Source: Odiellus spinosus | Lineage: Eukaryota; Arthropoda; Arachnida; Opiliones; Phalangiidae | Assembly (NCBI GenBank): GCA_963920705.1 | Contig: OY987225.1 | Location: 9,031,210 to 9,095,209 of the forward strand | Length of the DNA stretch: 64,000 bases | Reading direction: 5' to 3' | Part shown: positions 1-64,000 of the stretch, in pieces | Numbering within the stretch: the first letter of the stretch is position 1 | Layout: the number at the start of each line of letters is the position of its first letter | Program-made: the position numbers and the translations under genes | Notes under the pieces: generated by a model | Told to the model about the DNA's origin: nothing | What the model saw: only the letters and a program-made list of their open reading frames with translations | The model's database searches: none

Positions 1-1074
1 GTGTCAAAAGAAGCAAAAAGGTTCGACGCACCTTTTCTCCAGGTATTTCCCCATGTTTTGAAAAATACCTCGACTAAATTCATCAAATAACTGCGAGAAA
101 TCGTAAATCATCAAAAGCGAAAAATTCGTTATTTATTGGAAATAAGCAGATCTTTTCAATAGTCTTGTTATAACTGTTGTAGACGAAGCGTAACTAGCTG
201 GTTTAATAAGCTTTAACCAAGGTTAAATCACTATTAACCGAGGTTTATTGAAATGAGAAGGCGATGTAAACCTCGGTTAAATCTGACTAAATCACGACTA
301 ATTTCGCCTCGTCTGAAGAGGGTATAAGTGAGGAATTAGTGTAATGGGGATCTATTTGGAGAATCGTTTGTTACGTAAAACGCAACTTTTAAGCAGTTAA
401 ATAAATTTACTTTTAATATCAATTAAAACGGTTTTCTAATATGGCGTTCTGGATTCGTACCACGTGATCATTCGAGTTTTTTTTTCTTCAAATCAGGCAT
501 CTTAAAACCAATGCATATTTTTCATAAACGTAGAAACTATTATTGTCCATAGGTAATTGTGATGATATAATTACGCGTGAAGTTACGAAATTCGAATATT
601 TTGCCTAGTGGAAAAATAAAAGCGGAATATCTGCTTTTCAAGTTTTTCGGGAAATTCTATCCATAAAGAAATTCGCCCAGTGGAAAAATAGTTAAATATT
701 AAAGAATATATACGATATTTTTTAAGCGGAACCCCGTGTAATGAATAGAGACGACGTCCCTGGAGGAAATTGTGGCAAACTCCGTAAAAAAAAGAATTTA
801 AAGACATTTAAAGATAGCGTTAAACTTTACGAACAACTTACGTCTCTTACAAATGATAATGTGTAGTTTAAAGGCATTTTCTATCAATTTTTAAATTAAT
901 CTAGTCTCTGAAATTAAAAATTTAATGAGTTAGGCAAAACGTAGTTTGCACGGGCTTCGAAACAAGGAGCGTGTTTTTTATTTATCGCTATTCAACACAA
1001 AAATGGATTGAAAACGAATATTGATCGAGGATAACACGTACAAAAAGGAAACTATCGTTTGTTTCCCTGCAATA
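1..1074. other. AT-rich stretch, no gene seen
   Basis: I see no convincing coding sequence, RNA gene or structured repeat here. The short open frames have no recognisable motif and fit chance in AT-rich DNA. Confidence 0.5.
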
Positions 1075-1079
1075 TCTAA

Positions 1080-1190
1080 CTTATTTATTATCCCAGCTCC
1101 ATGATTTTGTCTGGCTCTCCCTTTATTATCCCTGCTCCATGACTTTACGACTGTCTCTCCCTTTATTACTACTCCATGATTTTATGAGGA
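1080..1190. repeat. short imperfect tandem repeat, about 3 copies
   Basis: Three neighbouring copies of a unit of roughly 45-55 bp, each carrying 'CTCCATGAttTT' followed by 'TCTCCCTTTATTA'. The copies differ by small indels. No coding function is suggested. Confidence 0.5.
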
Positions 1191-2261
1191 TAGTCGGTAT
1201 ATGAGTATTTAAATTTCGAATTCGTCAACTAAACCCACAATTTGAAATAAAAAAACCTAGTTACGTTAACCTATTGAGGCCCTTAACGTACGTGCTTTCC
1301 GATCGGCATCAAACTGGGAATGGTTTGCGTATTACCCATCTCTTGGGCGAGATATATTTGCAAGCAAAAACGAAAATTTAAATGAGACCCGTCAGCTTCT
1401 TACGTACACTTTGGCTGCAATACGGTGGGGTACTAGAAATAATTATAAAATATCTTCAACTGACAATCGAGTTTATTTTAAAATATGTGTTGAAATATTT
1501 TCAAAATATTGACACAATTAATTTGAAGCTTGTCAAAACTAATATCCTAATCTTTCCGCTCAAAATATTTTGCAATGAAACGTCTATTGACTGATCAATA
1601 CGACCTTAAACTTAATAAGTGTCTTTTACCTCCTGTACGTTCAGTGATGTCTATGTATGTTGGTTTATTTGTTGTTCGCGTCGTTCGCGTTTGAAGGAAA
1701 CTTCTTATAAATTTCCAAAACACTATTTTGGACGCTTTTTTCTCTGGTTCATTTTTTTCGTTGGCCGCACTCGTAGCTGTACGCCGGAGATTTGGCTCCC
1801 ACGCTTTGCCTAGAGCTCGAAATCGGATAATGAACTTAGGAAATTGATTGATAATCATGTTTTTTAATCTCGGATAAATTTTTCAAATTCTTACAAAACC
1901 ACAAATTGTATAAACAGACTCGTATAAAATTGCAACGGGTACCCCAGAAAATGGACACCAGATACCCGAGAAAATATACCCGGTCTGGAACAACGCGGCT
2001 TATGTCCTTTTTCTGGGTCACCTGTTGCATACACACTATGAAATGTTTGTTTTCATTGTAAGTAAGGGGAATACAAATTCTAGCAATATAAATAAATACA
2101 TGGGTATCATTAGGCTGTACTGTGCAATTATCTTTTGTTAATCAAATGATTTGATAAAAACGAATGATTCAGTCTGGGGTGGCTTCCATTGCTGATGTTT
2201 TCATCATACGTATGAATGATCTCAATCATTGAAAGAGCTTAAACGTCTGGTTTAATTTTTG
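1191..2261. other. no gene seen
   Basis: AT-rich DNA upstream of a transposase remnant. Open frames of 60-90 codons lie on both strands, but none shows a domain, composition or start context that supports a gene. The missing 5' half of the following transposon is not recognisable here. Confidence 0.45.
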
Positions 2262-2728
2262 GTGACCATTTAATTGGACCATTCTTTTTGCAGCCAAGGC
2301 TTAATGGTGAGGCATATCTCCGATTTCTTCAAGACAATCTGTTCGAGCTTCTTGAAGACGTACCATTGGCCTTGAGAAGAGACATGTGGTTTATGCACGA
2401 CGGTGCACCACCTCATTTTTCTCTCCTAACTAGGGCCTTCCTTAATGAAACATTCCCTTTGAGGTGGATTGGTCGTGGCGGAACGGTTGCGTGGCCAGCC
2501 AGATCTCCGGACCTAAACTCTTGTGATTTCTTTCTTTGGGGCCACCTTAAGGACTTGGTTTATGTTAGTGAAGTGCGTGACGTGGAAGATCTACGTCAAA
2601 GGATTATTGATGCCTGCAAAACCATACGCAACACATCAGGGATCTTCGAACGAGTTAGACAATCATTTATTAGACGGGCTCAAGTGTGTATCAACGCTGA
2701 CGGAATGCATTTCGAACAATTTTTGTAA
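2262..2728 (+). pseudogene. Tc1/mariner-type (DD41D) transposase, C-terminal half
   Basis: This frame encodes the C-terminal half of a DDE transposase, the enzyme that cuts and pastes a DNA transposon. Visible signatures are GPFF near the start of the frame, 'MHDGAPPHF' with the second catalytic Asp, 'RWIGRGG', and 'SPDLNSCDFFLWG' with the third. Exactly 41 residues separate the two Asp, so the element falls in the DD41D group of the IS630-Tc1-mariner superfamily. The N-terminal DNA-binding domain and first catalytic Asp are missing upstream, so it cannot be a working enzyme by itself. It is related to the transposase near 57.1 kb, with different residues but the same spacing. A CACCCTGTA string at about 3147-3155 resembles the right terminus of the 49.98-kb element and may be this copy's 3' end. 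Confidence 0.85.
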
Positions 2729-3155
2729 ATACTTCTGATACCGATTATTAAACAATTGATAATTATGGTAATTAATAATGGTTTCTTTTAAAAATCCCTT
2801 TCCAAACCCAAAACACACGTAATAAACCACACTTTGAGTTCAAGTACTTCTGACCAAAATAAATGAGTGCACACTCCTAAACATGTTGATACGCTTTTTT
2901 AGTTAATAAACTTCTTGTTTCACTTATCTCTCGATAATTAGCTTATTCATAATTAAATTGAAAAACAATAATAGTCAAAGGCACAATCTTACCTACACCT
3001 TTCGGTCGTTTTTCGTATTTTTGAGGATTATTTTCAAGGGCTCATAACTACGCAACGCAGCGCGTGAGACTAAAGGTTCATAAACCTTTTTCACTCAGTC
3101 TGACCCCACGAAAAACCCCTTTCATTTTTTCCAGACCTTTCAGAAACACCCTGTA

Positions 3156-3954
3156 GTTTAAGGCCCACTTTCAAGAAATTCGGGGCCCTTTTCTCCAATT
3201 TTGGGGGCTCCTGTCATATTTTCAGGTAGGATGCTGCCTACTTAGCCTGAGTGTGGCGCCGTCAGGAATGGCGGGTAGTTCTGACATATTGATCTCAAAG
3301 AGCCTAACCGGTTAAGATGTTTAAAATTGCTTTTGAACGAATCGTATTTGTTTGCCATATCTTGGACAAATTATCACCAAATCTGATGTTTTCTAATTTT
3401 AGATCCCTTGAAGCCCTACAAGGTACTTAAAAAATGACGCTCAAAAGCAAATTTTTTACAAGTGTTTTAAAATTTGAAAATTTATTTAAAAAAAACAACA
3501 ACAATGGTTGTCTCGAAAAAATACGTGTGTATTCTGAATCAAAGTTGACCCCTGAATTTTCAGATTTTCAAAAAAATGTCAAAAAAATTAAAAATCGCAT
3601 TTTCGGACATATTTCAAATACGAGACGGGCATTGTATATAATTTAATATTTAGTATCTTGGTAACCTCACGAGGTCCTTCAGTTTTGAGGGAGTGTTATA
3701 TTTTATTTTTAAAGTCCTAAGACAAGAGAAAGTTTCATTATCCCTTTAAACTATACATCATTTTATATTTTGTAACACAGCTTTTCTACGCCAATATCAT
3801 CTTTTCTCGACGTCACTTTGATCAGCCGTCCGGTGTAATCCCATTGGATCGAACTCCAATCGACAGATTTGATTGGGGGTTTCACCCTAATGGATATCGT
3901 ATAATATAAAAATAGTTACAAGGTCAAAATAAGATCAGCTCAATATATTTATGC
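3156..3954. other. no gene seen
   Basis: No supported gene. The only longer open frame (about 3434-3646) is Lys/Asn/Phe-rich, as AT-rich noncoding DNA tends to be. Confidence 0.4.
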
Positions 3955-4129
3955 TAGTGCTTATTGTCACGGGAGGAGGGCTCCCGTGGAAATAAGACCA
4001 TGCTTATTGTAACGGGACTCCCGTGACATTGTTAAGGGTGTTCTTTTTTACACTGTTGGAGGATTTTTTTCCGTGAAAATTTATTCTACAAGGCTAACGC
4101 GTGAAATTTAAATTTTCCCTACTTTAAAA

Positions 4130-4507
4130 ATATTCTTATAATAAAAAATATTTTTATAATAAAAAATAATCTTATAATAACAAATATTTTTATAATGAAA
4201 AATATTTTATTGGACATATTTTACAATAGCTCCACCACCCAATATAGACAAAAAAATATACCAATAGATGCGTTGACTTAAACCCTATCCAACGCAAGAA
4301 AAATTATTCACCGTAAATGAAAAAAAGAAAAAAAGAAGGATATAGGTTAGGTTACAAAATGATATATATAACGTTTTTAGGGTAATAAATGGTTTATTTT
4401 TAGTTTTGGTTTGTAAAAGACTCCCCCTAACCTAACCTAACATATATTATTGTAAAAAATGTCCAATAAAATATTTTTTATTATAAAATTATTTTTTATT
4501 ATAAAAA
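4130..4507. repeat. AT-rich inverted-repeat (MITE-like) insertion
   Basis: The left arm around 4140-4228 (runs of TTATAATAAAAAATATTTT ending with TTGGACATATTTTACAAT) is mirrored by a right arm at 4442-4507, giving a snap-back structure of about 375 bp. A similar AT-rich arm recurs near 5190-5235, so the boundaries are uncertain. It is nested in the palindrome-bearing element. Confidence 0.5.
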
Positions 4508-4649
4508 TGGCAAGGTTTCTGATAACCGATCCCCCACACTATAACGATGGTTTTGAACTAATTAGAACCTGGGGAGTTCAGAAAAAATACTTAAAAAAAT
4601 CTTCAACCATCGGAAGTTTGAGAAAAACGCATTTCAAAATTTGAAGTTT

Positions 4650-5110
4650 GCATGTTAAATCCCATAGATTCTAACCCAACCCAACCTAAAATATGCCGAA
4701 CCTAACCCAACCTAACCTAACGTAACCTAACCTATGGCGCATTCTATGGGATTTTAGCATGGGAATTTCAAATTTTAAAATACGTTTTTCTCAAACATCC
4801 GGTAGTCGTAGATTTTTGTTAAATCCCATAGATTCTAACCCAACCCAACCTAAAATATGCCCAATCTAACCTAACCTAACCTAACCTAACGCAACCCAAC
4901 CTATGGCGCATTCTATGGGATTTTAGCATGGGAATTTCAAATTTTAAAATACGTTTTTCTCAAACATCCGGTAGTCGTAGATTTTTGTTAAATCCCATAG
5001 ATTCTAACCCAACCTAACGCAACCCAACCTATGGCGCATTCTATGGGATTTTAGCATGGGAATTTCAAATTTTAAAATACGTTTTTCTCAAACTTCCGGT
5101 GGTCGGAGAT
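4650..5110. repeat. tandem repeat of about 167 bp with TTAGG-like runs
   Basis: The segment beginning GTTAAATCCCATAGATTC recurs at about 4653, 4818 and 4987. Each copy holds a variable run of AACCTAACC/AACCCAACC pentamers, then 'ATGGCGCATTCTATGGGA' and an ATTTTAAAATACGTTTTTCTC tail. The pentamer number differs between copies, as expected for slippage. Confidence 0.7.
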
Positions 5111-5580
5111 TTTTTTATTATTTTTTCTGAACTCCCCTGGTCCTAAATAGTCTATAATCATCGTTATTTAGTTATCTCCCCATAAAGGCATTTTTTTATA
5201 AAAATATTTTTTCATTATTAAAAATATTTTTTCTTTTGCTTTGGCGCCTCATAGTAGAATAACAACAACCTTAACCAGTCACGGGAGTCCCGTGGCTATA
5301 AGCGTGGTCTTATTTCCACGGGAGCCACTCCCGTGGCTATAAGTGTGGTCTTATTGCCACGGGAGCCACTCCCGTGGCTATAAGTGTGGTCTTATTGCCA
5401 CGGGAGGAGCTCCCGTGGCAATAATACCACGCTTATTGCCACGGGACTCCCGTGACAATAAGCACTGCCTATATGCCATAAGTGTGGTCTTATTGCCACG
5501 GGAGCTCCTCCCGTGGCAATAATACCACGCTTATTGCCACGGGACTCCCGTGACAATAAGCACTGCCTATTTTTATCCGT

Positions 5581-6684
5581 AAATTTCAAGTATTATAATA
5601 CATCAGGAGCAACCCATTCTGAAATATGAATGGTTTAATAGTCACAGCGTGAGAATTTAAATAAATTTAAAATATTAGGTCTCAGATTAATATTCGCCTA
5701 AAATGCAAGCTCTATTTACCTAAACTGGATACACGTTATTTGACCCTTATCAATAAGGTCAACTACATATTATATTTTAATTCTATAAAATTAAAAAGTA
5801 AAACAAAAATCATTAATTTAAAAAAATCGGCATTGTGAAAAAAGGTTTACTACAATGCATATTTTAATATTATAAAACTCAAAAGTAGAAAATATTTAAT
5901 CATGCATTTTAAAAGTCTAGTATCCCTTTAAACATTAAAGGGATACCAGACTCTTCTAACAAGTTATTTTTCAACGATTTAATCTGTTGTAAAATGCGTA
6001 AAAAGTATCAAAACTCACCAAAGGTTTCACGGTAATTTTCAATTAATTATCAAAGTTTCAAACTATAGTCTCGCTTAGCCAAAATCTGTTTCGAAGAAAT
6101 TTTAGAATGGAACATTTCACCAGAAAAGTTAGTTGCTGATGCAATTATTTTATCATAAAAATATTTCGTGAACAAATCTAGAGGGCGCGCTATTTATTTC
6201 GGGAAAATGACGATATTCAAACCCATCACTAATAAGAAACTGAGCAGAAGAAACTTTCAAATCGCAATGGCTTGGGTTAGGTTAGGTTGGAACTCTATGG
6301 TATTTTAACATGGATTTTTGGACAATTTCAGATGACTCACATATCTGCTTGTCGAAAATGTTTTTGGCAACAATTGTTATTTATTGAGAATCTGAATATC
6401 GTCATCTAGCAGTTATTTCTTACAAACACTTCTTTCGGTTCATAGCTTCACACGCTCTTTCAGAAATAGACTCATTTTTAAAAAAGTATTAATTTTCTTT
6501 GAGACTAATTTCGTAATTTCAATAATAAGCCACGAATATCTCGAAAGACTTTGGCAAGTTTTAATATTTTTAGTCGTATTTAACCAGTCCAAATTGCTTA
6601 AAAATAAATTGTTTCCCTTTTATAAATTAAATCTAGCAAATACCTTAAAACTCCAGCATTGCAACGTAACGAATGGGTATGTAG
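5581..6684. other. no gene seen
   Basis: AT-rich DNA with short GGTTAGG motifs near 6275-6290. No coding or structured feature is supported. Confidence 0.45.
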
Positions 6685-6839
6685 CCATAAGCGCAGTTGC
6701 CAAAAGAGCAGTTTCCGTTTGCGCACTCCCATAAGAGCGGTTTCTCAAAAGCGCAGTTTCTCAAAAGCGCGTTTGCCAAAGGAGCAGTTCTCATTTGCGC
6801 ATTTCCAAAAGGGTTTTTTCGAATAAAATCATTTTCTTA

Positions 6840-8490
6840 CAATTGCGGGCTCAGTTTTTGGACGTCTAAAGCTTAGTTCCCACTTGACCGAAAACACGAC
6901 CGAAACACTGCGTTAACACCTCTGCGGTAAAAAAGTTTCTGCACAAGATGACCGAAAACGATTTCGGTCGGACAGAATCTGTGTTCTATTTTTACCGCAC
7001 AAGTCGACCGAAAGATAATTCTCTTGAAATCCTTGAGCACGCCTTCTTTTAAAAATATCTCTCATCCAAAACCGTCTTCGTTTAATATTGGAAATTTTTT
7101 TGTACATAAGATACAAAAGCATTGTATAATTAAATAAGCATAGTGTATTAATTATTTCAACAGAAAAACTCGTATCTGACAGGTCTTCCATGAGAGATGG
7201 CGCTGCAGCCTAGTTTTTTAAAAAATATTTGGCGGTAAATTCAAAAACAGACTTTAAGCAGACGACGTGTCAAGAACTCTAGTGTCTCGTTATTTTCGCG
7301 ATTATACGAGACACTTACGTCACACCACGTGATTACTCGAATCTCCTTTCGGTCGCGGTTTTCGGTCGTATGTGTGAACCAATGGAAAATTATACCGTCG
7401 GGGCTTCTGCGTTAATAGACATTTTTTGCCGCAGCGACAACTTTTTCGGTCGTTATTTTCGGTCAAGTGGGAACCTAGCTTAATGCTAAAAATTTACAAA
7501 AATATTTTAGGTAATGTTAAATAGCATAGGTAATTAAGGTTAGGTTAGATTACGTTAGTGTAGGTTAGGCTATTTAATCTGTCATTGGTATAAACTCATT
7601 TTCTTATAATTGCGGGCTCAGTTTTTGGACGTCTAATGCTAAAAATTTACAAAAATATTTTAGGTAAGGTTAAATAGCATAGGTAAGGTTAGGTTAGATT
7701 ACGGTAGTTTAGGTTCGCTATTTAATCTGTCATTCGTATAAATTCATTTTTTTATAACTGCGGGCTCATTTTTTGGACGTGTAATGCTGAAAATTTACAA
7801 AAATATTTTAGGTAAGGTTATTAAATAGCATAGGTAAGGTTAGGTTAGATTACGGTAGTGTAGGTTAGGCTATTTAATCTGTCATTCGTATAAACGCATT
7901 TTCTTATAATTGCGGGCTCAGTTTTTGGACGTCTAATGCTGAAAATTTACAAAAATATTTTAGGTAAGGTTAAATAGCATAGGTAAGGTTAGGTTAGATT
8001 ACGGTAGTGTAGGTTAGGCTATTTAATCTGTCATTCGTATAAACTCATTTTCTTATAATTGCGGGCTCAGTTTTTGGACGTCTAATGCTGAAAATTTACA
8101 AAAATGTTTTAGGTAAGGTTAAAAGCATAGGTAAGGTTAGGTTAGATTACGGTAGTGTAGGTCAGGCTATTTAATCTGTCATTCGTATAAACTCATTTTT
8201 TTATAATTGCGGGCTCAGTTTTTGGACGTCTAATGCTGAAAATTTACAAAAATATTTTAGGTAAGGTTATTAAATAGCATAGGTAAGGTTAGGTTAGATT
8301 ACGGTAGTGTAGGTCAGGCTATTTAATCTGTCATTCGTATAAAGTCATTTTCTTATAATTGCGGGCTCAGTTTTTGGACGTCTAATGCTAAAAATTTACA
8401 AAAATATTTTAGGTAAGATTAAATAGCATAGGTAAGGTTAGGTTAGATTACGGTAGTGTAGGTTAGGCTATTTAATCTGTCATTCGAGAT
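6840..8490. repeat. tandem array, about 150-bp unit, about 7 copies
   Basis: The marker GCGGGCTCAGTTTTTGGACG recurs at about 6845, 7612, 7760, 7912, 8061, 8209 and 8361, with periods of 148-153 bp once the 611-bp insertion in the first copy is removed. Each unit carries 'GGTAAGGTTAGGTTAGATTA' and ends with TTTAATCTGTCATTCGTATAA. No open frame is conserved between copies. Confidence 0.9.
6870..7480. mobile_element. MITE with 3-bp TAA target duplication (PIF/Harbinger-like)
   Basis: A 611-bp insertion interrupts the first unit of the 150-bp array. The array sequence GACGTCTAATGC is split, and TAA is present on both sides (6867-6869 and 7481-7483). The ends are inverted repeats: AGCTTAGTTCCCACTTGACC on the left and AGCTAGGTTCCCACTTGACC as the complement of the right, followed by repeated CGACCGAAA motifs. 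A 3-bp TNA duplication and G/C-rich ends fit PIF/Harbinger. It encodes nothing recognisable, so it is non-autonomous. The uninterrupted sister units give an exact empty-site comparison. Confidence 0.85.
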
Positions 8491-8790
8491 TATGATTTTC
8501 GACATTATGTACCGAACTCTTTTAAAAAGAGATTTAAAATTAACTTAAAAATTAACAATGAAAATAGATTTAAAATTAACTTAAAAATTAACAATGAAAG
8601 ATTTTGTCTTATGTTCAAGGTATTAGGGTCAAGTATACGAGTATTTCGTGGACGTCTCTGGTTGAGAAATGATTTGGAGAACTGCGCTTTTGGGAACTGC
8701 GCTATTGGGAACTGCGCTTTTGGGAAACTGCGCTTTTGAAATTGCGCTTTTAGGAACTGCGCTTTCGGGAAACTGCGCTACTGGCTATAA

Positions 8791-10120
8791 ACCAACGAAT
8801 GAGGCTTAAAATACAAATAAAAATCAACAATTCGCTTAATTAGGTTACATTTCGGTGATTTAAAAATATTTTGTTTTTCTAAAGAATAAGTTTTTGTAAA
8901 TATCTCGCAAAATATTTTATGGCTAGTTGTCGTTTTACCTGGCCTTTACATTTTTATAAGTCAATTAGATCTTTTCTTTGCTAACAGATTCGGTTCTCAT
9001 AGATGCACCGCTGCAATGGGTGGTTTACGTTAGCGTTAAAATTGTGGCGAACCCTCTCGCTTGCGCGATGGTTTCGTTTTCGATTGTTTTGGCTATGGTT
9101 TCTCACCTATGATGAGAGACCTCTTTCTTACGATATATTTGGGTAGAGTACTCGAAAAAACCCTGGCGATTGAATTTTATTTGCAGTACCTAGAAATGTG
9201 GCTAATTTAATATATTATGTCTGAGTAAGAACATTTTACAATGAAAGCTCTACGGATTAAATATCACTTGAGTTGGACTTCTGATCCTGCCAAGTGCTCA
9301 ATTACACATGAGATTTAAAGTTTAACGTTCTCACTATCTACTTTATTTTTTAAAATACTTCAGTTTTGCGACTAGGATGTGATTTAGATCCAAAAGCAAT
9401 GTCATTACTACTACATAATGACGTTGCTATTAAGTAGTTGGCCAATTATTAAAGTCTAGATCTAGAGCACATCTAACTTAATTATATTAAAAAATAAAGA
9501 TTTAGGATGTTAAATAGGATTGGCGAAACGGAAATTGATGTCGGCGAGTTAAATAAACGGGCACATACTTCTGGTCTCCTGAATTATGTTCTCTTGCTTT
9601 AAAGAATTGTTTCGCCTTCCATACCCATTTTTTGTCGATGCGATTCAATATTAAAAAATTGATCCCTAGCTCGGTCTAACCCGTCCCAATTGTAATATTT
9701 TAGGTATGGCTAGGTTAATTAATTTTCCGCTAATACCTCCAACTATTTAATCCCTCGAGCTACTCCGTCCATCTGGTAATCTTTAAATAGCCCATCCCTC
9801 CAACTTGGTAAACCCTAGCTTGAGCTAAACCGTTCCTCTTGTAATATTTTAGGTTAGGTTAGGTTCGTTAATCCCTTGAATTAGCCCATCCCTTACTTTA
9901 GGTAAGGTTAGGTTAGTTAATCTAAGTCTTTTGAGATTTGTACCAGGGTCTCCATTACGAATAGAGTGAAGCCTCAATTAAACGATATAATTTTTATTCA
10001 GCATTAGTTAGAATTAAGGTCTGTAGGGGCACAAATTAAAGGTTAGAGAAAGAGTAATTTCATATCTTTAAAAGATTTAGTCAACTACGTCAAAGATTTT
10101 TTATTATTATATACTTGTGG
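8791..10120. other. no gene seen; scattered TTAGG-like runs
   Basis: No coding sequence is supported. Around 9690-9930 a segment rich in AGGTTAGGTTAG motifs and 'GTAATATTTTAGGTTAGG' repeats occurs twice in degenerate form. Confidence 0.4.
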
Positions 10121-10124
10121 CGGA

Positions 10125-10605
10125 ACAGAAATTTAACTTACCTTAATTATTAGGCCTACTCAATACACTTTAATTATATTTAACCTCTTATTATTCTAGG
10201 CCTACTCTATACTAAATTTATATCACGTTCCAAGGCACATCCCGATCTGTAAAAATTATTATCTCTCAATAAATTTTTTCAATACAATTTAAATAATACT
10301 TTTTGTTAACTAATCCAGAAAAAAAATAATCTTGTTGATAAAAAAATCATGTGACCTTAGTTTTTTCGAGCCTTCCGGTCACTGGCGCATGCGTCGTATT
10401 GTTCGCGCAATATAAAAGTTAGAAACGCCGGTGTCGAGGGAGGATAGTTTTGGATGACCGCGAGAAGTTAACGCCACTAAAAGTTCAATGTACCTTTATT
10501 TTAAGTTCGAGCAGAATAAAACTTTAAGTATCGAGTTATAATTAAATAGAGTATAACGTAGTTATTTCCTTTCTCGCCATATTTTTCGATTGAAAAGTAC
10601 ATTGG
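10125..10605 (+). repeat. possible 5' LTR or leader of the gag-bearing retroelement
   Basis: Upstream of the gag remnant lies a region with the parts expected of an LTR promoter: a TATAAAAG box at about 10421, a downstream AATAAAA at about 10515, and a TGTGGCGGAACAG left edge at about 10127. No second copy was found downstream of 12843, so a two-LTR structure cannot be shown. It could be a leader or a solo fragment. Confidence 0.3.
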
Positions 10606-10860
10606 TAAGTGTTTCCTTTTTATAGTCCCTCTCTTCAGAATTTAGCGTTTTAAGTAAGCTATCCCGAGCAGGGCCCGGGATAGTTAAGCGCTAATTTATT
10701 GTTATGTTTTAATTTTATTAGTTACTTAAATTTCCTTTCAAGACATATTATACAATTCTAGACAGAGCATTATATTTTTTCTCTCAAGACAAACTCTTTT
10801 CTAATCATATAATTTCAAATTCGTTAGGAGTTAAGACATAGTTTTAGTTTTGAAATAGGC

Positions 10861-12843
10861 ATGGCAAGTTTATACCAGTCTTCCGAGAGTAGTGTGGAAG
10901 AGGAGGAAGATCAGTATAACGCTGCAGATTCACGTTATGCTGGGGTAAGCCTACGGTCCCCCCTGTAGAAGCCTTAGGCTTTATACAGACACAACGACAA
11001 CTTAACGAGACAAATGTCACTCAACCTTTTGAGTTTGAGGAGGAACGGGAACCGGAAATAGGATCGAAAAGAAGGAGGAATATATTTAGAGGCCAGACAA
11101 GTCAACACGAGGAATTGCGCGATGTTAATACAGTTAGTAGAGATCGTTGGGTGAATCGAGGGTTAGCCAGCCTTCTGTTTGGGGTTCACCTATATGTATA
11201 AATAGTTTACCGCGACCCTCGGCCTCAATACCTAGTCCCATTTTTCCTAGTGATCAATTTACCTCTTTTTCCGGACCAACTCAACCAAGGCCTACAAATT
11301 TGGGTGAGCAAAATAATATTAATTTAACAAATACCACTTGGACAGCTACTAGGCCTATAATAAATCCAGTACCTCAAACGCATTTACAACCTCCGCGTAT
11401 TGCATTATCTCCACCGCAACAGAGGTCAACTAGTATTCTATTCCCACCTGTATCTAGAGTTTCCTTTCAAACACCTCCTAGACCTATTTACACTGCAGAG
11501 CAACCTCCACAAAATACTAGCTACAAAGTATCGGGAGTTTCATTTTCCCCCAGAAGGATTTCTATAGTTATTCGTAACGCTCAAAAGCGTTCAAGACATG
11601 CAGGGATTCCTAGTTTTAGTCCCTTTAGTGTACCTACGACAAGCTTACCATCTCCTACGACGGGAACAATGTACCTATTTTCGTTGCGCACACTTCAGGT
11701 AATGTCCAGACATCAGTCCCTTTTCATAGACCTATTCCATCTCATGCTCCTTTTACTAGTAGTAGCTTTCCATTAGCAGGTTTATCTGGGGTTTTTCCAG
11801 GGTATAATATTTCTCCGACCCCCAATATTAATTTTCCTACATCTGGCCAGCCAATCTATACCACAGGTTCTAGATTATCTACACATAGACAACCTACTAG
11901 TAGATTCCCAAGAACATCCAGACATTGTTCTAGTAGGAATATACCTACTCAACAAAATATTCCTAGCTCATCGGCAGTTACTAATGAAGAAATTAGGGAC
12001 CTTATACGTGGAATGACGCAATGTTTTGCGACAATGCAGCAATCTCAGTCTAATATACAGTCTACCGTACCACCACCCATAATTTCTCAGCCTGCAGTTT
12101 CGCAACCTAATATATTTCAAACAACAGTCCCACAAAGTACAATTAGATCAGGTCCAATTAATAAATATAAACCTCCGCTACCTCCATTTCAATTTTCTGG
12201 CGATAGAAAGGAAGTTATGGAATATTTATTTCAGTTAAAATCTTTTCAGCGGATTTATAGCTTAGAGGACACTGAAGTTTTACACGTAATACCGAGTAGT
12301 TTAAAAGGAAAAGCTTTAGGTTGGTATCGCGCTGAAGAATGCGAGCGTATCTTATCATTACCAGCATTTATAGCTAAATTAAAAGGAAAATCTTTATCGA
12401 GGCTAAGGAGCAAAAACTTAAAACAGAAATATTACAAACTAAGCAGTTAATGAATGAACCCGTTGCAACATATATTGATAGGGTACAAAATCTTAATTTA
12501 GCTTTGAGCGACCCATTGTGGAATCACATTTAGCTCAGCATTTAGTGGAAAATATGAAACCCGAGATAGTAGATTTTTACCTAGTGAATATACATCTTTA
12601 GAATTACTATCTGACAGCGCAGTAAACGTAGAGAAAAGAACTATGGCCTATAGAAATTTAACATCAACGACATCTAGACCTAAACCTACTCCTACCAGAA
12701 CCCCCACTCCATCAGTTAGAGCAGGGCCATCACAACCTGCTAGGACAGTAAGAGGGTTTAGTCACTCTAATTTAACTTGCCATCATTGCAATAAAACGGG
12801 ACACATTAGACCTAATTGCCCCGATTTACAGGGAAACATTTAG
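10861..12843 (+). pseudogene. Ty3/Gypsy-like Gag, frameshifted
   Basis: This is a decayed retrotransposon gag gene, the structural polyprotein that packages the element's RNA. A plausible start is the ATG at 10861, followed by an acidic N-terminus and then a very Pro/Ser/Thr-rich linker (about 11150-11960). A capsid-like segment at about 12160-12400 has the retrotransposon-gag pattern (PPFQFSGDRKEVMEYLFQL, later 'LKGKALGWY'). A nucleocapsid knuckle CHHCNKTGHIRPNC (CX2CX4HX4C) lies near 12778-12820, followed by a stop at 12843. Several frame changes separate these parts, so the gene is broken. No protease, reverse transcriptase or integrase follows; downstream sequence turns into GCG-rich repeats. 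The element is therefore a 5' fragment. Confidence 0.8.
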
Positions 12844-13467
12844 GCAAGTATAAACGGTATGTAGGTAGTATAGCGCTTTCCTATATTAGCGATTCTCAAA
12901 ACAGCGTTATCAAAAAAGCGTTCATGCAAAACAGCTTTATCATGAGAGCGGATTTCCAAATTAGCGATTACCTTAACAGCAGGTATTCAAAATAACTGTA
13001 TCATATCATGGGATCCGCATATTTAAAACAACGTTATTGTCTCCTTGTGGAATTAATAGTTTTTAAATGAATTTTACCCGCAACAAGAATAAATTGGTTT
13101 CGTGTATCTATTTTTTAGGAAAAAGTATTTTACTTTTTAAAATTTTAGATCAAAAGATTTGTGTTACAAATACGACATGGGTTTATTACCCGAGATTTAT
13201 TTTAAAGACGGCGTGGCTATGGAACGGTACGGTTAAGTTAGGTTAGGTTACCGTTCAAGACAAGAAATCCTCTTAATCGTGGATTCAAACTGGCAAAGGA
13301 CTGTCACTACACCTCTATGAGGGTTGTTGACAATTTTCAACAAGGAGTGATAGATTTGGTCATGGAGCAGCTGCCCTAAATCGCTTCTCGGAGAGATTTT
13401 GGTGGCTTTTTTAAATCCATAAATTCAGAGTGAAAAATAGATTTATGGATTCGATCGTGGTTTGGCG
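12844..13467. other. no gene seen; degenerate GCG-motif repeats
   Basis: About 12868-12990 holds repeated 'AAAACAGCGTTATC'-type motifs that resemble the subterminal repeats at 6.7 and 8.7 kb. A short TTAGG-like run occurs at 13230-13250. No coding sequence is supported. Confidence 0.4.
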
Positions 13468-13914
13468 CTATGTCGAAAGCAGAGTGCGCTTCGCTGGGAA
13501 TTTCATTATAAGAGATGGGGTAGCCGCGTTACATTCTAAACTTTGTAAAATGGCGGCTTCCCATTCTGTGGTTAGAGCTTTTTTACTTGATTTGGCGATA
13601 ACATTCATATTCATACCCAATTTTTGTACAAAACGCATGCAAACGAGATTTAGGTTTTCTCGAAATGTGTCGTCAAATTTGATATAGTCCATTTTGTAGC
13701 AGCCCCTCAAAAGGTAATGTACCATTTGGCCGGTTGTTTTAGAGCAAAATCTGGTGAAATCGTTTAAAACGGTACCTGGATTTTTTAGCGAGGCACTTAT
13801 TTTGTCTGCGAATTGTTTGAATTTTTCGAAGTTTTGAAGTTTCGGATTATGTTCGTTAAGTTTAGATTTGGGATTTTCTTTTAAATAGAGGAACTTGTCT
13901 AGATATGGACCCAA
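13468..13914 (-). CDS. orphan protein fragment, about 148 residues
   Basis: A minus-strand open frame with balanced composition and likely real coding character: mostly helical, Lys-rich, with four Cys and no transmembrane segment. In-frame coding-like sequence continues a short way upstream of the first Met, before stops and a frame change near 13930, so the true N-terminus is probably lost. It lies 120 bp downstream of the larger orphan gene on the same strand, and the two may once have been one gene or neighbours. I recognise no family. It could be a decayed host gene or a mobile-element accessory gene. Confidence 0.4.
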   Translation of the reverse strand: MGPYLDKFLYLKENPKSKLNEHNPKLQNFEKFKQFADKISASLKNPGTVLNDFTRFCSKTTGQMVHYLLRGCYKMDYIKFDDTFRENLNLVCMRFVQKLGMNMNVIAKSSKKALTTEWEAAILQSLECNAATPSLIMKFPAKRTLLST

Positions 13915-14034
13915 ATCTTGAAATCTGGCAAACTTTTCCTAAACGGTACATATGAAACCAATCTAGAAATCTCGATTAAGGAATTGTAGTTTCCCTTCAC
14001 TTTAATGTTTTTCAGAGTTTCCTTAAATCGCTTG

Positions 14035-15690
14035 CTATGCTTTCTTAATGATTATCAGGTGACATATTTGGATACTTCTTGCCTTGGGAGTATTAATGTT
14101 TTTTACCGATACGTTTTTGGACTTGGTCACTGACTTTTTAGACTTCGACGGTAAAGTCACTTCTAGAGTACTATTTCCCAAAGTCGTTATATTATTTTCC
14201 ACGGACACTTTTTTGGGTTTTGTAATAGATTTCCTAGGCTTCGACGATGGCGACCGAAATTTCTGTGGCTTGGTCGGTGTGTCGATTGAAATCTTTTTTG
14301 ATGTTTTGGTTGGGCAGGGTGAGTGTGTCGATCCTGTAGATAATCTCTTTAATAGAACCTTCAGATTTCTCTTTATTAAAGGCGTTATTTTGGGATTTTC
14401 TACAAGATGATCATTAGTGATAAGGCTATGATTTAACCCCTCTTCTCTAAGTGTTCGTAGAGAAGAGGCGTCTATCCCATCTTCGACTACGATATTGCTC
14501 CCTTCAATTCTAGCGGTAGAGTCAATCTCGTTACCTTCCGTCGCTGGTGACGAATTATGAGTCTCGTTAATATCGGTTAACGATATCGCCGGGGACTTCT
14601 TGGACATCGACGAGGCTCCTTTTTTCTCCGATGGAGCTTCTTTCGGCTCAACCGGTGTTTCGGGAGTCGAAACTGTCAAATCCAGCGATAGTCTCTTTAA
14701 CACTTTGGTAGGATTTTGAGAAATAGGTGTTAATTCAAGAATATCCAGAGGGTTATCGCGATGGTCTTGGGTAGCTGGGAAATTGTTTAAGGAGAATTGA
14801 AGACCGACAATCCTTTCTTCGATTACGAGATTTTTCTCGGGAATTTTACCGGTCTCGTCTTGTTGGCGTATATCGCTATGGTCCCTCGTATCTGAAATAT
14901 CTTTAAACAAGCTCTCAAGATCGTCGATTCCTTCGGCGACCAACTGATTGTCGGCCGATCCACCAAAATCTTCCAGTTGAATTCTTGCGTGGAAATCGAA
15001 AGACGATTCCGTTTGCGAAGTCGCGCCGACGACATATTCATTGTAAATACTGGACGCCGTTTCAGTCATCATAGCCTCGGTTATTGATTGGGTAAAATTC
15101 CTTACCTCTGGCATGACTTGTGACGTTGGAAGTGCGAAATTTGTTTCTTCGCTGTTAAGGTCAAGTTCTTGAAAATACATATCGCACGCGTTAGACACAA
15201 TGAAATTACCTGCGTTTTCTATGGGCGTTTCCAGATCGGAAGAAGAATTGAGCGGATACGGAATATTACTAATCGCCGTCCGTAGCTCTACATCTCGTAG
15301 CGACTTATCGACTATAATTTCGCTTTCGTTAAGCATAGCTTCTAAATTCCCTGTTAGCAACGAAAAATCCGCACTTTGTCGCGTAGTATCTATCGGTAAA
15401 ATTTCGGCAGGGGCGTTAATCGAAAAAGCGTCATTTTGCACAATAGGGTTCTCCAACGTTTGACCGTTAGTTCCCGCCGAGATTTCCAGATTATTTACTG
15501 TTCTATCTCGTAAGTCCTCCTGTATGAGCGTCAATGCGCAGTTACGGAACGTATTGATTTTCTCGATTGCTTTATCTCTATTTTTTTGCTTTTTCGACAA
15601 AAGAGCGTTCAAGATGGTTTTCTCCATATCTTTCGATAAGCTAATATCCGCGAAAGCGCTAATATGTCGATTTAGTTGATATTCGATCAT
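14035..15690 (-). CDS. orphan 551-residue low-complexity protein
   Basis: A long intact minus-strand frame that is too long to be chance in AT-rich DNA. The N-terminal 60 residues are predicted helical and charged. The middle is acidic and Ser/Thr/Asn-rich, as in disordered proteins. The C-terminal third is basic, with two related motifs (VLKRLSLDLTVSTPETP and VLLKRLSTGSTHSPCP) and two imperfect copies of a Ser/Lys segment ending KKVSVEN or KNVSVKN, indicating an internal duplication. No enzymatic motif, signal peptide or membrane span is visible. The proline-directed Ser/Thr sites suggest a phosphorylated nuclear or regulatory protein, but that is inference. The Met at 15690 is the first in the frame, and its ATG lies in the AT-rich context expected upstream of a gene. 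Confidence 0.6.
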   Translation of the reverse strand: MIEYQLNRHISAFADISLSKDMEKTILNALLSKKQKNRDKAIEKINTFRNCALTLIQEDLRDRTVNNLEISAGTNGQTLENPIVQNDAFSINAPAEILPIDTTRQSADFSLLTGNLEAMLNESEIIVDKSLRDVELRTAISNIPYPLNSSSDLETPIENAGNFIVSNACDMYFQELDLNSEETNFALPTSQVMPEVRNFTQSITEAMMTETASSIYNEYVVGATSQTESSFDFHARIQLEDFGGSADNQLVAEGIDDLESLFKDISDTRDHSDIRQQDETGKIPEKNLVIEERIVGLQFSLNNFPATQDHRDNPLDILELTPISQNPTKVLKRLSLDLTVSTPETPVEPKEAPSEKKGASSMSKKSPAISLTDINETHNSSPATEGNEIDSTARIEGSNIVVEDGIDASSLRTLREEGLNHSLITNDHLVENPKITPLIKRNLKVLLKRLSTGSTHSPCPTKTSKKISIDTPTKPQKFRSPSSKPRKSITKPKKVSVENNITTLGNSTLEVTLPSKSKKSVTKSKNVSVKNINTPKARSIQICHLIIIKKA

Positions 15691-15699
15691 TTTTTACGC

Positions 15700-16500
15700 T
15701 TATTAAAACAGTCCTAATCATTCAAAAATAACGTATTATAAACGTTTGTTATAAGTCTTTAAACATAATTTTTTTTCAAAATGCATGATTAAATATGTTT
15801 AAAGGGCTACCGACAGTTATGTGTTGCTATCTTATTCTACAATCTAATGATATTATTTGCACGCTACAACTTACGCTGAAGCCGAATATATATCGACGGT
15901 TTAAATCAAAAATGTATATTTAATTAAGAGAAAAATAATTTAAACTTTCCAAATATTGGCTTTGACCCCTCCCTCTAGAATTTTTCTTTCAGAGGTAGAG
16001 TGCCTTTCCCTCAAGATTTTTACCGAATACGTAACCAGAAAAAGAACACATTCGATCTTACCCGATTTTTCCAATAACCTCGCGCCAGTGACCAAGCAAT
16101 TTCCTTTGAACAAAAAAGAAAAAGTATAGATGGGAAGGGCTGTGGTCATCTGGGGTCTATTTTCCAGAACGCGCAGTTAAAAGTGTGAGGGAGTGAAGGC
16201 CACGCGCTTTCACCCCCAAAAAGAACCCTTTTGTAAAATTTAAAAAGAGGATTTACTCCTCAGATCGTAGAAAAACTCCAGCACCAAAAGTCGCTGGCAA
16301 ATCTTTCTCGCATCTCCCAAATGGAGATAATAAAAATAAAAAGTTTAAAAGTATAAGGTCTATGTCTTAATCATTTCAAAAATTAAGATAGAAAACAAAT
16401 AAAGTCGAAGTTTAATTAAAATCAAAGTAAACCTTAAAATCAAAGTAAACCCAACGAAATTTTCAGTAAGTTTGTTGGGGAAAAGTTAGAAGTCTCTCCC
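15700..16500. other. no gene seen
   Basis: Upstream region of the minus-strand orphan. No clear TATA box or RNA gene is apparent. A 17-bp direct duplication (TTAAAATCAAAGTAAACC type) occurs near 16420-16450. Confidence 0.35.
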
Positions 16501-16534
16501 AGGAGCCTTGCGGCAAAGAATAGGATAATATAGA

Positions 16535-16800
16535 TACTTTTTATGAGAGATGCTTTAGACCCCGATTATAGTCAAGAACTACTTCAAGATCATTTAAGTT
16601 AGAATAATGAAATAGATGTATGGAAACAATTTTTGACGTAAGTCTATTAAGTATATGGGATAATATATAGAAACTATTTATGAGAGATGTTTTAGACCCT
16701 GATTATAGTCAAGAGCTACTTCAAGTTCATTTAAGATAGAATAATGACATAGATGAATGGAAACAATTTTTGACGTAAGTCTATTAAGTGTAAAGGATGA
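16535..16800. repeat. two copies of an approximately 135-bp dispersed repeat
   Basis: The marker TTTAGACCCYGATTATAGTC occurs at about 16553 and 16689. Each copy is followed by AAGA(A/G)CTACTTCAAG and by ATAATGA(C)ATAGATG. The same family forms a longer degenerate array at 20.2-21.35 kb, so these repeats bracket the first zinc-ribbon gene. Confidence 0.75.
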
Positions 16801-16921
16801 AAAGGTTGCCGCGGCAGATTTACATCCCCTTCCTCCTGTTTAGGTTGATTATACATGATCCACTCCGAACGTTCTGTTTCACTATCTTAATCACTTACTC
16901 ATTGTTTATGATAAGAGAGGG

Positions 16922-16929
16922 TATAAATA
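16922..16929 (+). promoter_or_regulatory. TATA box, partial duplicate of the 19.2-kb promoter
   Basis: TATAAATA sits in the context GAGAGGGTATAAATA. The preceding about 80 bp (ATACATGATCCACTC, ACGTTCTGTTTCACTATCTTAATC) align with the sequence upstream of the TATA box at 19201. Downstream the similarity ends and an AT-rich 29-bp tandem repeat follows, so no gene remains attached. Confidence 0.6.
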
Positions 16930-16984
16930 TTGAAATTTTCAAATCTTCATCACACGCAGCAAATAAATATGATGTTTTTCATAG

Positions 16985-17097
16985 CGTGTAATAAATATCA
17001 TGTATTTAATAGTGTATAATAAAAATCATGTATTTAATACCGTATAATAAAAATCATGTATTTAATACCGTATAATAAAAATCATGTATTTAATAAA
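16985..17097. repeat. 29-bp tandem repeat, about 4 copies
   Basis: Units of the form TATAATAAAAATCATGTATT followed by TAATACCG repeat about four times immediately downstream of the orphaned TATA box. Confidence 0.85.
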
Positions 17098-17314
17098 AGT
17101 ATGAATTAAATATTTTATAACTAGCAATTTATTGAAAATCTCTTATTTTTCACAAACTTCATATCCTTACAATTCTTATCACGTTTACCCTTACATATAT
17201 GTACCAAAAACTTTTTCTATATCTATGCCATTATCATTAGTGTTTCGCGCAAAGCGAAGCACTGGCTCTTTGTGATAGTGCCAAAATCCCAGCAAAGTTT
17301 GTCTCTCTTAGAGA

Positions 17315-17527
17315 TTGAGTTTTGGGAGAGGAGGAGAATCAGGAGGAGAATTCTATTCTGTTCATCATTTTCCAAGTGACGAATCACGTACCGAGGTGAC
17401 GCCCTCTCATTACATCTCTGGTAGCGTGAAAGGCGCCGACACTCAAGGAACCTCCTACTCTTCAATAACCCACCATTACTACGGGAGCCTACCTCCTACA
17501 AACCGTCCCGAAAAACCGAGACGGTAA
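17315..17527 (+). CDS. possible coding fragment, unknown
   Basis: An open frame of about 70 codons with a composition unlike the surrounding AT-rich DNA (Gly/Ser/Tyr/His-rich, ending NRPEKPRR) and a locally higher GC content. It has no ATG start, the first codon being a non-ATG one, and no recognisable domain. It may be the remnant of a structural protein C-terminus. Low confidence. Confidence 0.25.
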   Translation: MSFGRGGESGGEFYSVHHFPSDESRTEVTPSHYISGSVKGADTQGTSYSSITHHYYGSLPPTNRPEKPRR

Positions 17528-18405
17528 CTTTGTACGCATTGAAATTTCACGTGGCTCTAACAAAAACGAATCACAGCCGGGCTAAACAAGCAGATTGAAA
17601 CTACACTGCGCGCTGAAAGACGACCTCCGCTCCCTACATTTATTCTGGGATGGGGAAAAAACACCCCTTTAGATTTATACCCACTGAATTTAGTAAGTGG
17701 AATAAGCCAGAGAGCCGCGGAAAGCTATCGTCCTGACGCCATCATTTTTCTCGCCTTTCCTACTTTAAATTATAATATCTTTACCAAAATACCTAAGTAA
17801 GGGTGTTATTTTTGTTTATTCCCATTTTAAAATGTGGGAATTGTGCATTTTACAAGTTATTTTTTCCATTTGGCCTTTAATATACCGTAACATCACGTTT
17901 AATTTTGTTATACAAAGGCTTAGTGGAACAAACTCGATACTACCGCTATCACGCACAGCCAGCGCCCAGCTAATGTTTTACTATATTTGTTTTACCATAT
18001 TTTTTTTTTAACTTTAATTTTTGTTTAAATAAATTATATAATAAAATATCATTCGTCTTCGAATATTATAATATGTTATTTAAATAAAATTATAAATTCA
18101 AAATAAATTTAATTATTTAAATTATGACTAAAGTTAGAAGGCGCCACTCAATGCTCGGAGAAGGAAGAGGGCAAGAGGCCCAAGGTTTCTAAAAGCCTTG
18201 AAAAGGGATAACGAAGCGCATGTTTTAAAGGGATATGAAAGTGGATTTTTTAATATTTTAAATTTGTAACAATCTTATTTTAAGAAGATATCCGCGCTTT
18301 TTGAATAGATAATGAAACTGATATTTGAATTTGGTGCGCATGCAAACATCGTTCAATATTTTTTGAATGCTTTTTATCAAACGAGTTTCTTTAAAGGGAC
18401 AGATA

Positions 18406-18918
18406 TTAGATATAAACCAGTTGGGCAGCCGCCCACCTAGAAGGGAGGGCTATTTGTGACAGATATTACAACTCAGAATGGACAGATATTATATTACATC
18501 TGGCAATGGACAGATATATAAGTTTTATTACAACTCAGAATGGGCAGATATTAAATTACATCTTTCGATGGACAAATATAATTTTTTATTACAACTTGGA
18601 ATGGCCAGATATTAAATTTTCAAATCAGTGCAATTCAGCCAAACCTTTCACAAATAACTCTGCCCTTTGAAATAAATATTTTCTGTTTCATATCGTAGTA
18701 TGTCACAAGATGATTTAAATTTTTATTTCATAGTTCCTTTCACCAAAAAAAATGTTTGTTACAAAATACAGTACAACAAATTCAGAATGACTAAAATAAA
18801 ACTTATATATCTGTCCATTGCCAGATGTAATTTAATATCTGTCCATTCTGAGTTGTAATATCTGTCACAAATAGCCCTCCCTTCTAGGTGGGCGGCTGCC
18901 TAACTGGTTTATATCTAA
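18406..18918. mobile_element. 513-bp MITE with about 130-bp inverted repeats, TA target
   Basis: The left arm starts TTAGATATAAACCAGTT and continues through 'GCAGCCGCCCACCTAGAAGG' and repeated 'TGGACAGATATTA' motifs. The right arm is its near-perfect reverse complement. TA is present on each side (18404-18405 and 18919-18920), as for Tc1/mariner-type insertion. No coding capacity. Confidence 0.85.
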
Positions 18919-19200
18919 TACTTCTTAATTACAAACTCGGACATCTCACGATCATTATCACGTTTATCTTTAAATAAACAGATACCTCGAGATGTAAATA
19001 ATACTTCACACCTCGGGATGGGTTTATCCTTACAAATATTTACTTATAACGAGAAATAGTTTCATCCCCTTCCACATTTTAAAATATACATGATTCACCT
19101 TAAATGTTCTGTCCCCACATTTTAAAATTTACATGATTCACCTTAAATGTTCTGTCCCCCTATCTTAATCGCTGACCCACGGATTAAGATAATAGGAGGG

Positions 19201-19208
19201 TATAAATA
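19201..19208 (+). promoter_or_regulatory. TATA box of zinc-ribbon gene
   Basis: TATAAATA is preceded by two tandem copies of an upstream motif (TACATGATTCACCTTAAATG, about 19085-19155) and by 'CTATCTTAATCGCTGACCC'. Transcription would begin about 30 bp downstream and run into a short noncoding exon ending at a GTAAGC donor (19315). A related promoter lies at 16922. Confidence 0.65.
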
Positions 19209-19726
19209 GTGAATTTTACAAACCCTTATCATCACAATCCTTAGCTCCATCTTCAGCAAAAGGAAGACAAAAATCTCCAGTCCAATCTTCTAGCAGAGGA
19301 AGAAATATTCATCGGTAAGCATGAAATATATTTTAACGCAGTCTTTAAATTATAAAATAGTTATCTACGTTAATTTATGTTTTAATTCTAAAATAGATGC
19401 CAATCTTTAATTTAAAACTAAAATAGTTATGCCACCCTTTAATTTAAACTTAACAATTATTTAAACTTAACAATTATGACAACTTTTAATTGAAACTTAA
19501 AAATAGATAACTATGTAACCCTTAAATTAAAGCTTAAAATAGTTATTCATGTCAGTCTTATTCATGCCAGTCTTTAATCTTAAATTACTTTTTTCATCAT
19601 TTTAGACTCACTTAGAATTTTCTTTAGCTAAAACTCGCATAAAGAGTTTATTAGAGTATAGAACTTTTTCAAAATCGTTATTTATCTCCAAAGTAATCAT
19701 ATAATTTGTTTTTAGATCAATCAACA

Positions 19727-20005
19727 ATGACCGAATGGAGAGAAGTTCCCCGCGATTGTCAACTCTCTTGCCCGAGGTGTGATAGTGATCTCGCGTCAGT
19801 CCCAGCTCACACGAAGCTTCTTCATTTTTGTGTGTCTCGTGATTGTTACATGCACAGGAGGTGTGTATTAGTACAACAAAAGAAACATTACCGTCCACCC
19901 TTCATGATGAGTGAACGGACGGTAATGCTTGATGAACGGTTGTTCTGTCGGTGGTGTTCCGACTACAAATATACCATAAAAAATATTTGCGAATGTAAAA
20001 AATAA
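19727..20005 (+). CDS. small zinc-ribbon protein with 5' UTR intron
   Basis: A 92-residue protein of unknown function. Likely metal ligands are C15 and C18 (CPRC), then C35 and C40 with H43 (CVSRDCYMH). A second CXXC lies at 74-77, with a C-terminal CEC. The start is the ATG at 19727: it follows a good acceptor (TTTGTTTTTAG, ending 19715), and an upstream exon from a TATA promoter ends at a consensus donor (ATCG|GTAAGC at 19314/19315). This implies a 401-bp intron in the 5' UTR. The CXXC-(16 to 21)-CX4C(1 to 2)H spacing recurs at 34.3, 63.3 and 63.8 kb, defining a family. No signal peptide or membrane segment. It may be a nucleic-acid-binding or protein-binding accessory protein of the viral element. 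The function is not known. Confidence 0.65.
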   Translation: MTEWREVPRDCQLSCPRCDSDLASVPAHTKLLHFCVSRDCYMHRRCVLVQQKKHYRPPFMMSERTVMLDERLFCRWCSDYKYTIKNICECKK

Positions 20006-20169
20006 ATCAATAATTAAAATATATAACGTAAAAGGAACCAATCTCTAAAATTATTTATAATTAAGCCTACTATATTGGGTTAAGCATACTTATAACGTCA
20101 CGTATCTGAGCTCACCTAACCCAAGCTAGGATATGAATTTATCTGACTTAATCTTTGACTTTAAGAAAG

Positions 20170-21345
20170 TCATGCTGTTTTTGGTATAGGTCTAGTATTA
20201 CATCTGACATGTATATGTTAATATAGAGACTATTTCCGAGACATGTTTTAGCTAGACCCTGATTATAGTCAAGAACTACTTCAAGATCATTTATGTTAAA
20301 ATAATGACATAGATGTAGAATCAATTTTATTGTATAAGTCTATTAAGTATATATGATAATATAGAAACTATCTCTGAGAGATGTTTTAGACTCTGATTAT
20401 AGTCAAGAACTACATCTTAGATGTAGAAACAATTTTTTTGCTATAGGTCTATTATTACAACCGGCATGTATATAGGTTAATTTAGAAACTATTTATGAGA
20501 AATGTTTTAGACTCTGATTGTAGTCAAGAACTACTTCAAGATCATTTAAGTTAGAATAATGACTTAGGATAATATAGAAACTATTTATGAGAGATGATTT
20601 AGACCCTGATTATAGTCAAGAACTACTTGAAGATCATGAAAATTACGATAATATCATAGATGTAGAAACACTTTTTTGGCATGTATATAGGTTAATTTAG
20701 AAACTTTTTATGAGAAATGTTTTAGACCCTGATTATAATCAAGAGCTACTTCAAGATCATAGAAATTAAATTAAGGTCATAGATGTAGAAACAATTTTTG
20801 GTATAAGTCTATTAAAGGGAGAATGCAACCTAATTACAAGTGATTTTTTATCGATTCCTTATCGTTTAAATAGGCCTAATCCACCGATAAAAAGTTTGCA
20901 ATACAAATATTAAACTAGAAATAAATTTAAAACTTATCCTGGAAATAGGCTTAGCGGGATTCATGGAGATCCTGAATCGCGTCCGTGTAAGGTCTAGCGA
21001 CCAATGAGCAAAGTCCCGTCGTTCGCGCGAGATCTCCACGAGACTTACGTCGCGCGCGATTGGTCGCTAGACCTTACACGCGAGGAAATCAGGAGCTCCA
21101 TGAATCCCACTAAGCCTATTTTCAGGGTAAGTTTTAAATTTATTTCTAGTTTAATATTTGTTTGTAAATTTTTAAAATAGTGGATTAGGCCTATTTAAAC
21201 AATAAGGAATCGATAAAAAAATCACTTGTTGTTAGGTTGCATCCTCCCTTTAAGTATCACATCTGGAATGTATATAGGATAATATAGAAACTATTTCTGG
21301 GAGATGTTTTAACCCTGATTATAATCAAAAACTAACTTCGTTCAA
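20170..21345. repeat. degenerate array of the 'TAGACCCTGATTATAGTC' repeat
   Basis: At least six copies of the repeat seen at 16.5 kb, with markers near 20250, 20383, 20507, 20607, 20724 and 21308 and spacing of about 100-135 bp. It is interrupted by a TTAA-type MITE at 20816. The copies are diverged and vary in length, so the array is old. Confidence 0.75.
20816..21249. mobile_element. 434-bp palindromic MITE with TTAA target duplication
   Basis: The ends AGGGAGAATGCAACCTAA (left) and AGGGAGGATGCAACCTAA (complement of the right) are flanked by TTAA at 20812-20815 and 21250-21253. The arms stay complementary through 'AATAGGCCTAATCCAC', 'TAGGCTTAG.GGGATTCATGG' and 'AAGGTCTAGCGACCAAT', so nearly the whole element folds on itself. 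A TTAA duplication is typical of piggyBac-group elements, though the termini are not canonical piggyBac ends. Confidence 0.85.
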
Positions 21346-21516
21346 TCAATTAAAACATCAACTCAAAACGTCGTTCAATCAACTAAAACGTGTAATTAAA
21401 ACGCTTACACGTATAGCGTTTTAATAAATTATCAACGACCGAACTGAAAAAAGTCTAAGTGCTGACATAAAATGTGTACGCATTGAATGAATTAATAAAA
21501 CTACATCAGGATGAAA

Positions 21517-21600
21517 TGAAAAGGTTGCCGCGGCGCCTTCAATTCCTATGGCGTTCCGCCATGGAGATTGAAAGGGGCGCCGCGGCAACGATATACAACT
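21517..21600. repeat. GC-rich hairpin GTTGCCGCGGCGCC
   Basis: GGTTGCCGCGGCGCCTTCAA is mirrored by TTGAAAGGGGCGCCGCGGCA about 30 bp later, with a second short palindrome (GGCGTTCCGCCATGG) in the loop. The string ATGAAAAGGTTGCCGCGGC also occurs at 16797, so these two GC-rich sites bracket the segment with the first zinc-ribbon gene. They could be junctions of a duplicated or inserted block. Confidence 0.6.
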
Positions 21601-23137
21601 CCATCCAATAATTCATATAGCCTTTGAGTATCTAGAGTTGTAGGTAGGAGAGCGGTAATTTGTAAAGTGTCAGGATCTGTCTGTTGTTCTCGCCTTATAT
21701 CCTTAGTGAAAAGGTGTCCATTACTAAAGGTGGGGGTGCATTTAGAACGCTATTATTTAAAGTAACAGCTCCCAGTACAACAGGCACAGATGCATCCTAG
21801 ATCTCTGTTGACAGAATTTCCATAATAATTCGAGTTACAAATTTTGAATGTACTATAATTTTAATGGACTATTTCGTACGCTTATTTGCAATAATTTTAT
21901 CAGGTTTGTACCATAATTTAAATAATATTTTATATAGTAGTATATTTTCCAAGATTTTCGAATAAGTACCATATTTTAAACATTTTACGAATTAAAAAGT
22001 ATAAGAACCAATAAATTTCCTTATGTTCAGCCCTATACGGAAGCGAGGAAATATATAGGGCGAAGTCAAGCTACTGACTAGCCAGCCCAAGGACGAAGCG
22101 AAATAGGTTAATACTCCATGTATCTAGCCCGGCCGTCCTTTTGAACGGCCAACTTTCGATTTTATTATAACTTGTTTTCTTTTTTTTTTTTTGAAAACGC
22201 AAAAAAAAGGAGGTACTATAATTTTTAGCAAAAATTCAATAATTTTGAAGCAGGAGTACCATAACGGGGTTTTTCAAATCCGCCCCCGCTGTCCCACAGA
22301 AAATATTAGAATCGCTGGACAATTATCGAATAATGTTCATAACTTCTAAACTGAAAATATATTACCTATTTTTGTCGATCAAATAATGTAGAATGTATAA
22401 TAATAGCGTCCCTAGTTTTCGATCGACAACTGGTAATAATAATTTAATCATTCAGGTGTAACGTGGAAACTGGGATACGCTGACTAAAGCCAAAGGGGAA
22501 GTCTCACGCCAAATCCAGTTACAATACAAAACAAAATAGAACCGGGTTGGTCGCCTACCTTTTCACTATTGAGGGGTGGCGTGGAATATGAAATTAAAAT
22601 AAAGCAATGCATAGTCAAAGGGAATAGGATGTAATTAAATAATTAAGTCAACGAGGTATTGAGAGTTATCAGAATCATTTAATACGTAAAACATATTACG
22701 AATTAAATATGAACAAAATAAAAACAAATTAATAACTAGCGTGTCATGACACTAATTAATAAAACAACAAATAATACGCGAAAAAATAATAATAATAAAA
22801 ATAAAACGTTACGGCTTATACTGCCGCCAAAGTTCTGCGGTTTCCGCCATGGGCTTTGGCAAACCTTGAACTGGAACGTCCGAGCGGACCAGGTGGTCTC
22901 CACAGTTTAGGCACGATACATCGGCTCTTTCGCGTTAGGCGTGAACGTGTTTTTAATAGTCCGAGTGGTCATTCTGCCTTAGACTCTTTTCGGAGTAATA
23001 TAATAATATATTCAAGTCCCCATGGCACGCTTGGGCTATCTCCTCTTTTCTTACTTTTTAAGGACGAGCGTTAAAGTTTTTTCCTTTCAAACTCGGGAAA
23101 ACAGTGACCACATTACATTATAAACGAAGGTAAAAAA
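21601..23137. other. no gene seen
   Basis: No supported coding sequence. The short frame near 22856-23074 has no recognisable motif. A weak ATTATAAAC box at about 23119 lies 20 bp before the first Polinton virion gene. Confidence 0.4.
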
Positions 23138-23572
23138 ATGGCGTCGCGAAATAGGTATTATTACTATTACCTGCAGCAAGCTGGAGGAGGAGGCTTTCGA
23201 GGTCCCGTTTTTCCACGAGGTAACGGGTTAGGTTCAATTTTTAAGAGTCTAGTTCGATTCATTACCCCCATTATAAAGCCAGCGGCCAAGGCCTTAGGTC
23301 GGGAAGCGATTGGTATTGGAAGTCGCTGGATCGGTGATATTTCAGCGGGGCAAGATCCAAAAACAGCTTTAAAAAGGAATATTAAAATTGCTGGTTCTAA
23401 TCTATTACACACAGCTGGTGACAAAGTTCTCAATTCGCAATACGGCACTGGTACACGTAAAAGAAAAAGTCTAAAGGGTCGTAAAGTAAAACGAAGAAGG
23501 AAACCGATTTTTTATCCTAGGGATATAAATAGCTGGATCTTGCCGGCATCGGCTTTAGTTATAGTTATCTAA
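23138..23572 (+). CDS. Polinton basic virion (core/minor capsid) protein
   Basis: A 144-residue protein with a Tyr-rich then Gly-rich N-terminus, an amphipathic helical middle ('GSIFKSLVRFITPIIKPAAK', then a Gly/Ala-rich helix) and a strongly basic C-terminus (RKRKSLKGRKVKRRRKP). This layout is that of the small adenovirus-like or Polinton virion proteins that sit inside the capsid and interact with DNA and membranes. It lies 9 bp before the capsid gene on the same strand, which supports the assignment. The frame is intact, unlike most of its neighbours. The basic tract would act in the nucleus or in genome condensation. Exact equivalence to a named Polinton protein cannot be settled without comparison. 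Confidence 0.7.
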   Translation: MASRNRYYYYYLQQAGGGGFRGPVFPRGNGLGSIFKSLVRFITPIIKPAAKALGREAIGIGSRWIGDISAGQDPKTALKRNIKIAGSNLLHTAGDKVLNSQYGTGTRKRKSLKGRKVKRRRKPIFYPRDINSWILPASALVIVI

Positions 23573-23581
23573 CGCGACAAG

Positions 23582-24903
23582 ATGGGGTCTGAAAGTATGA
23601 TGTCTGAAGCCGACTTGTTCGTCAAACCTGTTAGTAATTATAATATTTTGGCTAGTAATGATATTGAATTAAAACACGTCAATTCAATTACGGATGGAGG
23701 ACCAATCGAATTTTTCGTCCCCGGTACTCCAGAACACTATGTCGATTTATCAAAAACCAGATTAAAGCTTAACGTTAAATTACTAAAAAAACACCACGAA
23801 TAATTCTTGGGAAGATATGACGGCGGCGGTAGACACAGTTGGACCTGTGAATTTACTCTTATGGGTTTTATTTTCTCAAATAGAAGCAATGTTAAATGAT
23901 ACGCTAGTACAAACCGTTAATAATTTAGCTCCGTATATCGCTTATTTCGAAACATTGTTAAATTACGGGAAAGATGCCAAAGAGACGCAATTAGCTTTGG
24001 AAATGTTTTACAAAGATACCAAGATAAAACCCGAGGATATTTTTGACGCGTCTAATCAAGGAATGAAACTGAGAAAAGAGCGCGTTGATCCATCGCATGT
24101 GAAATGATAGGGAAACTCCATCTGGATATTTGTAAAATGAATAAATTCTTCTTAAACAATGTAGATGTAAAATTTAAATTTATTAGATCAGGAATGTCGT
24201 TTCCCATTATATCGCGAGAACCACCTCCGGTCCCGCCCACGGTGGCCGCAGCCGCCATTCAATATAGATTCGTCATCACCGATGCTTCGCTCTACGTTAG
24301 GAAAATTAAGTTAAACCCAGACTTAATGTTAGCCCACGCCATGGTTTTGGAAAAAACACCCTGCGTCTACCCGATTAATCAGTCTGTGGCAAAGTACTTT
24401 GGGATAGAAAGAGGTAACACTGACACGACGAAAGAAAATGTCTTCTTGGGTAGAATCCCAAATAGAATAATAATTGCTTTCGTAAAGACATCAGCCTTCA
24501 ACGGAGATTTAACTGAAAATCCTTTTAATTTCGAGCACTTGGATTTGACGTATTTAGCCGTTACGTTTGATCAACGTAACCTTTTCAACCAAATTTTGCT
24601 GAAAAACGCTATTGTCGCGAATACCAATCCCTGTTCACGGCTTTAGATTTTTACGGTAAAAATAAAGGTAATGATATCTCGTACGATGAATACCCCCAGG
24701 GCAATTGTTTACTGGAGTTGGATTTAACAGCAGAAGAGGGAGCTAGTGGCGAACATTTTTCTTTGGAAAAATACGGTAGTTTACGCTTAACGATGAAATT
24801 TAAAAACCCGTTAAACTCGGCAATCACAGTTATCGTCTACGGCGAGTTTCAGAACCAAATGTTGATAACGAAAGATGGAACCATTCTTTACAAGTTAGAG
24901 TAA
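23582..24903 (+). pseudogene. Polinton major capsid protein (double jelly-roll), frameshifted
   Basis: About 440 codons spread over three frames correspond to the Polinton major capsid protein, a family known in nematode and insect genomes as F54H12.2-like. Supporting segments are 'ILASNDIELKHVNSITDGGP' near the N-terminus, the strand-rich middle, and the C-terminal 'YGEFQNQMLITKDGTILY'. The reading frame changes near 23800, near 24100 and near 24640, so no full protein can be made. Its normal role is assembly of an icosahedral capsid. The position directly after the basic virion protein and before an orphan gene and the integrase fits a Polinton capsid arm. Confidence 0.8.
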
Positions 24904-24907
24904 AAGG

Positions 24908-25771
24908 ATGGACGAGTACGTTTTCTTCTCTCAACGAAAGGAACTTAACCTGGTGGTGACAGTTCGAAACAATCTTAGAGAAGTCGGATTTGTTCGATCC
25001 TGTTGGAATTTCCAAGAGATGAAAAAAGCCTTAAAAGAAGTTTAAAAAGAACTTTTTGAATCATATCGCTGGCGGATCCCGCGTTATCATGACGCAAGAA
25101 CATTTTCTCTCCGACAAACAGACGATTGGAATAAGCGCTTCAGGCGATAGTTTCTTTATTCGACGGAATCCGTTGTTCATCTTCAACTCCCGGTCTGGGA
25201 AAATATCTGGAGCTTAAGAGACGTTGTTAACGATTTCTTCGAAGATGTGTTACCACGCTTTCATACTCGATTAGCGGAGAACTTTCAACTCGAAGGGCAT
25301 ATTTCGGGAAGCGGAATGAAGTTTATTGATATTCGTAAATATACCCCAGATGACACAAAATTCTGCGACTCCTGGTTTGCTACATCGAATGGATTTACCT
25401 TTAGAAAAGATACTTGGCTCAGACCGAAACAGCTGAAACCGGAACTGGATGAAGAACGTCAAATTCAAACTCAAATAACGAGAAAGAATGGTTTGAAAGA
25501 TCTGATTGTCGACAAAATTGGACATTATCTCTTCGAAGAAAAGGCTGGGAAGCTAGCCCAGGAATTTCCTTATCCTTACAACAGAAGTCTAGAATATGAC
25601 AAAAGACGTGAGAAGGATTTTATCGAGGCCGTTCAAGCTTTAAGCCGGGAAGATATCAACTTTGAGTTTCTTGGTAAATACGGATCCGACAACTTTGAAG
25701 AATGGTATATGGAAATTATTAATGATATTGTAGACTTGAAAAACCATGTTTTTTGCGATTGTGTTGGATAA
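24908..25771 (+). pseudogene. Polinton orphan gene, possibly minor capsid (penton) protein
   Basis: The frame opens at the ATG at 24908, 5 bp after the capsid stop. It breaks near 25040-25180 by stops and frame changes, then is open from 25247 to 25771 (174 codons). The C-terminal part is charged and helical, with Trp/Phe-rich patches and an end 'NHVFCDCVG'. I recognise no catalytic motif. A minor capsid protein is usually encoded next to the major one in Polintons, so that role is suggested by position only. It could instead be an unrelated accessory gene. Confidence 0.45.
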
Positions 25772-25827
25772 AAATAAAAAATAAAAAATAACCTATTTGA
25801 TTGTTTGATGTCATTATTGCACATACT

Positions 25828-26790
25828 ATGGTCACGAAACGCGTAGCTCAAGATCTGGCCCGGATATATTACGATCCGCAACACCCCGCTAGTTTAGGGT
25901 CGTCAAAAAAACTGCAATCAGCTCTCCCTCGTGTTAAGACTCGAGACGTCATCACCTGGTCAAGTCTCAACCAGCCTATACAAAACATAGAAATCGAAGA
26001 AAAAGGTTTCCGAGAAATAAGACTTTTGTTAATACTAAAGACGAAATATTCCAAGCGGATCTGGTAGATCTACCCCAGTTGGCCAAATTCAACAATATAT
26101 ATCGATATATTTTAACGGTTATTGACGTGCTATCGCGCTACGCTTGGGCTAAACCACTCAAGAAAAAAAACGGCTAACGAAATTATTCCGGCTCTCGAAT
26201 CAAATTTTCGAGAACGAACTCCTTTAAAGTTGAATACAGACGCGGGTAACGAATTTATTAATAAAGAAGTTCAAGCTTATTTAAAACGAAATGGGATCCT
26301 CTGGTACGCTAGTTATGGTAATATAAAATGTGGGATCATAGAACATTGGAATAGAACTTTAAAAAGCCGAATGAAACGACTTATGACCAAGAACCAGGAT
26401 TATAATTACTCGAAACATTTACAAAAATTGGTTGATGGTTACAATCAAACTGTCCATTCAACCATTGGGATGGCACCCAAAGATGTTACTATAAATAACG
26501 ATCATCTTGTCTGGAAAAGATTATACATGATTAGAAGCGTAAAAAGAAAAGTCCCAAAGTTACGAGTCGGTGATTTGGTTAGAATAGCGGCTGATAAAGG
26601 GGTTTTTGCTAAAGGTTATACGGGGTACTGGACAACGGAAATTTTCGTCATTAAAAAAGTCTTATTTCGAGATCCGCCCGCTTACGTCATGCAAGACGAA
26701 AATGATGAAATAATTAAGGGTAGCTTTTACGAGCCAGAGCTTCAAAAAATCGAATTAAGAATACCGAAGATTTACAACGCTTTTTGCAAT
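25828..26790 (+). pseudogene. Polinton retroviral-type integrase (F54H12.3-like)
   Basis: This gene specifies the rve-type DDE integrase that inserts Polinton DNA. The likely start is the ATG at 25828 (MVTKRVAQDLARIYYDP). The first catalytic Asp region is near 26065 (DLVDLPQLAKFNN), the second is at about 26232 (NTDAGNEF) and the Glu is at about 26340 (GIIEHWNRT). A C-terminal chromodomain-like, basic segment (LRVGDLVRIA) follows. Frame changes near 26000-26060 and near 26170 break the gene. The second Asp and Glu are 33 residues apart, slightly less than the usual 35. The 3' end runs into the protease gene. Confidence 0.85.
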
Positions 26791-27235
26791 GCGATCCCCG
26801 TACTAGACCATTTTTTATCGGGGTTTACCCTCAAGATATTCTACCCAAAAAACCAGATTTTACGCCCTTTTGTTTCGTCATCAACTCGCAACCTTCGACT
26901 GAAAGTGGATAGCATTGGATGGGCGTCTACGTGGATAAAAATGATGACGGCATTTTCTTTTGTTCTTACGGGAAAGAACCGGATTTTTACGGATTAGATT
27001 TGTCGAGATACGCCTCAAACTGGAAACACAATCTTACACAACTGCAGCCAACCAAATCTTTCTCCTGCGGCGACAACGTCATTTTTTTCTGACAAACCTG
27101 TGCTCCGGAATTTCTTTCGAAGATATCCTTCAAGAAATGTACAACAATAATGACAAAACGTACAACGACGCTATAATTATGTTAAATATGCTTATACATT
27201 TATGGAATCATAAAAATCAATCTTGTCTTGAATAA
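26770..27235 (+). pseudogene. Polinton adenovirus-type cysteine protease
   Basis: Downstream of the integrase, another frame shows the adenain-type maturation protease. The His box 'HWMGVYVDKN' is near 26914-26943, immediately preceded by an in-frame TAG. A downstream 'SFSCGDNVIFF' corresponds to the catalytic Cys region (about 27058-27090), then a stop. The C-terminal segment (EDILQEMYNNNDKTYND) continues in another frame to 27235. The enzyme would cut virion precursors during maturation. The stop and frameshift mean it is not functional. Confidence 0.75.
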
Positions 27236-27246
27236 AAATCATTTTA

Positions 27247-27582
27247 TTACTTTTTTATTTTTTTATGACAATAATAACAAAGACCACCGTAACCCGCGCC
27301 TAAAACCGAAGTTAAGACAAACAAGGCTGAATAACACAGCATTTTTACTTTTTTAAGATTAAATGATAATAGGGCTTTTACAAGAAAAGAAATAAAGTGT
27401 AAAGAATTACAACAAATAAAAAAATATGCTCGACGAAACTGCGAATCGTGAAAATAAAGACGGACTAATCCCGGACATTCGCAACAGATTGAATTCCTAT
27501 GTTTAAACTTGGTATATAAAAGGCAAAGTAACAAAATGGGTAAAAATAAAATTAACCAAAGTACAAAAATATTACTATGCAT
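27247..27582 (-). CDS. multi-span membrane protein of the Polinton
   Basis: A 111-residue frame, start ATG near 27582. It has a strongly hydrophobic N-terminal segment (residues about 5-23), a Cys-rich loop (CCECPG), a second hydrophobic stretch around residues 50-72 and a third near 80-98, with a basic end HKKIKK. Three membrane spans are plausible. It converges tail to tail with the protease gene, 12 bp apart. Polintons commonly carry a small membrane protein of unknown role, possibly in entry or egress. I recognise no specific family. The first codons overlap the end of the broken core-protein gene upstream. Confidence 0.5.
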   Translation of the reverse strand: MHSNIFVLWLILFLPILLLCLLYTKFKHRNSICCECPGLVRLYFHDSQFRRAYFFICCNSLHFISFLVKALLSFNLKKVKMLCYSALFVLTSVLGAGYGGLCYYCHKKIKK

Positions 27583-28351
27583 AAAACCAGTTTAGCAAAC
27601 TTTTTCACGATAGAATAAATCATTGTCAAATACTCCCAAAGTACTGTTCCTTTACCCGATTGTTTAGTCTTTTTGGGATTTTTCCTCATAATCATTCGGG
27701 GTGGCACATCCTCATCATCGGCAATTTCAGTAGCATCTTTCAAAGTAAGCGTACGACGGGCGTACCTTTGATGCTCTCGTTTCTCTTCTCGATTTTTCGC
27801 CTATAGTTTTTTAGCCACGCTGCTCGCGCTACGCTTCGGAGGCAGGTGAGCAACTTGTAGCGGAGGTAAAGAGGACGCCGCTTGCGAAGTCAAAAGATTC
27901 TATATCGCTTGTGACAAACGCTGGGTCTGACTGCTTGATGCTCCAGATGATATCTGAGGTGGAGGGGTAGGAGTCCCTGATATAGAAGCGAGCGGTGTAG
28001 ACGTACCAGTTGACGACAACGCTAAGGCGGGAGAAGTTGTAAAACTTGGAAACCAGCTCGGTGTAGGTGTAGGTGGAGGTCCGGGTGTAATTTGCGTCGG
28101 TCCTGTCAATGGTGGCGTTGTTATTGATATTGGTGACGTCAGACTGGCAAGTTCTGCACGTTGACGGAGGGGTGTTCTATTAAACTTTTCATGGTCAAAA
28201 ATTGTTGTAGAGTCGTCAAATAGTGTCGAAGTTTGTTTTCGGGTGACATGTTCATTTTCAAAATCCTCTTTATTTCACGATCAAGAGCTGAGGCTTCTTT
28301 ACCCGCTTCCGAGGAAAGAGCCGTTTCTGGTAACAAAACCATTCGCTTCAT
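27552..28351 (-). pseudogene. Polinton KRMVLLPE-type core protein, frameshifted
   Basis: It starts with 'MKRMVLLPETALSSE' followed by a helical segment with LDREIKRIL and a Tyr/Leu-rich helix (28351-28139), then a long Pro/Thr/Ser linker (about 28120-27900) and an acidic-then-basic tail with MRKNPKKTKQ (about 27740-27640). Frame changes near 28140, 27890 and 27780 break it. The ATG overlaps the stop of the preceding gene (28348-28351), an ATGA-type overlap. The N-terminal motif recurs in many Polinton and adintovirus-like loci, where the protein is taken to be a virion or core component. A truncated second copy lies at 60.0-60.34 kb. Confidence 0.6.
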
Positions 28352-28811
28352 CGTACCAGAGAAGAAATGGTTGAAATCAGGGTCGGTACCAGAGCACCGA
28401 TTAAACCGGGCAACAGTCCTCCAGCTTGTTTTATATACAATTTCCGATTCGTTTTGGTTGTCCCCAGTTTACTGCCTAATTGACGGACAAGACCTTGGTG
28501 CTGTTTTAGGTACAACCGGGCTTCCTCAGGTATCTCAATGTTACCGCGTAACAAGTTAAAAAACGTTTTGTTGATTGATTTAATTTGAGGGGCCTTGGCT
28601 CTTTTCAAAAACTGCTCTAGTTTTCCCCCTCCTTTTTGACTAACGTTGACTAACGTAAGAAAGGCAAGTGTTTCTTAAGGGGATGACGTTGTCTGGTAAA
28701 TCTGGTTTGTGTCCGTAAGGCCTTTCGAGCGTTCCGTAATAAAACTTTTTTCAGTAATGAGATTGGTTTTCGCTTGCTCCGCAAACGTCTTGAGGTACGT
28801 TTTCTCACCAT
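28348..28811 (-). pseudogene. Polinton membrane-active virion protein, damaged copy
   Basis: It has an Arg/Lys-rich N-terminus (MVRKRTSRRLRSKRK), a helical middle (NLLRGNIEIPEEARLYL) and a C-terminal hydrophobic segment 'GGLLPGLIGALVPTLISTI'. Relative to the intact second copy (60340-60780), indels near 28630-28660 disrupt the frame. A basic head plus Gly/Leu-rich hydrophobic tail is typical of adenovirus pVI/pX-like and Polinton small virion proteins that bind DNA and disturb membranes during entry. Confidence 0.65.
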
Positions 28812-28865
28812 GTTCTTTTAAAGTCAAGATCCGTAATTACACTTTTATTGAAGAAACAATCTTAT

Positions 28866-29519
28866 TTATTTGTCATTGCAAACAATGATCATATTACCTT
28901 CGCGAGGGAATAGGTTACTTCTTAAACGTAACTCGTCAGGCATATTTTGTTTCAAATCTATACACAAGTAAGAAAATGGATTAGCAGCCGTCACTAGATT
29001 GAAAGCTTTGGCCACGAGATTTTTGTTATGGGGAAATATTTGTCTACTCAAGTAGTTTATTTGACTTCCATCGCGAGGATTTTTGAAACATATGATATAC
29101 GAGGAATTAAGGCTAGTTGTGCGGCTTTCTTTTCCTTGCCCAAATAGATTTTGAGTTAACAAAGCCACTGACACATTTTTATGGTGCGAGGAAACACAAT
29201 AGATATTAGCAATGTGCGCGTTATTATAGCAGGTAAAGGCCAAGTCATCAATAATTAAAAAATTATGCCAATTTTCATCCCAAAAATTGGGATCTTCTGG
29301 GGGCAATTCCTCAATAAACTCCAAATTTTTTACCTCTTTCTGCATGTCTTTAAATTTTTGTTGGTACTCTTTATAACGGTACACGATCCTATTGGGTGGA
29401 GGTTCAATTAAAGTCTCGGCGTTTTTTAAAAGGTTAAATATCCAGGTGGTTTTACCACACATGGTTGGACCACTCACCAACAGCTGCATTGGGGCTTGAA
29501 ATTTGATTCGACACGACAT
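28866..29519 (-). CDS. Polinton genome-packaging ATPase
   Basis: A 217-residue ATPase of the FtsK/HerA-like packaging family that pumps DNA into preformed capsids. The Walker A motif is GPTMCGKTTW (residues about 18-27) and Walker B is FLIIDDLA (about 87-94). Further downstream are the 'SVALLTQNLFGQGKESRT' region and 'SSYIICFKNPRD', which correspond to the sensor region and the region following it in this family. The length matches Polinton and adenovirus IVa2-type ATPases. The start at 29519 overlaps the end of the GADD34-like gene by 46 bp. This copy has no visible break, whereas the second copy at 60.8-61.4 kb is frameshifted. Confidence 0.9.
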   Translation of the reverse strand: MSCRIKFQAPMQLLVSGPTMCGKTTWIFNLLKNAETLIEPPPNRIVYRYKEYQQKFKDMQKEVKNLEFIEELPPEDPNFWDENWHNFLIIDDLAFTCYNNAHIANIYCVSSHHKNVSVALLTQNLFGQGKESRTTSLNSSYIICFKNPRDGSQINYLSRQIFPHNKNLVAKAFNLVTAANPFSYLCIDLKQNMPDELRLRSNLFPREGNMIIVCNDK

Positions 29520-29668
29520 TTTTCAAATTTAAGCTCAAAATCTTTAATTCTCTTTTTAAAACGGAAATGATTGACAAAATTCCAATTGGTCCGATCCTCG
29601 ACAGGGATATACCAAATAACCGTTATCTCGTCAAATGTCACCTTCTTTATACTCTTTTCCAAATCCAT
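29474..29668 (-). CDS. GADD34/PPP1R15-like PP1-docking mini-protein
   Basis: A 64-residue frame with K9-V10-T11-F12 (KKVTF), a canonical RVxF docking motif for protein phosphatase 1. It is followed at the right distance by TVIW (16-19), an ED-R-x-x-W stretch (24-29) and RFKKRI (36-41). This ordered set is the core signature of the PPP1R15/GADD34 family, which brings PP1 to phosphorylated eIF2-alpha and restores translation. Several large DNA viruses carry such mini-proteins to defeat translational shut-off. All diagnostic residues are kept in this copy. It overlaps the BIR gene upstream and the ATPase downstream. The assignment rests on motif reading; homology has not been computed. Confidence 0.6.
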   Translation of the reverse strand: MDLEKSIKKVTFDEITVIWYIPVEDRTNWNFVNHFRFKKRIKDFELKFEKCRVESNFKPQCSCW

Positions 29669-30041
29669 CTAATACCACCTCTCGTAATGCTTCCACAAAC
29701 CTCAAAATATGTCTGTTCTCCACTGTGACTTTTTCCACAGCTACCTTGGATAATTTTTCTTGATGGGCTTCTTCGTACGCTAGCAAATTAGTTTTATCCT
29801 AATCGAGTAAAAAGGCGTAAAACGGGGCTTCTCTTTGATGTACGCTCAGTGGATATTCTTCGCTACTGCTTTCGCTCCAGTCAAATTCATTGTGACAACA
29901 GAAACATCTAGCCTTCGTTCAAGTAGAAAAAACCCGCTTCAGCTAGTTCCGAAGCTAGATACGAGTGGCGTGGCAATGTTTCGAGGCCGTCAACCAATTG
30001 ATATTGTTAAAGGTCTCCAATCTTTTACTTTCACGATACAT
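29631..30041 (-). pseudogene. BIR-domain (IAP-like) gene, dead copy
   Basis: Its start ATG (30041-30039) lies one base after the polymerase stop TAA (30045-30043). Compared with the intact copy at 61.5-61.96 kb, there is a 1-bp deletion early in the domain (near 29975), a 6-bp deletion just before the first zinc ligands (near 29910-29920), and a Gln codon turned into TAG (near 29800). The product would be an IAP-like protein with one BIR zinc domain. This copy cannot encode it. No restored version is given here. Confidence 0.75.
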
Positions 30042-30042
30042 C

Positions 30043-32964
30043 TTATTCGTTCGAATATCCAAAGGGCACTGTCGAGTATTCATCTTTGATAATTCTTTTA
30101 TTAAAGGTGACACCAAAAGTCTTCTTTAAATTACCCAGAAAAAGCTTCGCCTGACTCTTGTTGCGCACCACGTTAAAAGGGACCTCCACCGAGTACGTGG
30201 TTTCAGGTATGTCCAAGGCGGCTTTTATCGAATCAAAATTGATGATTTCTTCATTTTTTCGATTGAGGGAAATGCCTTTCATTTTCGTGACGCTTTTACC
30301 GTCGGCTGTTTTGTAGCTATATACGATTTGGGTCCTGAACACACAAATTCAGTGATATAACTACCCGGAACTTCGTCGGTCCAGTCTCCCATAAATTGAC
30401 CGAGGGGGGGGGGAATTTGTTTCGTCATTGTTCTTTCGGACAAAAAGACAAAAAATACACTATCTGTGTCAAAATATAAAACCCTGGTGCCCAACTGCTG
30501 CAAAGTTTGAAACAAGACAATGCGGTCATAGGAGCAAACTAAAGCAACCAACCACAGGCGAGCCTTTGTAGTACGTCGGACAAAAATCTTTCTTGTATTT
30601 GTAAGACAACATACAAACTTCGTCATTGAAAGGTCGCATATCAGTCAGTTCAATAGTCGGGTCTGTGACAATGGATATGTAGGCTTCGTAGGTTTTGACA
30701 AAGACCGTCTTGGGCTTGTCGTGGGACATGCAGTGACGTCCCCAATTGCAGTTGAGCACTAGCTTTGCAAGAGTTCTGAGAGGCTTGTTGCTCGTCACAT
30801 CCTCAGCTTTAATATCAATGTCTTCCCTCTCCTTGATCGCCTTCAAATATTCCGATTTTTCGGCTTCCGTTTTCACTTCTCTCGGCCATCCCGAATTTTG
30901 AATTTTCAACTTCAAAAAGGTATTGATGTACCCTCCAAAGAAACCTGGATCCTCCCCTTTAACGTAGCGGTATCTTTCAGCGTAGTGATGAACTTCGAAA
31001 ATTTCCATTATGACGTATCCAAATTCCACTGCATTGTATATTTCAACACTCGTCCAGCCGTCGAAAGCCCTTTCTTGGTCATTGTGGGTGCAAGACTCAA
31101 GATCGTTTTCCACGCATGTCTTACATATGGCAAAGAAAAGTTTACCCCTTGTTCGAAAAGGTAAAGCTGGTATATAGGCGTTTTTTGGTACCAAAATCTT
31201 GCAAGACATTAATCCAAAATAAAAATGTTTTTCTTAATTAAATTTTTTTTTAATTACTTCCGGGTGTAATTTTTGATATTCGCGGTACTAACAGACAAAG
31301 GGGTAAAGACTCATTTTATCGTAGAATAAGATCTTCTCATCCGGTTGAGCCTTTCGGTACAAAACGAGACCTTCTGTCCGACCGCCGTATAACGCGGATT
31401 TCGGACCAATTGGTTCGCGAAAAGATAGATTTACAGAATGTTTTTAGCTCCTGGTTTGTCTTCAACATTTCTTCCCATTCGCAGCTCCAGATTCGGACGT
31501 ATTCGGCATTGGGGGCGTTGGCTTTGATGGCGTCATCCCGATCTAAAGTTCTTTCGTACAGGTTTTTGAAAGAATCTTGTAACAAAGGATTCCACTGGCT
31601 ACCCTTTGTATGAAGCGGGCATCCGTGAAAAAAGTCCCCGTCGTATTGAAAAGTGATTTCTGGATTAGCGCAATACCCGTCAACCGGAAAACGACCAATT
31701 TTCTTTTCACCTCCCAACGATAAGGTGGTTATTATGTCGATGTTACGTTTCTCCGCTTCCCAGGCCAACCACTTTAATGCGGCTTGACTTTGATTGACAT
31801 TGTTTCCATATCCATTTGCCGAAACAACGCCTAAACTAAGTTCTTCCAGGTACTTCTTCGTACCACTGGCTAAACTCGGCGTAATCTTTTTCTTTCATGT
31901 ATTCAGGTTGAAAATAGTCTTTGCTAGGAAGAGGTCCGACATAATCTAGCGTATCTTCAGTATGAAAAATATAGGGGAAAAATTGTTTTTTGCTTTCCCC
32001 CAATGAAAACGTGGCGGGAAACGATCTTAAAGGCTGAGCCACAAAATTAAAGGAATCCAAGAGTTTCATTTTTTGTTGTTTCAGAAAGATGGCCAGCAGC
32101 TTGCTACCTTTAAAAAACACATCAGGGGTAATGGCCATTTTTAATAAGGCATTTAAAATGAAGAATGAGTCAAAGTTCATGCCATTATGCGATACCAGGG
32201 TATGGTCTTCAAAGACTGGAACAGTTTTCTTCATGCGTTTCGTGGCGTGTTGAATATAGGTATCTTTCGTTTGGAAGAGGTACGCCATAAACTGGTCAAT
32301 GCAGTCAAACCCTCGGAAAATACTGTAGGTGTATTCTCCGTCTTCTTCATTTTCCATGGCGCTAACCAACAGAACTGGGATATGTTCGTTATTTTTGGTC
32401 ACGGTCTCAGTGTCAAAATAACAATAACGTCTCTTTTCATACTTGGTATCCAAAGGCATGACGAAACAACGGTTTTTTCGTGTTTTCTCCGACAATGTTT
32501 ACAGGGTCTCGAACATTCGTGATTGTCTTTCAATTCTAATCCGCATTTTACACATCGTTTAAAATTTTTACACGTGCCGTTAGCTAAATGTAAATTGAGG
32601 CAATCTGGACCTTTAAAGTAAGGCCCACAGTCGCGACATCTCTGTAACGGAATGTAAAATTCTTCGTGGAAAACGTTTAGCGTACGACATCTAGTACATT
32701 TCACACGCGTCTCACAATCGTGTTCTTTTGACTATAGCGTGTAAAAATCTTTAAGCATTTGGGACAATAGGATGACCCACCCTTCAGACAATGATAATCC
32801 TTCAATATGTGCACGTGATCGTTTACAAGCACCATAAAAAAACTAGTTGGCACGTGTAAAATTAGTTTTTGATTGGTTAATTCATAGAAGATAGGATTTA
32901 GCTTTGATACAGGCAAAAAGCACGTGTAATCTAACTTCTGATTGGCTATTTCAATGTTAGACAC
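30043..32964 (-). pseudogene. Polinton protein-primed DNA polymerase B, multiply frameshifted
   Basis: This gene would replicate the element from a protein primer. Reading from 5' to 3' on the minus strand there is a Cys/His-rich N-terminal zinc-finger region (CPKC, CRTLN, CRDCGP, CVKCGL, CKHCRRKH at about 32790-32470), then the 3'-5' exonuclease with 'YCYFDTETV' (about 32425) and 'LVSHNGMNFD' (about 32190). Palm motif A is DKMSLYP (31320-31300), the central palm includes LNCNWGRHC (about 30750), and motif C 'YFDTDSVFF' is at 30475-30450. The stop is at 30043. Frame breaks occur near 32700, 32450, 31800, 31330, 31210, 30550 and 30330. The region before 32760 contains two direct repeats (CACGTGTAA...GATTGG) and may be promoter rather than coding. 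Confidence 0.85.
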
Positions 32965-33011
32965 TTTTGCTCCACGAGGTAAACTCCTTCAGTTTTAACC
33001 CTGAAAATGAG

Positions 33012-33019
33012 TATAAAAG
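33012..33019 (+). promoter_or_regulatory. TATA box of a spliced plus-strand gene
   Basis: TATAAAAG lies in GAGTATAAAAGGC, about 100 bp upstream of an ATG in a good context (AGTACCATGG, 33114). Just upstream are direct repeats with CACGTG and ATTGG boxes (about 32815, 32850, 32925), which could serve this gene, the divergent polymerase gene, or both. Confidence 0.6.
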
Positions 33020-33113
33020 GCTTTCGTAATCATTGGAAAGATATCCAAAGTTTGATTAAACTTACAACTCAAAGTTTTCTTTTTCACCGTCACTCAAAAC
33101 AACAAGAAGTACC

Positions 33114-33129
33114 ATGGCTTTTTCTGCTG
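33114..33129 (+). other. putative first coding exon ending at a consensus splice donor
   Basis: ATGGCTTTTTCTGCTG is followed directly by GTAAGT. Five codons plus one base precede the donor, so the next exon must start with the last two bases of a codon. The most obvious acceptor downstream (TTCTAATTTTAG, ending 34513) would join to an 80-codon frame different from the more protein-like frame at 34514-35072. The partner exon is unresolved. Confidence 0.45.
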
Positions 33130-34230
33130 GTAAGTTTCAGTTTTTGCATTATGAAAATATTCTTCGGTTATAGTTTTATGATCCCTTTAAAGCTGTCTCT
33201 ACCACTAAGAATCTAAATATAACTCTAGATCTAACCTTATCCGAACCAATGTTGTATTAGTACGGCAACCAAGAGTGTTATAGTTACTTAAAACCAGATC
33301 TATAACAGATTTAAATTACAAGAATTACAGGCCACAATGAATGCAAAAATATTTTTATTATAGGATTATCAAGAGTACATAATGTACATGAGATCTCAAA
33401 TGGATCAGCATAAGTTTATTTGCTATTCTAGAATAGAGAAAGTTCATTTTACTAGTCTAGGATAGACAAAGGCCAATAGTTCATTTCAGTATAGATACAA
33501 TACAAAAATTGTTCAAAAAATCATTTATTATATAATCATACTATATTTTAGTATATATACTATACATGAGCGAGAAAAGACCATTTTACTATACTAGGAT
33601 AGACAGAAATCCATTTCTAGTGTAAACAGAAGTATATTTTATTAGGCTATAGTATCAATTTACTAAGATAGTGATTTCTCTGAAGTTTAACCACGCATGA
33701 ATATTTGCTTGGGATAGAGTCAATCCTCCCAACGGCTGCGGCGCTAAATAATGATATTTTATCTCCAGGTGATGGATGACTGACATCAGCCCCTAGTATA
33801 ATATAAGAAAATTTATTTAAAACTAGATTCTTAAAAATTGCATGAGAACTGTACCAATTATTACATAAATAAGAGTAAAAGGTGTTATGAGGTACAAGGC
33901 TTGAGTTTGATTAATTTTATTCCAATTCCTGGCCGGTGATGAGGATAGTCTGGGAGGTGTCGATTTATTTTAACTACGAGTCACGGAAAAAAAAGCAGCA
34001 TGGAAATTCAAAAGAAAACCCTAGCTAAATAGATATAAAGGGATAGATGGGTAATAAGTTAGAAACGTGAAAGCTAACATTAATGGTTAGTTAAATAAAA
34101 TTAAAGAGAAAAAAGCTAGAAAAAGTTAGTGAATTTAAAAATAAAGTTAAAAGCTAGAAAGGTTTAGTTAAATGGTAAAGCTAAAAGCTAGAAAGGGTTA
34201 GTTAGATGGTTAGTTATATAAGTTATCAAT
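33130..34230. other. likely intron or noncoding DNA
   Basis: No gene is seen. Short degenerate repeats occur, such as 'ATTTTACTA' with 'TAGGATAGA' (33430-33620) and 'AAGCTAGAAA' (34110-34210). The stretch may be the intron of the gene starting at 33114. Confidence 0.35.
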
Positions 34231-34470
34231 TTAAATGTACCATGGAAAATTAAATGAAATCGCTAGATTGTAATCATTATCATTATCCAGTACATTTAAA
34301 TCGATAAATATTGGCTCGCCAGGGGATTGTATAACCAACCCGATGAGAAGCTCATGAAAGCGACACTGAGGGTTTAAGCAAAAGTAAATTAAATAGGGAA
34401 AGGTACGGATGTGAATCTCGTAGTTTAAATCAGATGAAAGACAAAAGGAACAGATGGGATTTTCAGGCAT
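34231..34470 (-). CDS. small zinc-ribbon protein, minus strand
   Basis: A 79-residue protein with likely ligands C7 and C10 (CSFC), C31 and C36 (CLNPQC) and H39, followed by a beta-rich, acidic C-terminus ending NFPWYI. The start is the ATG at 34470, because it directly follows a strong splice acceptor on the minus strand (TTGTTTCTTTGCAG, then A-ATG). This is the same arrangement as the gene at 19727. It is a divergent member of the CXXC-CX4CXXH family found near the viral genes. The function is unknown. Confidence 0.6.
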   Translation of the reverse strand: MPENPICSFCLSSDLNYEIHIRTFPYLIYFCLNPQCRFHELLIGLVIQSPGEPIFIDLNVLDNDNDYNLAISFNFPWYI

Positions 34471-34513
34471 TCTGCAAAGAAACAAATTTTAATGTTAATT
34501 TTTCTAATTTTAG

Positions 34514-35072
34514 ATTCATTGAAAAAATCCCTGGTAGGAGACGCCCTTTTCATGCAAAGGAAGAAGTATTTAATAACAGACGCAGTAAGTTGGATCAAAC
34601 GTACATTGTTAAAGAGCTGTCAAAACATAAATTTGAACAACTTCGGGACGAGAAATGGGGCACTAAAAGCATACATTTTGCTAGTTATAGAGCCCCATAC
34701 CCGAAAGCAGCTTTATCGTCAAAAAAGCGTCGTGAAAACCACTATGTACAGAATTAGCTGATAGGTGTGGCGTGGGAGTATGGTATGCTAGATTATGGAC
34801 GTTTAGCCGTGCTTTGTTCAGATCCAAAGTTTAAAAACTTTGATCGAATTTTTGTAAAAGGATACGAGAAAAGTCTTATTATAGGAGACCTGTTTCAAAT
34901 AGAATGTTTGGATTTGAACCGATGGGATTGTCCCAAACTAGAATGGGCTTCAAATCCCTGTTCTATTCATAGAATTAGTAAAGCCAAGTGTACCAGGGAA
35001 GCTTGTAGATATTATGCCGAGTATATCCTACAAAATCCCACCATAACCGCCTATAAGATCCCAAACCTTTAA
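34514..35072 (+). pseudogene. unknown protein gene with one in-frame TAG
   Basis: After an acceptor-like TTCTAATTTTAG (ending 34513), a charged frame (PGRRRPFHAKEEVF...) runs to a TAG at 34755-34757. It then continues in the same frame to 35072 without another stop. The second half holds FDRIFVKGYEKS and an end with CPKLEWASNPC and 'KCTREACRYYAEY', the latter resembling the CX4C half of the zinc-ribbon family. A single amber codon in an otherwise continuous frame of about 185 codons suggests a recently disabled gene, or less likely readthrough. I recognise no family. It overlaps antisense to the 5' region of the minus-strand zinc-ribbon gene. Confidence 0.5.
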
Positions 35073-35102
35073 AAACCATTAAATAACAATAAATACCTTA
35101 TA

Positions 35103-35478
35103 TTAAAGAGGGCTTTGATCCTCATCTTCAAAATCCCCTTCCCTTTCCTCTAAATCCTCCCTTTCGAGGGGTATCGTCTCATCCGAGTCGTACCCCTCTT
35201 CCACGGCGGTTGCCAACCTAAAAACAAATAGATAAAATGTAACAGTTTCCCTTTAAAATCCGTTTTATGCTATTTACGCCGCATTTTCATTTTCAAGTTC
35301 GGCCTCTATCTCCTCTTCCATCTCTAGGTCGAGAAGAGCCTGCTGGTGAGCCGCTAGGACTCCCTCCGGCCAGTCTTGCTCGTACCCCCAACTACGTTAT
35401 ACAGTTACTTTAATTCGGATAACAGTTGAAAATAAAACTGTAAAAATACATTTGTTCGGGATTCTCTTGACGGCACAT
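35103..35478 (-). CDS. three-exon acidic small protein
   Basis: Three exons on the minus strand fit together in phase: 35478-35450 (ATG, 29 nt), 35391-35278 (114 nt) and 35217-35103 (115 nt, stop TAA). The introns are 58 and 60 bp, with GT donors (GTATTT, GTAAAT) and AG acceptors (AACGTAG, TTTTTAG). The product is about 85 residues: a short N-terminus, a WGYEQDWPE segment, a helix rich in Leu/Ala/Glu, and a very acidic tail ending FEDEDQSPL. An acidic tail suggests an activation or protein-binding domain, but no family is recognised. A TATATT box lies about 35-45 bp upstream. The two short introns maintain one frame across both junctions, which is unlikely by chance. Confidence 0.55.
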
Positions 35479-35730
35479 GTTCGCTTAGTTTTAAAATAAT
35501 TGAGTTGAATATACTCTTTTCGCTGAATAGAATGATTATTTTGTAGAAATTAGCCGGCTTTATATACTAGATTAACTCAAGGTTATTTTATATTATCTGG
35601 TTAAATAGTTATATTCGAGTTTTTTCTTAAGAAATACATTTTTTAATTAAATGTAAGAACACGTGAATAATAACTATATTAAACATATCCCAGCTTAGTT
35701 TAATTATCATATAAGAAACTCTTTACTTAA

Positions 35731-35815
35731 AACCTTGAATACTTTTATAGTATAATAACCTTGAATACTTTTATAGTAAAATAACCTTGAATACTTTTAT
35801 AGTAAAATAAGTTGA
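35731..35815. repeat. 27-bp tandem repeat, 3 copies
   Basis: Unit 'CCTTGAATACTTTTATAGTA' plus ATAATAA-type bases, three near-identical copies in intergenic DNA. Confidence 0.85.
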
Positions 35816-36011
35816 ATATATTTATGCCCTAGAGGATCTAATATTTTCAATATGATTCACGCCCTTGTAAAAAAGTAATTAACTTTTTAGGGTAATATAT
35901 ACTTTTTATATAAGCCCGAGTTTTGAAACGCTCTTTAAATATTTTAAGTATAATTAGATTACATGTTAAATAGAAAGAAAAACCTTGAAATATATATTGA
36001 TTTTGTTATAG

Positions 36012-36360
36012 ATTTTCATCTAAGGCGAAATTATCGTGGAAAAAAAATCATAAAAAGGAATGAAGTGGTGCTGTGTCCTTCGTGTGATCAAGTAACCCTG
36101 TGTTAAACATTAATGACGGAATTGTACATTATTGTTTGACCCCTACGTGGTATATTTTCAAAGAGGCAGTTTATTTGCAGAAAGAAAATATTCTTTTGAC
36201 GCAAATGTCATATCCACCATTAGAGTATTTTCCGGTAAATGACATATGCGTCAATTGTAAGGTTTTTTGTCTGTCGGAACTGAGGTATAAAAAGCCTTGT
36301 GTCGTTTTTGAAAGGGAGAATAAAGTTAACTATAACTGCTGTCGCTATCCCCTTGCTTAG
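36012..36360 (+). pseudogene. degenerate zinc-ribbon family member
   Basis: After the acceptor GTTATAG (ending 36011) a frame carries 'NEVVLCPSCDQVTLC' and then a stop. A one-base shift leads into a frame with HYCLTPTWYIFK and, later, 'DICVNCKVFC', open to 36360. The CXXC and the following C fit the family found at 19.7, 34.3 and 63.3 kb. The second Cys of CX4C is replaced by Trp, and the frame is broken once. Upstream exon not identified. Confidence 0.45.
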
Positions 36361-36592
36361 TCCTATGGTAACAATCTTTCCATCCCTCTCTTAGTTTAAC
36401 TTCCTAGTCTTCTCTAACATTATTCTTTCCGCTCTTATTTTAATTTGTTAATCCTCACTAACATTATCCTTGCCTTCCTCACTTACTTTAACCTTTCCAT
36501 CAGCCTGTCCTTTCTTTGCTTTAACTTGTTAATCCTTTTTAACCTTTCATCCCTTTCCGAATCCCATATCTAGCCTTATATCTCTTTCACAA

Positions 36593-37360
36593 ATGTCAGG
36601 GGATAAATTTACTTCCTTTTCTTGGACGTATAACTGTGGGGATATAGAATATGTTAAAGACAATCAAAAATTTAAAGTGCCGCGGTTAGGTACGCTGTGT
36701 CTCATTGAGATTGAACATAACCGTGAACAGTATGGTGAGAGATTCCAACGTTTAATAGAAAAAATTGTGCCTATTGAGAAGTTAAAAAACTCATGTCTAG
36801 ACGAGATTATAGTTGAACTATCTGTTTCAGTTAGTCTAGCTTTTCATGTGGTTTATCGGATTTATTCGCGGGATTCCGGTCAACGCGTTATATCAAGAAA
36901 CTGTGAAAAAGGAAGAATTCACAAATATAATCCCAGCAAAGAATGTCAACATGTTCAAGAAGCTGCCATTGTTTTGGGATATGTTTGTCACGATGTCAAG
37001 GCCGCTGAAGCTGTTATGCATACAGCGTTAATTAAAATATTATATCAATTTCATTCTACAATAACAATCAAGAATGTGCAAACGTTAAATGTCAGCCCTG
37101 GTTCAGGCTTTCATAAAAACGCCATCAAATTAATAGAACTAAAACGGACTTATGCCCTTTTGAAAATATACGGATGTCAATATAAGGAGAAAGACAGGTT
37201 TTTTTCGTGTATGATCAAACCTTTTAATTACGACCCCAGGGAGAATATTTTTTCTAATGACATAATTGAAGATAAAAGTCTAGATAAAATCTACTTTGAT
37301 AAATGTAAAGCAGAAGAGGCTGTCAATGATGAAATGTGGTGTGTTTTAAATTGTGAATAA
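36593..37360 (+). CDS. orphan 255-residue protein
   Basis: An intact frame from ATG at 36593, preceded by TTTCACAA and followed by an AATAAAA polyadenylation signal right after the stop (about 37358). The protein is rich in Cys (about 12), His and Lys, with no signal peptide or membrane span. The N-terminal half looks beta-rich (FSWTYNCGDIEYVKDN) and the middle helical (QHVQEAAIVLGYVCHDVKAA). Length and composition strongly suggest a real gene. I recognise no family. It sits among the spliced accessory genes at the right side of the Polinton region and is likely a viral accessory protein. Confidence 0.6.
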   Translation: MSGDKFTSFSWTYNCGDIEYVKDNQKFKVPRLGTLCLIEIEHNREQYGERFQRLIEKIVPIEKLKNSCLDEIIVELSVSVSLAFHVVYRIYSRDSGQRVISRNCEKGRIHKYNPSKECQHVQEAAIVLGYVCHDVKAAEAVMHTALIKILYQFHSTITIKNVQTLNVSPGSGFHKNAIKLIELKRTYALLKIYGCQYKEKDRFFSCMIKPFNYDPRENIFSNDIIEDKSLDKIYFDKCKAEEAVNDEMWCVLNCE

Positions 37361-37574
37361 AATACAAATATGTTAAACAAAACAATTTATTGCTTTTCAT
37401 TTAATTTTCCATATTTCTTGAGGCATGAAAAATAATAAAACCGACTTTCTCTATAAAAATACTCCGAGATTTTTACAGGAACTAAAAACAATGCTTTTAA
37501 AGCTTCGTATCCGTAAAACAAAATCCAAAATAAAGGTGAACATGTTACCAAGAGACAATGTATATCGTTTGTTA

Positions 37575-37748
37575 TTAAAGAAACACAAAAAGCAATTGGT
37601 ATGTTATGGGTAGTAAAAATATAAGGACTAGAGCGACGAACCACTTTGGTGGAATTTGAAGAAGTACAATGAAAAACCCAGTTAATAATAACCAATAGTC
37701 AATCCAGATATCGTAAGTAAAAGTTAAAAACGAGTCAAGATCCAACAT
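37575..37748 (-). CDS. 57-residue two-span membrane protein
   Basis: A short minus-strand frame with start ATG at 37748. The sequence has two hydrophobic stretches (around WIDYWLLLTGFFIVLL and VALVLIFLLPITYQLLFVFL) linked by QIPPKW, so a hairpin of two membrane spans is likely. It converges with the 255-residue gene. The next minus-strand frame downstream is also hydrophobic (37387-37695, another frame), so the true gene could be longer with a frameshift. It parallels the membrane protein at 27.3 kb. The function is unknown. Confidence 0.35.
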   Translation of the reverse strand: MLDLDSFLTFTYDIWIDYWLLLTGFFIVLLQIPPKWFVALVLIFLLPITYQLLFVFL

Positions 37749-37837
37749 CTTCAAAGTTTGGGTTTCCGACTTTAAATGACCTTTAACTGAAGAGTGTTTT
37801 GTTTGATATCTTTAAAGTCACGTGATGTTTTAAAAAT

Positions 37838-38275
37838 GACGTCGGAATGACGTTGATATGAGCCTGGAGTTATACCGATATGGTGGTAAAAACTTTTGTC
37901 AATTTTGGAAAAATAAAGGAGCAAGGGCGGAAAAATGAAAATTTGTGTCAGTCCTCCTTGAAAATGGGTTTTTCGACCGGGGGTTAGGAAGGGTCAGGCT
38001 GGACTAGCCGGGCGGGGCTAATTAGGCCAATTTGTTGACGGATGAGGTCATTTGTTGACGGATGAGCTGTTTATTGACGGATGCGCTGTTTGTTGACGGA
38101 TGCATTGTTTGTTGATTTTGGGGGCGGGGCTAATTAGTTAAATTTGTAGCCTTTGGGGGCGGGGATGACGCAAATTTGTTGACGGATGACGTCATTTGTT
38201 GTTTTTAGGGGCGGGGATGATGCTAATTTGTTGATTTGATGACGTCATTGGTTGTTTTGGAGGGGGTTGGAAAGA
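37838..38275. promoter_or_regulatory. cluster of TGACGTCA-type sites in a TTTGTTGACGGATG tandem repeat
   Basis: About eight spaced copies of TTTGTTGACGGATG or variants lie at 38031-38270. Two contain the perfect CRE palindrome TGACGTCA (about 38188 and 38240), and variants (TGACGTCGG, TGAGGTCA) lie nearby, alternating with GGGGCGGGG boxes. It lies upstream of the minus-strand membrane gene. It could be a bZIP-responsive enhancer or an element end; both are inference. Confidence 0.45.
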
Positions 38276-38279
38276 TAAG

Positions 38280-39753
38280 TGGTTTCCCCTTTATAGAAGT
38301 ACAGGCTTAAACTACTAGAGTACCCCTATTCAGGCTGGCCCATTTATATATCTCTCTAATGGAAACTATCCATGAAACGGACTCGCGGTCGGACCAGGAG
38401 TATCCGGCATTTTCTTCCAAAGAGGGAGAGTCTCAAATATGACTAACGATTCGAATCGCCCTATTTTGGCGAAGAGTAACGTTTTGATACGCGTTTTTCT
38501 CGTTTGCTGGAAAGTTAGGGTTTTTGTATTATATTTAAATCGTGGCTTTGAATCAAGTAAAATCGTCGGGAACTCGGGGCTAACTTTGAGATCGTCATAC
38601 AGCGATTGTTTACCCAAATTTCCCTGTGGAAAGTAAACCGATAACGGGAGACAAATTTCTACAAAGGTAGGTTATAGTCAATTTTAAAACGTTAGGGTTC
38701 GAGGTTTTTAGTTTGGAGTTTATTTAGTAAAAGGATTGAACCTGTCTTAGTTTAAGAGATTCCATTTTTCTATGACTCTTACAAGATACTTGGATAAATA
38801 AATAAATAAAAAACCATGACGGGTTTCTTATCTAGAATTAGAGACAAATGTATAAATCCGTAATGGAAAAATAATAGCGCGCTGAAGAACTTTGGTTTTA
38901 TCGTTACAATTTAAAAATAGCTAAATCAACCATATGACTATGAAATCGCTATCTAAACTTTCAATAGTTCGAAGTAAACGCCCCCCGCGTGTCACCACCT
39001 TCTCGTGGTGGGGGGGTTGAGCTGAGCTCCTAGGCCTAAAGGACTCATGACGAAGAGTGACACACTCCCTTTCTACTGAGTTGAGGCGCATCCTGCATTT
39101 CCGGACAACGTCTAGCCGTGGAGCGGGTGAAACTTCTCTGCGGGCTGTCTATCTTAAATTGGAATGCTATTCTTTATGGGTGCGGCTCGGGCTTAGGCTT
39201 TGATTGGGTAGAGTTCTGGGGTGGATGGTGCATTAGTGTCGAAGGAGCTCTCCGCTGTCGACTCCCTAGGTCTTATGTTACCAAAGCCTCACCGAGTCGA
39301 GGACGACAGTCACGCTCATTATGGGTTTGGTTGGTTCGCTCTGTACTTTGCTGACCTCTTTCCTGGGATGGGGTTTTGCTGGTATCGACCTTCTCGGTCC
39401 TGGACGCGGTGATGATATGACGGCGGATACAGCGCTGGTGTGTGCAAACGGTACAGCGCTATATAAATCTCCAACTGAGTTCGAAGTAAACGAGATGGTT
39501 AACATCAAAAGAGAAGCCACACCCCGAGGGCGCATTTTCAAAATATCCATACTCATAAACCAACTTCTAGGGGGCTACGGCCATTGGGGTACAAATATAA
39601 TTATTTACGCAAAAAAAACCTAATCCAATTCATTCGAGCAAAAACCAAAAGTATAAACCCAAATCTGAGGTTGGTCTTATCTCTAGTTTTATTTTCAAGT
39701 ACGGGAATAAAATCGTGTCTAAATTAGGGTCCAGAGAATAAAAGGTATATGCT
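38280..39753. other. no convincing gene
   Basis: Frames of 60-100 codons occur on both strands near 38366-38617 and 39118-39623, in a locally GC-richer segment, but none shows a domain, and several overlap in conflicting frames. They may be decayed host or element sequence. Confidence 0.35.
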
Positions 39754-40132
39754 CTTTCGACCGAATTCCCATATGAACGAAATCGCATTCGGCCGAATAG
39801 CTGCAATTTCTAGCCCATTGGGCTGGGAAAAAGGTTTCTTCCCATTCGACCGAATGGGCTAATAAATTCAAAAATTTAATTCAATCGAATAGAAGCATAC
39901 GCATAATTATATATGTAATACGTTGAATGGAACTTTTGTTAAGCTAGGTTCTTCGTACGTAAACGGTAGTAAAAAAAAGTACAATAATGCAGTTTTAAAT
40001 AATATTTATTTGAAAGGTTAGGTTAGGTTAGGTTATACCATGGAAATACCCCAAAAATTTCAAAAACCGCCAAAGCGCGGGTTTTTCGGTCGAATGGGAT
40101 TGGGTTCGGTCGAATGGGAATTCGGTCGAAAG
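39754..40132. mobile_element. about 380-bp MITE with TTTCGACCGAATTCCCAT ends
   Basis: CTTTCGACCGAATTCCCAT at 39754 is mirrored by ATGGGAATTCGGTCGAAAG ending at 40132, with further copies of the CGACCGAATGGG motif inside each arm. The interior includes a short (TTAGG)-type run at 40014-40035. Target duplication not clear. Confidence 0.7.
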
Positions 40133-43100
40133 GACCCAAAGCGAATAAAATGAGTGAGACTTCCGTTTAAGAATTTCGATTCCTATAATTTTCTTTTACG
40201 AGTTTTTTTTTTCAGTCTGAATTATAACGTTTTCTTATCTTTTCGAATTAATCTAAGTTTTGGAGTAGCGGGGAAATGAAAAATAAAGGAAAATTTCTGT
40301 TAAAATGATTGGCTAAAAATACAAGAGTAGATTCTTTCTAATCGATTGGAGAGTGCTTGAGAAATTTCCCCCTAAAACAGCTTTAAAACGAAAGATGTCT
40401 TTCTCGTTCCACGGGAAATCTATATAGCAAATTCACAGTTTAGAAACTTACTGCAAACGCGAAAAACCGAGCTTTTTCACCCCTCAAACACACTCAGAAA
40501 AATCGGCAAGTTAAAAATATCACTCCTTCCGAATACATCATTTAGCGATTACTTGGGGCGAGCTTTCGCTTGATGAAAATGGCAGGGGTAAAAACCTACA
40601 TTGGGTAATGCTCGCGCCTCACCGAGGGAACGTTTTTTTTTCGTCACTAGTAGCCGTTTCGGCGCGGGCATGTTTACATTGGAATAGCTAAATGGAGTAT
40701 TTGAAAGAGAAAGAACCACACTTATAACATTTTACGTAACTTACTGTCTTGTTTTCAAAGTTTTGGTTTGTCCTTTTAGGTTTTTCACGATCTTGTTTAT
40801 CTCTTTTGAATAATACAGTGTATTAACAATAAACTAAAAGCGCGTTCTGGAAATAGATAGGATTACTTTGAAACGAAATTAAACGTATATAGATAATAGA
40901 TTTTCGACTAAAATGGAATAAATACGAAGCTTATCCATCTCAAAGAAAACGCTATTTCATCGAATTAGAACCTTTTAAAATATACGTTCGATAAACATAG
41001 TTTACCTCGTTTTAATTCAGTCAATCGTATTCTATGGGATTATTGGTTTAGGCGGAACCTACGCAATAACAATTTAAAAAACAGTAGTTTCAAATATTCT
41101 ATATTGTACTCGATTTAATTAAATTCTACGTATTTCGTAAGCACAAAATTATAATTTATATGTCGTGGTAACAGTTTAAAATAGCCATAAACCGTTAGCG
41201 TTTGCGCAGTATTTTTTCATCCCCCTTCATTTTGGGAGGAAAGGAAAGTGGTGTATCACCTGGGGGCTGATATTGATTGGAAGCGCACGAACGTCAGAGG
41301 TAATTAAGGCGTCGCAAAAGGCGGAAAACACGGCGCTCTAGGCCCGGCAATCCTAACCATCGTTTCAATAGAAAAACGAACAGTCGGTGTGTCCATCTAC
41401 CCTACTTCCTCCAAGATTTTATGATAAGTGTGGGTTTGTTCGTGCAGGGAGATTGGCAGGGTGGATTCAAATAGCTCCAAATCTATTGGATCGTTTCACC
41501 CAAAAAGGAGGAGTCATCCTAAACGCGTGTTTGCCATCGGAGACTCTCAGGGAAACGTCCTATAGTTTATGAGAAAAAAAAACGAAAAGTTTCGGTATAA
41601 GAGACAATGAAAATATCAAGATAACTCACAACGGCTCTAATCTTCGTTCTTGAACGAACTGGTCTCTCCGTGTACCGCTTTCACTTTACTTAACGGGCTT
41701 TAAAATTATTTCTATCGGATACTGAACTAGTTTATTCTATCTGTCATCTTGGAATATTTACATTTAAGTTTCATCGAACTATGAGTCTTAGACATCTTCC
41801 CCGTTTTGGTAAGTTGAAATTTCTACGAAATAGTAGCTGTTATAAGAATTAAAAATATTGTAGCCTAGAATCAATCCTTTTGAGGGAAATTAATTTAACT
41901 CGTTCGAATATATATTCTCTTAAAAAGCACATATTTTTAGAATAATATAGATTTCTCGGATCTACGTATAAGACTAATGATAGTATTCAAACCCGATTTA
42001 TTATCAGGAAAATTCATTTACTAATAATATTTTTAAGCATTAACTTAATTTGTAATTTGCAGTTATGGATACGAAACCTGTACCGGAAACTCACATTACC
42101 ATGCATAATACTATGGTCGTTGATATAATTTATTTAAGCAAGAGTGACTTCGTACCCTCCCCTGACAGCAAGTATAACAGGAGAGATTTAGTTGTAAAAG
42201 AACTTGCAGTGGCTTCAATGAATCGTGATATGTGTGGTGCGCCATCTATCATTCACCACTCTTCATATAACGCCCCGTTTTCCCGATAGCCGAATTACCC
42301 TTTGCTAGTCGTGCTATAAACACCTACCCTCTTGGTCTATCCGGTATTACGTGGAACAGCGGATATCTATCATACTGGAATATCTCAAGCCTCTATTCGT
42401 CACCTACTTTTCGCAGCTTCGTCAATATCTATTCCCGTGGGGAGGAGAAGTGCGCGTTGGCAAGCCGAATTTTTGGCAAACCCACGTACGATCTCAATAG
42501 CATTAATTGTCCGAAAGCGGGTGAGAGCCATAAGAAATGCGATTTACACATATCGTTTTTGCACGTATCGTGTTCATCGAAATGCGCGAGCGCCGGTGCA
42601 ATATATTACGCCACTTTTTGGCGCGAAACCCCGAACTGTGGTTAGATGATTCTCTAACCTCTGAAGATGAATATCCATCATCAGATTCTTCAGAATCCGA
42701 TGATTTTGGGAGGTATTCCTAAAATCGTAAAGAAAAAGTGAAAAAACCATAGAAAATAACAATAATAATTCTTAATTAAACAATTCATAGTCTTATGTTA
42801 ATAATATAAGAATTATACGTTAAATAGGTGAAAAAACCTTTAATTTGTACGTTATTTCGTTAAATTTTGTGTGCTATCAGAAATTAAACACTCGAATTCT
42901 AACAATTTTGCGTTTTTATTCTTAAGCCTATTACCTTTAATTAAAAAAACGCTACCCTAATTGTTTATAGTCAAAATTTTAAATTCCTTCACCGTACTTT
43001 CAAAAGCTACTATTTTTAGAAAATTAGGCTTTTCCCTCAATTTTAAAAATGGAAAAAATCATTCTCTAGGCGTATATAGAAATTTTAGAAAGATTTTTTG

Positions 43101-43135
43101 TTCTTTTTTGGTGAATGCAAATGTATATATACATC
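40133..43135. other. no convincing gene
   Basis: AT-rich DNA with weak coding candidates only. A frame at 42065-42289 follows an acceptor-like TTTGCAG and starts MDTKPVPETHITM, but has no recognisable domain. Frames at 42332-42722 overlap each other. I cannot support any of these as genes. Confidence 0.35.
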
Positions 43136-43238
43136 AAGAATTATGTTCACTTCAGAGAAAACGACATGGTATGCAAATAGAAACTATATTTAAATAAAAT
43201 AAAATACCATGTCGTTTTCTCTGAAGTAAACATAATTC
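43136..43238. repeat. perfect-looking hairpin, about 33-bp arms
   Basis: GTTCACTTCAGAGAAAACG with ACATGGTA is mirrored by 'TACCATGTCGTTTTCTCTGA' with AGTAAACATAAT, separated by about 30 bp. It is probably a small palindromic element. Confidence 0.8.
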
Positions 43239-43271
43239 ATACTATATGCTCACCATGGTAAATAATAAGTT

Positions 43272-44845
<1,574 letters not shown>

Positions 44846-44849
44846 CTAG

Positions 44850-45899
44850 CCATCGAGCGGCCTCGAGGCACCGCTCAAGATCGAGCCGTAGGCCTGCCTC
44901 GAGGTCGTCGGCGACGGCGACAGAATCAAAGGATGCGCGAAGCCCATTGCTCGTTGCCGAAAAAATTATTCCGTTTTATTAAAAAAATAAATTTTCAATC
45001 AATTTATCATTAACTATTTTTTTCGAATTTTGCTTCAATCGAGTCAATTTAGTAACTGATATATTTTGATTAACATTAGTTTATAGCGAGTAATAAGGTG
45101 ATATAAGGTCGATTTTAATATAATATAAATTCAAACAGCTAATTTAACAAAATATTTTAAAGTTTAAAAAGCTTACTTCTTCCTCTTTCAGATAAATTCA
45201 GCTTTAATTTTTATAACCGATGAATTACTTAAAGGGAGGGTGAAGAGCATTTTTGTGAGACTTTCCTCGGATTTATATTTTCCTTGAACAGGGCTCCCAG
45301 AGTACCTATAATGTCTATAAATACCTATAATTCCCAGTTGGTCCTATAATAACCTAGAATTCTTATATTTAAAATATAAATATCTATATTTTTGTTGCGT
45401 TGGTTAAATTGCTCTGAGAAAGAAGAAAACAGAAAAACTTAGCCAGACAAAAACCCTTTCGTTCAGTTCCTATGGAAAAGTTCAGGTTGCACCACGAGTA
45501 TAAATCATCCCTAGCGGCAAAAAAAGGGGGGGACCCGGGTAGAGAAAAGAGAGCAATTTGAGTTTTTTTTAAAGGGTAGTCAGAGACTCCGAGATAGTTC
45601 AAAGAATGGGGCGAACGAAGGCGTGGAAAAGAAAGCCAGGTCGGAAAATTTCGAAATACCCTACCAAAGGGCTAACATCCCTAATAAAGTTAAAACAATT
45701 AAATATTAATGTCGAAATAAAAGGCCAATGACCGTGAAATCGTGCAAGAGATTCATATTCTGAATAAAACTAAATGGAAAGAAACGTTATCTGATCTATC
45801 ACGAGATTCCGCCTCAACGTTGAGCAATGTGGAGAATTTTTGAAAGAACCTTGGAGCAATTCATTCAAATGAGAGAGCAATCAGGCTTTCACTCTGGTC
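44850..45899. other. no gene seen
   Basis: A GC-rich patch at 44850-44950 with 'GCCTCGAGGCA'-type palindromes is followed by AT-rich DNA. Repeated CCTATAAT motifs occur at 45300-45390. No gene is supported. Confidence 0.4.
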
Positions 45900-46400
45900 A
45901 AGATAAGTACAATTCAAATGCTAATATAAGAATAATTTGCGAAGATAACACGTGATTAAAAAATAAATACTAGATTTATTTATAAAAATAAGACAGTTTC
46001 GAACCGTGGTTTGTTATTCAATCTGATATATTCTAAATTTTGAAAAAAAACTTATAAACATTGTTTTATAAGAAAAGATTTTACGAGTATTCCATAAGTT
46101 AAGCAAGGTTCAATATTTAAATTGCGATAAAAATTTGAATAAAAATAGTTTATATAATTTTAATATATTTCACTATTATTAAAGTCTATTTCGGGTTTAT
46201 TGGAATCGCATTCCATTAGGTGCATGCGTGTTGCATAATTCAAATTTAAATTTTTAATATCCTGGCAATGTTCTTTATTTGTATACTCTTATTTCCTTTC
46301 ACTTTTACCTATATAAAATTTTCCGCATTTACAACACCGATTATATCTAAATTATTTTTACAATGTGTATGGTTTCGATTATTATCCCATTACACCAGCT
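45900..46400 (-). pseudogene. Penelope-like element remnant (GIY-YIG end)
   Basis: Read on the minus strand, the block contains 'YNRCCKCGKFYIGKSERK', the GIY-YIG endonuclease start of Penelope-like retroelements. Downstream in other frames come KEHCQDI and MHLMECDSNKPE, like the end of that domain. Many stops and frame changes are present. A related copy in opposite orientation lies at 59110-59600, so the two remnants flank the transposon cluster as inverted repeats. Confidence 0.55.
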
Positions 46401-46595
46401 ATTTTTAAAGATTTTTAATTTATAATTTTAATATTAGGGTCAGTCCCCCTATTATCGGACGCCCCTATTATCGGACAGTTTTATTTTTTATTTTTTTATA
46501 ATATTTTTCTATTAAATAAAACCCACAAAAGTTACATTTTTTGAAAGACCGTAATGCCATCTACGTATTAGATTAATTTTAAGAGACGCGACGCC

Positions 46596-49381
46596 ATGGA
46601 TGACGAGGAATGCGTCACCGAACCAGGTATGCTCATTTTTGGTTTGTTTGAAAATTAAGAAGGGGTGGAAATTGCTTTCCCCCAAAATTTGAAAACATGT
46701 TTTGAAGTTTTTAAGCGGAAGCCAATTAAATATTTTTGGTATCGCTAGAAAGCCTGAATCTTTATCTATACATTTCTACCTTAAGCCTTGGCTAAAACTT
46801 TGTTATTGCGAAAACTTCAGTAGATATATTTTAAGACTTGAAACCCTATTATCGGACACGTTGTTTATAGTTTTTGGGCTCGCTGTCCGTCCGAGATTAA
46901 GAAATTTTATAGCCCTACGTTTAGTATCAAAGTAGTTATAGCAGTTTTCCGATTTTAGTAAGAGTACATCAGAGCTTTTAAAGATGTTTTCGAGTAAAAT
47001 AGCAAACTAAAAATTAATGTACGAGTCTGGAAGTTTCATGTTTATATTCATTAATAAAAATAGCCCAGAAGCGCCGCCGCTTGCTGTGGAATGAGGATAA
47101 CATGCAAAAAGCAGTGACTGATGTTCAGAATGGAACTAGAAGTGTAAGAGCTGCTTCAAAACTATACAAAGTTCCTCGTCAAACACTACACGACAAAGCG
47201 ACTTTGAAAACCCCACTTAAAATTAAACCTGGTAAGAAAACCATTTTATCTTACGAAGAAGAACGAAAACTGTGCGAGTGGGCCAAAAAAATGACTTTAA
47301 TCGGATACGGCCAAACCAAAGCTCAGATAGCCAGCAAAATTAAGGAACTTTTGAATAAATCGAAAAGGAAAAATCCATTTAAAGATGGAGTTCCTGGCAA
47401 GCATTGGTGGCAGGGATTTCTTAAAAGGCATCCTGATGTAAAATTAAAAACCCCCGAACCACTCCAAATTGCAAGGGCACAATCCTGTACCAGCGAAAAG
47501 ATGGATGAATGGTTTACAAAATATCAGCGATTTATAATAAACATGAACATGATGGAAGGAGCCGCAAATCGTGTATGGAATGCCGATGAAACTGGTTTTA
47601 CATTGTGCCCTAAAACCGGAAAGGTTTTAGCCGAAAAGACCCACAGAAACGTCTTGCAAATAACAGGAAATAATAAAACCCAAATCACAACGTTATGCGC
47701 GGCTTCCGCTTCTGGTGCCGTAATTCCACCCTTTCACGTTTTTAGTGGAATTCGACTTCCATTTAATCCACTCGAAGGGGGTGTAGATGGGTCTCGCTTT
47801 GCCTTATCCAAGAATGGATGGATGACCACAGAAATATTCCACGGGTGGATTGTGAACCATTTTACTAAGTCAATTCCACCCGAACGACCAGTTGTGCTCG
47901 TTCTAGATGGCCATTCTAGTCACCTTAGTTTGGATACGAGCGATTTCTGTCGAGAAAACTCTATCGAAATATATTGCCTTCCCCCACACGCTTCTCACAT
48001 AACTCAACCTCTGGACGTCTCATTTTTCAAAAGCATCAAGACCAATTGGAAGGCGGTTGTGCAAGAATTTTTAACCAATAATCCTGGGGAAATTCCAACA
48101 ACCAAGAATTTTGCGAGGATTTTTAAACAGTGTTGGCATAGGTCTACCAACTCTCAAGTTATTATGAATGGGTTTAGAGCCTCGGGTGTGTATCCGGTAA
48201 ACCGAAAGGCCATAGACGAAACGAAGCTCCAAGCGTCTCTTGTTTTCGCCAAAAAAGCACCAAATCCAGAAACTCATCACCCCCTGGCAGAACGCAATCT
48301 GAGAGGTCAAGAAATGCCAGAATCAAATCCGATGAATTCGTCCGAAGTACCGAACACTCTCAGAATCTTGAAAGCGATGGAGGCGATGTTAGGATCGAAG
48401 AAAGTTTCCGAATTCCAAACGATGCTCGAGGAACAATATGATATCGCTGAACCGTTGTACGATTCGTGGAGAATATTAAAGATGGCCATCTCGCGTAATG
48501 AGATATATGGAGCCAACAATGAAGTCGCTTCAATAAATTCCGGAACAGGAGTTTCAGTTCATTCGATGCCGATCAATGAAAAAGACATTAATGTCGGTGC
48601 TTCTACTTCAAATAGAGGATCTAATGAAGAGAACTCTAACTCGCTTGAGCCTGCTCTGTGCGAAAATAGTAAACTTTCTGAGATACAAAATGGCCAAAAA
48701 CAGTCAATTGCCATGGAACTTCCAGCTGGTGTTCTTTTCGATATTTACGAGGAAGATTTTAGTAGTTCATCGAGCGACACGATAATTTATGAAGAGCAAT
48801 CAATTAGAAATACTTCAACGGATCTGATAAGACAACCAGGCACTTCTTCCTTTAGTGTTGCAAACGCTACACCTCAAGCCAGTTTGCAAGATTTACTAGT
48901 TTACCCAGAAGTACCCGCTTCTAATTCTGTTTCAAGTGCCGTCACCTCAAATGAAATTCAAAATCCTATTCTCTTTGAAGGAATTCTGAATATTCCCCAA
49001 AGAAAAACCCCACCCACAAAGACCAAAAAATCCAAAGCCGCCATGCCCCAGCACCTTACGAGCGAAGAGTGCGTTTCGTTTCTTCGGAAGAAGAAGGCTG
49101 AAAAAGAAAAACTTCAGAGAGAAGCGGAAGAAAGAAAACTTCTGCGTGAGAAGAAGAGGCAGGAGCGTTTGGCTAAATTAGCTCAAAAAGAAGCGGACAC
49201 TAAAAATAAAATACCAAGAGGTTTACGGTGCAAGCTGTGCACCAACTTGTACAGCAAGCGAAAGAAAAATGAAACTTGGTACAAATGTGAAGTTTGTGCA
49301 AAATATGTTTGCCAAAAATGCTCCAATGTAACGGGTGATATTTTTTTTTATATGTGTTTAACATGTGATAGGCCTACCTAA
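46596..49381 (+). CDS. pogo-superfamily transposase with one intron
   Basis: This enzyme cuts and pastes the surrounding element. Exon 1 is 46596-46626 (ATGGATGACGAGGAATGCG...) ending at donor G|GTATGC. Exon 2 is 47064-49381 after acceptor AAAAATAG, joined in phase through 'QKRRRLLWNEDNM', giving about 782 residues. If unspliced, translation could start at the ATG at 47102. Domains are a psq-type helix-turn-helix (VRAASKLYKVPRQTL), a CENP-B-type DNA-binding region, and a DDE_1 core with 'WNADETGF', 'VLVLDGHSSHLS' and 'ITQPLDVSFFKS'; the last two Asp are 35 residues apart. A Ser-rich acidic linker, a charged coiled coil (EKEKLQREAEERKL) and a C-terminal Cys-rich zinc finger (CKLC, CEVC, CQKC, CLTC) follow. 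No break is visible. Confidence 0.92.
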
Positions 49382-49584
49382 GCCGTTTTTATATAAAAGT
49401 TCCTAAAGTTCTTTAATAAACTTCTAAAAAAATAAAGTTAATTTTATTGAGTTTTTAATCTTTAAAATAAGCCTAAAACATGGGATCCGGTTGGTAATTT
49501 ACCATCCCTTCAAAAAAGCGTGACTGAAACGAATGTTTGGTATCGCAATTTTTGGGAAATTGTAACCATTTTTGAACACGTGTA

Positions 49585-49800
49585 TATCTGTCCGAATTTA
49601 AGGGACCTTTGTCCGGTTACAATACAGGGTGTCCGATTCTAAAGTCCCTTTGTCCGGTTCTTAACTCCTACCGTCCGATTCTAAAGTCCCTTTGTCCGGT
49701 TCTTAACTCCTACTGTCCGATTCAAGGGTAGCGTGTCCGATAAGTGGACCAGGTGTGTCCGATTCATCATCCAAACGTCCGATAATAGGGTATCTTACTA
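49585..49800. repeat. subterminal GTCCGATT/GTCCGGTT repeats of the pogo element
   Basis: Eight or more copies of TGTCCG(A/G)(T/A)T-like words, including a 38-40-bp direct duplication (CCGATTCTAAAGTCCCTTTG ...), lie just inside the right inverted repeat. They share the GTCCGATAA word of the terminus and are absent from flanking DNA. Confidence 0.75.
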
Positions 49801-50129
49801 GTCAATTTAATTCTTAATTTATGACTACGTTTTAGGTTTTTTTCGTGTTTTTTTCTATACTATCAGGAGTAAAAAGTTTCAAATTACATACTTATCAGTC
49901 TTGCAAAGGCTCTTTGCCATTTGGCTGCTGTTAAAAGCTATTTTTTCATAATGTGTCCGATAATAGGGGGACTGACCCTATACAGGGTGGAACAGATAAC
50001 AAAACTCAATAGCTTTTATGGGAAAAATTTTCAATGGGATTTTAACGTTGAAAATTAAAATTAGAAATTTCATCAAAATAGACCATTTCGGCGGAAAATT
50101 AAAATCAGCTTAAACAACGCTAATTTGAA

Positions 50130-53100
50130 ATTATTTTCAAAAATCGACAAAAATAACCCAAAAAATGCCAAATTGGATAATTACTTTTAAAATCGATAAA
50201 AATAGGCCAAATTGGATAATTACTTTTAAAATCGATTAAAATAGGCCAAATCGGAAAAATCCTTTTAAAATCGATAAAAATAGGCCAAATTGGATAAATC
50301 CTTTCAAATCGGTAAAAATTGGCCAAATCGGATAATTCCTTTTAAAATCGGTAAAAATAGGCCAAATCGGATAAATCCTTTTAAAATTGATAAAAATAGG
50401 CCAAATTGGATAAATCCTTTTAAAATCGGTAAAAATAGGCCAAATCGGATAAATCCTTTTAAAATCGATAAAAATAGGCCAAATTGGATAAATCCTTTTA
50501 AAATCGGTAAAAATAGGCCTAATTGGATAAATCCTTTCAAATCGGTAAAAATAGGCCAAATCGGATAATTCCTTTTAAAATCGGTAAAAATAGGCCAAAT
50601 TGGATAAATCCTTTTAAAATCGGTAAAAATAGGCCAAATCGGATAAATCCTTTTAAAATCGATAAAAATAGGCCAAATCGGATAATTCCTTTTAAAATCG
50701 GTAAAAATAGGCCAAATCGGATAAATCCTTTTAAAATCGATAAAAATAGGCCAAATCGGAAAAATCCTTTAAAATCCATAAAAATAGGCCAAATTGGATA
50801 AATCCTTTCAAATCGATAAAAATAGGCCAAATCGGATAATTCCTTTTAAAATCGGTAAAAATAGGCCAAATCGGATAAATTCTTTTAAAATCGGTAAAAA
50901 TAGGCCAAATCGGATAATTCCTTTTAAAATCGGTAAAAATAGGCCAAATCGGATAAAACCTTTTGAAATCGATAAAAATGGGCCAAATCGGATAAATCCT
51001 TTTAAAATCGGTAAAAATAGGCCAAATCGGATAATTCCTTTTAAAATCGGCAAAAATAGGCCAAATCGGATAAATCCTTTTAAAATCGATAAAAATAGGC
51101 CAAATTGGATAAATCCTTTTAAAATCGGTAAAAATAGGCCTAATTGGATAAATCCTTTCAAATCGGTAAAAATAGGCCAAATCGGATAATTCCTTTTAAA
51201 ATCGGTAAAAATAGGCCAAATTGGATAAATCCTTTTAAAATCGATAAAAATAGGCCAAATCAGATAAATCCTTTTAAAATCGATAAAAATAGGCCAAATC
51301 GGATAATTCCTTTTAAAATCGGTAAAAATATGCCAAATCGGATAAATCCTTTTAAAATCGATAAAAATAGGCCAAATCGGAAAAATCCTTTAAAATCGAC
51401 AAAAATAGGCCAAATTGGATAAATCCTTTCAAATCGATAAAAATAGGCCAAATCGGATAATTCCTTTTAAAATCGGTAAAAATAGGCCAAATCGGATAAA
51501 TTCTTTTAAAATCGGTAAAAATACGCCAAATCGGATAATTCCTTTTAAAATCGATAAAAATAGGCCAAATCGGATAAAACCTTTTGAAATCGATAAAAAT
51601 GGGCCAAATCGGATAAATCCTTTTAAAATCGGTAAAAATAGGCCAAATCGGATAATTCCTTTTAAAATCGGCAAAAATAGGCCAAATCGGATAAATCCTT
51701 TTAAAATCGATAAAAATAGCCCAAATTGGATAAAACCTTTTGAAATCGATAAAGATGGGCCAAATTGGATAAATAATTTTGAAATCGATAAAAATGGGCC
51801 AAATTGGATAAATAATTTTGAAATCGATAAAAATAGGGCAAATTGGATAAATAATTTTGAAATCGATAAAAATAGGCCTAATTGGATAAATCCTTTCAAA
51901 TCGGTAAAAATAGGCCAAATCGGATAATTCCTTTTAAAATCGGTAAAAATAGGCCAAATTGGATAAATCCTTTTAAAATCGGTAAAAATAGGCCAAATCG
52001 GATAATTCCTTTTAAAATCGGTAAAAATAGGCCAAATCGGATAAATCCTTTTAAAATCGGTAAAAATAGGCCAAATCGGATAATTCCTTTTAAAATCGGT
52101 AAAAATAGGCCAAATCGGATAAAACCTTTTGAAATCGATAAAAATGGGCCAAATCGGATAAATCCTTTTAAAATCGGTAAAAATAGGCCAAATCGGATAA
52201 TTCCTTTTAAAATCGGCAAAAATAGGCCAAATCGGATAAATCCTTTTAAAATCGATAAAAATAGGCCAAATTGGATAAATCCTTTTAAAATCGGTAAAAA
52301 TATGCCTAATTGGATAAATCCTTTCAAATCGGTAAAAATAGGCCAAATCGGATAATTCCTTTTAAAATCGGTAAAAATAGGCCAAATTGGATAAATCCTT
52401 TTAAAATCGATAAAAATAGGCCAAATCGGATAAATCCTTTTAAAATCGATAAAAATAGGCCAAATCGGATAATTCCTTTTAAAATCGGTAAAAATATGCC
52501 AAATCGGATAAATCCTTTTAAAATCGATAAAAATAGGCCAAATCGGAAAAATCCTTTAAAATCGATAAAAATAGGCCAAATTGGATAAATCCTTTCAAAT
52601 CGATAAAAATAGGCCAAATCGGATAATTCCTTTTAAAATCGGTAAAAATAGGCCAAATCGGATAAATTCTTTTAAAATCGGTAAAAATACGCCAAATCGG
52701 ATAATTCCTTTTAAAATCGATAAAAATAGGCCAAATCGGATAAAACCTTTTGAAATCGATAAAAATGGGCCAAATCGGATAAATCCTTTTAAAATCGGTA
52801 AAAATAGGCCAAATCGGATAATTCCTTTTAAAATCGGCAAAAATAGGCCAAATCGGATAAATCCTTTTAAAATCGATAAAAATAGCCCAAATTGGATAAA
52901 ACCTTTTGAAATCGATAAAGATGGGCCAAATTGGATAAATAATTTTGAAATCGATAAAAATGGGCCAAATTGGATAAATAATTTTGAAATCGATAAAAAT
53001 AGGGCAAATTGGTTAAATAATTTTGAAATCGATAAAAATAGGCCTAATTGGATAAATCCTTTCAAATCGGTAAAAATAGGCCAAATCGGATAATTCCTTT

Positions 53101-56100
53101 TAAAATCGGTAAAAATAGGCCAAATTGGATAAATCCTTTTAAAATCGGTAAAAATAGGCCAAATCGGATAAATCCTTTTAAAATCGATAAAAATAGGCCA
53201 AATCGGATAATTCCTTTTAAAATCGGTAAAAATAGGCCAAATCGGATAAATCCTTTTAAAATCGGTAAAAATAGGCCAAATCGGATAATTCCTTTTAAAA
53301 TCGGTAAAAATAGGCCAAATCGGATAAAACCTTTTGAAATCGATAAAAATGGGCCAAATCGGATAAATCCTTTTAAAATCGGTAAAAATAGGCCAAATCG
53401 GATAATTCCTTTTAAAATCGGCAAAAATAGGCCAAATCGGATAAATCCTTTTAAAATCGATAAAAATAGGCCAAATTGGATAAATCCTTTTAAAATCGGT
53501 AAAAATATGCCTAATTGGATAAATCCTTTCAAATCGGTAAAAATAGGCCAAATCGGATAATTCCTTTTAAAATCGGTAAAAATAGGCCAAATTGGATAAA
53601 TCCTTTTAAAATCGGTAAAAATAGGCCAAATCGGATAAATCCTTTTAAAATCGATAAAAATAGGCCAAATCGGATAATTCCTTTTAAAATCGGTAAAAAT
53701 AGGCCAAATCGGATAAATCCTTTTAAAATCGATAAAAATAGGCCAAATCGGAAAAATCCTTTAAAATCGATAAAAATAGGCCAAATTGGATAAATCCTTT
53801 CAAATCGATAAAAATAGGCCAAATCGGATAATTCCTTTTAAAATCGGTAAAAATAGGCCAAATCGGATAAATTCTTTTAAAATCGGTAAAAATACGCCAA
53901 ATCGGATAATTCCTTTTAAAATCGGTAAAAATAGGCCAAATCGGATAAAACCTTTTGAAATCGATAAAAATGGGCCAAATCGGATAAATCCTTTTAAAAT
54001 CGGTAAAAATAGGCCAAATCGGATAATTCCTTTTAAAATCGGCAAAAATAGGCCAAATCGGATAAATCCTTTTAAAATCGATAAAAATAGCCCAAATTGG
54101 ATAAAACCTTTTGAAATCGATAAAGATGGGCCAAATTGGATAAATAATTTTGAAATCGATAAAAATGGGCCAAATTGGATAAATAATTTTGAAATCGGTA
54201 AAAATAGGGCAAATTGGATAAATAATTTTGAAATCGATAAAAATAGGCCTAATTGGATAAATCCTTTCAAATCGGTAAAAATAGGCCAAATCGGATAATT
54301 CCTTTTAAAATCGGTAAAAATAGGCCAAATTGGATAAATCCTTTTAAAATCGGTAAAAATAGGCCAAATCGGATAAATCCTTTTAAAATCGATAAAAATA
54401 GGCCAAATCGGATAAAACCTTTTGAAATCGATAAAAATGGGCCAAATCGGATAAATCCTTTTAAAATCGGTAAAAATAGGCCAAATCGGATAATTCCTTT
54501 TAAAATCGGAAAAAATAGGCCAAATCGGATAAATCCTTTTAAAATCGATAAAAATAGGCCAAATTGGATAAATCCTTTTAAAATCGGTAAAAATAGGCCA
54601 AATCGGATAATTCCTTTTAAAATCGGTAAAAATAGGCCAAATCGGATAAAACCTTTTAAAATCGGTAAAAATAGGCCAAATCGGATAAAACCTTTTAAAA
54701 TCGATAAAAATAGGCCAAATCGGATAATTCCTTTTAAAATCGGTAAAAATAGGCCAAATCGGATAAATCCTTTTAAAATCGATAAAAATAGGCCAAATCG
54801 GATAATTCCTTTTAAAATCGGTAAAAATAGGCCAAATCGGATAAATCCTTTTAAAATCGATAAAAATAGGCCAAATCGGAAAAATCCTTTCAAATCGATA
54901 AAAATAGGCCAAATCGGATAATTCCTTTTAAAATCGGTAAAAATAGGCCAAATCGGATAAATTCTTTTAAAATCGGTAAAAATACGCCAAATCGGATAAT
55001 TCCTTTTAAAATCGGTAAAAATAGGCCAAATCGGATAAAACCTTTTGAAATCGATAAAAATGGGCCAAATCGGATAAATCCTTTTAAAATCGGTAAAAAT
55101 AGGCCAAATCGGATAATTCCTTTTAAAATCGGCAAAAATAGGCCAAATCGGATAAATCCTTTTAAAATCGATAAAAATAGCCCAAATTGGATAAAACCTT
55201 TTGAAATCGATAAAGATGGGCCAAATTGGATAAATAATTTTGAAATCGATAAAAATGGGCCAAATTGGATAAATAATTTTGAAATCGATAAAAATAGGGC
55301 AAATTGGATAAATAATTTTGAAATCGATAAAAATAGGCCTAATTGGATAAATCCTTTCAAATCGGTAAAAATAGGCCAAATCGGATAATTCCTTTTAAAA
55401 TCGGTAAAAATAGGCCAAATTGGATAAATCCTTTTAAAATCGGTAAAAATAGGCCAAATCGGATAAATCCTTTTAAAATCGATAAAAATAGGCCAAATCG
55501 GATAATTCCTTTTAAAATCGGTAAAAATAGGCCAAATCGGATAAATCCTTTTAAAATCGATAAAAATAGGCCAAGTCGGAAAAATCCTTTAAAATCCATA
55601 AAAATAGGCCAAATTGGATAAATCCTTTCAAATCGATAAAAATAGGCCAAATCGGATAATTCCTTTTAAAATCGGTAAAAATAGGCCAAATCGGATAAAT
55701 TCTTTTAAAATCGGTAAAAATAGGCCAAATCGGATAATTCCTTTTAAAATCGGTAAAAATAGGCCAAATCGGATAAAACCTTTTGAAATCGATAAAAATG
55801 GGCCAAATCGGATAAATCCTTTTAAAATCGGTAAAAATAGGCCAAATCGGATAATTCCTTTTAAAATCGGCAAAAATAGGCCAAATCGGATAAATCCTTT
55901 TAAAATCGATAAAAATAGGCCAAATTGGATAAATCCTTTTAAAATCGGTAAAAATAGGCCTAATTGGATAAATCCTTTCAAATCGGTAAAAATAGGCCAA
56001 ATCGGATAATTCCTTTTAAAATCGGTAAAAATAGGCCAAATTGGATAAATCCTTTTAAAATCGGTAAAAATAGGCCAAATCGGATAAATCCTTTTAAAAT

Positions 56101-56690
56101 CGATAAAAATAGGCCAAATCGGATAATTCCTTTTAAAATCGGTAAAAATAGGCCAAATCGGATAAATCCTTTTAAAATCGATAAAAATAGGCCAAATCGG
56201 AAAAATCCTTTAAAATCGATAAAAATAGGCCAAATTGGATAAATCCTTTCAAATCGATAAAAATAGGCCAAATCGGATAATTCCTTTTAAAATCGGTAAA
56301 AATAGGCCAAATCGGATAAATTCTTTTAAAATCGGTAAAAATACGCCAAATCGGATAATTCCTTTTAAAATCGGTAAAAATAGGCCAAATCGGATAAAAC
56401 CTTTTGAAATCGATAAAAATGGGCCAAATCGGATAAATCCTTTTAAAATCGGTAAAAATAGGCCAAATCGGATAATTCCTTTTAAAATCGGCAAAAATAG
56501 GCCAAATCGGATAAATCCTTTTAAAATCGATAAAAATAGCCCAAATTGGATAAAACCTTTTGAAATCGATAAAGATGGGCCAAATTGGATAAATAATTTT
56601 GAAATCGATAAAAATGGGCCAAATTGGATAAATAATTTTGAAATCGATAAAAATAGGCCAAATTGGATAAATCGACTTGAAATCGATAAA
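50130..56690. repeat. 39-bp minisatellite with higher-order repeats, about 168 units
   Basis: Each unit reads TAAATCCTTTTAAAATCGGT followed by AAAAATAGGCCAAATCGGA, with variants (ATTCC for AATCC, AACC-TTTTG, TTGG for TCGG). Variant 38-bp units with CCTTTCAAATCGG recur at 50523, 51144, 51882, 52310, 53048, 53515, 54253, 55343 and 55964. Spacings of 621, 738, 428 and 467 bp mark larger blocks that have been copied. Because 39 is divisible by three and the unit lacks stops in several frames, it creates long open frames on both strands (up to 370 codons). These are artefacts of the repeat and not genes. Confidence 0.95.
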
Positions 56691-57027
56691 AATAGGCCAT
56701 AGTGGTTAAATAATTTAGAAATTAACATAAATGTGCGAATTTAAAATTATCCTCCTAAACCAATAAAATTTAGGTCAAATTAGTAATTTCGTTTTAAAAT
56801 TTAAAGAAATTGCGCCAAATTTGATAATTGATATTTTTCTCCAACAACGATCAAGAATTTTCTGAAATGCGCGATATTCTCTTGAAAATACTCTTCAAAC
56901 TCCAGTAAAACAGGCCAAAATCTCGCGCGAGACTTTTTCGCGGGAAAATTGAGCAACAGATTTCGCGGGAAAATTGCGCAACAGATTTTAAAACAAAGTC
57001 TCGCGCAAATTTTATCTAAAAATTCGG

Positions 57028-57616
57028 GGAACGAATAAGAGGTCCTTTCTTTTTTGAAGAAAATTTAACTGGGCCAATTTATCTGGAATTTCTTCAAACT
57101 AGTGTTACCGAAGCCTTGCGAGAGATGCCACCAGCTGAAATGCAAGATATGTGGTTTCAGCAAGACGGAGCACCTCCGCATTACCATCGAGGCGTACGAG
57201 AGTGGCTTAACCATAGATCTCCTAACCGATGGATTGGACGGGGAAGGCCCTTTCCATTGCCACCAAGATCCCCCGATCTAACACCTTTGTACTTTTTCCT
57301 TTGGGGATACGTAAAAAGCGTTGTGTATGAATCTGAAATTCACACACTTGAGGAACTGCTGCAAAAAATTAGATCGGCTGTCGAACGAATTACTCCCGCA
57401 ACTCTAGCTAATATCCTAGGGTCAGTAATCAGTCGCGGCGAAGAATGCCTAGGAGCCGATGGGGGCATATTGAACACATGCACTAATGATTTTGGCCTGT
57501 TTTATTGGAGTTTGAAGAGAATTTTCAGGAGAATATCGCACATTTCAGAAAAATCTAGATCGTTGTTGGAGAAAAATAACAATTATCAAATTTGGCACAA
57601 TTTCTTTAAATTTTAA
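57028..57616 (+). pseudogene. DD41D transposase, N-terminally truncated, last Asp replaced by Tyr
   Basis: The frame begins with GPFFFEENLTGPIYLEF and carries 'FQQDGAPPHY' (second catalytic Asp), 'RWIGRGRPFPLPPRSPDLTP' and LYFFLWGY. The position of the third catalytic residue, 41 residues after the second, is Tyr, where Asp is expected. The C-terminal part ends at TPATLANILGS and SRGEECLGADGG, then runs on into the inverted arm to 57616. The DNA-binding domain is absent. The enzyme cannot be catalytically active, so this element was mobilised in trans, if at all. Confidence 0.85.
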
Positions 57617-57699
57617 AACGAAATTACTAATTTGACCTAAAATTTATTGGTTTAGGAGGATAATTTTAAATTTATGTTAATTTCTAAAGTATTTAACCA

Positions 57700-58430
57700 C
57701 AATGGCCTATTTTTATCGATTTCAAAAGGTTTTATCCGATTTGGCCTATTTTTTTCAATTTCAAAAGGTTTTATCCAATTTGGCCTATTTTTATCGATTT
57801 TAAAAGGATTTATCCGATTTATCCTATTTTTATCGATTTGAAAAGGATTTATCCGATTTATCCTATTTTTATCGATTTCAAAAGGTTTTACCTAATTTGG
57901 CCTATTTTAATCGATTTCCAAAGGAATTACCTGATTTGGCCTATTTTTACCGATTTTAAAAGGAATTATCCAATTAGGTCTATTTTTACCGATTTTAAAA
58001 GGATTTATCCAATTTGGCCTCTTTTTATAGATTTTAAAAGGATTTATCCACATTGGCCTATTTTTATCGATTTTAAAAGGAATTTTCCGATTTGGCCTAT
58101 TTTTATCGATTTTAAAAGGAATTTTCCGATTTGGCCTATTTTTATCAATTTTAAAAGGATTTATCCGATTTGGCCTATTTTTACCGATTTTAAAAGGAAT
58201 TATCCGATTTGGCCTATTTTTACCGATTTGAAAGGATTTATCCAATTTGGCCTATTTTTATCGATTTTAAAGGATTTTTCCGATTTGGCCTATTTTTATC
58301 GATTTTAAAAGGAATTATCGAATTTGGCCTATTTTTATCGATTTTAAAAGGAATTATCGAATTTGGCCTATTTTTATCGATTTTAAAAGGAATTACCCGA
58401 TTTGGCCTATTTTTGGTTATTTTTGTCGAT
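57700..58430. repeat. 39-bp minisatellite, right arm, inverted orientation, about 19 units
   Basis: Same unit as the left arm but reverse-complemented (TATTTTTATCGATTTTAAAA with GGATTTATCCGATTTGGCC). It lies between the conserved inner segment and the right terminus. The large difference in copy number between the arms shows independent expansion. Confidence 0.92.
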
Positions 58431-58586
58431 TTTTGAAAATAATTTCAGCGTTGTTTAAGCTGATTTTAATTTTCCGCCGAAATGGTCTATTTTGATGAAA
58501 TTCCTAATTTTAATTTTCAATGTTAAAATCCCATTGAAATTTTTCCCATAGAAGCTATTGAGTTTTGTTATCTGTTCCACCCTGTA

Positions 58587-58773
58587 TTTTCGTAGTTTCC
58601 GTTGTAATAATTTATTTGGGGTCTTTGTAGTACGGAAGAACTACCAAACATATTTTTTAATCTAATATAAAATAAAAAATATTTATTTTTTATATTAGAT
58701 TAAAAAATATATTTCGCAATTTCTTCCGTACTACAAAGACCAAAATAAATTATTACAACGGAAACTAAGAAAA
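58587..58773. mobile_element. 187-bp palindromic MITE, TA target
   Basis: TTTTCGTAGTTTCCGTTGTA at the left edge is mirrored by 'CAACGGAAACTAAGAAAA' at the right. The arms stay complementary to the centre ('TATTAGATTAAAAAATAT'), with TA at 58585-58586 and 58774-58775. It shares its left TA with the right end of the DD41D element. Confidence 0.85.
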
Positions 58774-58871
58774 TATAGTATTAAAATTATAAATAAAAAA
58801 GTTAAAAAATTCAAAAATAGTGATAAAATTAGTCTTGCTTTGTCACTTTCCCTTTAAAAATAAATACCTAA

Positions 58872-58957
58872 ATTTAGTAATAGTTATTTAGTTATAGTAT
58901 AGTAATAGTTATTTAGTTATAGTATAGTAATAGTTATTTAATTATAGTATAGTAATA
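58872..58957. repeat. 25-bp tandem repeat, about 3.5 copies
   Basis: Unit AGTAATAGTTATTTAGTTAT plus AGTAT, nearly identical copies. Confidence 0.85.
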
Positions 58958-59109
58958 GCCAGTGCGATATATTAAACCCGATCAAAACCTTTAGGCAAAA
59001 CTTTAAAATAAAACAATAGCAGTCTATATAAAAACCCTAATAGCTCTCCAATGCGGTCTTGTAGGATGCCGCGAATCTAAAATTCTACAAATAGCTTGAT
59101 GAAATGGAA

Positions 59110-59600
59110 AAATAATAAAGAAAATAAAGAAAAAAAAATATATATATATAATCGGTGTTGTAAATAAGATTAAGGTGGAAAAGTTTATATTGGTAAAAGT
59201 AAAGGAAATTAAGGGAAAAAATTAAAGAACATTGCCAGGATATTAAAAATGAATATTGGAATATTGCAACACGTATGATGCACCTAAGGGACAGCGATTC
59301 CAATAGAAATAAAATAGTCCTTAATAATATAGAAATTTAGCCAAAGAGAACGACTACCATCGTTGGAATATAAACAAATATATAACAAAAAATAAAATAG
59401 TTTCTTAACGCCCGCATTAAAATTGGTTTATAAGGTTTTTCGAAAAATTGATTATATGAGATTGAATAACAAACCACGATTCGAAACTGTCTCGTGTCAT
59501 TTTTTATGTAAAAAAACAAAAACGTTTTTATTTCTTAATCACGTGTTATCTTCGCAAATTATTCATATATTAGCATCTGCAAAATAAATGGTCAAAAAAC
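59110..59600 (+). pseudogene. Penelope-like element remnant, inverted copy
   Basis: Reverse complement of the 45.9-46.4-kb block at recognisable identity: shared words include 'AATTTGCGAAGATAACACGTG', 'GTTTCGAA(T/C)CGTGGTTTGTT' as complements, and ATATCCTGGCAATGTTCTTT. The GIY-YIG start (TATAATCGGTGTTGTAAAT) is further decayed here by stops. Together with the other copy it encloses the pogo and DD41D cluster in inverted orientation. Confidence 0.5.
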
Positions 59601-59878
59601 ATTGTCTTAGTTCTGATTTTACAGATGTTAAATTTCAATAATCCAATTTAAAGTTAGCTTTCACTTTCCCTTTAATATAACACCTTGGCTACTCTACTCC
59701 ATAACAAAATGTATTTATTATCAAATGGCAATTGGAAAAAAACCGACAAATAGAGCGAGAGTAGCTTTGAGAACCTTGATAGGCACTGGGATGCTATTAT
59801 GACCTCGTGGTGTACGTTCCCAGGACTGTCCGGCGCCGGGCAGCCGTGTATTCAAAAATGGTTCCTTTCTTTTCGTCT
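59601..59878. other. no gene seen
   Basis: AT-rich spacer. Nothing structured is evident. Confidence 0.35.
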
Positions 59879-59882
59879 TAAA

Positions 59883-60036
59883 ATAGACGTATTGCGTTTA
59901 TTTTGACCCCTTCAAAGGGGTTAGGCAACCCACAGAATCAGAAAAGCAATGGGGGATGAAACATCATTACGGATATGATTCAGTGGATTTCCTACCCCCT
60001 TTGGAAGGGGTCAAAATAAATGCAAGAGGTCTATTG
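59883..60036. repeat. inverted repeat at the edge of the second Polinton copy
   Basis: 'GTTTATTTTGACCCCTTCAA' with AGGGGTTAGG is mirrored by CCTACCCCCTTTGGAAGGGG and TCAAAATAAATGC, with about 45-bp arms and a 50-bp loop. Polinton similarity starts directly at its inner edge, so a small element inserted at, or created, the boundary. Confidence 0.65.
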
Positions 60037-60343
60037 TTTCTATTACGATTGCTCGGTGTAGGTGGAGGTCCGGGTGTAATTCGCGTCGGTCCTATCAATG
60101 GTGGTGTTGGTATTGATATTGGTGACGTCAGACTGGCTGGAAAGTTCTGCACGTTGACGGAGGGGGTTTTATTAAACCTTTCATGGTCAAAAATTGTTGT
60201 AGAGTCGTCAAATAGTGTCGAAGTTTGTTTTCGGGTGACATGTTCATTTTTAAAATCCTCTTTATTTCACGATCAAGAGCTGAGGCTTCTTTACCCGCTT
60301 CCGAGGAAAGAGCCGTTTCTGGTAACAAAACCATTCGCTTCAT
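60037..60343 (-). pseudogene. second copy of the KRMVLLPE-type core protein, truncated
   Basis: It starts at 60343 with 'MKRMVLLPETALSSE' and is almost identical to the gene at 28351 for about 55 codons. It then shifts frame into the Pro-rich linker and is cut off at about 60037 by an inverted repeat. The start overlaps the preceding stop (60340-60343), as in the first copy. Confidence 0.65.
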
Positions 60344-60780
60344 CGTGCCAGAGAAGAAATGGTTGAAATCAGGGTGGGAATCAGAGCACCGATTAATCCG
60401 GGCAACAGACCTCCAGCTTGTTTTATATACAATTTCCGATTCGTTTTGGTTGTCCCCCGTTTATTGCCTAATTGACTGACAAGGCCTCGGGGTTGGTTTA
60501 GGTACAACCGGGCTTCCTCAGGTATCTCAATGTTACCGCGTAACAAGTTATAAACGTTTTGAGGGGCCTTGGCTCTTTTCAAAAACTGCTCTAGTTTTCC
60601 ACCTCCTTGACTAACGTTGACCAACCTCCGTAAGAAGGGCAAGTGTTTCTTCAGAGGATGACGTTGTCCGGTAAATCTGGTTTGTGTCCGTAAGGCCCTC
60701 CGAGCGTTCCGCAATAAAACTTTTTTCAGTAATGGTATTCGCTTGCTCTGCAAACGTCTTGAGGTACGTTTTCTCACCAT
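60340..60780 (-). CDS. Polinton membrane-active virion protein, intact copy
   Basis: A 146-residue protein. Residues 1-55 are Arg/Lys-rich (MVRKRTSRRLQSKR...), residues about 80-95 are helical (NIEIPEEARLYLNQP), and residues about 120-146 are a hydrophobic Gly/Leu-rich segment (GGLLPGLIGALIPTLIS). This is the layout of pVI/pX-like virion proteins of adenovirus-like and Polinton elements, which coat DNA and disrupt membranes. The copy at 28.35-28.81 kb is damaged, this one is open throughout. Its start lies downstream of the broken ATPase, as in the first copy. Confidence 0.65.
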   Translation of the reverse strand: MVRKRTSRRLQSKRIPLLKKVLLRNARRALRTQTRFTGQRHPLKKHLPFLRRLVNVSQGGGKLEQFLKRAKAPQNVYNLLRGNIEIPEEARLYLNQPRGLVSQLGNKRGTTKTNRKLYIKQAGGLLPGLIGALIPTLISTISSLAR

Positions 60781-60829
60781 GTTCTTTTAAAGTCAAGATC
60801 CGTAATAACACTTTTATTGAAGAAACAAG

Positions 60830-61425
60830 CTTATAACTCGTCAGGCAGATTTTGTTTTAAATCTATACACAAGTAAGAAAATGGATTAGCAGCCGTCACT
60901 AGATGAAAAGCTTTGGCCACGAGATTTTTGTTGTGGGGAAATATTTGTCTACTCAAGTAGTTTATTTGACTTCATTCGCGAGGATTTTTGAAACATATGA
61001 TATACGAGGAATTAAGGCTAATTGTTCGGCTTTCTTTCCCTTGTCCAAATAGATTTTGAGTCAACGAAGCCACTGATAAATTTTTATGGTGACTCCCTAC
61101 ACAAAAAATACTTGGCGATGTGGGCGTTATTATAGTAGGTAAAGGCCAAGTCATCAAGAATTAAAAAATTATTCAAATTTTCATCCCAAAAATTGGGATC
61201 TTCGGGTGGCAATCCTTCTATAAACTCCAAATTATTTATCTCTTTCTGCATTTCTTTAAATTTTTGTTGGTATTCTTTGTAGCAATACACCACTCTGTCG
61301 GGCGGAGGTTCAATTAAAGTGTCGGCGTTTTTTAAAAGGTTAAATATCCAGGTGGTTTTACCACACATGGTTGGACCACTCAACAACAACTGAATTGGGG
61401 CTTGGAATTTGATTCGACACGACAT
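60830..61425 (-). pseudogene. second copy of the packaging ATPase, frameshifted
   Basis: Walker A GPTMCGKTTW and Walker B FLILDDLA are present in the first 113 codons (61425-61084). The frame then shifts near 61100, with further changes at about 60980 and an early loss of the 3' end near 60835. The first copy at 28866-29519 is open. This copy is therefore not functional. Confidence 0.8.
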
Positions 61426-61574
61426 TTTTCAAATTTAATCTCAAAATCTTTAATTCTCTTTTTCAAACGTAAATTATTGACAAAATTCCAATTGCGCCGA
61501 TCCTCGACAGGGATATAGCAAATAACCGTTATCTCGTCAAATGTCACCTTTTTTAAACTCTTTTCCAAATCCAT
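61380..61574 (-). CDS. second copy of the GADD34/PPP1R15-like mini-protein
   Basis: A 64-residue frame about 84% identical to the copy at 29474-29668. The PP1-docking KKVTF (residues 8-12) is unchanged. However, the conserved Trp at 19 is Cys, and the RF of RFKKRI (36-37) is RL, so the part expected to contact PP1-actin or substrate is weakened. It overlaps the intact BIR gene by 38 bp and the ATPase by 46 bp, exactly as in the first copy. The role suggested is recruitment of PP1 to eIF2-alpha; this copy may be degenerating. Confidence 0.5.
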   Translation of the reverse strand: MDLEKSLKKVTFDEITVICYIPVEDRRNWNFVNNLRLKKRIKDFEIKFEKCRVESNSKPQFSCC

Positions 61575-61962
61575 CTAATACCACCTCTCGTAATGCTTCC
61601 ACAAACCTCAAAATATGTTTGTTTTTCATCAAAATGGTGAGTTTTTCCACAGCTTCCTTAGCCAATTTTTTTTGATGGGCTTCTTCGTACGCTTTCAAAT
61701 TAATTTTATCCTGATCGAGTAAAAAGGCGCAAAACGGGGCTTCTCTTTGATGCACGCTCAGTGGATATTCATCGCTTCTACTTTCGCTCCAGTCAAATTC
61801 CTTGTGACAACAGAAACATCTAGTCTTACAACCTTCGTTCAAGTAAAAAAAACCCGCTTCAGCCAGTTCCGAAGCTAGATAAGAGTGGCGTGGCAAGTGT
61901 TTCGAGACCGTCAACCAATTGATATTGTTAAAGCTCTCCAATCTTTTACTTTCTCGATACAT
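61537..61962 (-). CDS. BIR-domain (IAP-like) protein of the Polinton
   Basis: A 141-residue protein with one baculovirus-IAP-repeat domain, the zinc fold that binds and blocks caspases or their activators. Visible features are R7-L8 with S10-F11 and W16 at the start, 'LAEAGFFYL' (33-41), zinc ligands C49, C52, H71 and C78 (CFCC ... H-x6-C) and W58. The C52-H71 spacing is 18, two longer than usual. Residues 85-141 form a charged helical tail. There is no RING, so self-ubiquitination is not expected. The start is the ATG at 61962, one base after the polymerase stop; an earlier in-frame TTG belongs to the polymerase end. It is followed by the GADD34-like gene with a 38-bp overlap. The frame is fully open. 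Confidence 0.85.
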   Translation of the reverse strand: MYRESKRLESFNNINWLTVSKHLPRHSYLASELAEAGFFYLNEGCKTRCFCCHKEFDWSESRSDEYPLSVHQREAPFCAFLLDQDKINLKAYEEAHQKKLAKEAVEKLTILMKNKHILRFVEALREVVLDGFGKEFKKGDI

Positions 61963-61963
61963 C

Positions 61964-62155
61964 TTATTCGTTCGAATAACCAAAGGGAACTATCGAGTAA
62001 TAATCCTTGATAATTCTTTTATTAAAGGTGACACCAAAAGTCTTCTTTAAATTACCCAGAAAAAGTTTCGCCTGACTCTTGTTACGCACCACGTTAAAGG
62101 GGACCTCCACCGAGTACGTGGTTTCTGGTTAGTCCAAGGCAGCTTTTATCGAATG
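61964..62155 (-). pseudogene. C-terminal remnant of Polinton DNA polymerase B, second copy
   Basis: The last about 60 codons of the polymerase are recognisable by near identity with 30043-30240 ('VEVPFNVVRNKSQAKLFLGN'). A premature stop and base changes occur near 62128, and similarity ends abruptly at about 62155, where a GGAGGA-rich segment begins. Only the 3' tip of the gene was carried in this copy. Confidence 0.75.
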
Positions 62156-62335
62156 AAAATTGATGATGAGGAGCTGGAGGAGGAGAAGGAGGAGGTGTTG
62201 GAGGAGTAGGAGCTGAAGAATAACCAGGAGGAGGAGGAATTGGAGTTTGAAAATGAACCGTGGTGTGACGACGATGGGGAGTATGATGAGGTCCCTATGG
62301 AACCAATCGAAGCTCATTATGAATTTATGTAAGCT
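62156..62335 (+). other. GGAGGA-rich acidic-coding stretch
   Basis: Read on the plus strand, this stretch gives Glu/Asp-rich peptides (DDEELEEEKEEVLEE, then a stop, then 'EFENEPWCDDDGEYDE'), ending at a TAA near 62330. It may be the tail of an acidic gene like the spliced one at 35.1-35.5 kb, or a purine-rich simple sequence. No start or splice signal is established. Confidence 0.3.
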
Positions 62336-62819
62336 ATACAATTATTATCATGATTAATTATTTAAATGGATTTGAGAAAAGTTAGATTATACTATTATAT
62401 CATTTTAATTCGATATTTGAACATAACGTAGTATGGGTTAAAATTAAATGATTAGTTTTGACTAGTCACGACTGAAAGGGTTAAGTGAAAGTGAAAGTAA
62501 AAAAGTAAAAAGGGTTAAGTGAAAGTAAAAAGGGGTTAAGTGTACGTGAAAAGTTGTTTCTATATGTGTCACATTTAATTTATATTAGAAAACTTTATAG
62601 GGATTATGATACACCAGCCTCCCCTGACCCTCAGTATACTGAAAATGTCTACTCAAGAAATCCACAGCGTTATATTCCTTTTTATAAAAATCAAAACTAA
62701 AAAAATTCAAAATAAAATTATGAAAGCTTTAATCATGTTTTGGCTTATATTTTTACACTTATACATATTTTTTAAAATTTTATTTTTACATAAAAATGTA
62801 TTCGTCATCATCATCCGAA
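62336..62819. other. no gene seen; short GGGTTAAGTGAAAGT repeats
   Basis: Degenerate copies of GGTTAAGTGAAAGTGAAAGT at 62480-62560. Otherwise AT-rich without a supported gene. Confidence 0.4.
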
Positions 62820-63360
62820 TCTGCTAGATCGGCAACCGAGATATTTAGCAAATCCTCATTGTTTAGGAGGAAATCTCCATAAAATTTTTTGAGATTCGCG
62901 CGCGCACTTTGACGGGGAGATATGATGCATCGAACAACATACTTTAGATTTTCCGAACTATTCACAGCCGAGTTGTTCTAGATTAATCACGGGGGCATTT
63001 AACAAGGTTGCTAACTCCTCACACTTCTCCAGCCCCTTGCTGTATATAATCGTGTTCTTATTAACACTTAATTTATCCAGATGTTGCTCGAGTACCGAGT
63101 ACCGTGCCAACCCGTCAGGTTCCACCGACAATATGTGTTCGAGCTCCTGATCTTGGGTGGGAGGATATCGCTGGATACGGGGGGTTTATAAGTCGATAGA
63201 TATCACTTTCACTTTGTTATTAAGAAAGATTCCAGCAGATAATTCCTTTACTTTAAATCCGTATTCCATTTTTCCTTTTTGTATGTTGTAAGCTTTCCCC
63301 GATCGCGTATACAGCATATCAACAATTAACACCTTGTTGAAGTCTATAAAATAAAAATTT
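62820..63360 (-). pseudogene. decayed unknown gene, minus strand
   Basis: Minus-strand coding-like segments are DMLYTRSGKAYNIQKGKMEY near 63330-63270, then a stop near 63190, then an open stretch of about 70 codons (QDQELEHILSVEPDG, KNTIIYSKGLEKCEELATLL). This ends at 62975 and is followed by 'CCSMHHISPSKCARE' in another frame. The pattern of a KG-E-K helix followed by a Cys/His motif and CA resembles an uncharacterised protein family common in arthropod repeats. I cannot verify that. At least three breaks are present. It lies head to head with the zinc-ribbon gene at 63283. Confidence 0.4.
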
Positions 63361-63652
63361 ATTTTTCAGGCCAAACTGCCCGTATTGTCGATCTACGGAA
63401 ACGCACGAAGTTGCGTATCCGTTTCCATCATATCCAATTCCAACAATTTACTGCATGAATGAACTTTGCATACACTATATAACCAAAGTTAAAATCTATA
63501 TTCAAGATACATCTTATTATGTAAATGTTTTTACTAATGATGGTGGGTGTAGAGTCTCAAAACATCTAGATATTTCTTTACGTATTGAGAGTCTTCTCCC
63601 TAACAAACGAAATCTGGAAGATTTTGAAATTGCGAGAATTAATTACGATTAA
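63283..63652 (+). CDS. small spliced zinc-ribbon protein
   Basis: Exon 1 is ATGTT (63283-63287), followed by donor GTAAGC. Exon 2 starts at 63370 after acceptor TTATTTTTCAG and runs to the TAA at 63652. The 82-bp intron is phase-compatible and gives M-L-P-N-C-P-Y-C at the start, 95 residues in all. Likely ligands are C5 and C8 (CPYC), C30 and C35 (CMNELC) and H37. The C-terminal part is beta-rich and charged (KVKIYIQDTSYYVNVFTND). It belongs with the proteins at 19727 and 34470 by ligand spacing and by the intron placed immediately before the CXXC. A related copy follows in tandem. Function unknown. Confidence 0.6.
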
Positions 63653-63692
63653 TATTTCAAAATCTTCCAGGTTTGGTTTCTTCCTTTTGTAA

Positions 63693-64000
63693 ATGCTCCT
63701 TTCATCAGTAAAAATGTATATTCACCGAAAACATGTACAACATTGTTCAAATCCATCAAATAAAAATTTATGTTTCAGTGTCTGGTGTGATCACTGTGGT
63801 TCTAAGGACATACGAAGCTGTGTACCCATTTCGTTCACACATGGTTTCAGCATTCTACTGCATGAACGAACTTTGTGGACATTATCTAACACTCGTTGAA
63901 ATGGTTGATGTTGATTACGATCTTACTGTAAATGTTTTCTTTAATGAAAGGGGGTGCAAATCGGCTAAATTTATGGGAATTTCTTTATATATTGAGAGTC
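63693..64000 (+). pseudogene. tandem zinc-ribbon copy, frameshifted and cut by window end
   Basis: It shows the same layout as the gene 400 bp upstream: AAATAAAAATTTATGTTTCAG at the acceptor, 'WCDHCGSKDIRS', then after a one-base shift a frame with 'YCMNELCGHYL' and VNVFFNERGCKSAKF, running off the window at 64000. The CMNELC string is identical to its neighbour. The shift near 63810 breaks it. An unspliced ATG frame (63693 or 63709) also leads into the CXXC. Confidence 0.55.

Follow-up and report, generated by a model that had tools for sequence, protein, structure and literature searches.

A candidate PPP1R15-like, PP1-docking mini-protein encoded between the BIR and ATPase genes of Polintons in Odiellus spinosus

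Introduction

Does a frame of only 64 codons, squeezed between a BIR gene and a packaging-type ATPase gene in a Polinton of the arachnid Odiellus spinosus, encode a compact protein that docks to protein phosphatase 1 (PP1) and works like the core of PPP1R15 (GADD34/CReP)? The question was raised by an initial annotation of a 64,000-nucleotide stretch of the genome (GCA_963920705.1, contig OY987225.1, positions 9,031,210 to 9,095,209; here called the window), which read KKVTF, TVIW, EDR-x-x-W and RFKKRI in this frame as the PPP1R15 core in its proper order and spacing.

According to the excerpts of PMC4394352, V641 and F643 of the RVxF motif, Y650 and I652 of the phi-phi motif and R658 of PPP1R15B touch PP1; the traced chain extends as far as W662, which lies in a PP1 pocket (excerpts of PMC8500838). 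For PPP1R15A, the latter excerpts have Phe592 and Arg595 directed toward actin and Arg587, Asp588, Arg591 and Arg594 toward eIF2alpha; exchange of Arg591 or Trp582 for Ala disturbs substrate binding, and the precise alignment of the parts of the complex is emphasised. PPP1R15A is also reported to be functional in yeast (PMC8500838).

Viral versions have precedents. We take DP71L (PDB 9nb9) to be a viral PPP1R15 mimic, and coGV-gp036, going by its name, is presumably a granulovirus protein. In the excerpts of PMC4394352, this insect-virus protein is aligned with PPP1R15 of herpes simplex virus, and those of PMC5704228 place a PPP1R15A-like gene among the baculovirus genes of probable lepidopteran origin. 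From these two sources, as far as the excerpts go, DNA viruses, those of insects among them, are known to carry proteins like PPP1R15. The occurrence in Polintons appears to be new: no description of such a protein was found in open-licence full texts, a search that had the founding adintovirus paper outside its range, and PMC11071296, which treats gene exchange between animals and viruses, mentions neither GADD34 nor eIF2, PP1 or phosphatase.

Results

The window carries two broken Polinton copies, each with the mini gene

The elements in the window are classed as Polinton/Maverick by the joint presence of type-B polymerase, integrase and packaging ATPase sequences (Table 1). BIR and DNA_pol_B_2 exceed their Pfam cut-offs, whereas rve and the A32-like ATPase fall short of them. 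Both element copies are broken, which would explain why no terminal inverted repeats were found in positions 20500 to 38000. The predicted 64-codon frame (the mini gene) and its second copy are both present. It is tightly packed between its neighbours: in element A, the ATPase gene overlaps its end by 46 nt, and in element B, the BIR gene overlaps its start by 38 nt.

Table 1 Features of the window
Feature	Positions	Strand	Remarks
Mini gene copy A (64 aa)	29474..29668	-	64-codon open frame
Mini gene copy B (64 aa)	61380..61574	-	open; W19 -> C, F37 -> L
Packaging-type ATPase, element A	28866..29519	-	Pox_A32 E 8.5e-4, AAA_14 E 7e-4, both under curated cut-offs
ATPase, element B, first part	61084..61425	-	frame broken
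BIR gene, element A	29631..30041	-	frame broken by small length differences from the other copy; coordinates from pairwise alignment
BIR gene, element B (141 aa)	61537..61962	-	PF00653 E 3.5e-11
Type-B DNA polymerase, element A, in pieces	30526..32498	-	PF03175 E 1.7e-8 and 3.6e-9 on two pieces
Integrase core piece	26116..26997	+	PF00665 (rve) E 1.1e-5, 26.1 bits; cut-off 32.6
552-codon frame	14035..15693	-	no Pfam match; perhaps part of a host gene
Transposase-like frame, 787 codons	47018..49381	+	uninterrupted; DDE_1 E 1.1e-20, HTH_Tnp_Tc5, HTH_psq
Mariner-type transposase-like remnant	57020..57616	+	DDE_3 E 0.0036, under cut-off
Long tandem-repeat array	43371..44712		open in several frames on both strands (self-comparison)
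Long tandem-repeat array	49979..56922		open in several frames on both strands (self-comparison)
Short frame	19727..20005	+	paired CxxC motifs; by eye, the three short frames resemble one another; Pfam gave no match above cut-off
Short frame	34231..34470	-	as above
Short frame	63350..63652	+	as above

By alignment to PPP1R15 and with residue roles taken from the excerpts of PMC4394352 and PMC8500838, copy A can be read as RVxF (K9-V10-T11-F12), phi-phi (W19, I21), Arg (R26) and Trp (W29), followed by R36-F37 and K39-R40-I41. The four annotated motifs stand in the order claimed for them. Copy B, which keeps an Arg at the position of Arg591 but lacks the Phe, is a decayed copy. Between the two there are 11 nonsynonymous and 2 synonymous changes, and dN/dS is 1.17; for the ATPase, the BIR gene and a third gene of these two elements, it is 0.20, 0.45 and 0.31, respectively. 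As the changes between them include the motif positions W19C and F37L, the window pair by itself is no proof of conservation.

The mini gene is a standing gene of Odiellus spinosus Polintons

When the 64-residue protein was searched against the whole 443-Mb Odiellus spinosus assembly, at least 150 matches were obtained (300 candidates, 150 of them scored). They fall into a family near the window copies and into divergent families that are 44-56% identical to the query, which bears out the proposal of a regular cassette gene. Seventy loci were studied, 30 supplied with the search and 40 hand-picked from the match list. The ATPase gene follows downstream on the same strand in all 70, and the BIR gene lies upstream in 67. 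At the divergent loci, the ATPase is 56-73% identical to that of the window (unsplit matches), mostly 69-73%; the BIR protein reaches 66% in one locus (L094) and elsewhere mostly 37-47%. In the family of L105, L106, L113 and L130, the mini frame extends to 70-77 residues and the ATPase match begins further downstream than in the other families.

The linkage was also examined in the reverse direction. Among 151 ATPase loci listed (715 candidates), we chose 20 that had no listed mini gene; the gene was nevertheless full-length in 15 (three with one stop), partial in four and missing from one. Three of the 15 (L139, L140 and L141) form a divergent subgroup, in which Ile replaces the Phe of RVxF and the rest of the mini-protein is conserved. 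With a divergent member (L131) as query, at least 150 matches were again found (223 candidates, 150 scored). All those listed have E values of at most 1.5e-9, so that more distant families, if they exist, lie beyond this view. A 1834-residue open frame around one of these matches is an artefact of a run of N. Taken together, the Polintons of this genome carry the mini gene as a standing component, placed after BIR and ahead of the ATPase.

Outside it, scans of IMG/VR yielded no relatives; none of 21 pattern matches there was open and in frame, and 42 ATPase-pattern matches gave nothing below E 0.01. Prokaryote genome contigs and phage records likewise contained no relatives, and PHROGs offered nothing convincing.

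The frame evolves under purifying selection

Five divergent representatives are 53-58% identical to copy A over 45 residues. Among these and a sixth, dN/dS over residues 14-48, the part that is without overlap of other genes in the window copy, was 0.07-0.31 in 12 of 15 pairs, the other three being saturated at synonymous sites, as were all six comparisons with the window copy. In the near family, 30 loci compared with the window copy showed 11 synonymous and 14 nonsynonymous variants and one stop variant, and pN/pS was 0.26 for the mini gene versus 0.54 for the ATPase. Two comparisons with few changes each are exceptions, namely copy A with copy B (see above) and copy A with L127 (1.36). From these substitution patterns, we judge the mini gene to be real and under purifying selection. 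The high dN/dS and stops in related Polintons, named in the annotation as grounds for dropping its claim, are not what is seen: the frame is kept in divergent families, at low dN/dS.

Conserved residues follow PPP1R15 in order, with shorter spacing

In a nine-row alignment, E4, K5, K8, V10, T11, F12, D13, V17, Y20, E24, D25, R26, W29, I41, F44, E45 and F48 are invariant. The 70 loci yield 43 distinct sequences, in which the motifs were counted, some matches stopping short of the N-terminus. The RVxF form [KR]xVTF is present in 37 of 43, part of the misses being matches without the N-terminus; WY[FIL] occurs in 42, EDR in 41, EDR-x-x-W in 40 and F[KR][KR][RK]I, with the equivalents of Phe592, Arg595 and Ile, in 35. 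The distances of W19 and I/F/L21 from the Phe of RVxF equal those of Y650 and I652 in PPP1R15B (excerpts of PMC4394352), and F37, the basic residues 39 and 40 and I41 have the same mutual spacing as in PPP1R15.

The spacing between these parts is where the annotation went wrong. In all six representatives, the intervals from the RVxF Phe to Arg, Arg to Trp, Trp to Phe and Phe to Ile are 14, 3, 8 and 4, compared to 15-20, 4, 10 and 4 in human PPP1R15B, human PPP1R15A and the host PPP1R15. The cellular Arg-x3-Trp is accordingly not kept: both residues are present in six of six, but one residue closer together. A further difference concerns the position of Arg591, which is Arg in 21/21 near-family sequences and in 0/22 distinct divergent ones, where Tyr or His stands in 20/22. 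Conversely, an R and a D five and four residues ahead of the helix Phe are found in 21/22 distinct divergent sequences and in 0/21 of the near family, a placement that we liken to Arg587-Asp588 before Phe592 (excerpts of PMC8500838).

AlphaFold2 with the nine-row alignment predicted strands at residues 4-12 and 15-23 and a helix at 29-55, with low confidence (mean pLDDT 58; 45 with two rows). At that confidence, the modelled layout would agree with a PP1-binding half in extended form, followed by a helix from the Trp onward.

The match to PPP1R15 is weak by E value and depends on residue order

The Pfam search proposed in the annotation failed: none of nine members matched PF10488 (PP1c_bdg) at E up to 10 (gathering cut-off 26.1 bits), while human PPP1R15B (145.3 bits) and the host exon (45.4 bits) were detected as positive controls. 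PPP1R15 was also absent at E up to 10 from a single-sequence search of the PDB, and it appeared as PPP1R15B at E 0.33 with the two window copies. A nine-row profile run against 177,635 PDB sequences returned PPP1R15B at ranks 2 and 3 (E 0.029 and 0.033), aligned from RVxF into the helix. Among the 27 rows, PPP1R15B was the only PP1 regulator; PPP1R15A was absent. Rank 1 was NDUFB7, matched over 23 residues of the helix (E 0.019), and the majority of the remaining rows are NDUFB7 as well. Kinship with NDUFB7 was rejected and the match taken as chance, as it leaves the RVxF half uncovered and the nine-row alignment has no invariant cysteine.

Scores were also compared with those of shuffled sequences. 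Against human PPP1R15B, an equal score was reached in 5 of 20,000 shuffles for copy A and in 4 for copy B, and in at most 3 of 5000 for six of six representatives; the weakest of eight in an earlier run was L127, with 68 of 10,000. Similarity to PPP1R15A was weak (24-576 of 5000 across the six), and that to Phactr1 (178-3889) and spinophilin (285-2933) was not significant, which ruled out a regulator of either type as the closest relative. Searched with a PPP1R15A/B profile and with PPP1R15B alone, a set of 52,428 sequences, made up of 1,028 segments of the window and 51,400 shuffled decoys, had copy A at the top, at E 1.9 and 1.6, respectively. A pattern of the functional residues, designed post hoc, occurred in 600 shuffled windows once with tight and six times with loose gaps. 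By hhalign, the nine-row profile aligned to PPP1R15A/B with P 3.9e-4 and a probability of 36%. When its columns were shuffled, which preserves composition and conservation of the profile, 0 of 2000 reached the real score of 23.2 (best 18.7), and 0 of 1500 reached 23.0 (best 20.7) once the target also included the host exon. The likeness hence extends beyond the RVxF tetrad and depends on the order of the columns.

The PPP1R15-like reading stands in so far as PPP1R15B stands out among PP1 regulators and the residues keep their order; the missing Pfam match, the spacing and the position of Arg591, replaced in 22/22 divergent sequences, speak against it.

The host has its own PPP1R15 gene

Human PPP1R15B as query found a sole place in the genome (one candidate, E 2.3e-8; L134, G000:C14:5247720-5247866) and did not retrieve the Polinton copies. 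The frame reads VHF...ERKSPWEQFSRDRCRFRDRI and is directly preceded by a 497-residue open frame; this exon matches PF10488 as given above, with the spacing 20/4/10/4. The host gene has the order of motifs in common with the Polinton protein, whereas the cellular spacing, the PF10488 match and a larger, split gene are the host's alone. Given 20/4/10/4 in the host versus 14/3/8/4 in Polintons, the host gene was not the source of the Polinton gene by recent copying. An old capture and convergence are both compatible with the data.

Discussion

Compared with the cores of PPP1R15B/CReP and PPP1R15A/GADD34 (PDB 4V0U, 4V0X, 7NZM), the Polinton protein has the same succession of RVxF, phi-phi, Arg, Trp, Phe and Lys/Arg-Ile, an EDR identical to that of PPP1R15B and, by the low-confidence model, a strand-then-helix layout. 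It differs in being a frame of 50-77 residues without a long N-terminal region, in three shorter spacings (14/3/8), in having mostly Tyr or His for Arg591 in divergent families, and in lying under Pfam detection. The viral mimics, to which we liken it by description only, are likewise pared-down PPP1R15 cores in DNA viruses, those of insects included; the Polinton version is distinct in its shortened spacing and in being a standing gene with BIR on one side and the ATPase on the other.

How else might such a gene be explained? A frame that is open by chance in the space separating BIR from ATPase was suggested by the window pair, with 11 nonsynonymous changes to 2 synonymous ones and copy B decayed, and a frame spans such a gap in 172 of 3000 dinucleotide shuffles. 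The low dN/dS between families, the low pN/pS in the near family and the retention of the frame by five representatives whose proteins are 53-58% identical to copy A rule this out for practical purposes. A small protein that Polintons conserve for some unrelated role, such as an accessory of the virion or of packaging produced along with the adjacent ATPase, would fit the close linkage to that gene (70/70), the lack of any Pfam match, the weak E values and an NDUFB7 match just as good, the likeness to PPP1R15 then being coincidental. We consider this improbable, since shuffled profiles never attain the order-dependent match and the majority of the constrained positions correspond to PPP1R15 residues that contact PP1, actin or eIF2alpha.

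A more serious competitor, although still an unlikely one, is a PP1 regulator with another target, which would dock via RVxF-phi-phi-Arg-Trp and use its helix to bring a different phosphoprotein, viral or cellular, to the phosphatase. The absence of Arg591 from divergent families and the shorter hinge are in line with it, and RVxF-phi-phi-Arg is common to PP1 regulators of other targets (excerpts of PMC8500838 and PMC4394352). On the other hand, the helix, too, is PPP1R15-like (RD...F..[KR]I), and no PP1 regulator besides PPP1R15B was among the 27 PDB rows; Phactr1 and spinophilin have the docking string in common and show no significant similarity, with lowest counts of 178 and 285 of 5000.

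Our main reading of the mini gene, to which we assign a probability of roughly 0.6, is that its product is a compact protein that docks to PP1, acts as the PPP1R15 core of about 70 residues does, and reverses eIF2alpha phosphorylation. The N-terminal half would run along PP1 via RVxF, phi-phi, Arg and Trp, and the C-terminal helix would present the Phe and the Lys/Arg-Ile, the residues by which PPP1R15 holds G-actin and eIF2alpha. In a complex with PP1 and G-actin, the mini-protein may then dephosphorylate eIF2alpha and undo the arrest imposed by eIF2alpha kinases. Docking to PP1 is likely, and recruitment of actin and eIF2alpha is plausible. The eIF2alpha part is the weaker of the two, because the hinge is shorter, Arg591 is absent from divergent families, and the excerpts of PMC8500838 stress alignment and report mutations that disturb substrate binding. 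The chances tilt only slightly toward the more specific version, in which the protein would be a Polinton-encoded minimal targeting subunit of an eIF2alpha phosphatase, that is, a compact PPP1R15 variant with a short hinge and an altered substrate-facing residue.

As for the benefit to the Polinton, we infer that translation would be kept running during its replication and that, with the adjoining BIR gene of anti-apoptotic type, the mini gene may form part of a host-defence module. If this is true, Polintons would oppose the integrated stress response in the manner of infecting viruses, by means of a holophosphatase of unusually short design. The shortening fixed at the proposed PPP1R15 hinge, between the PP1-facing and the actin-facing parts, along with the changed site of Arg591, would represent a natural test of substrate positioning. 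A tool against translational arrest beside a gene of the anti-apoptosis type would also argue that Polintons live, or have lived, as infectious agents that face antiviral responses, and not just as transposons.
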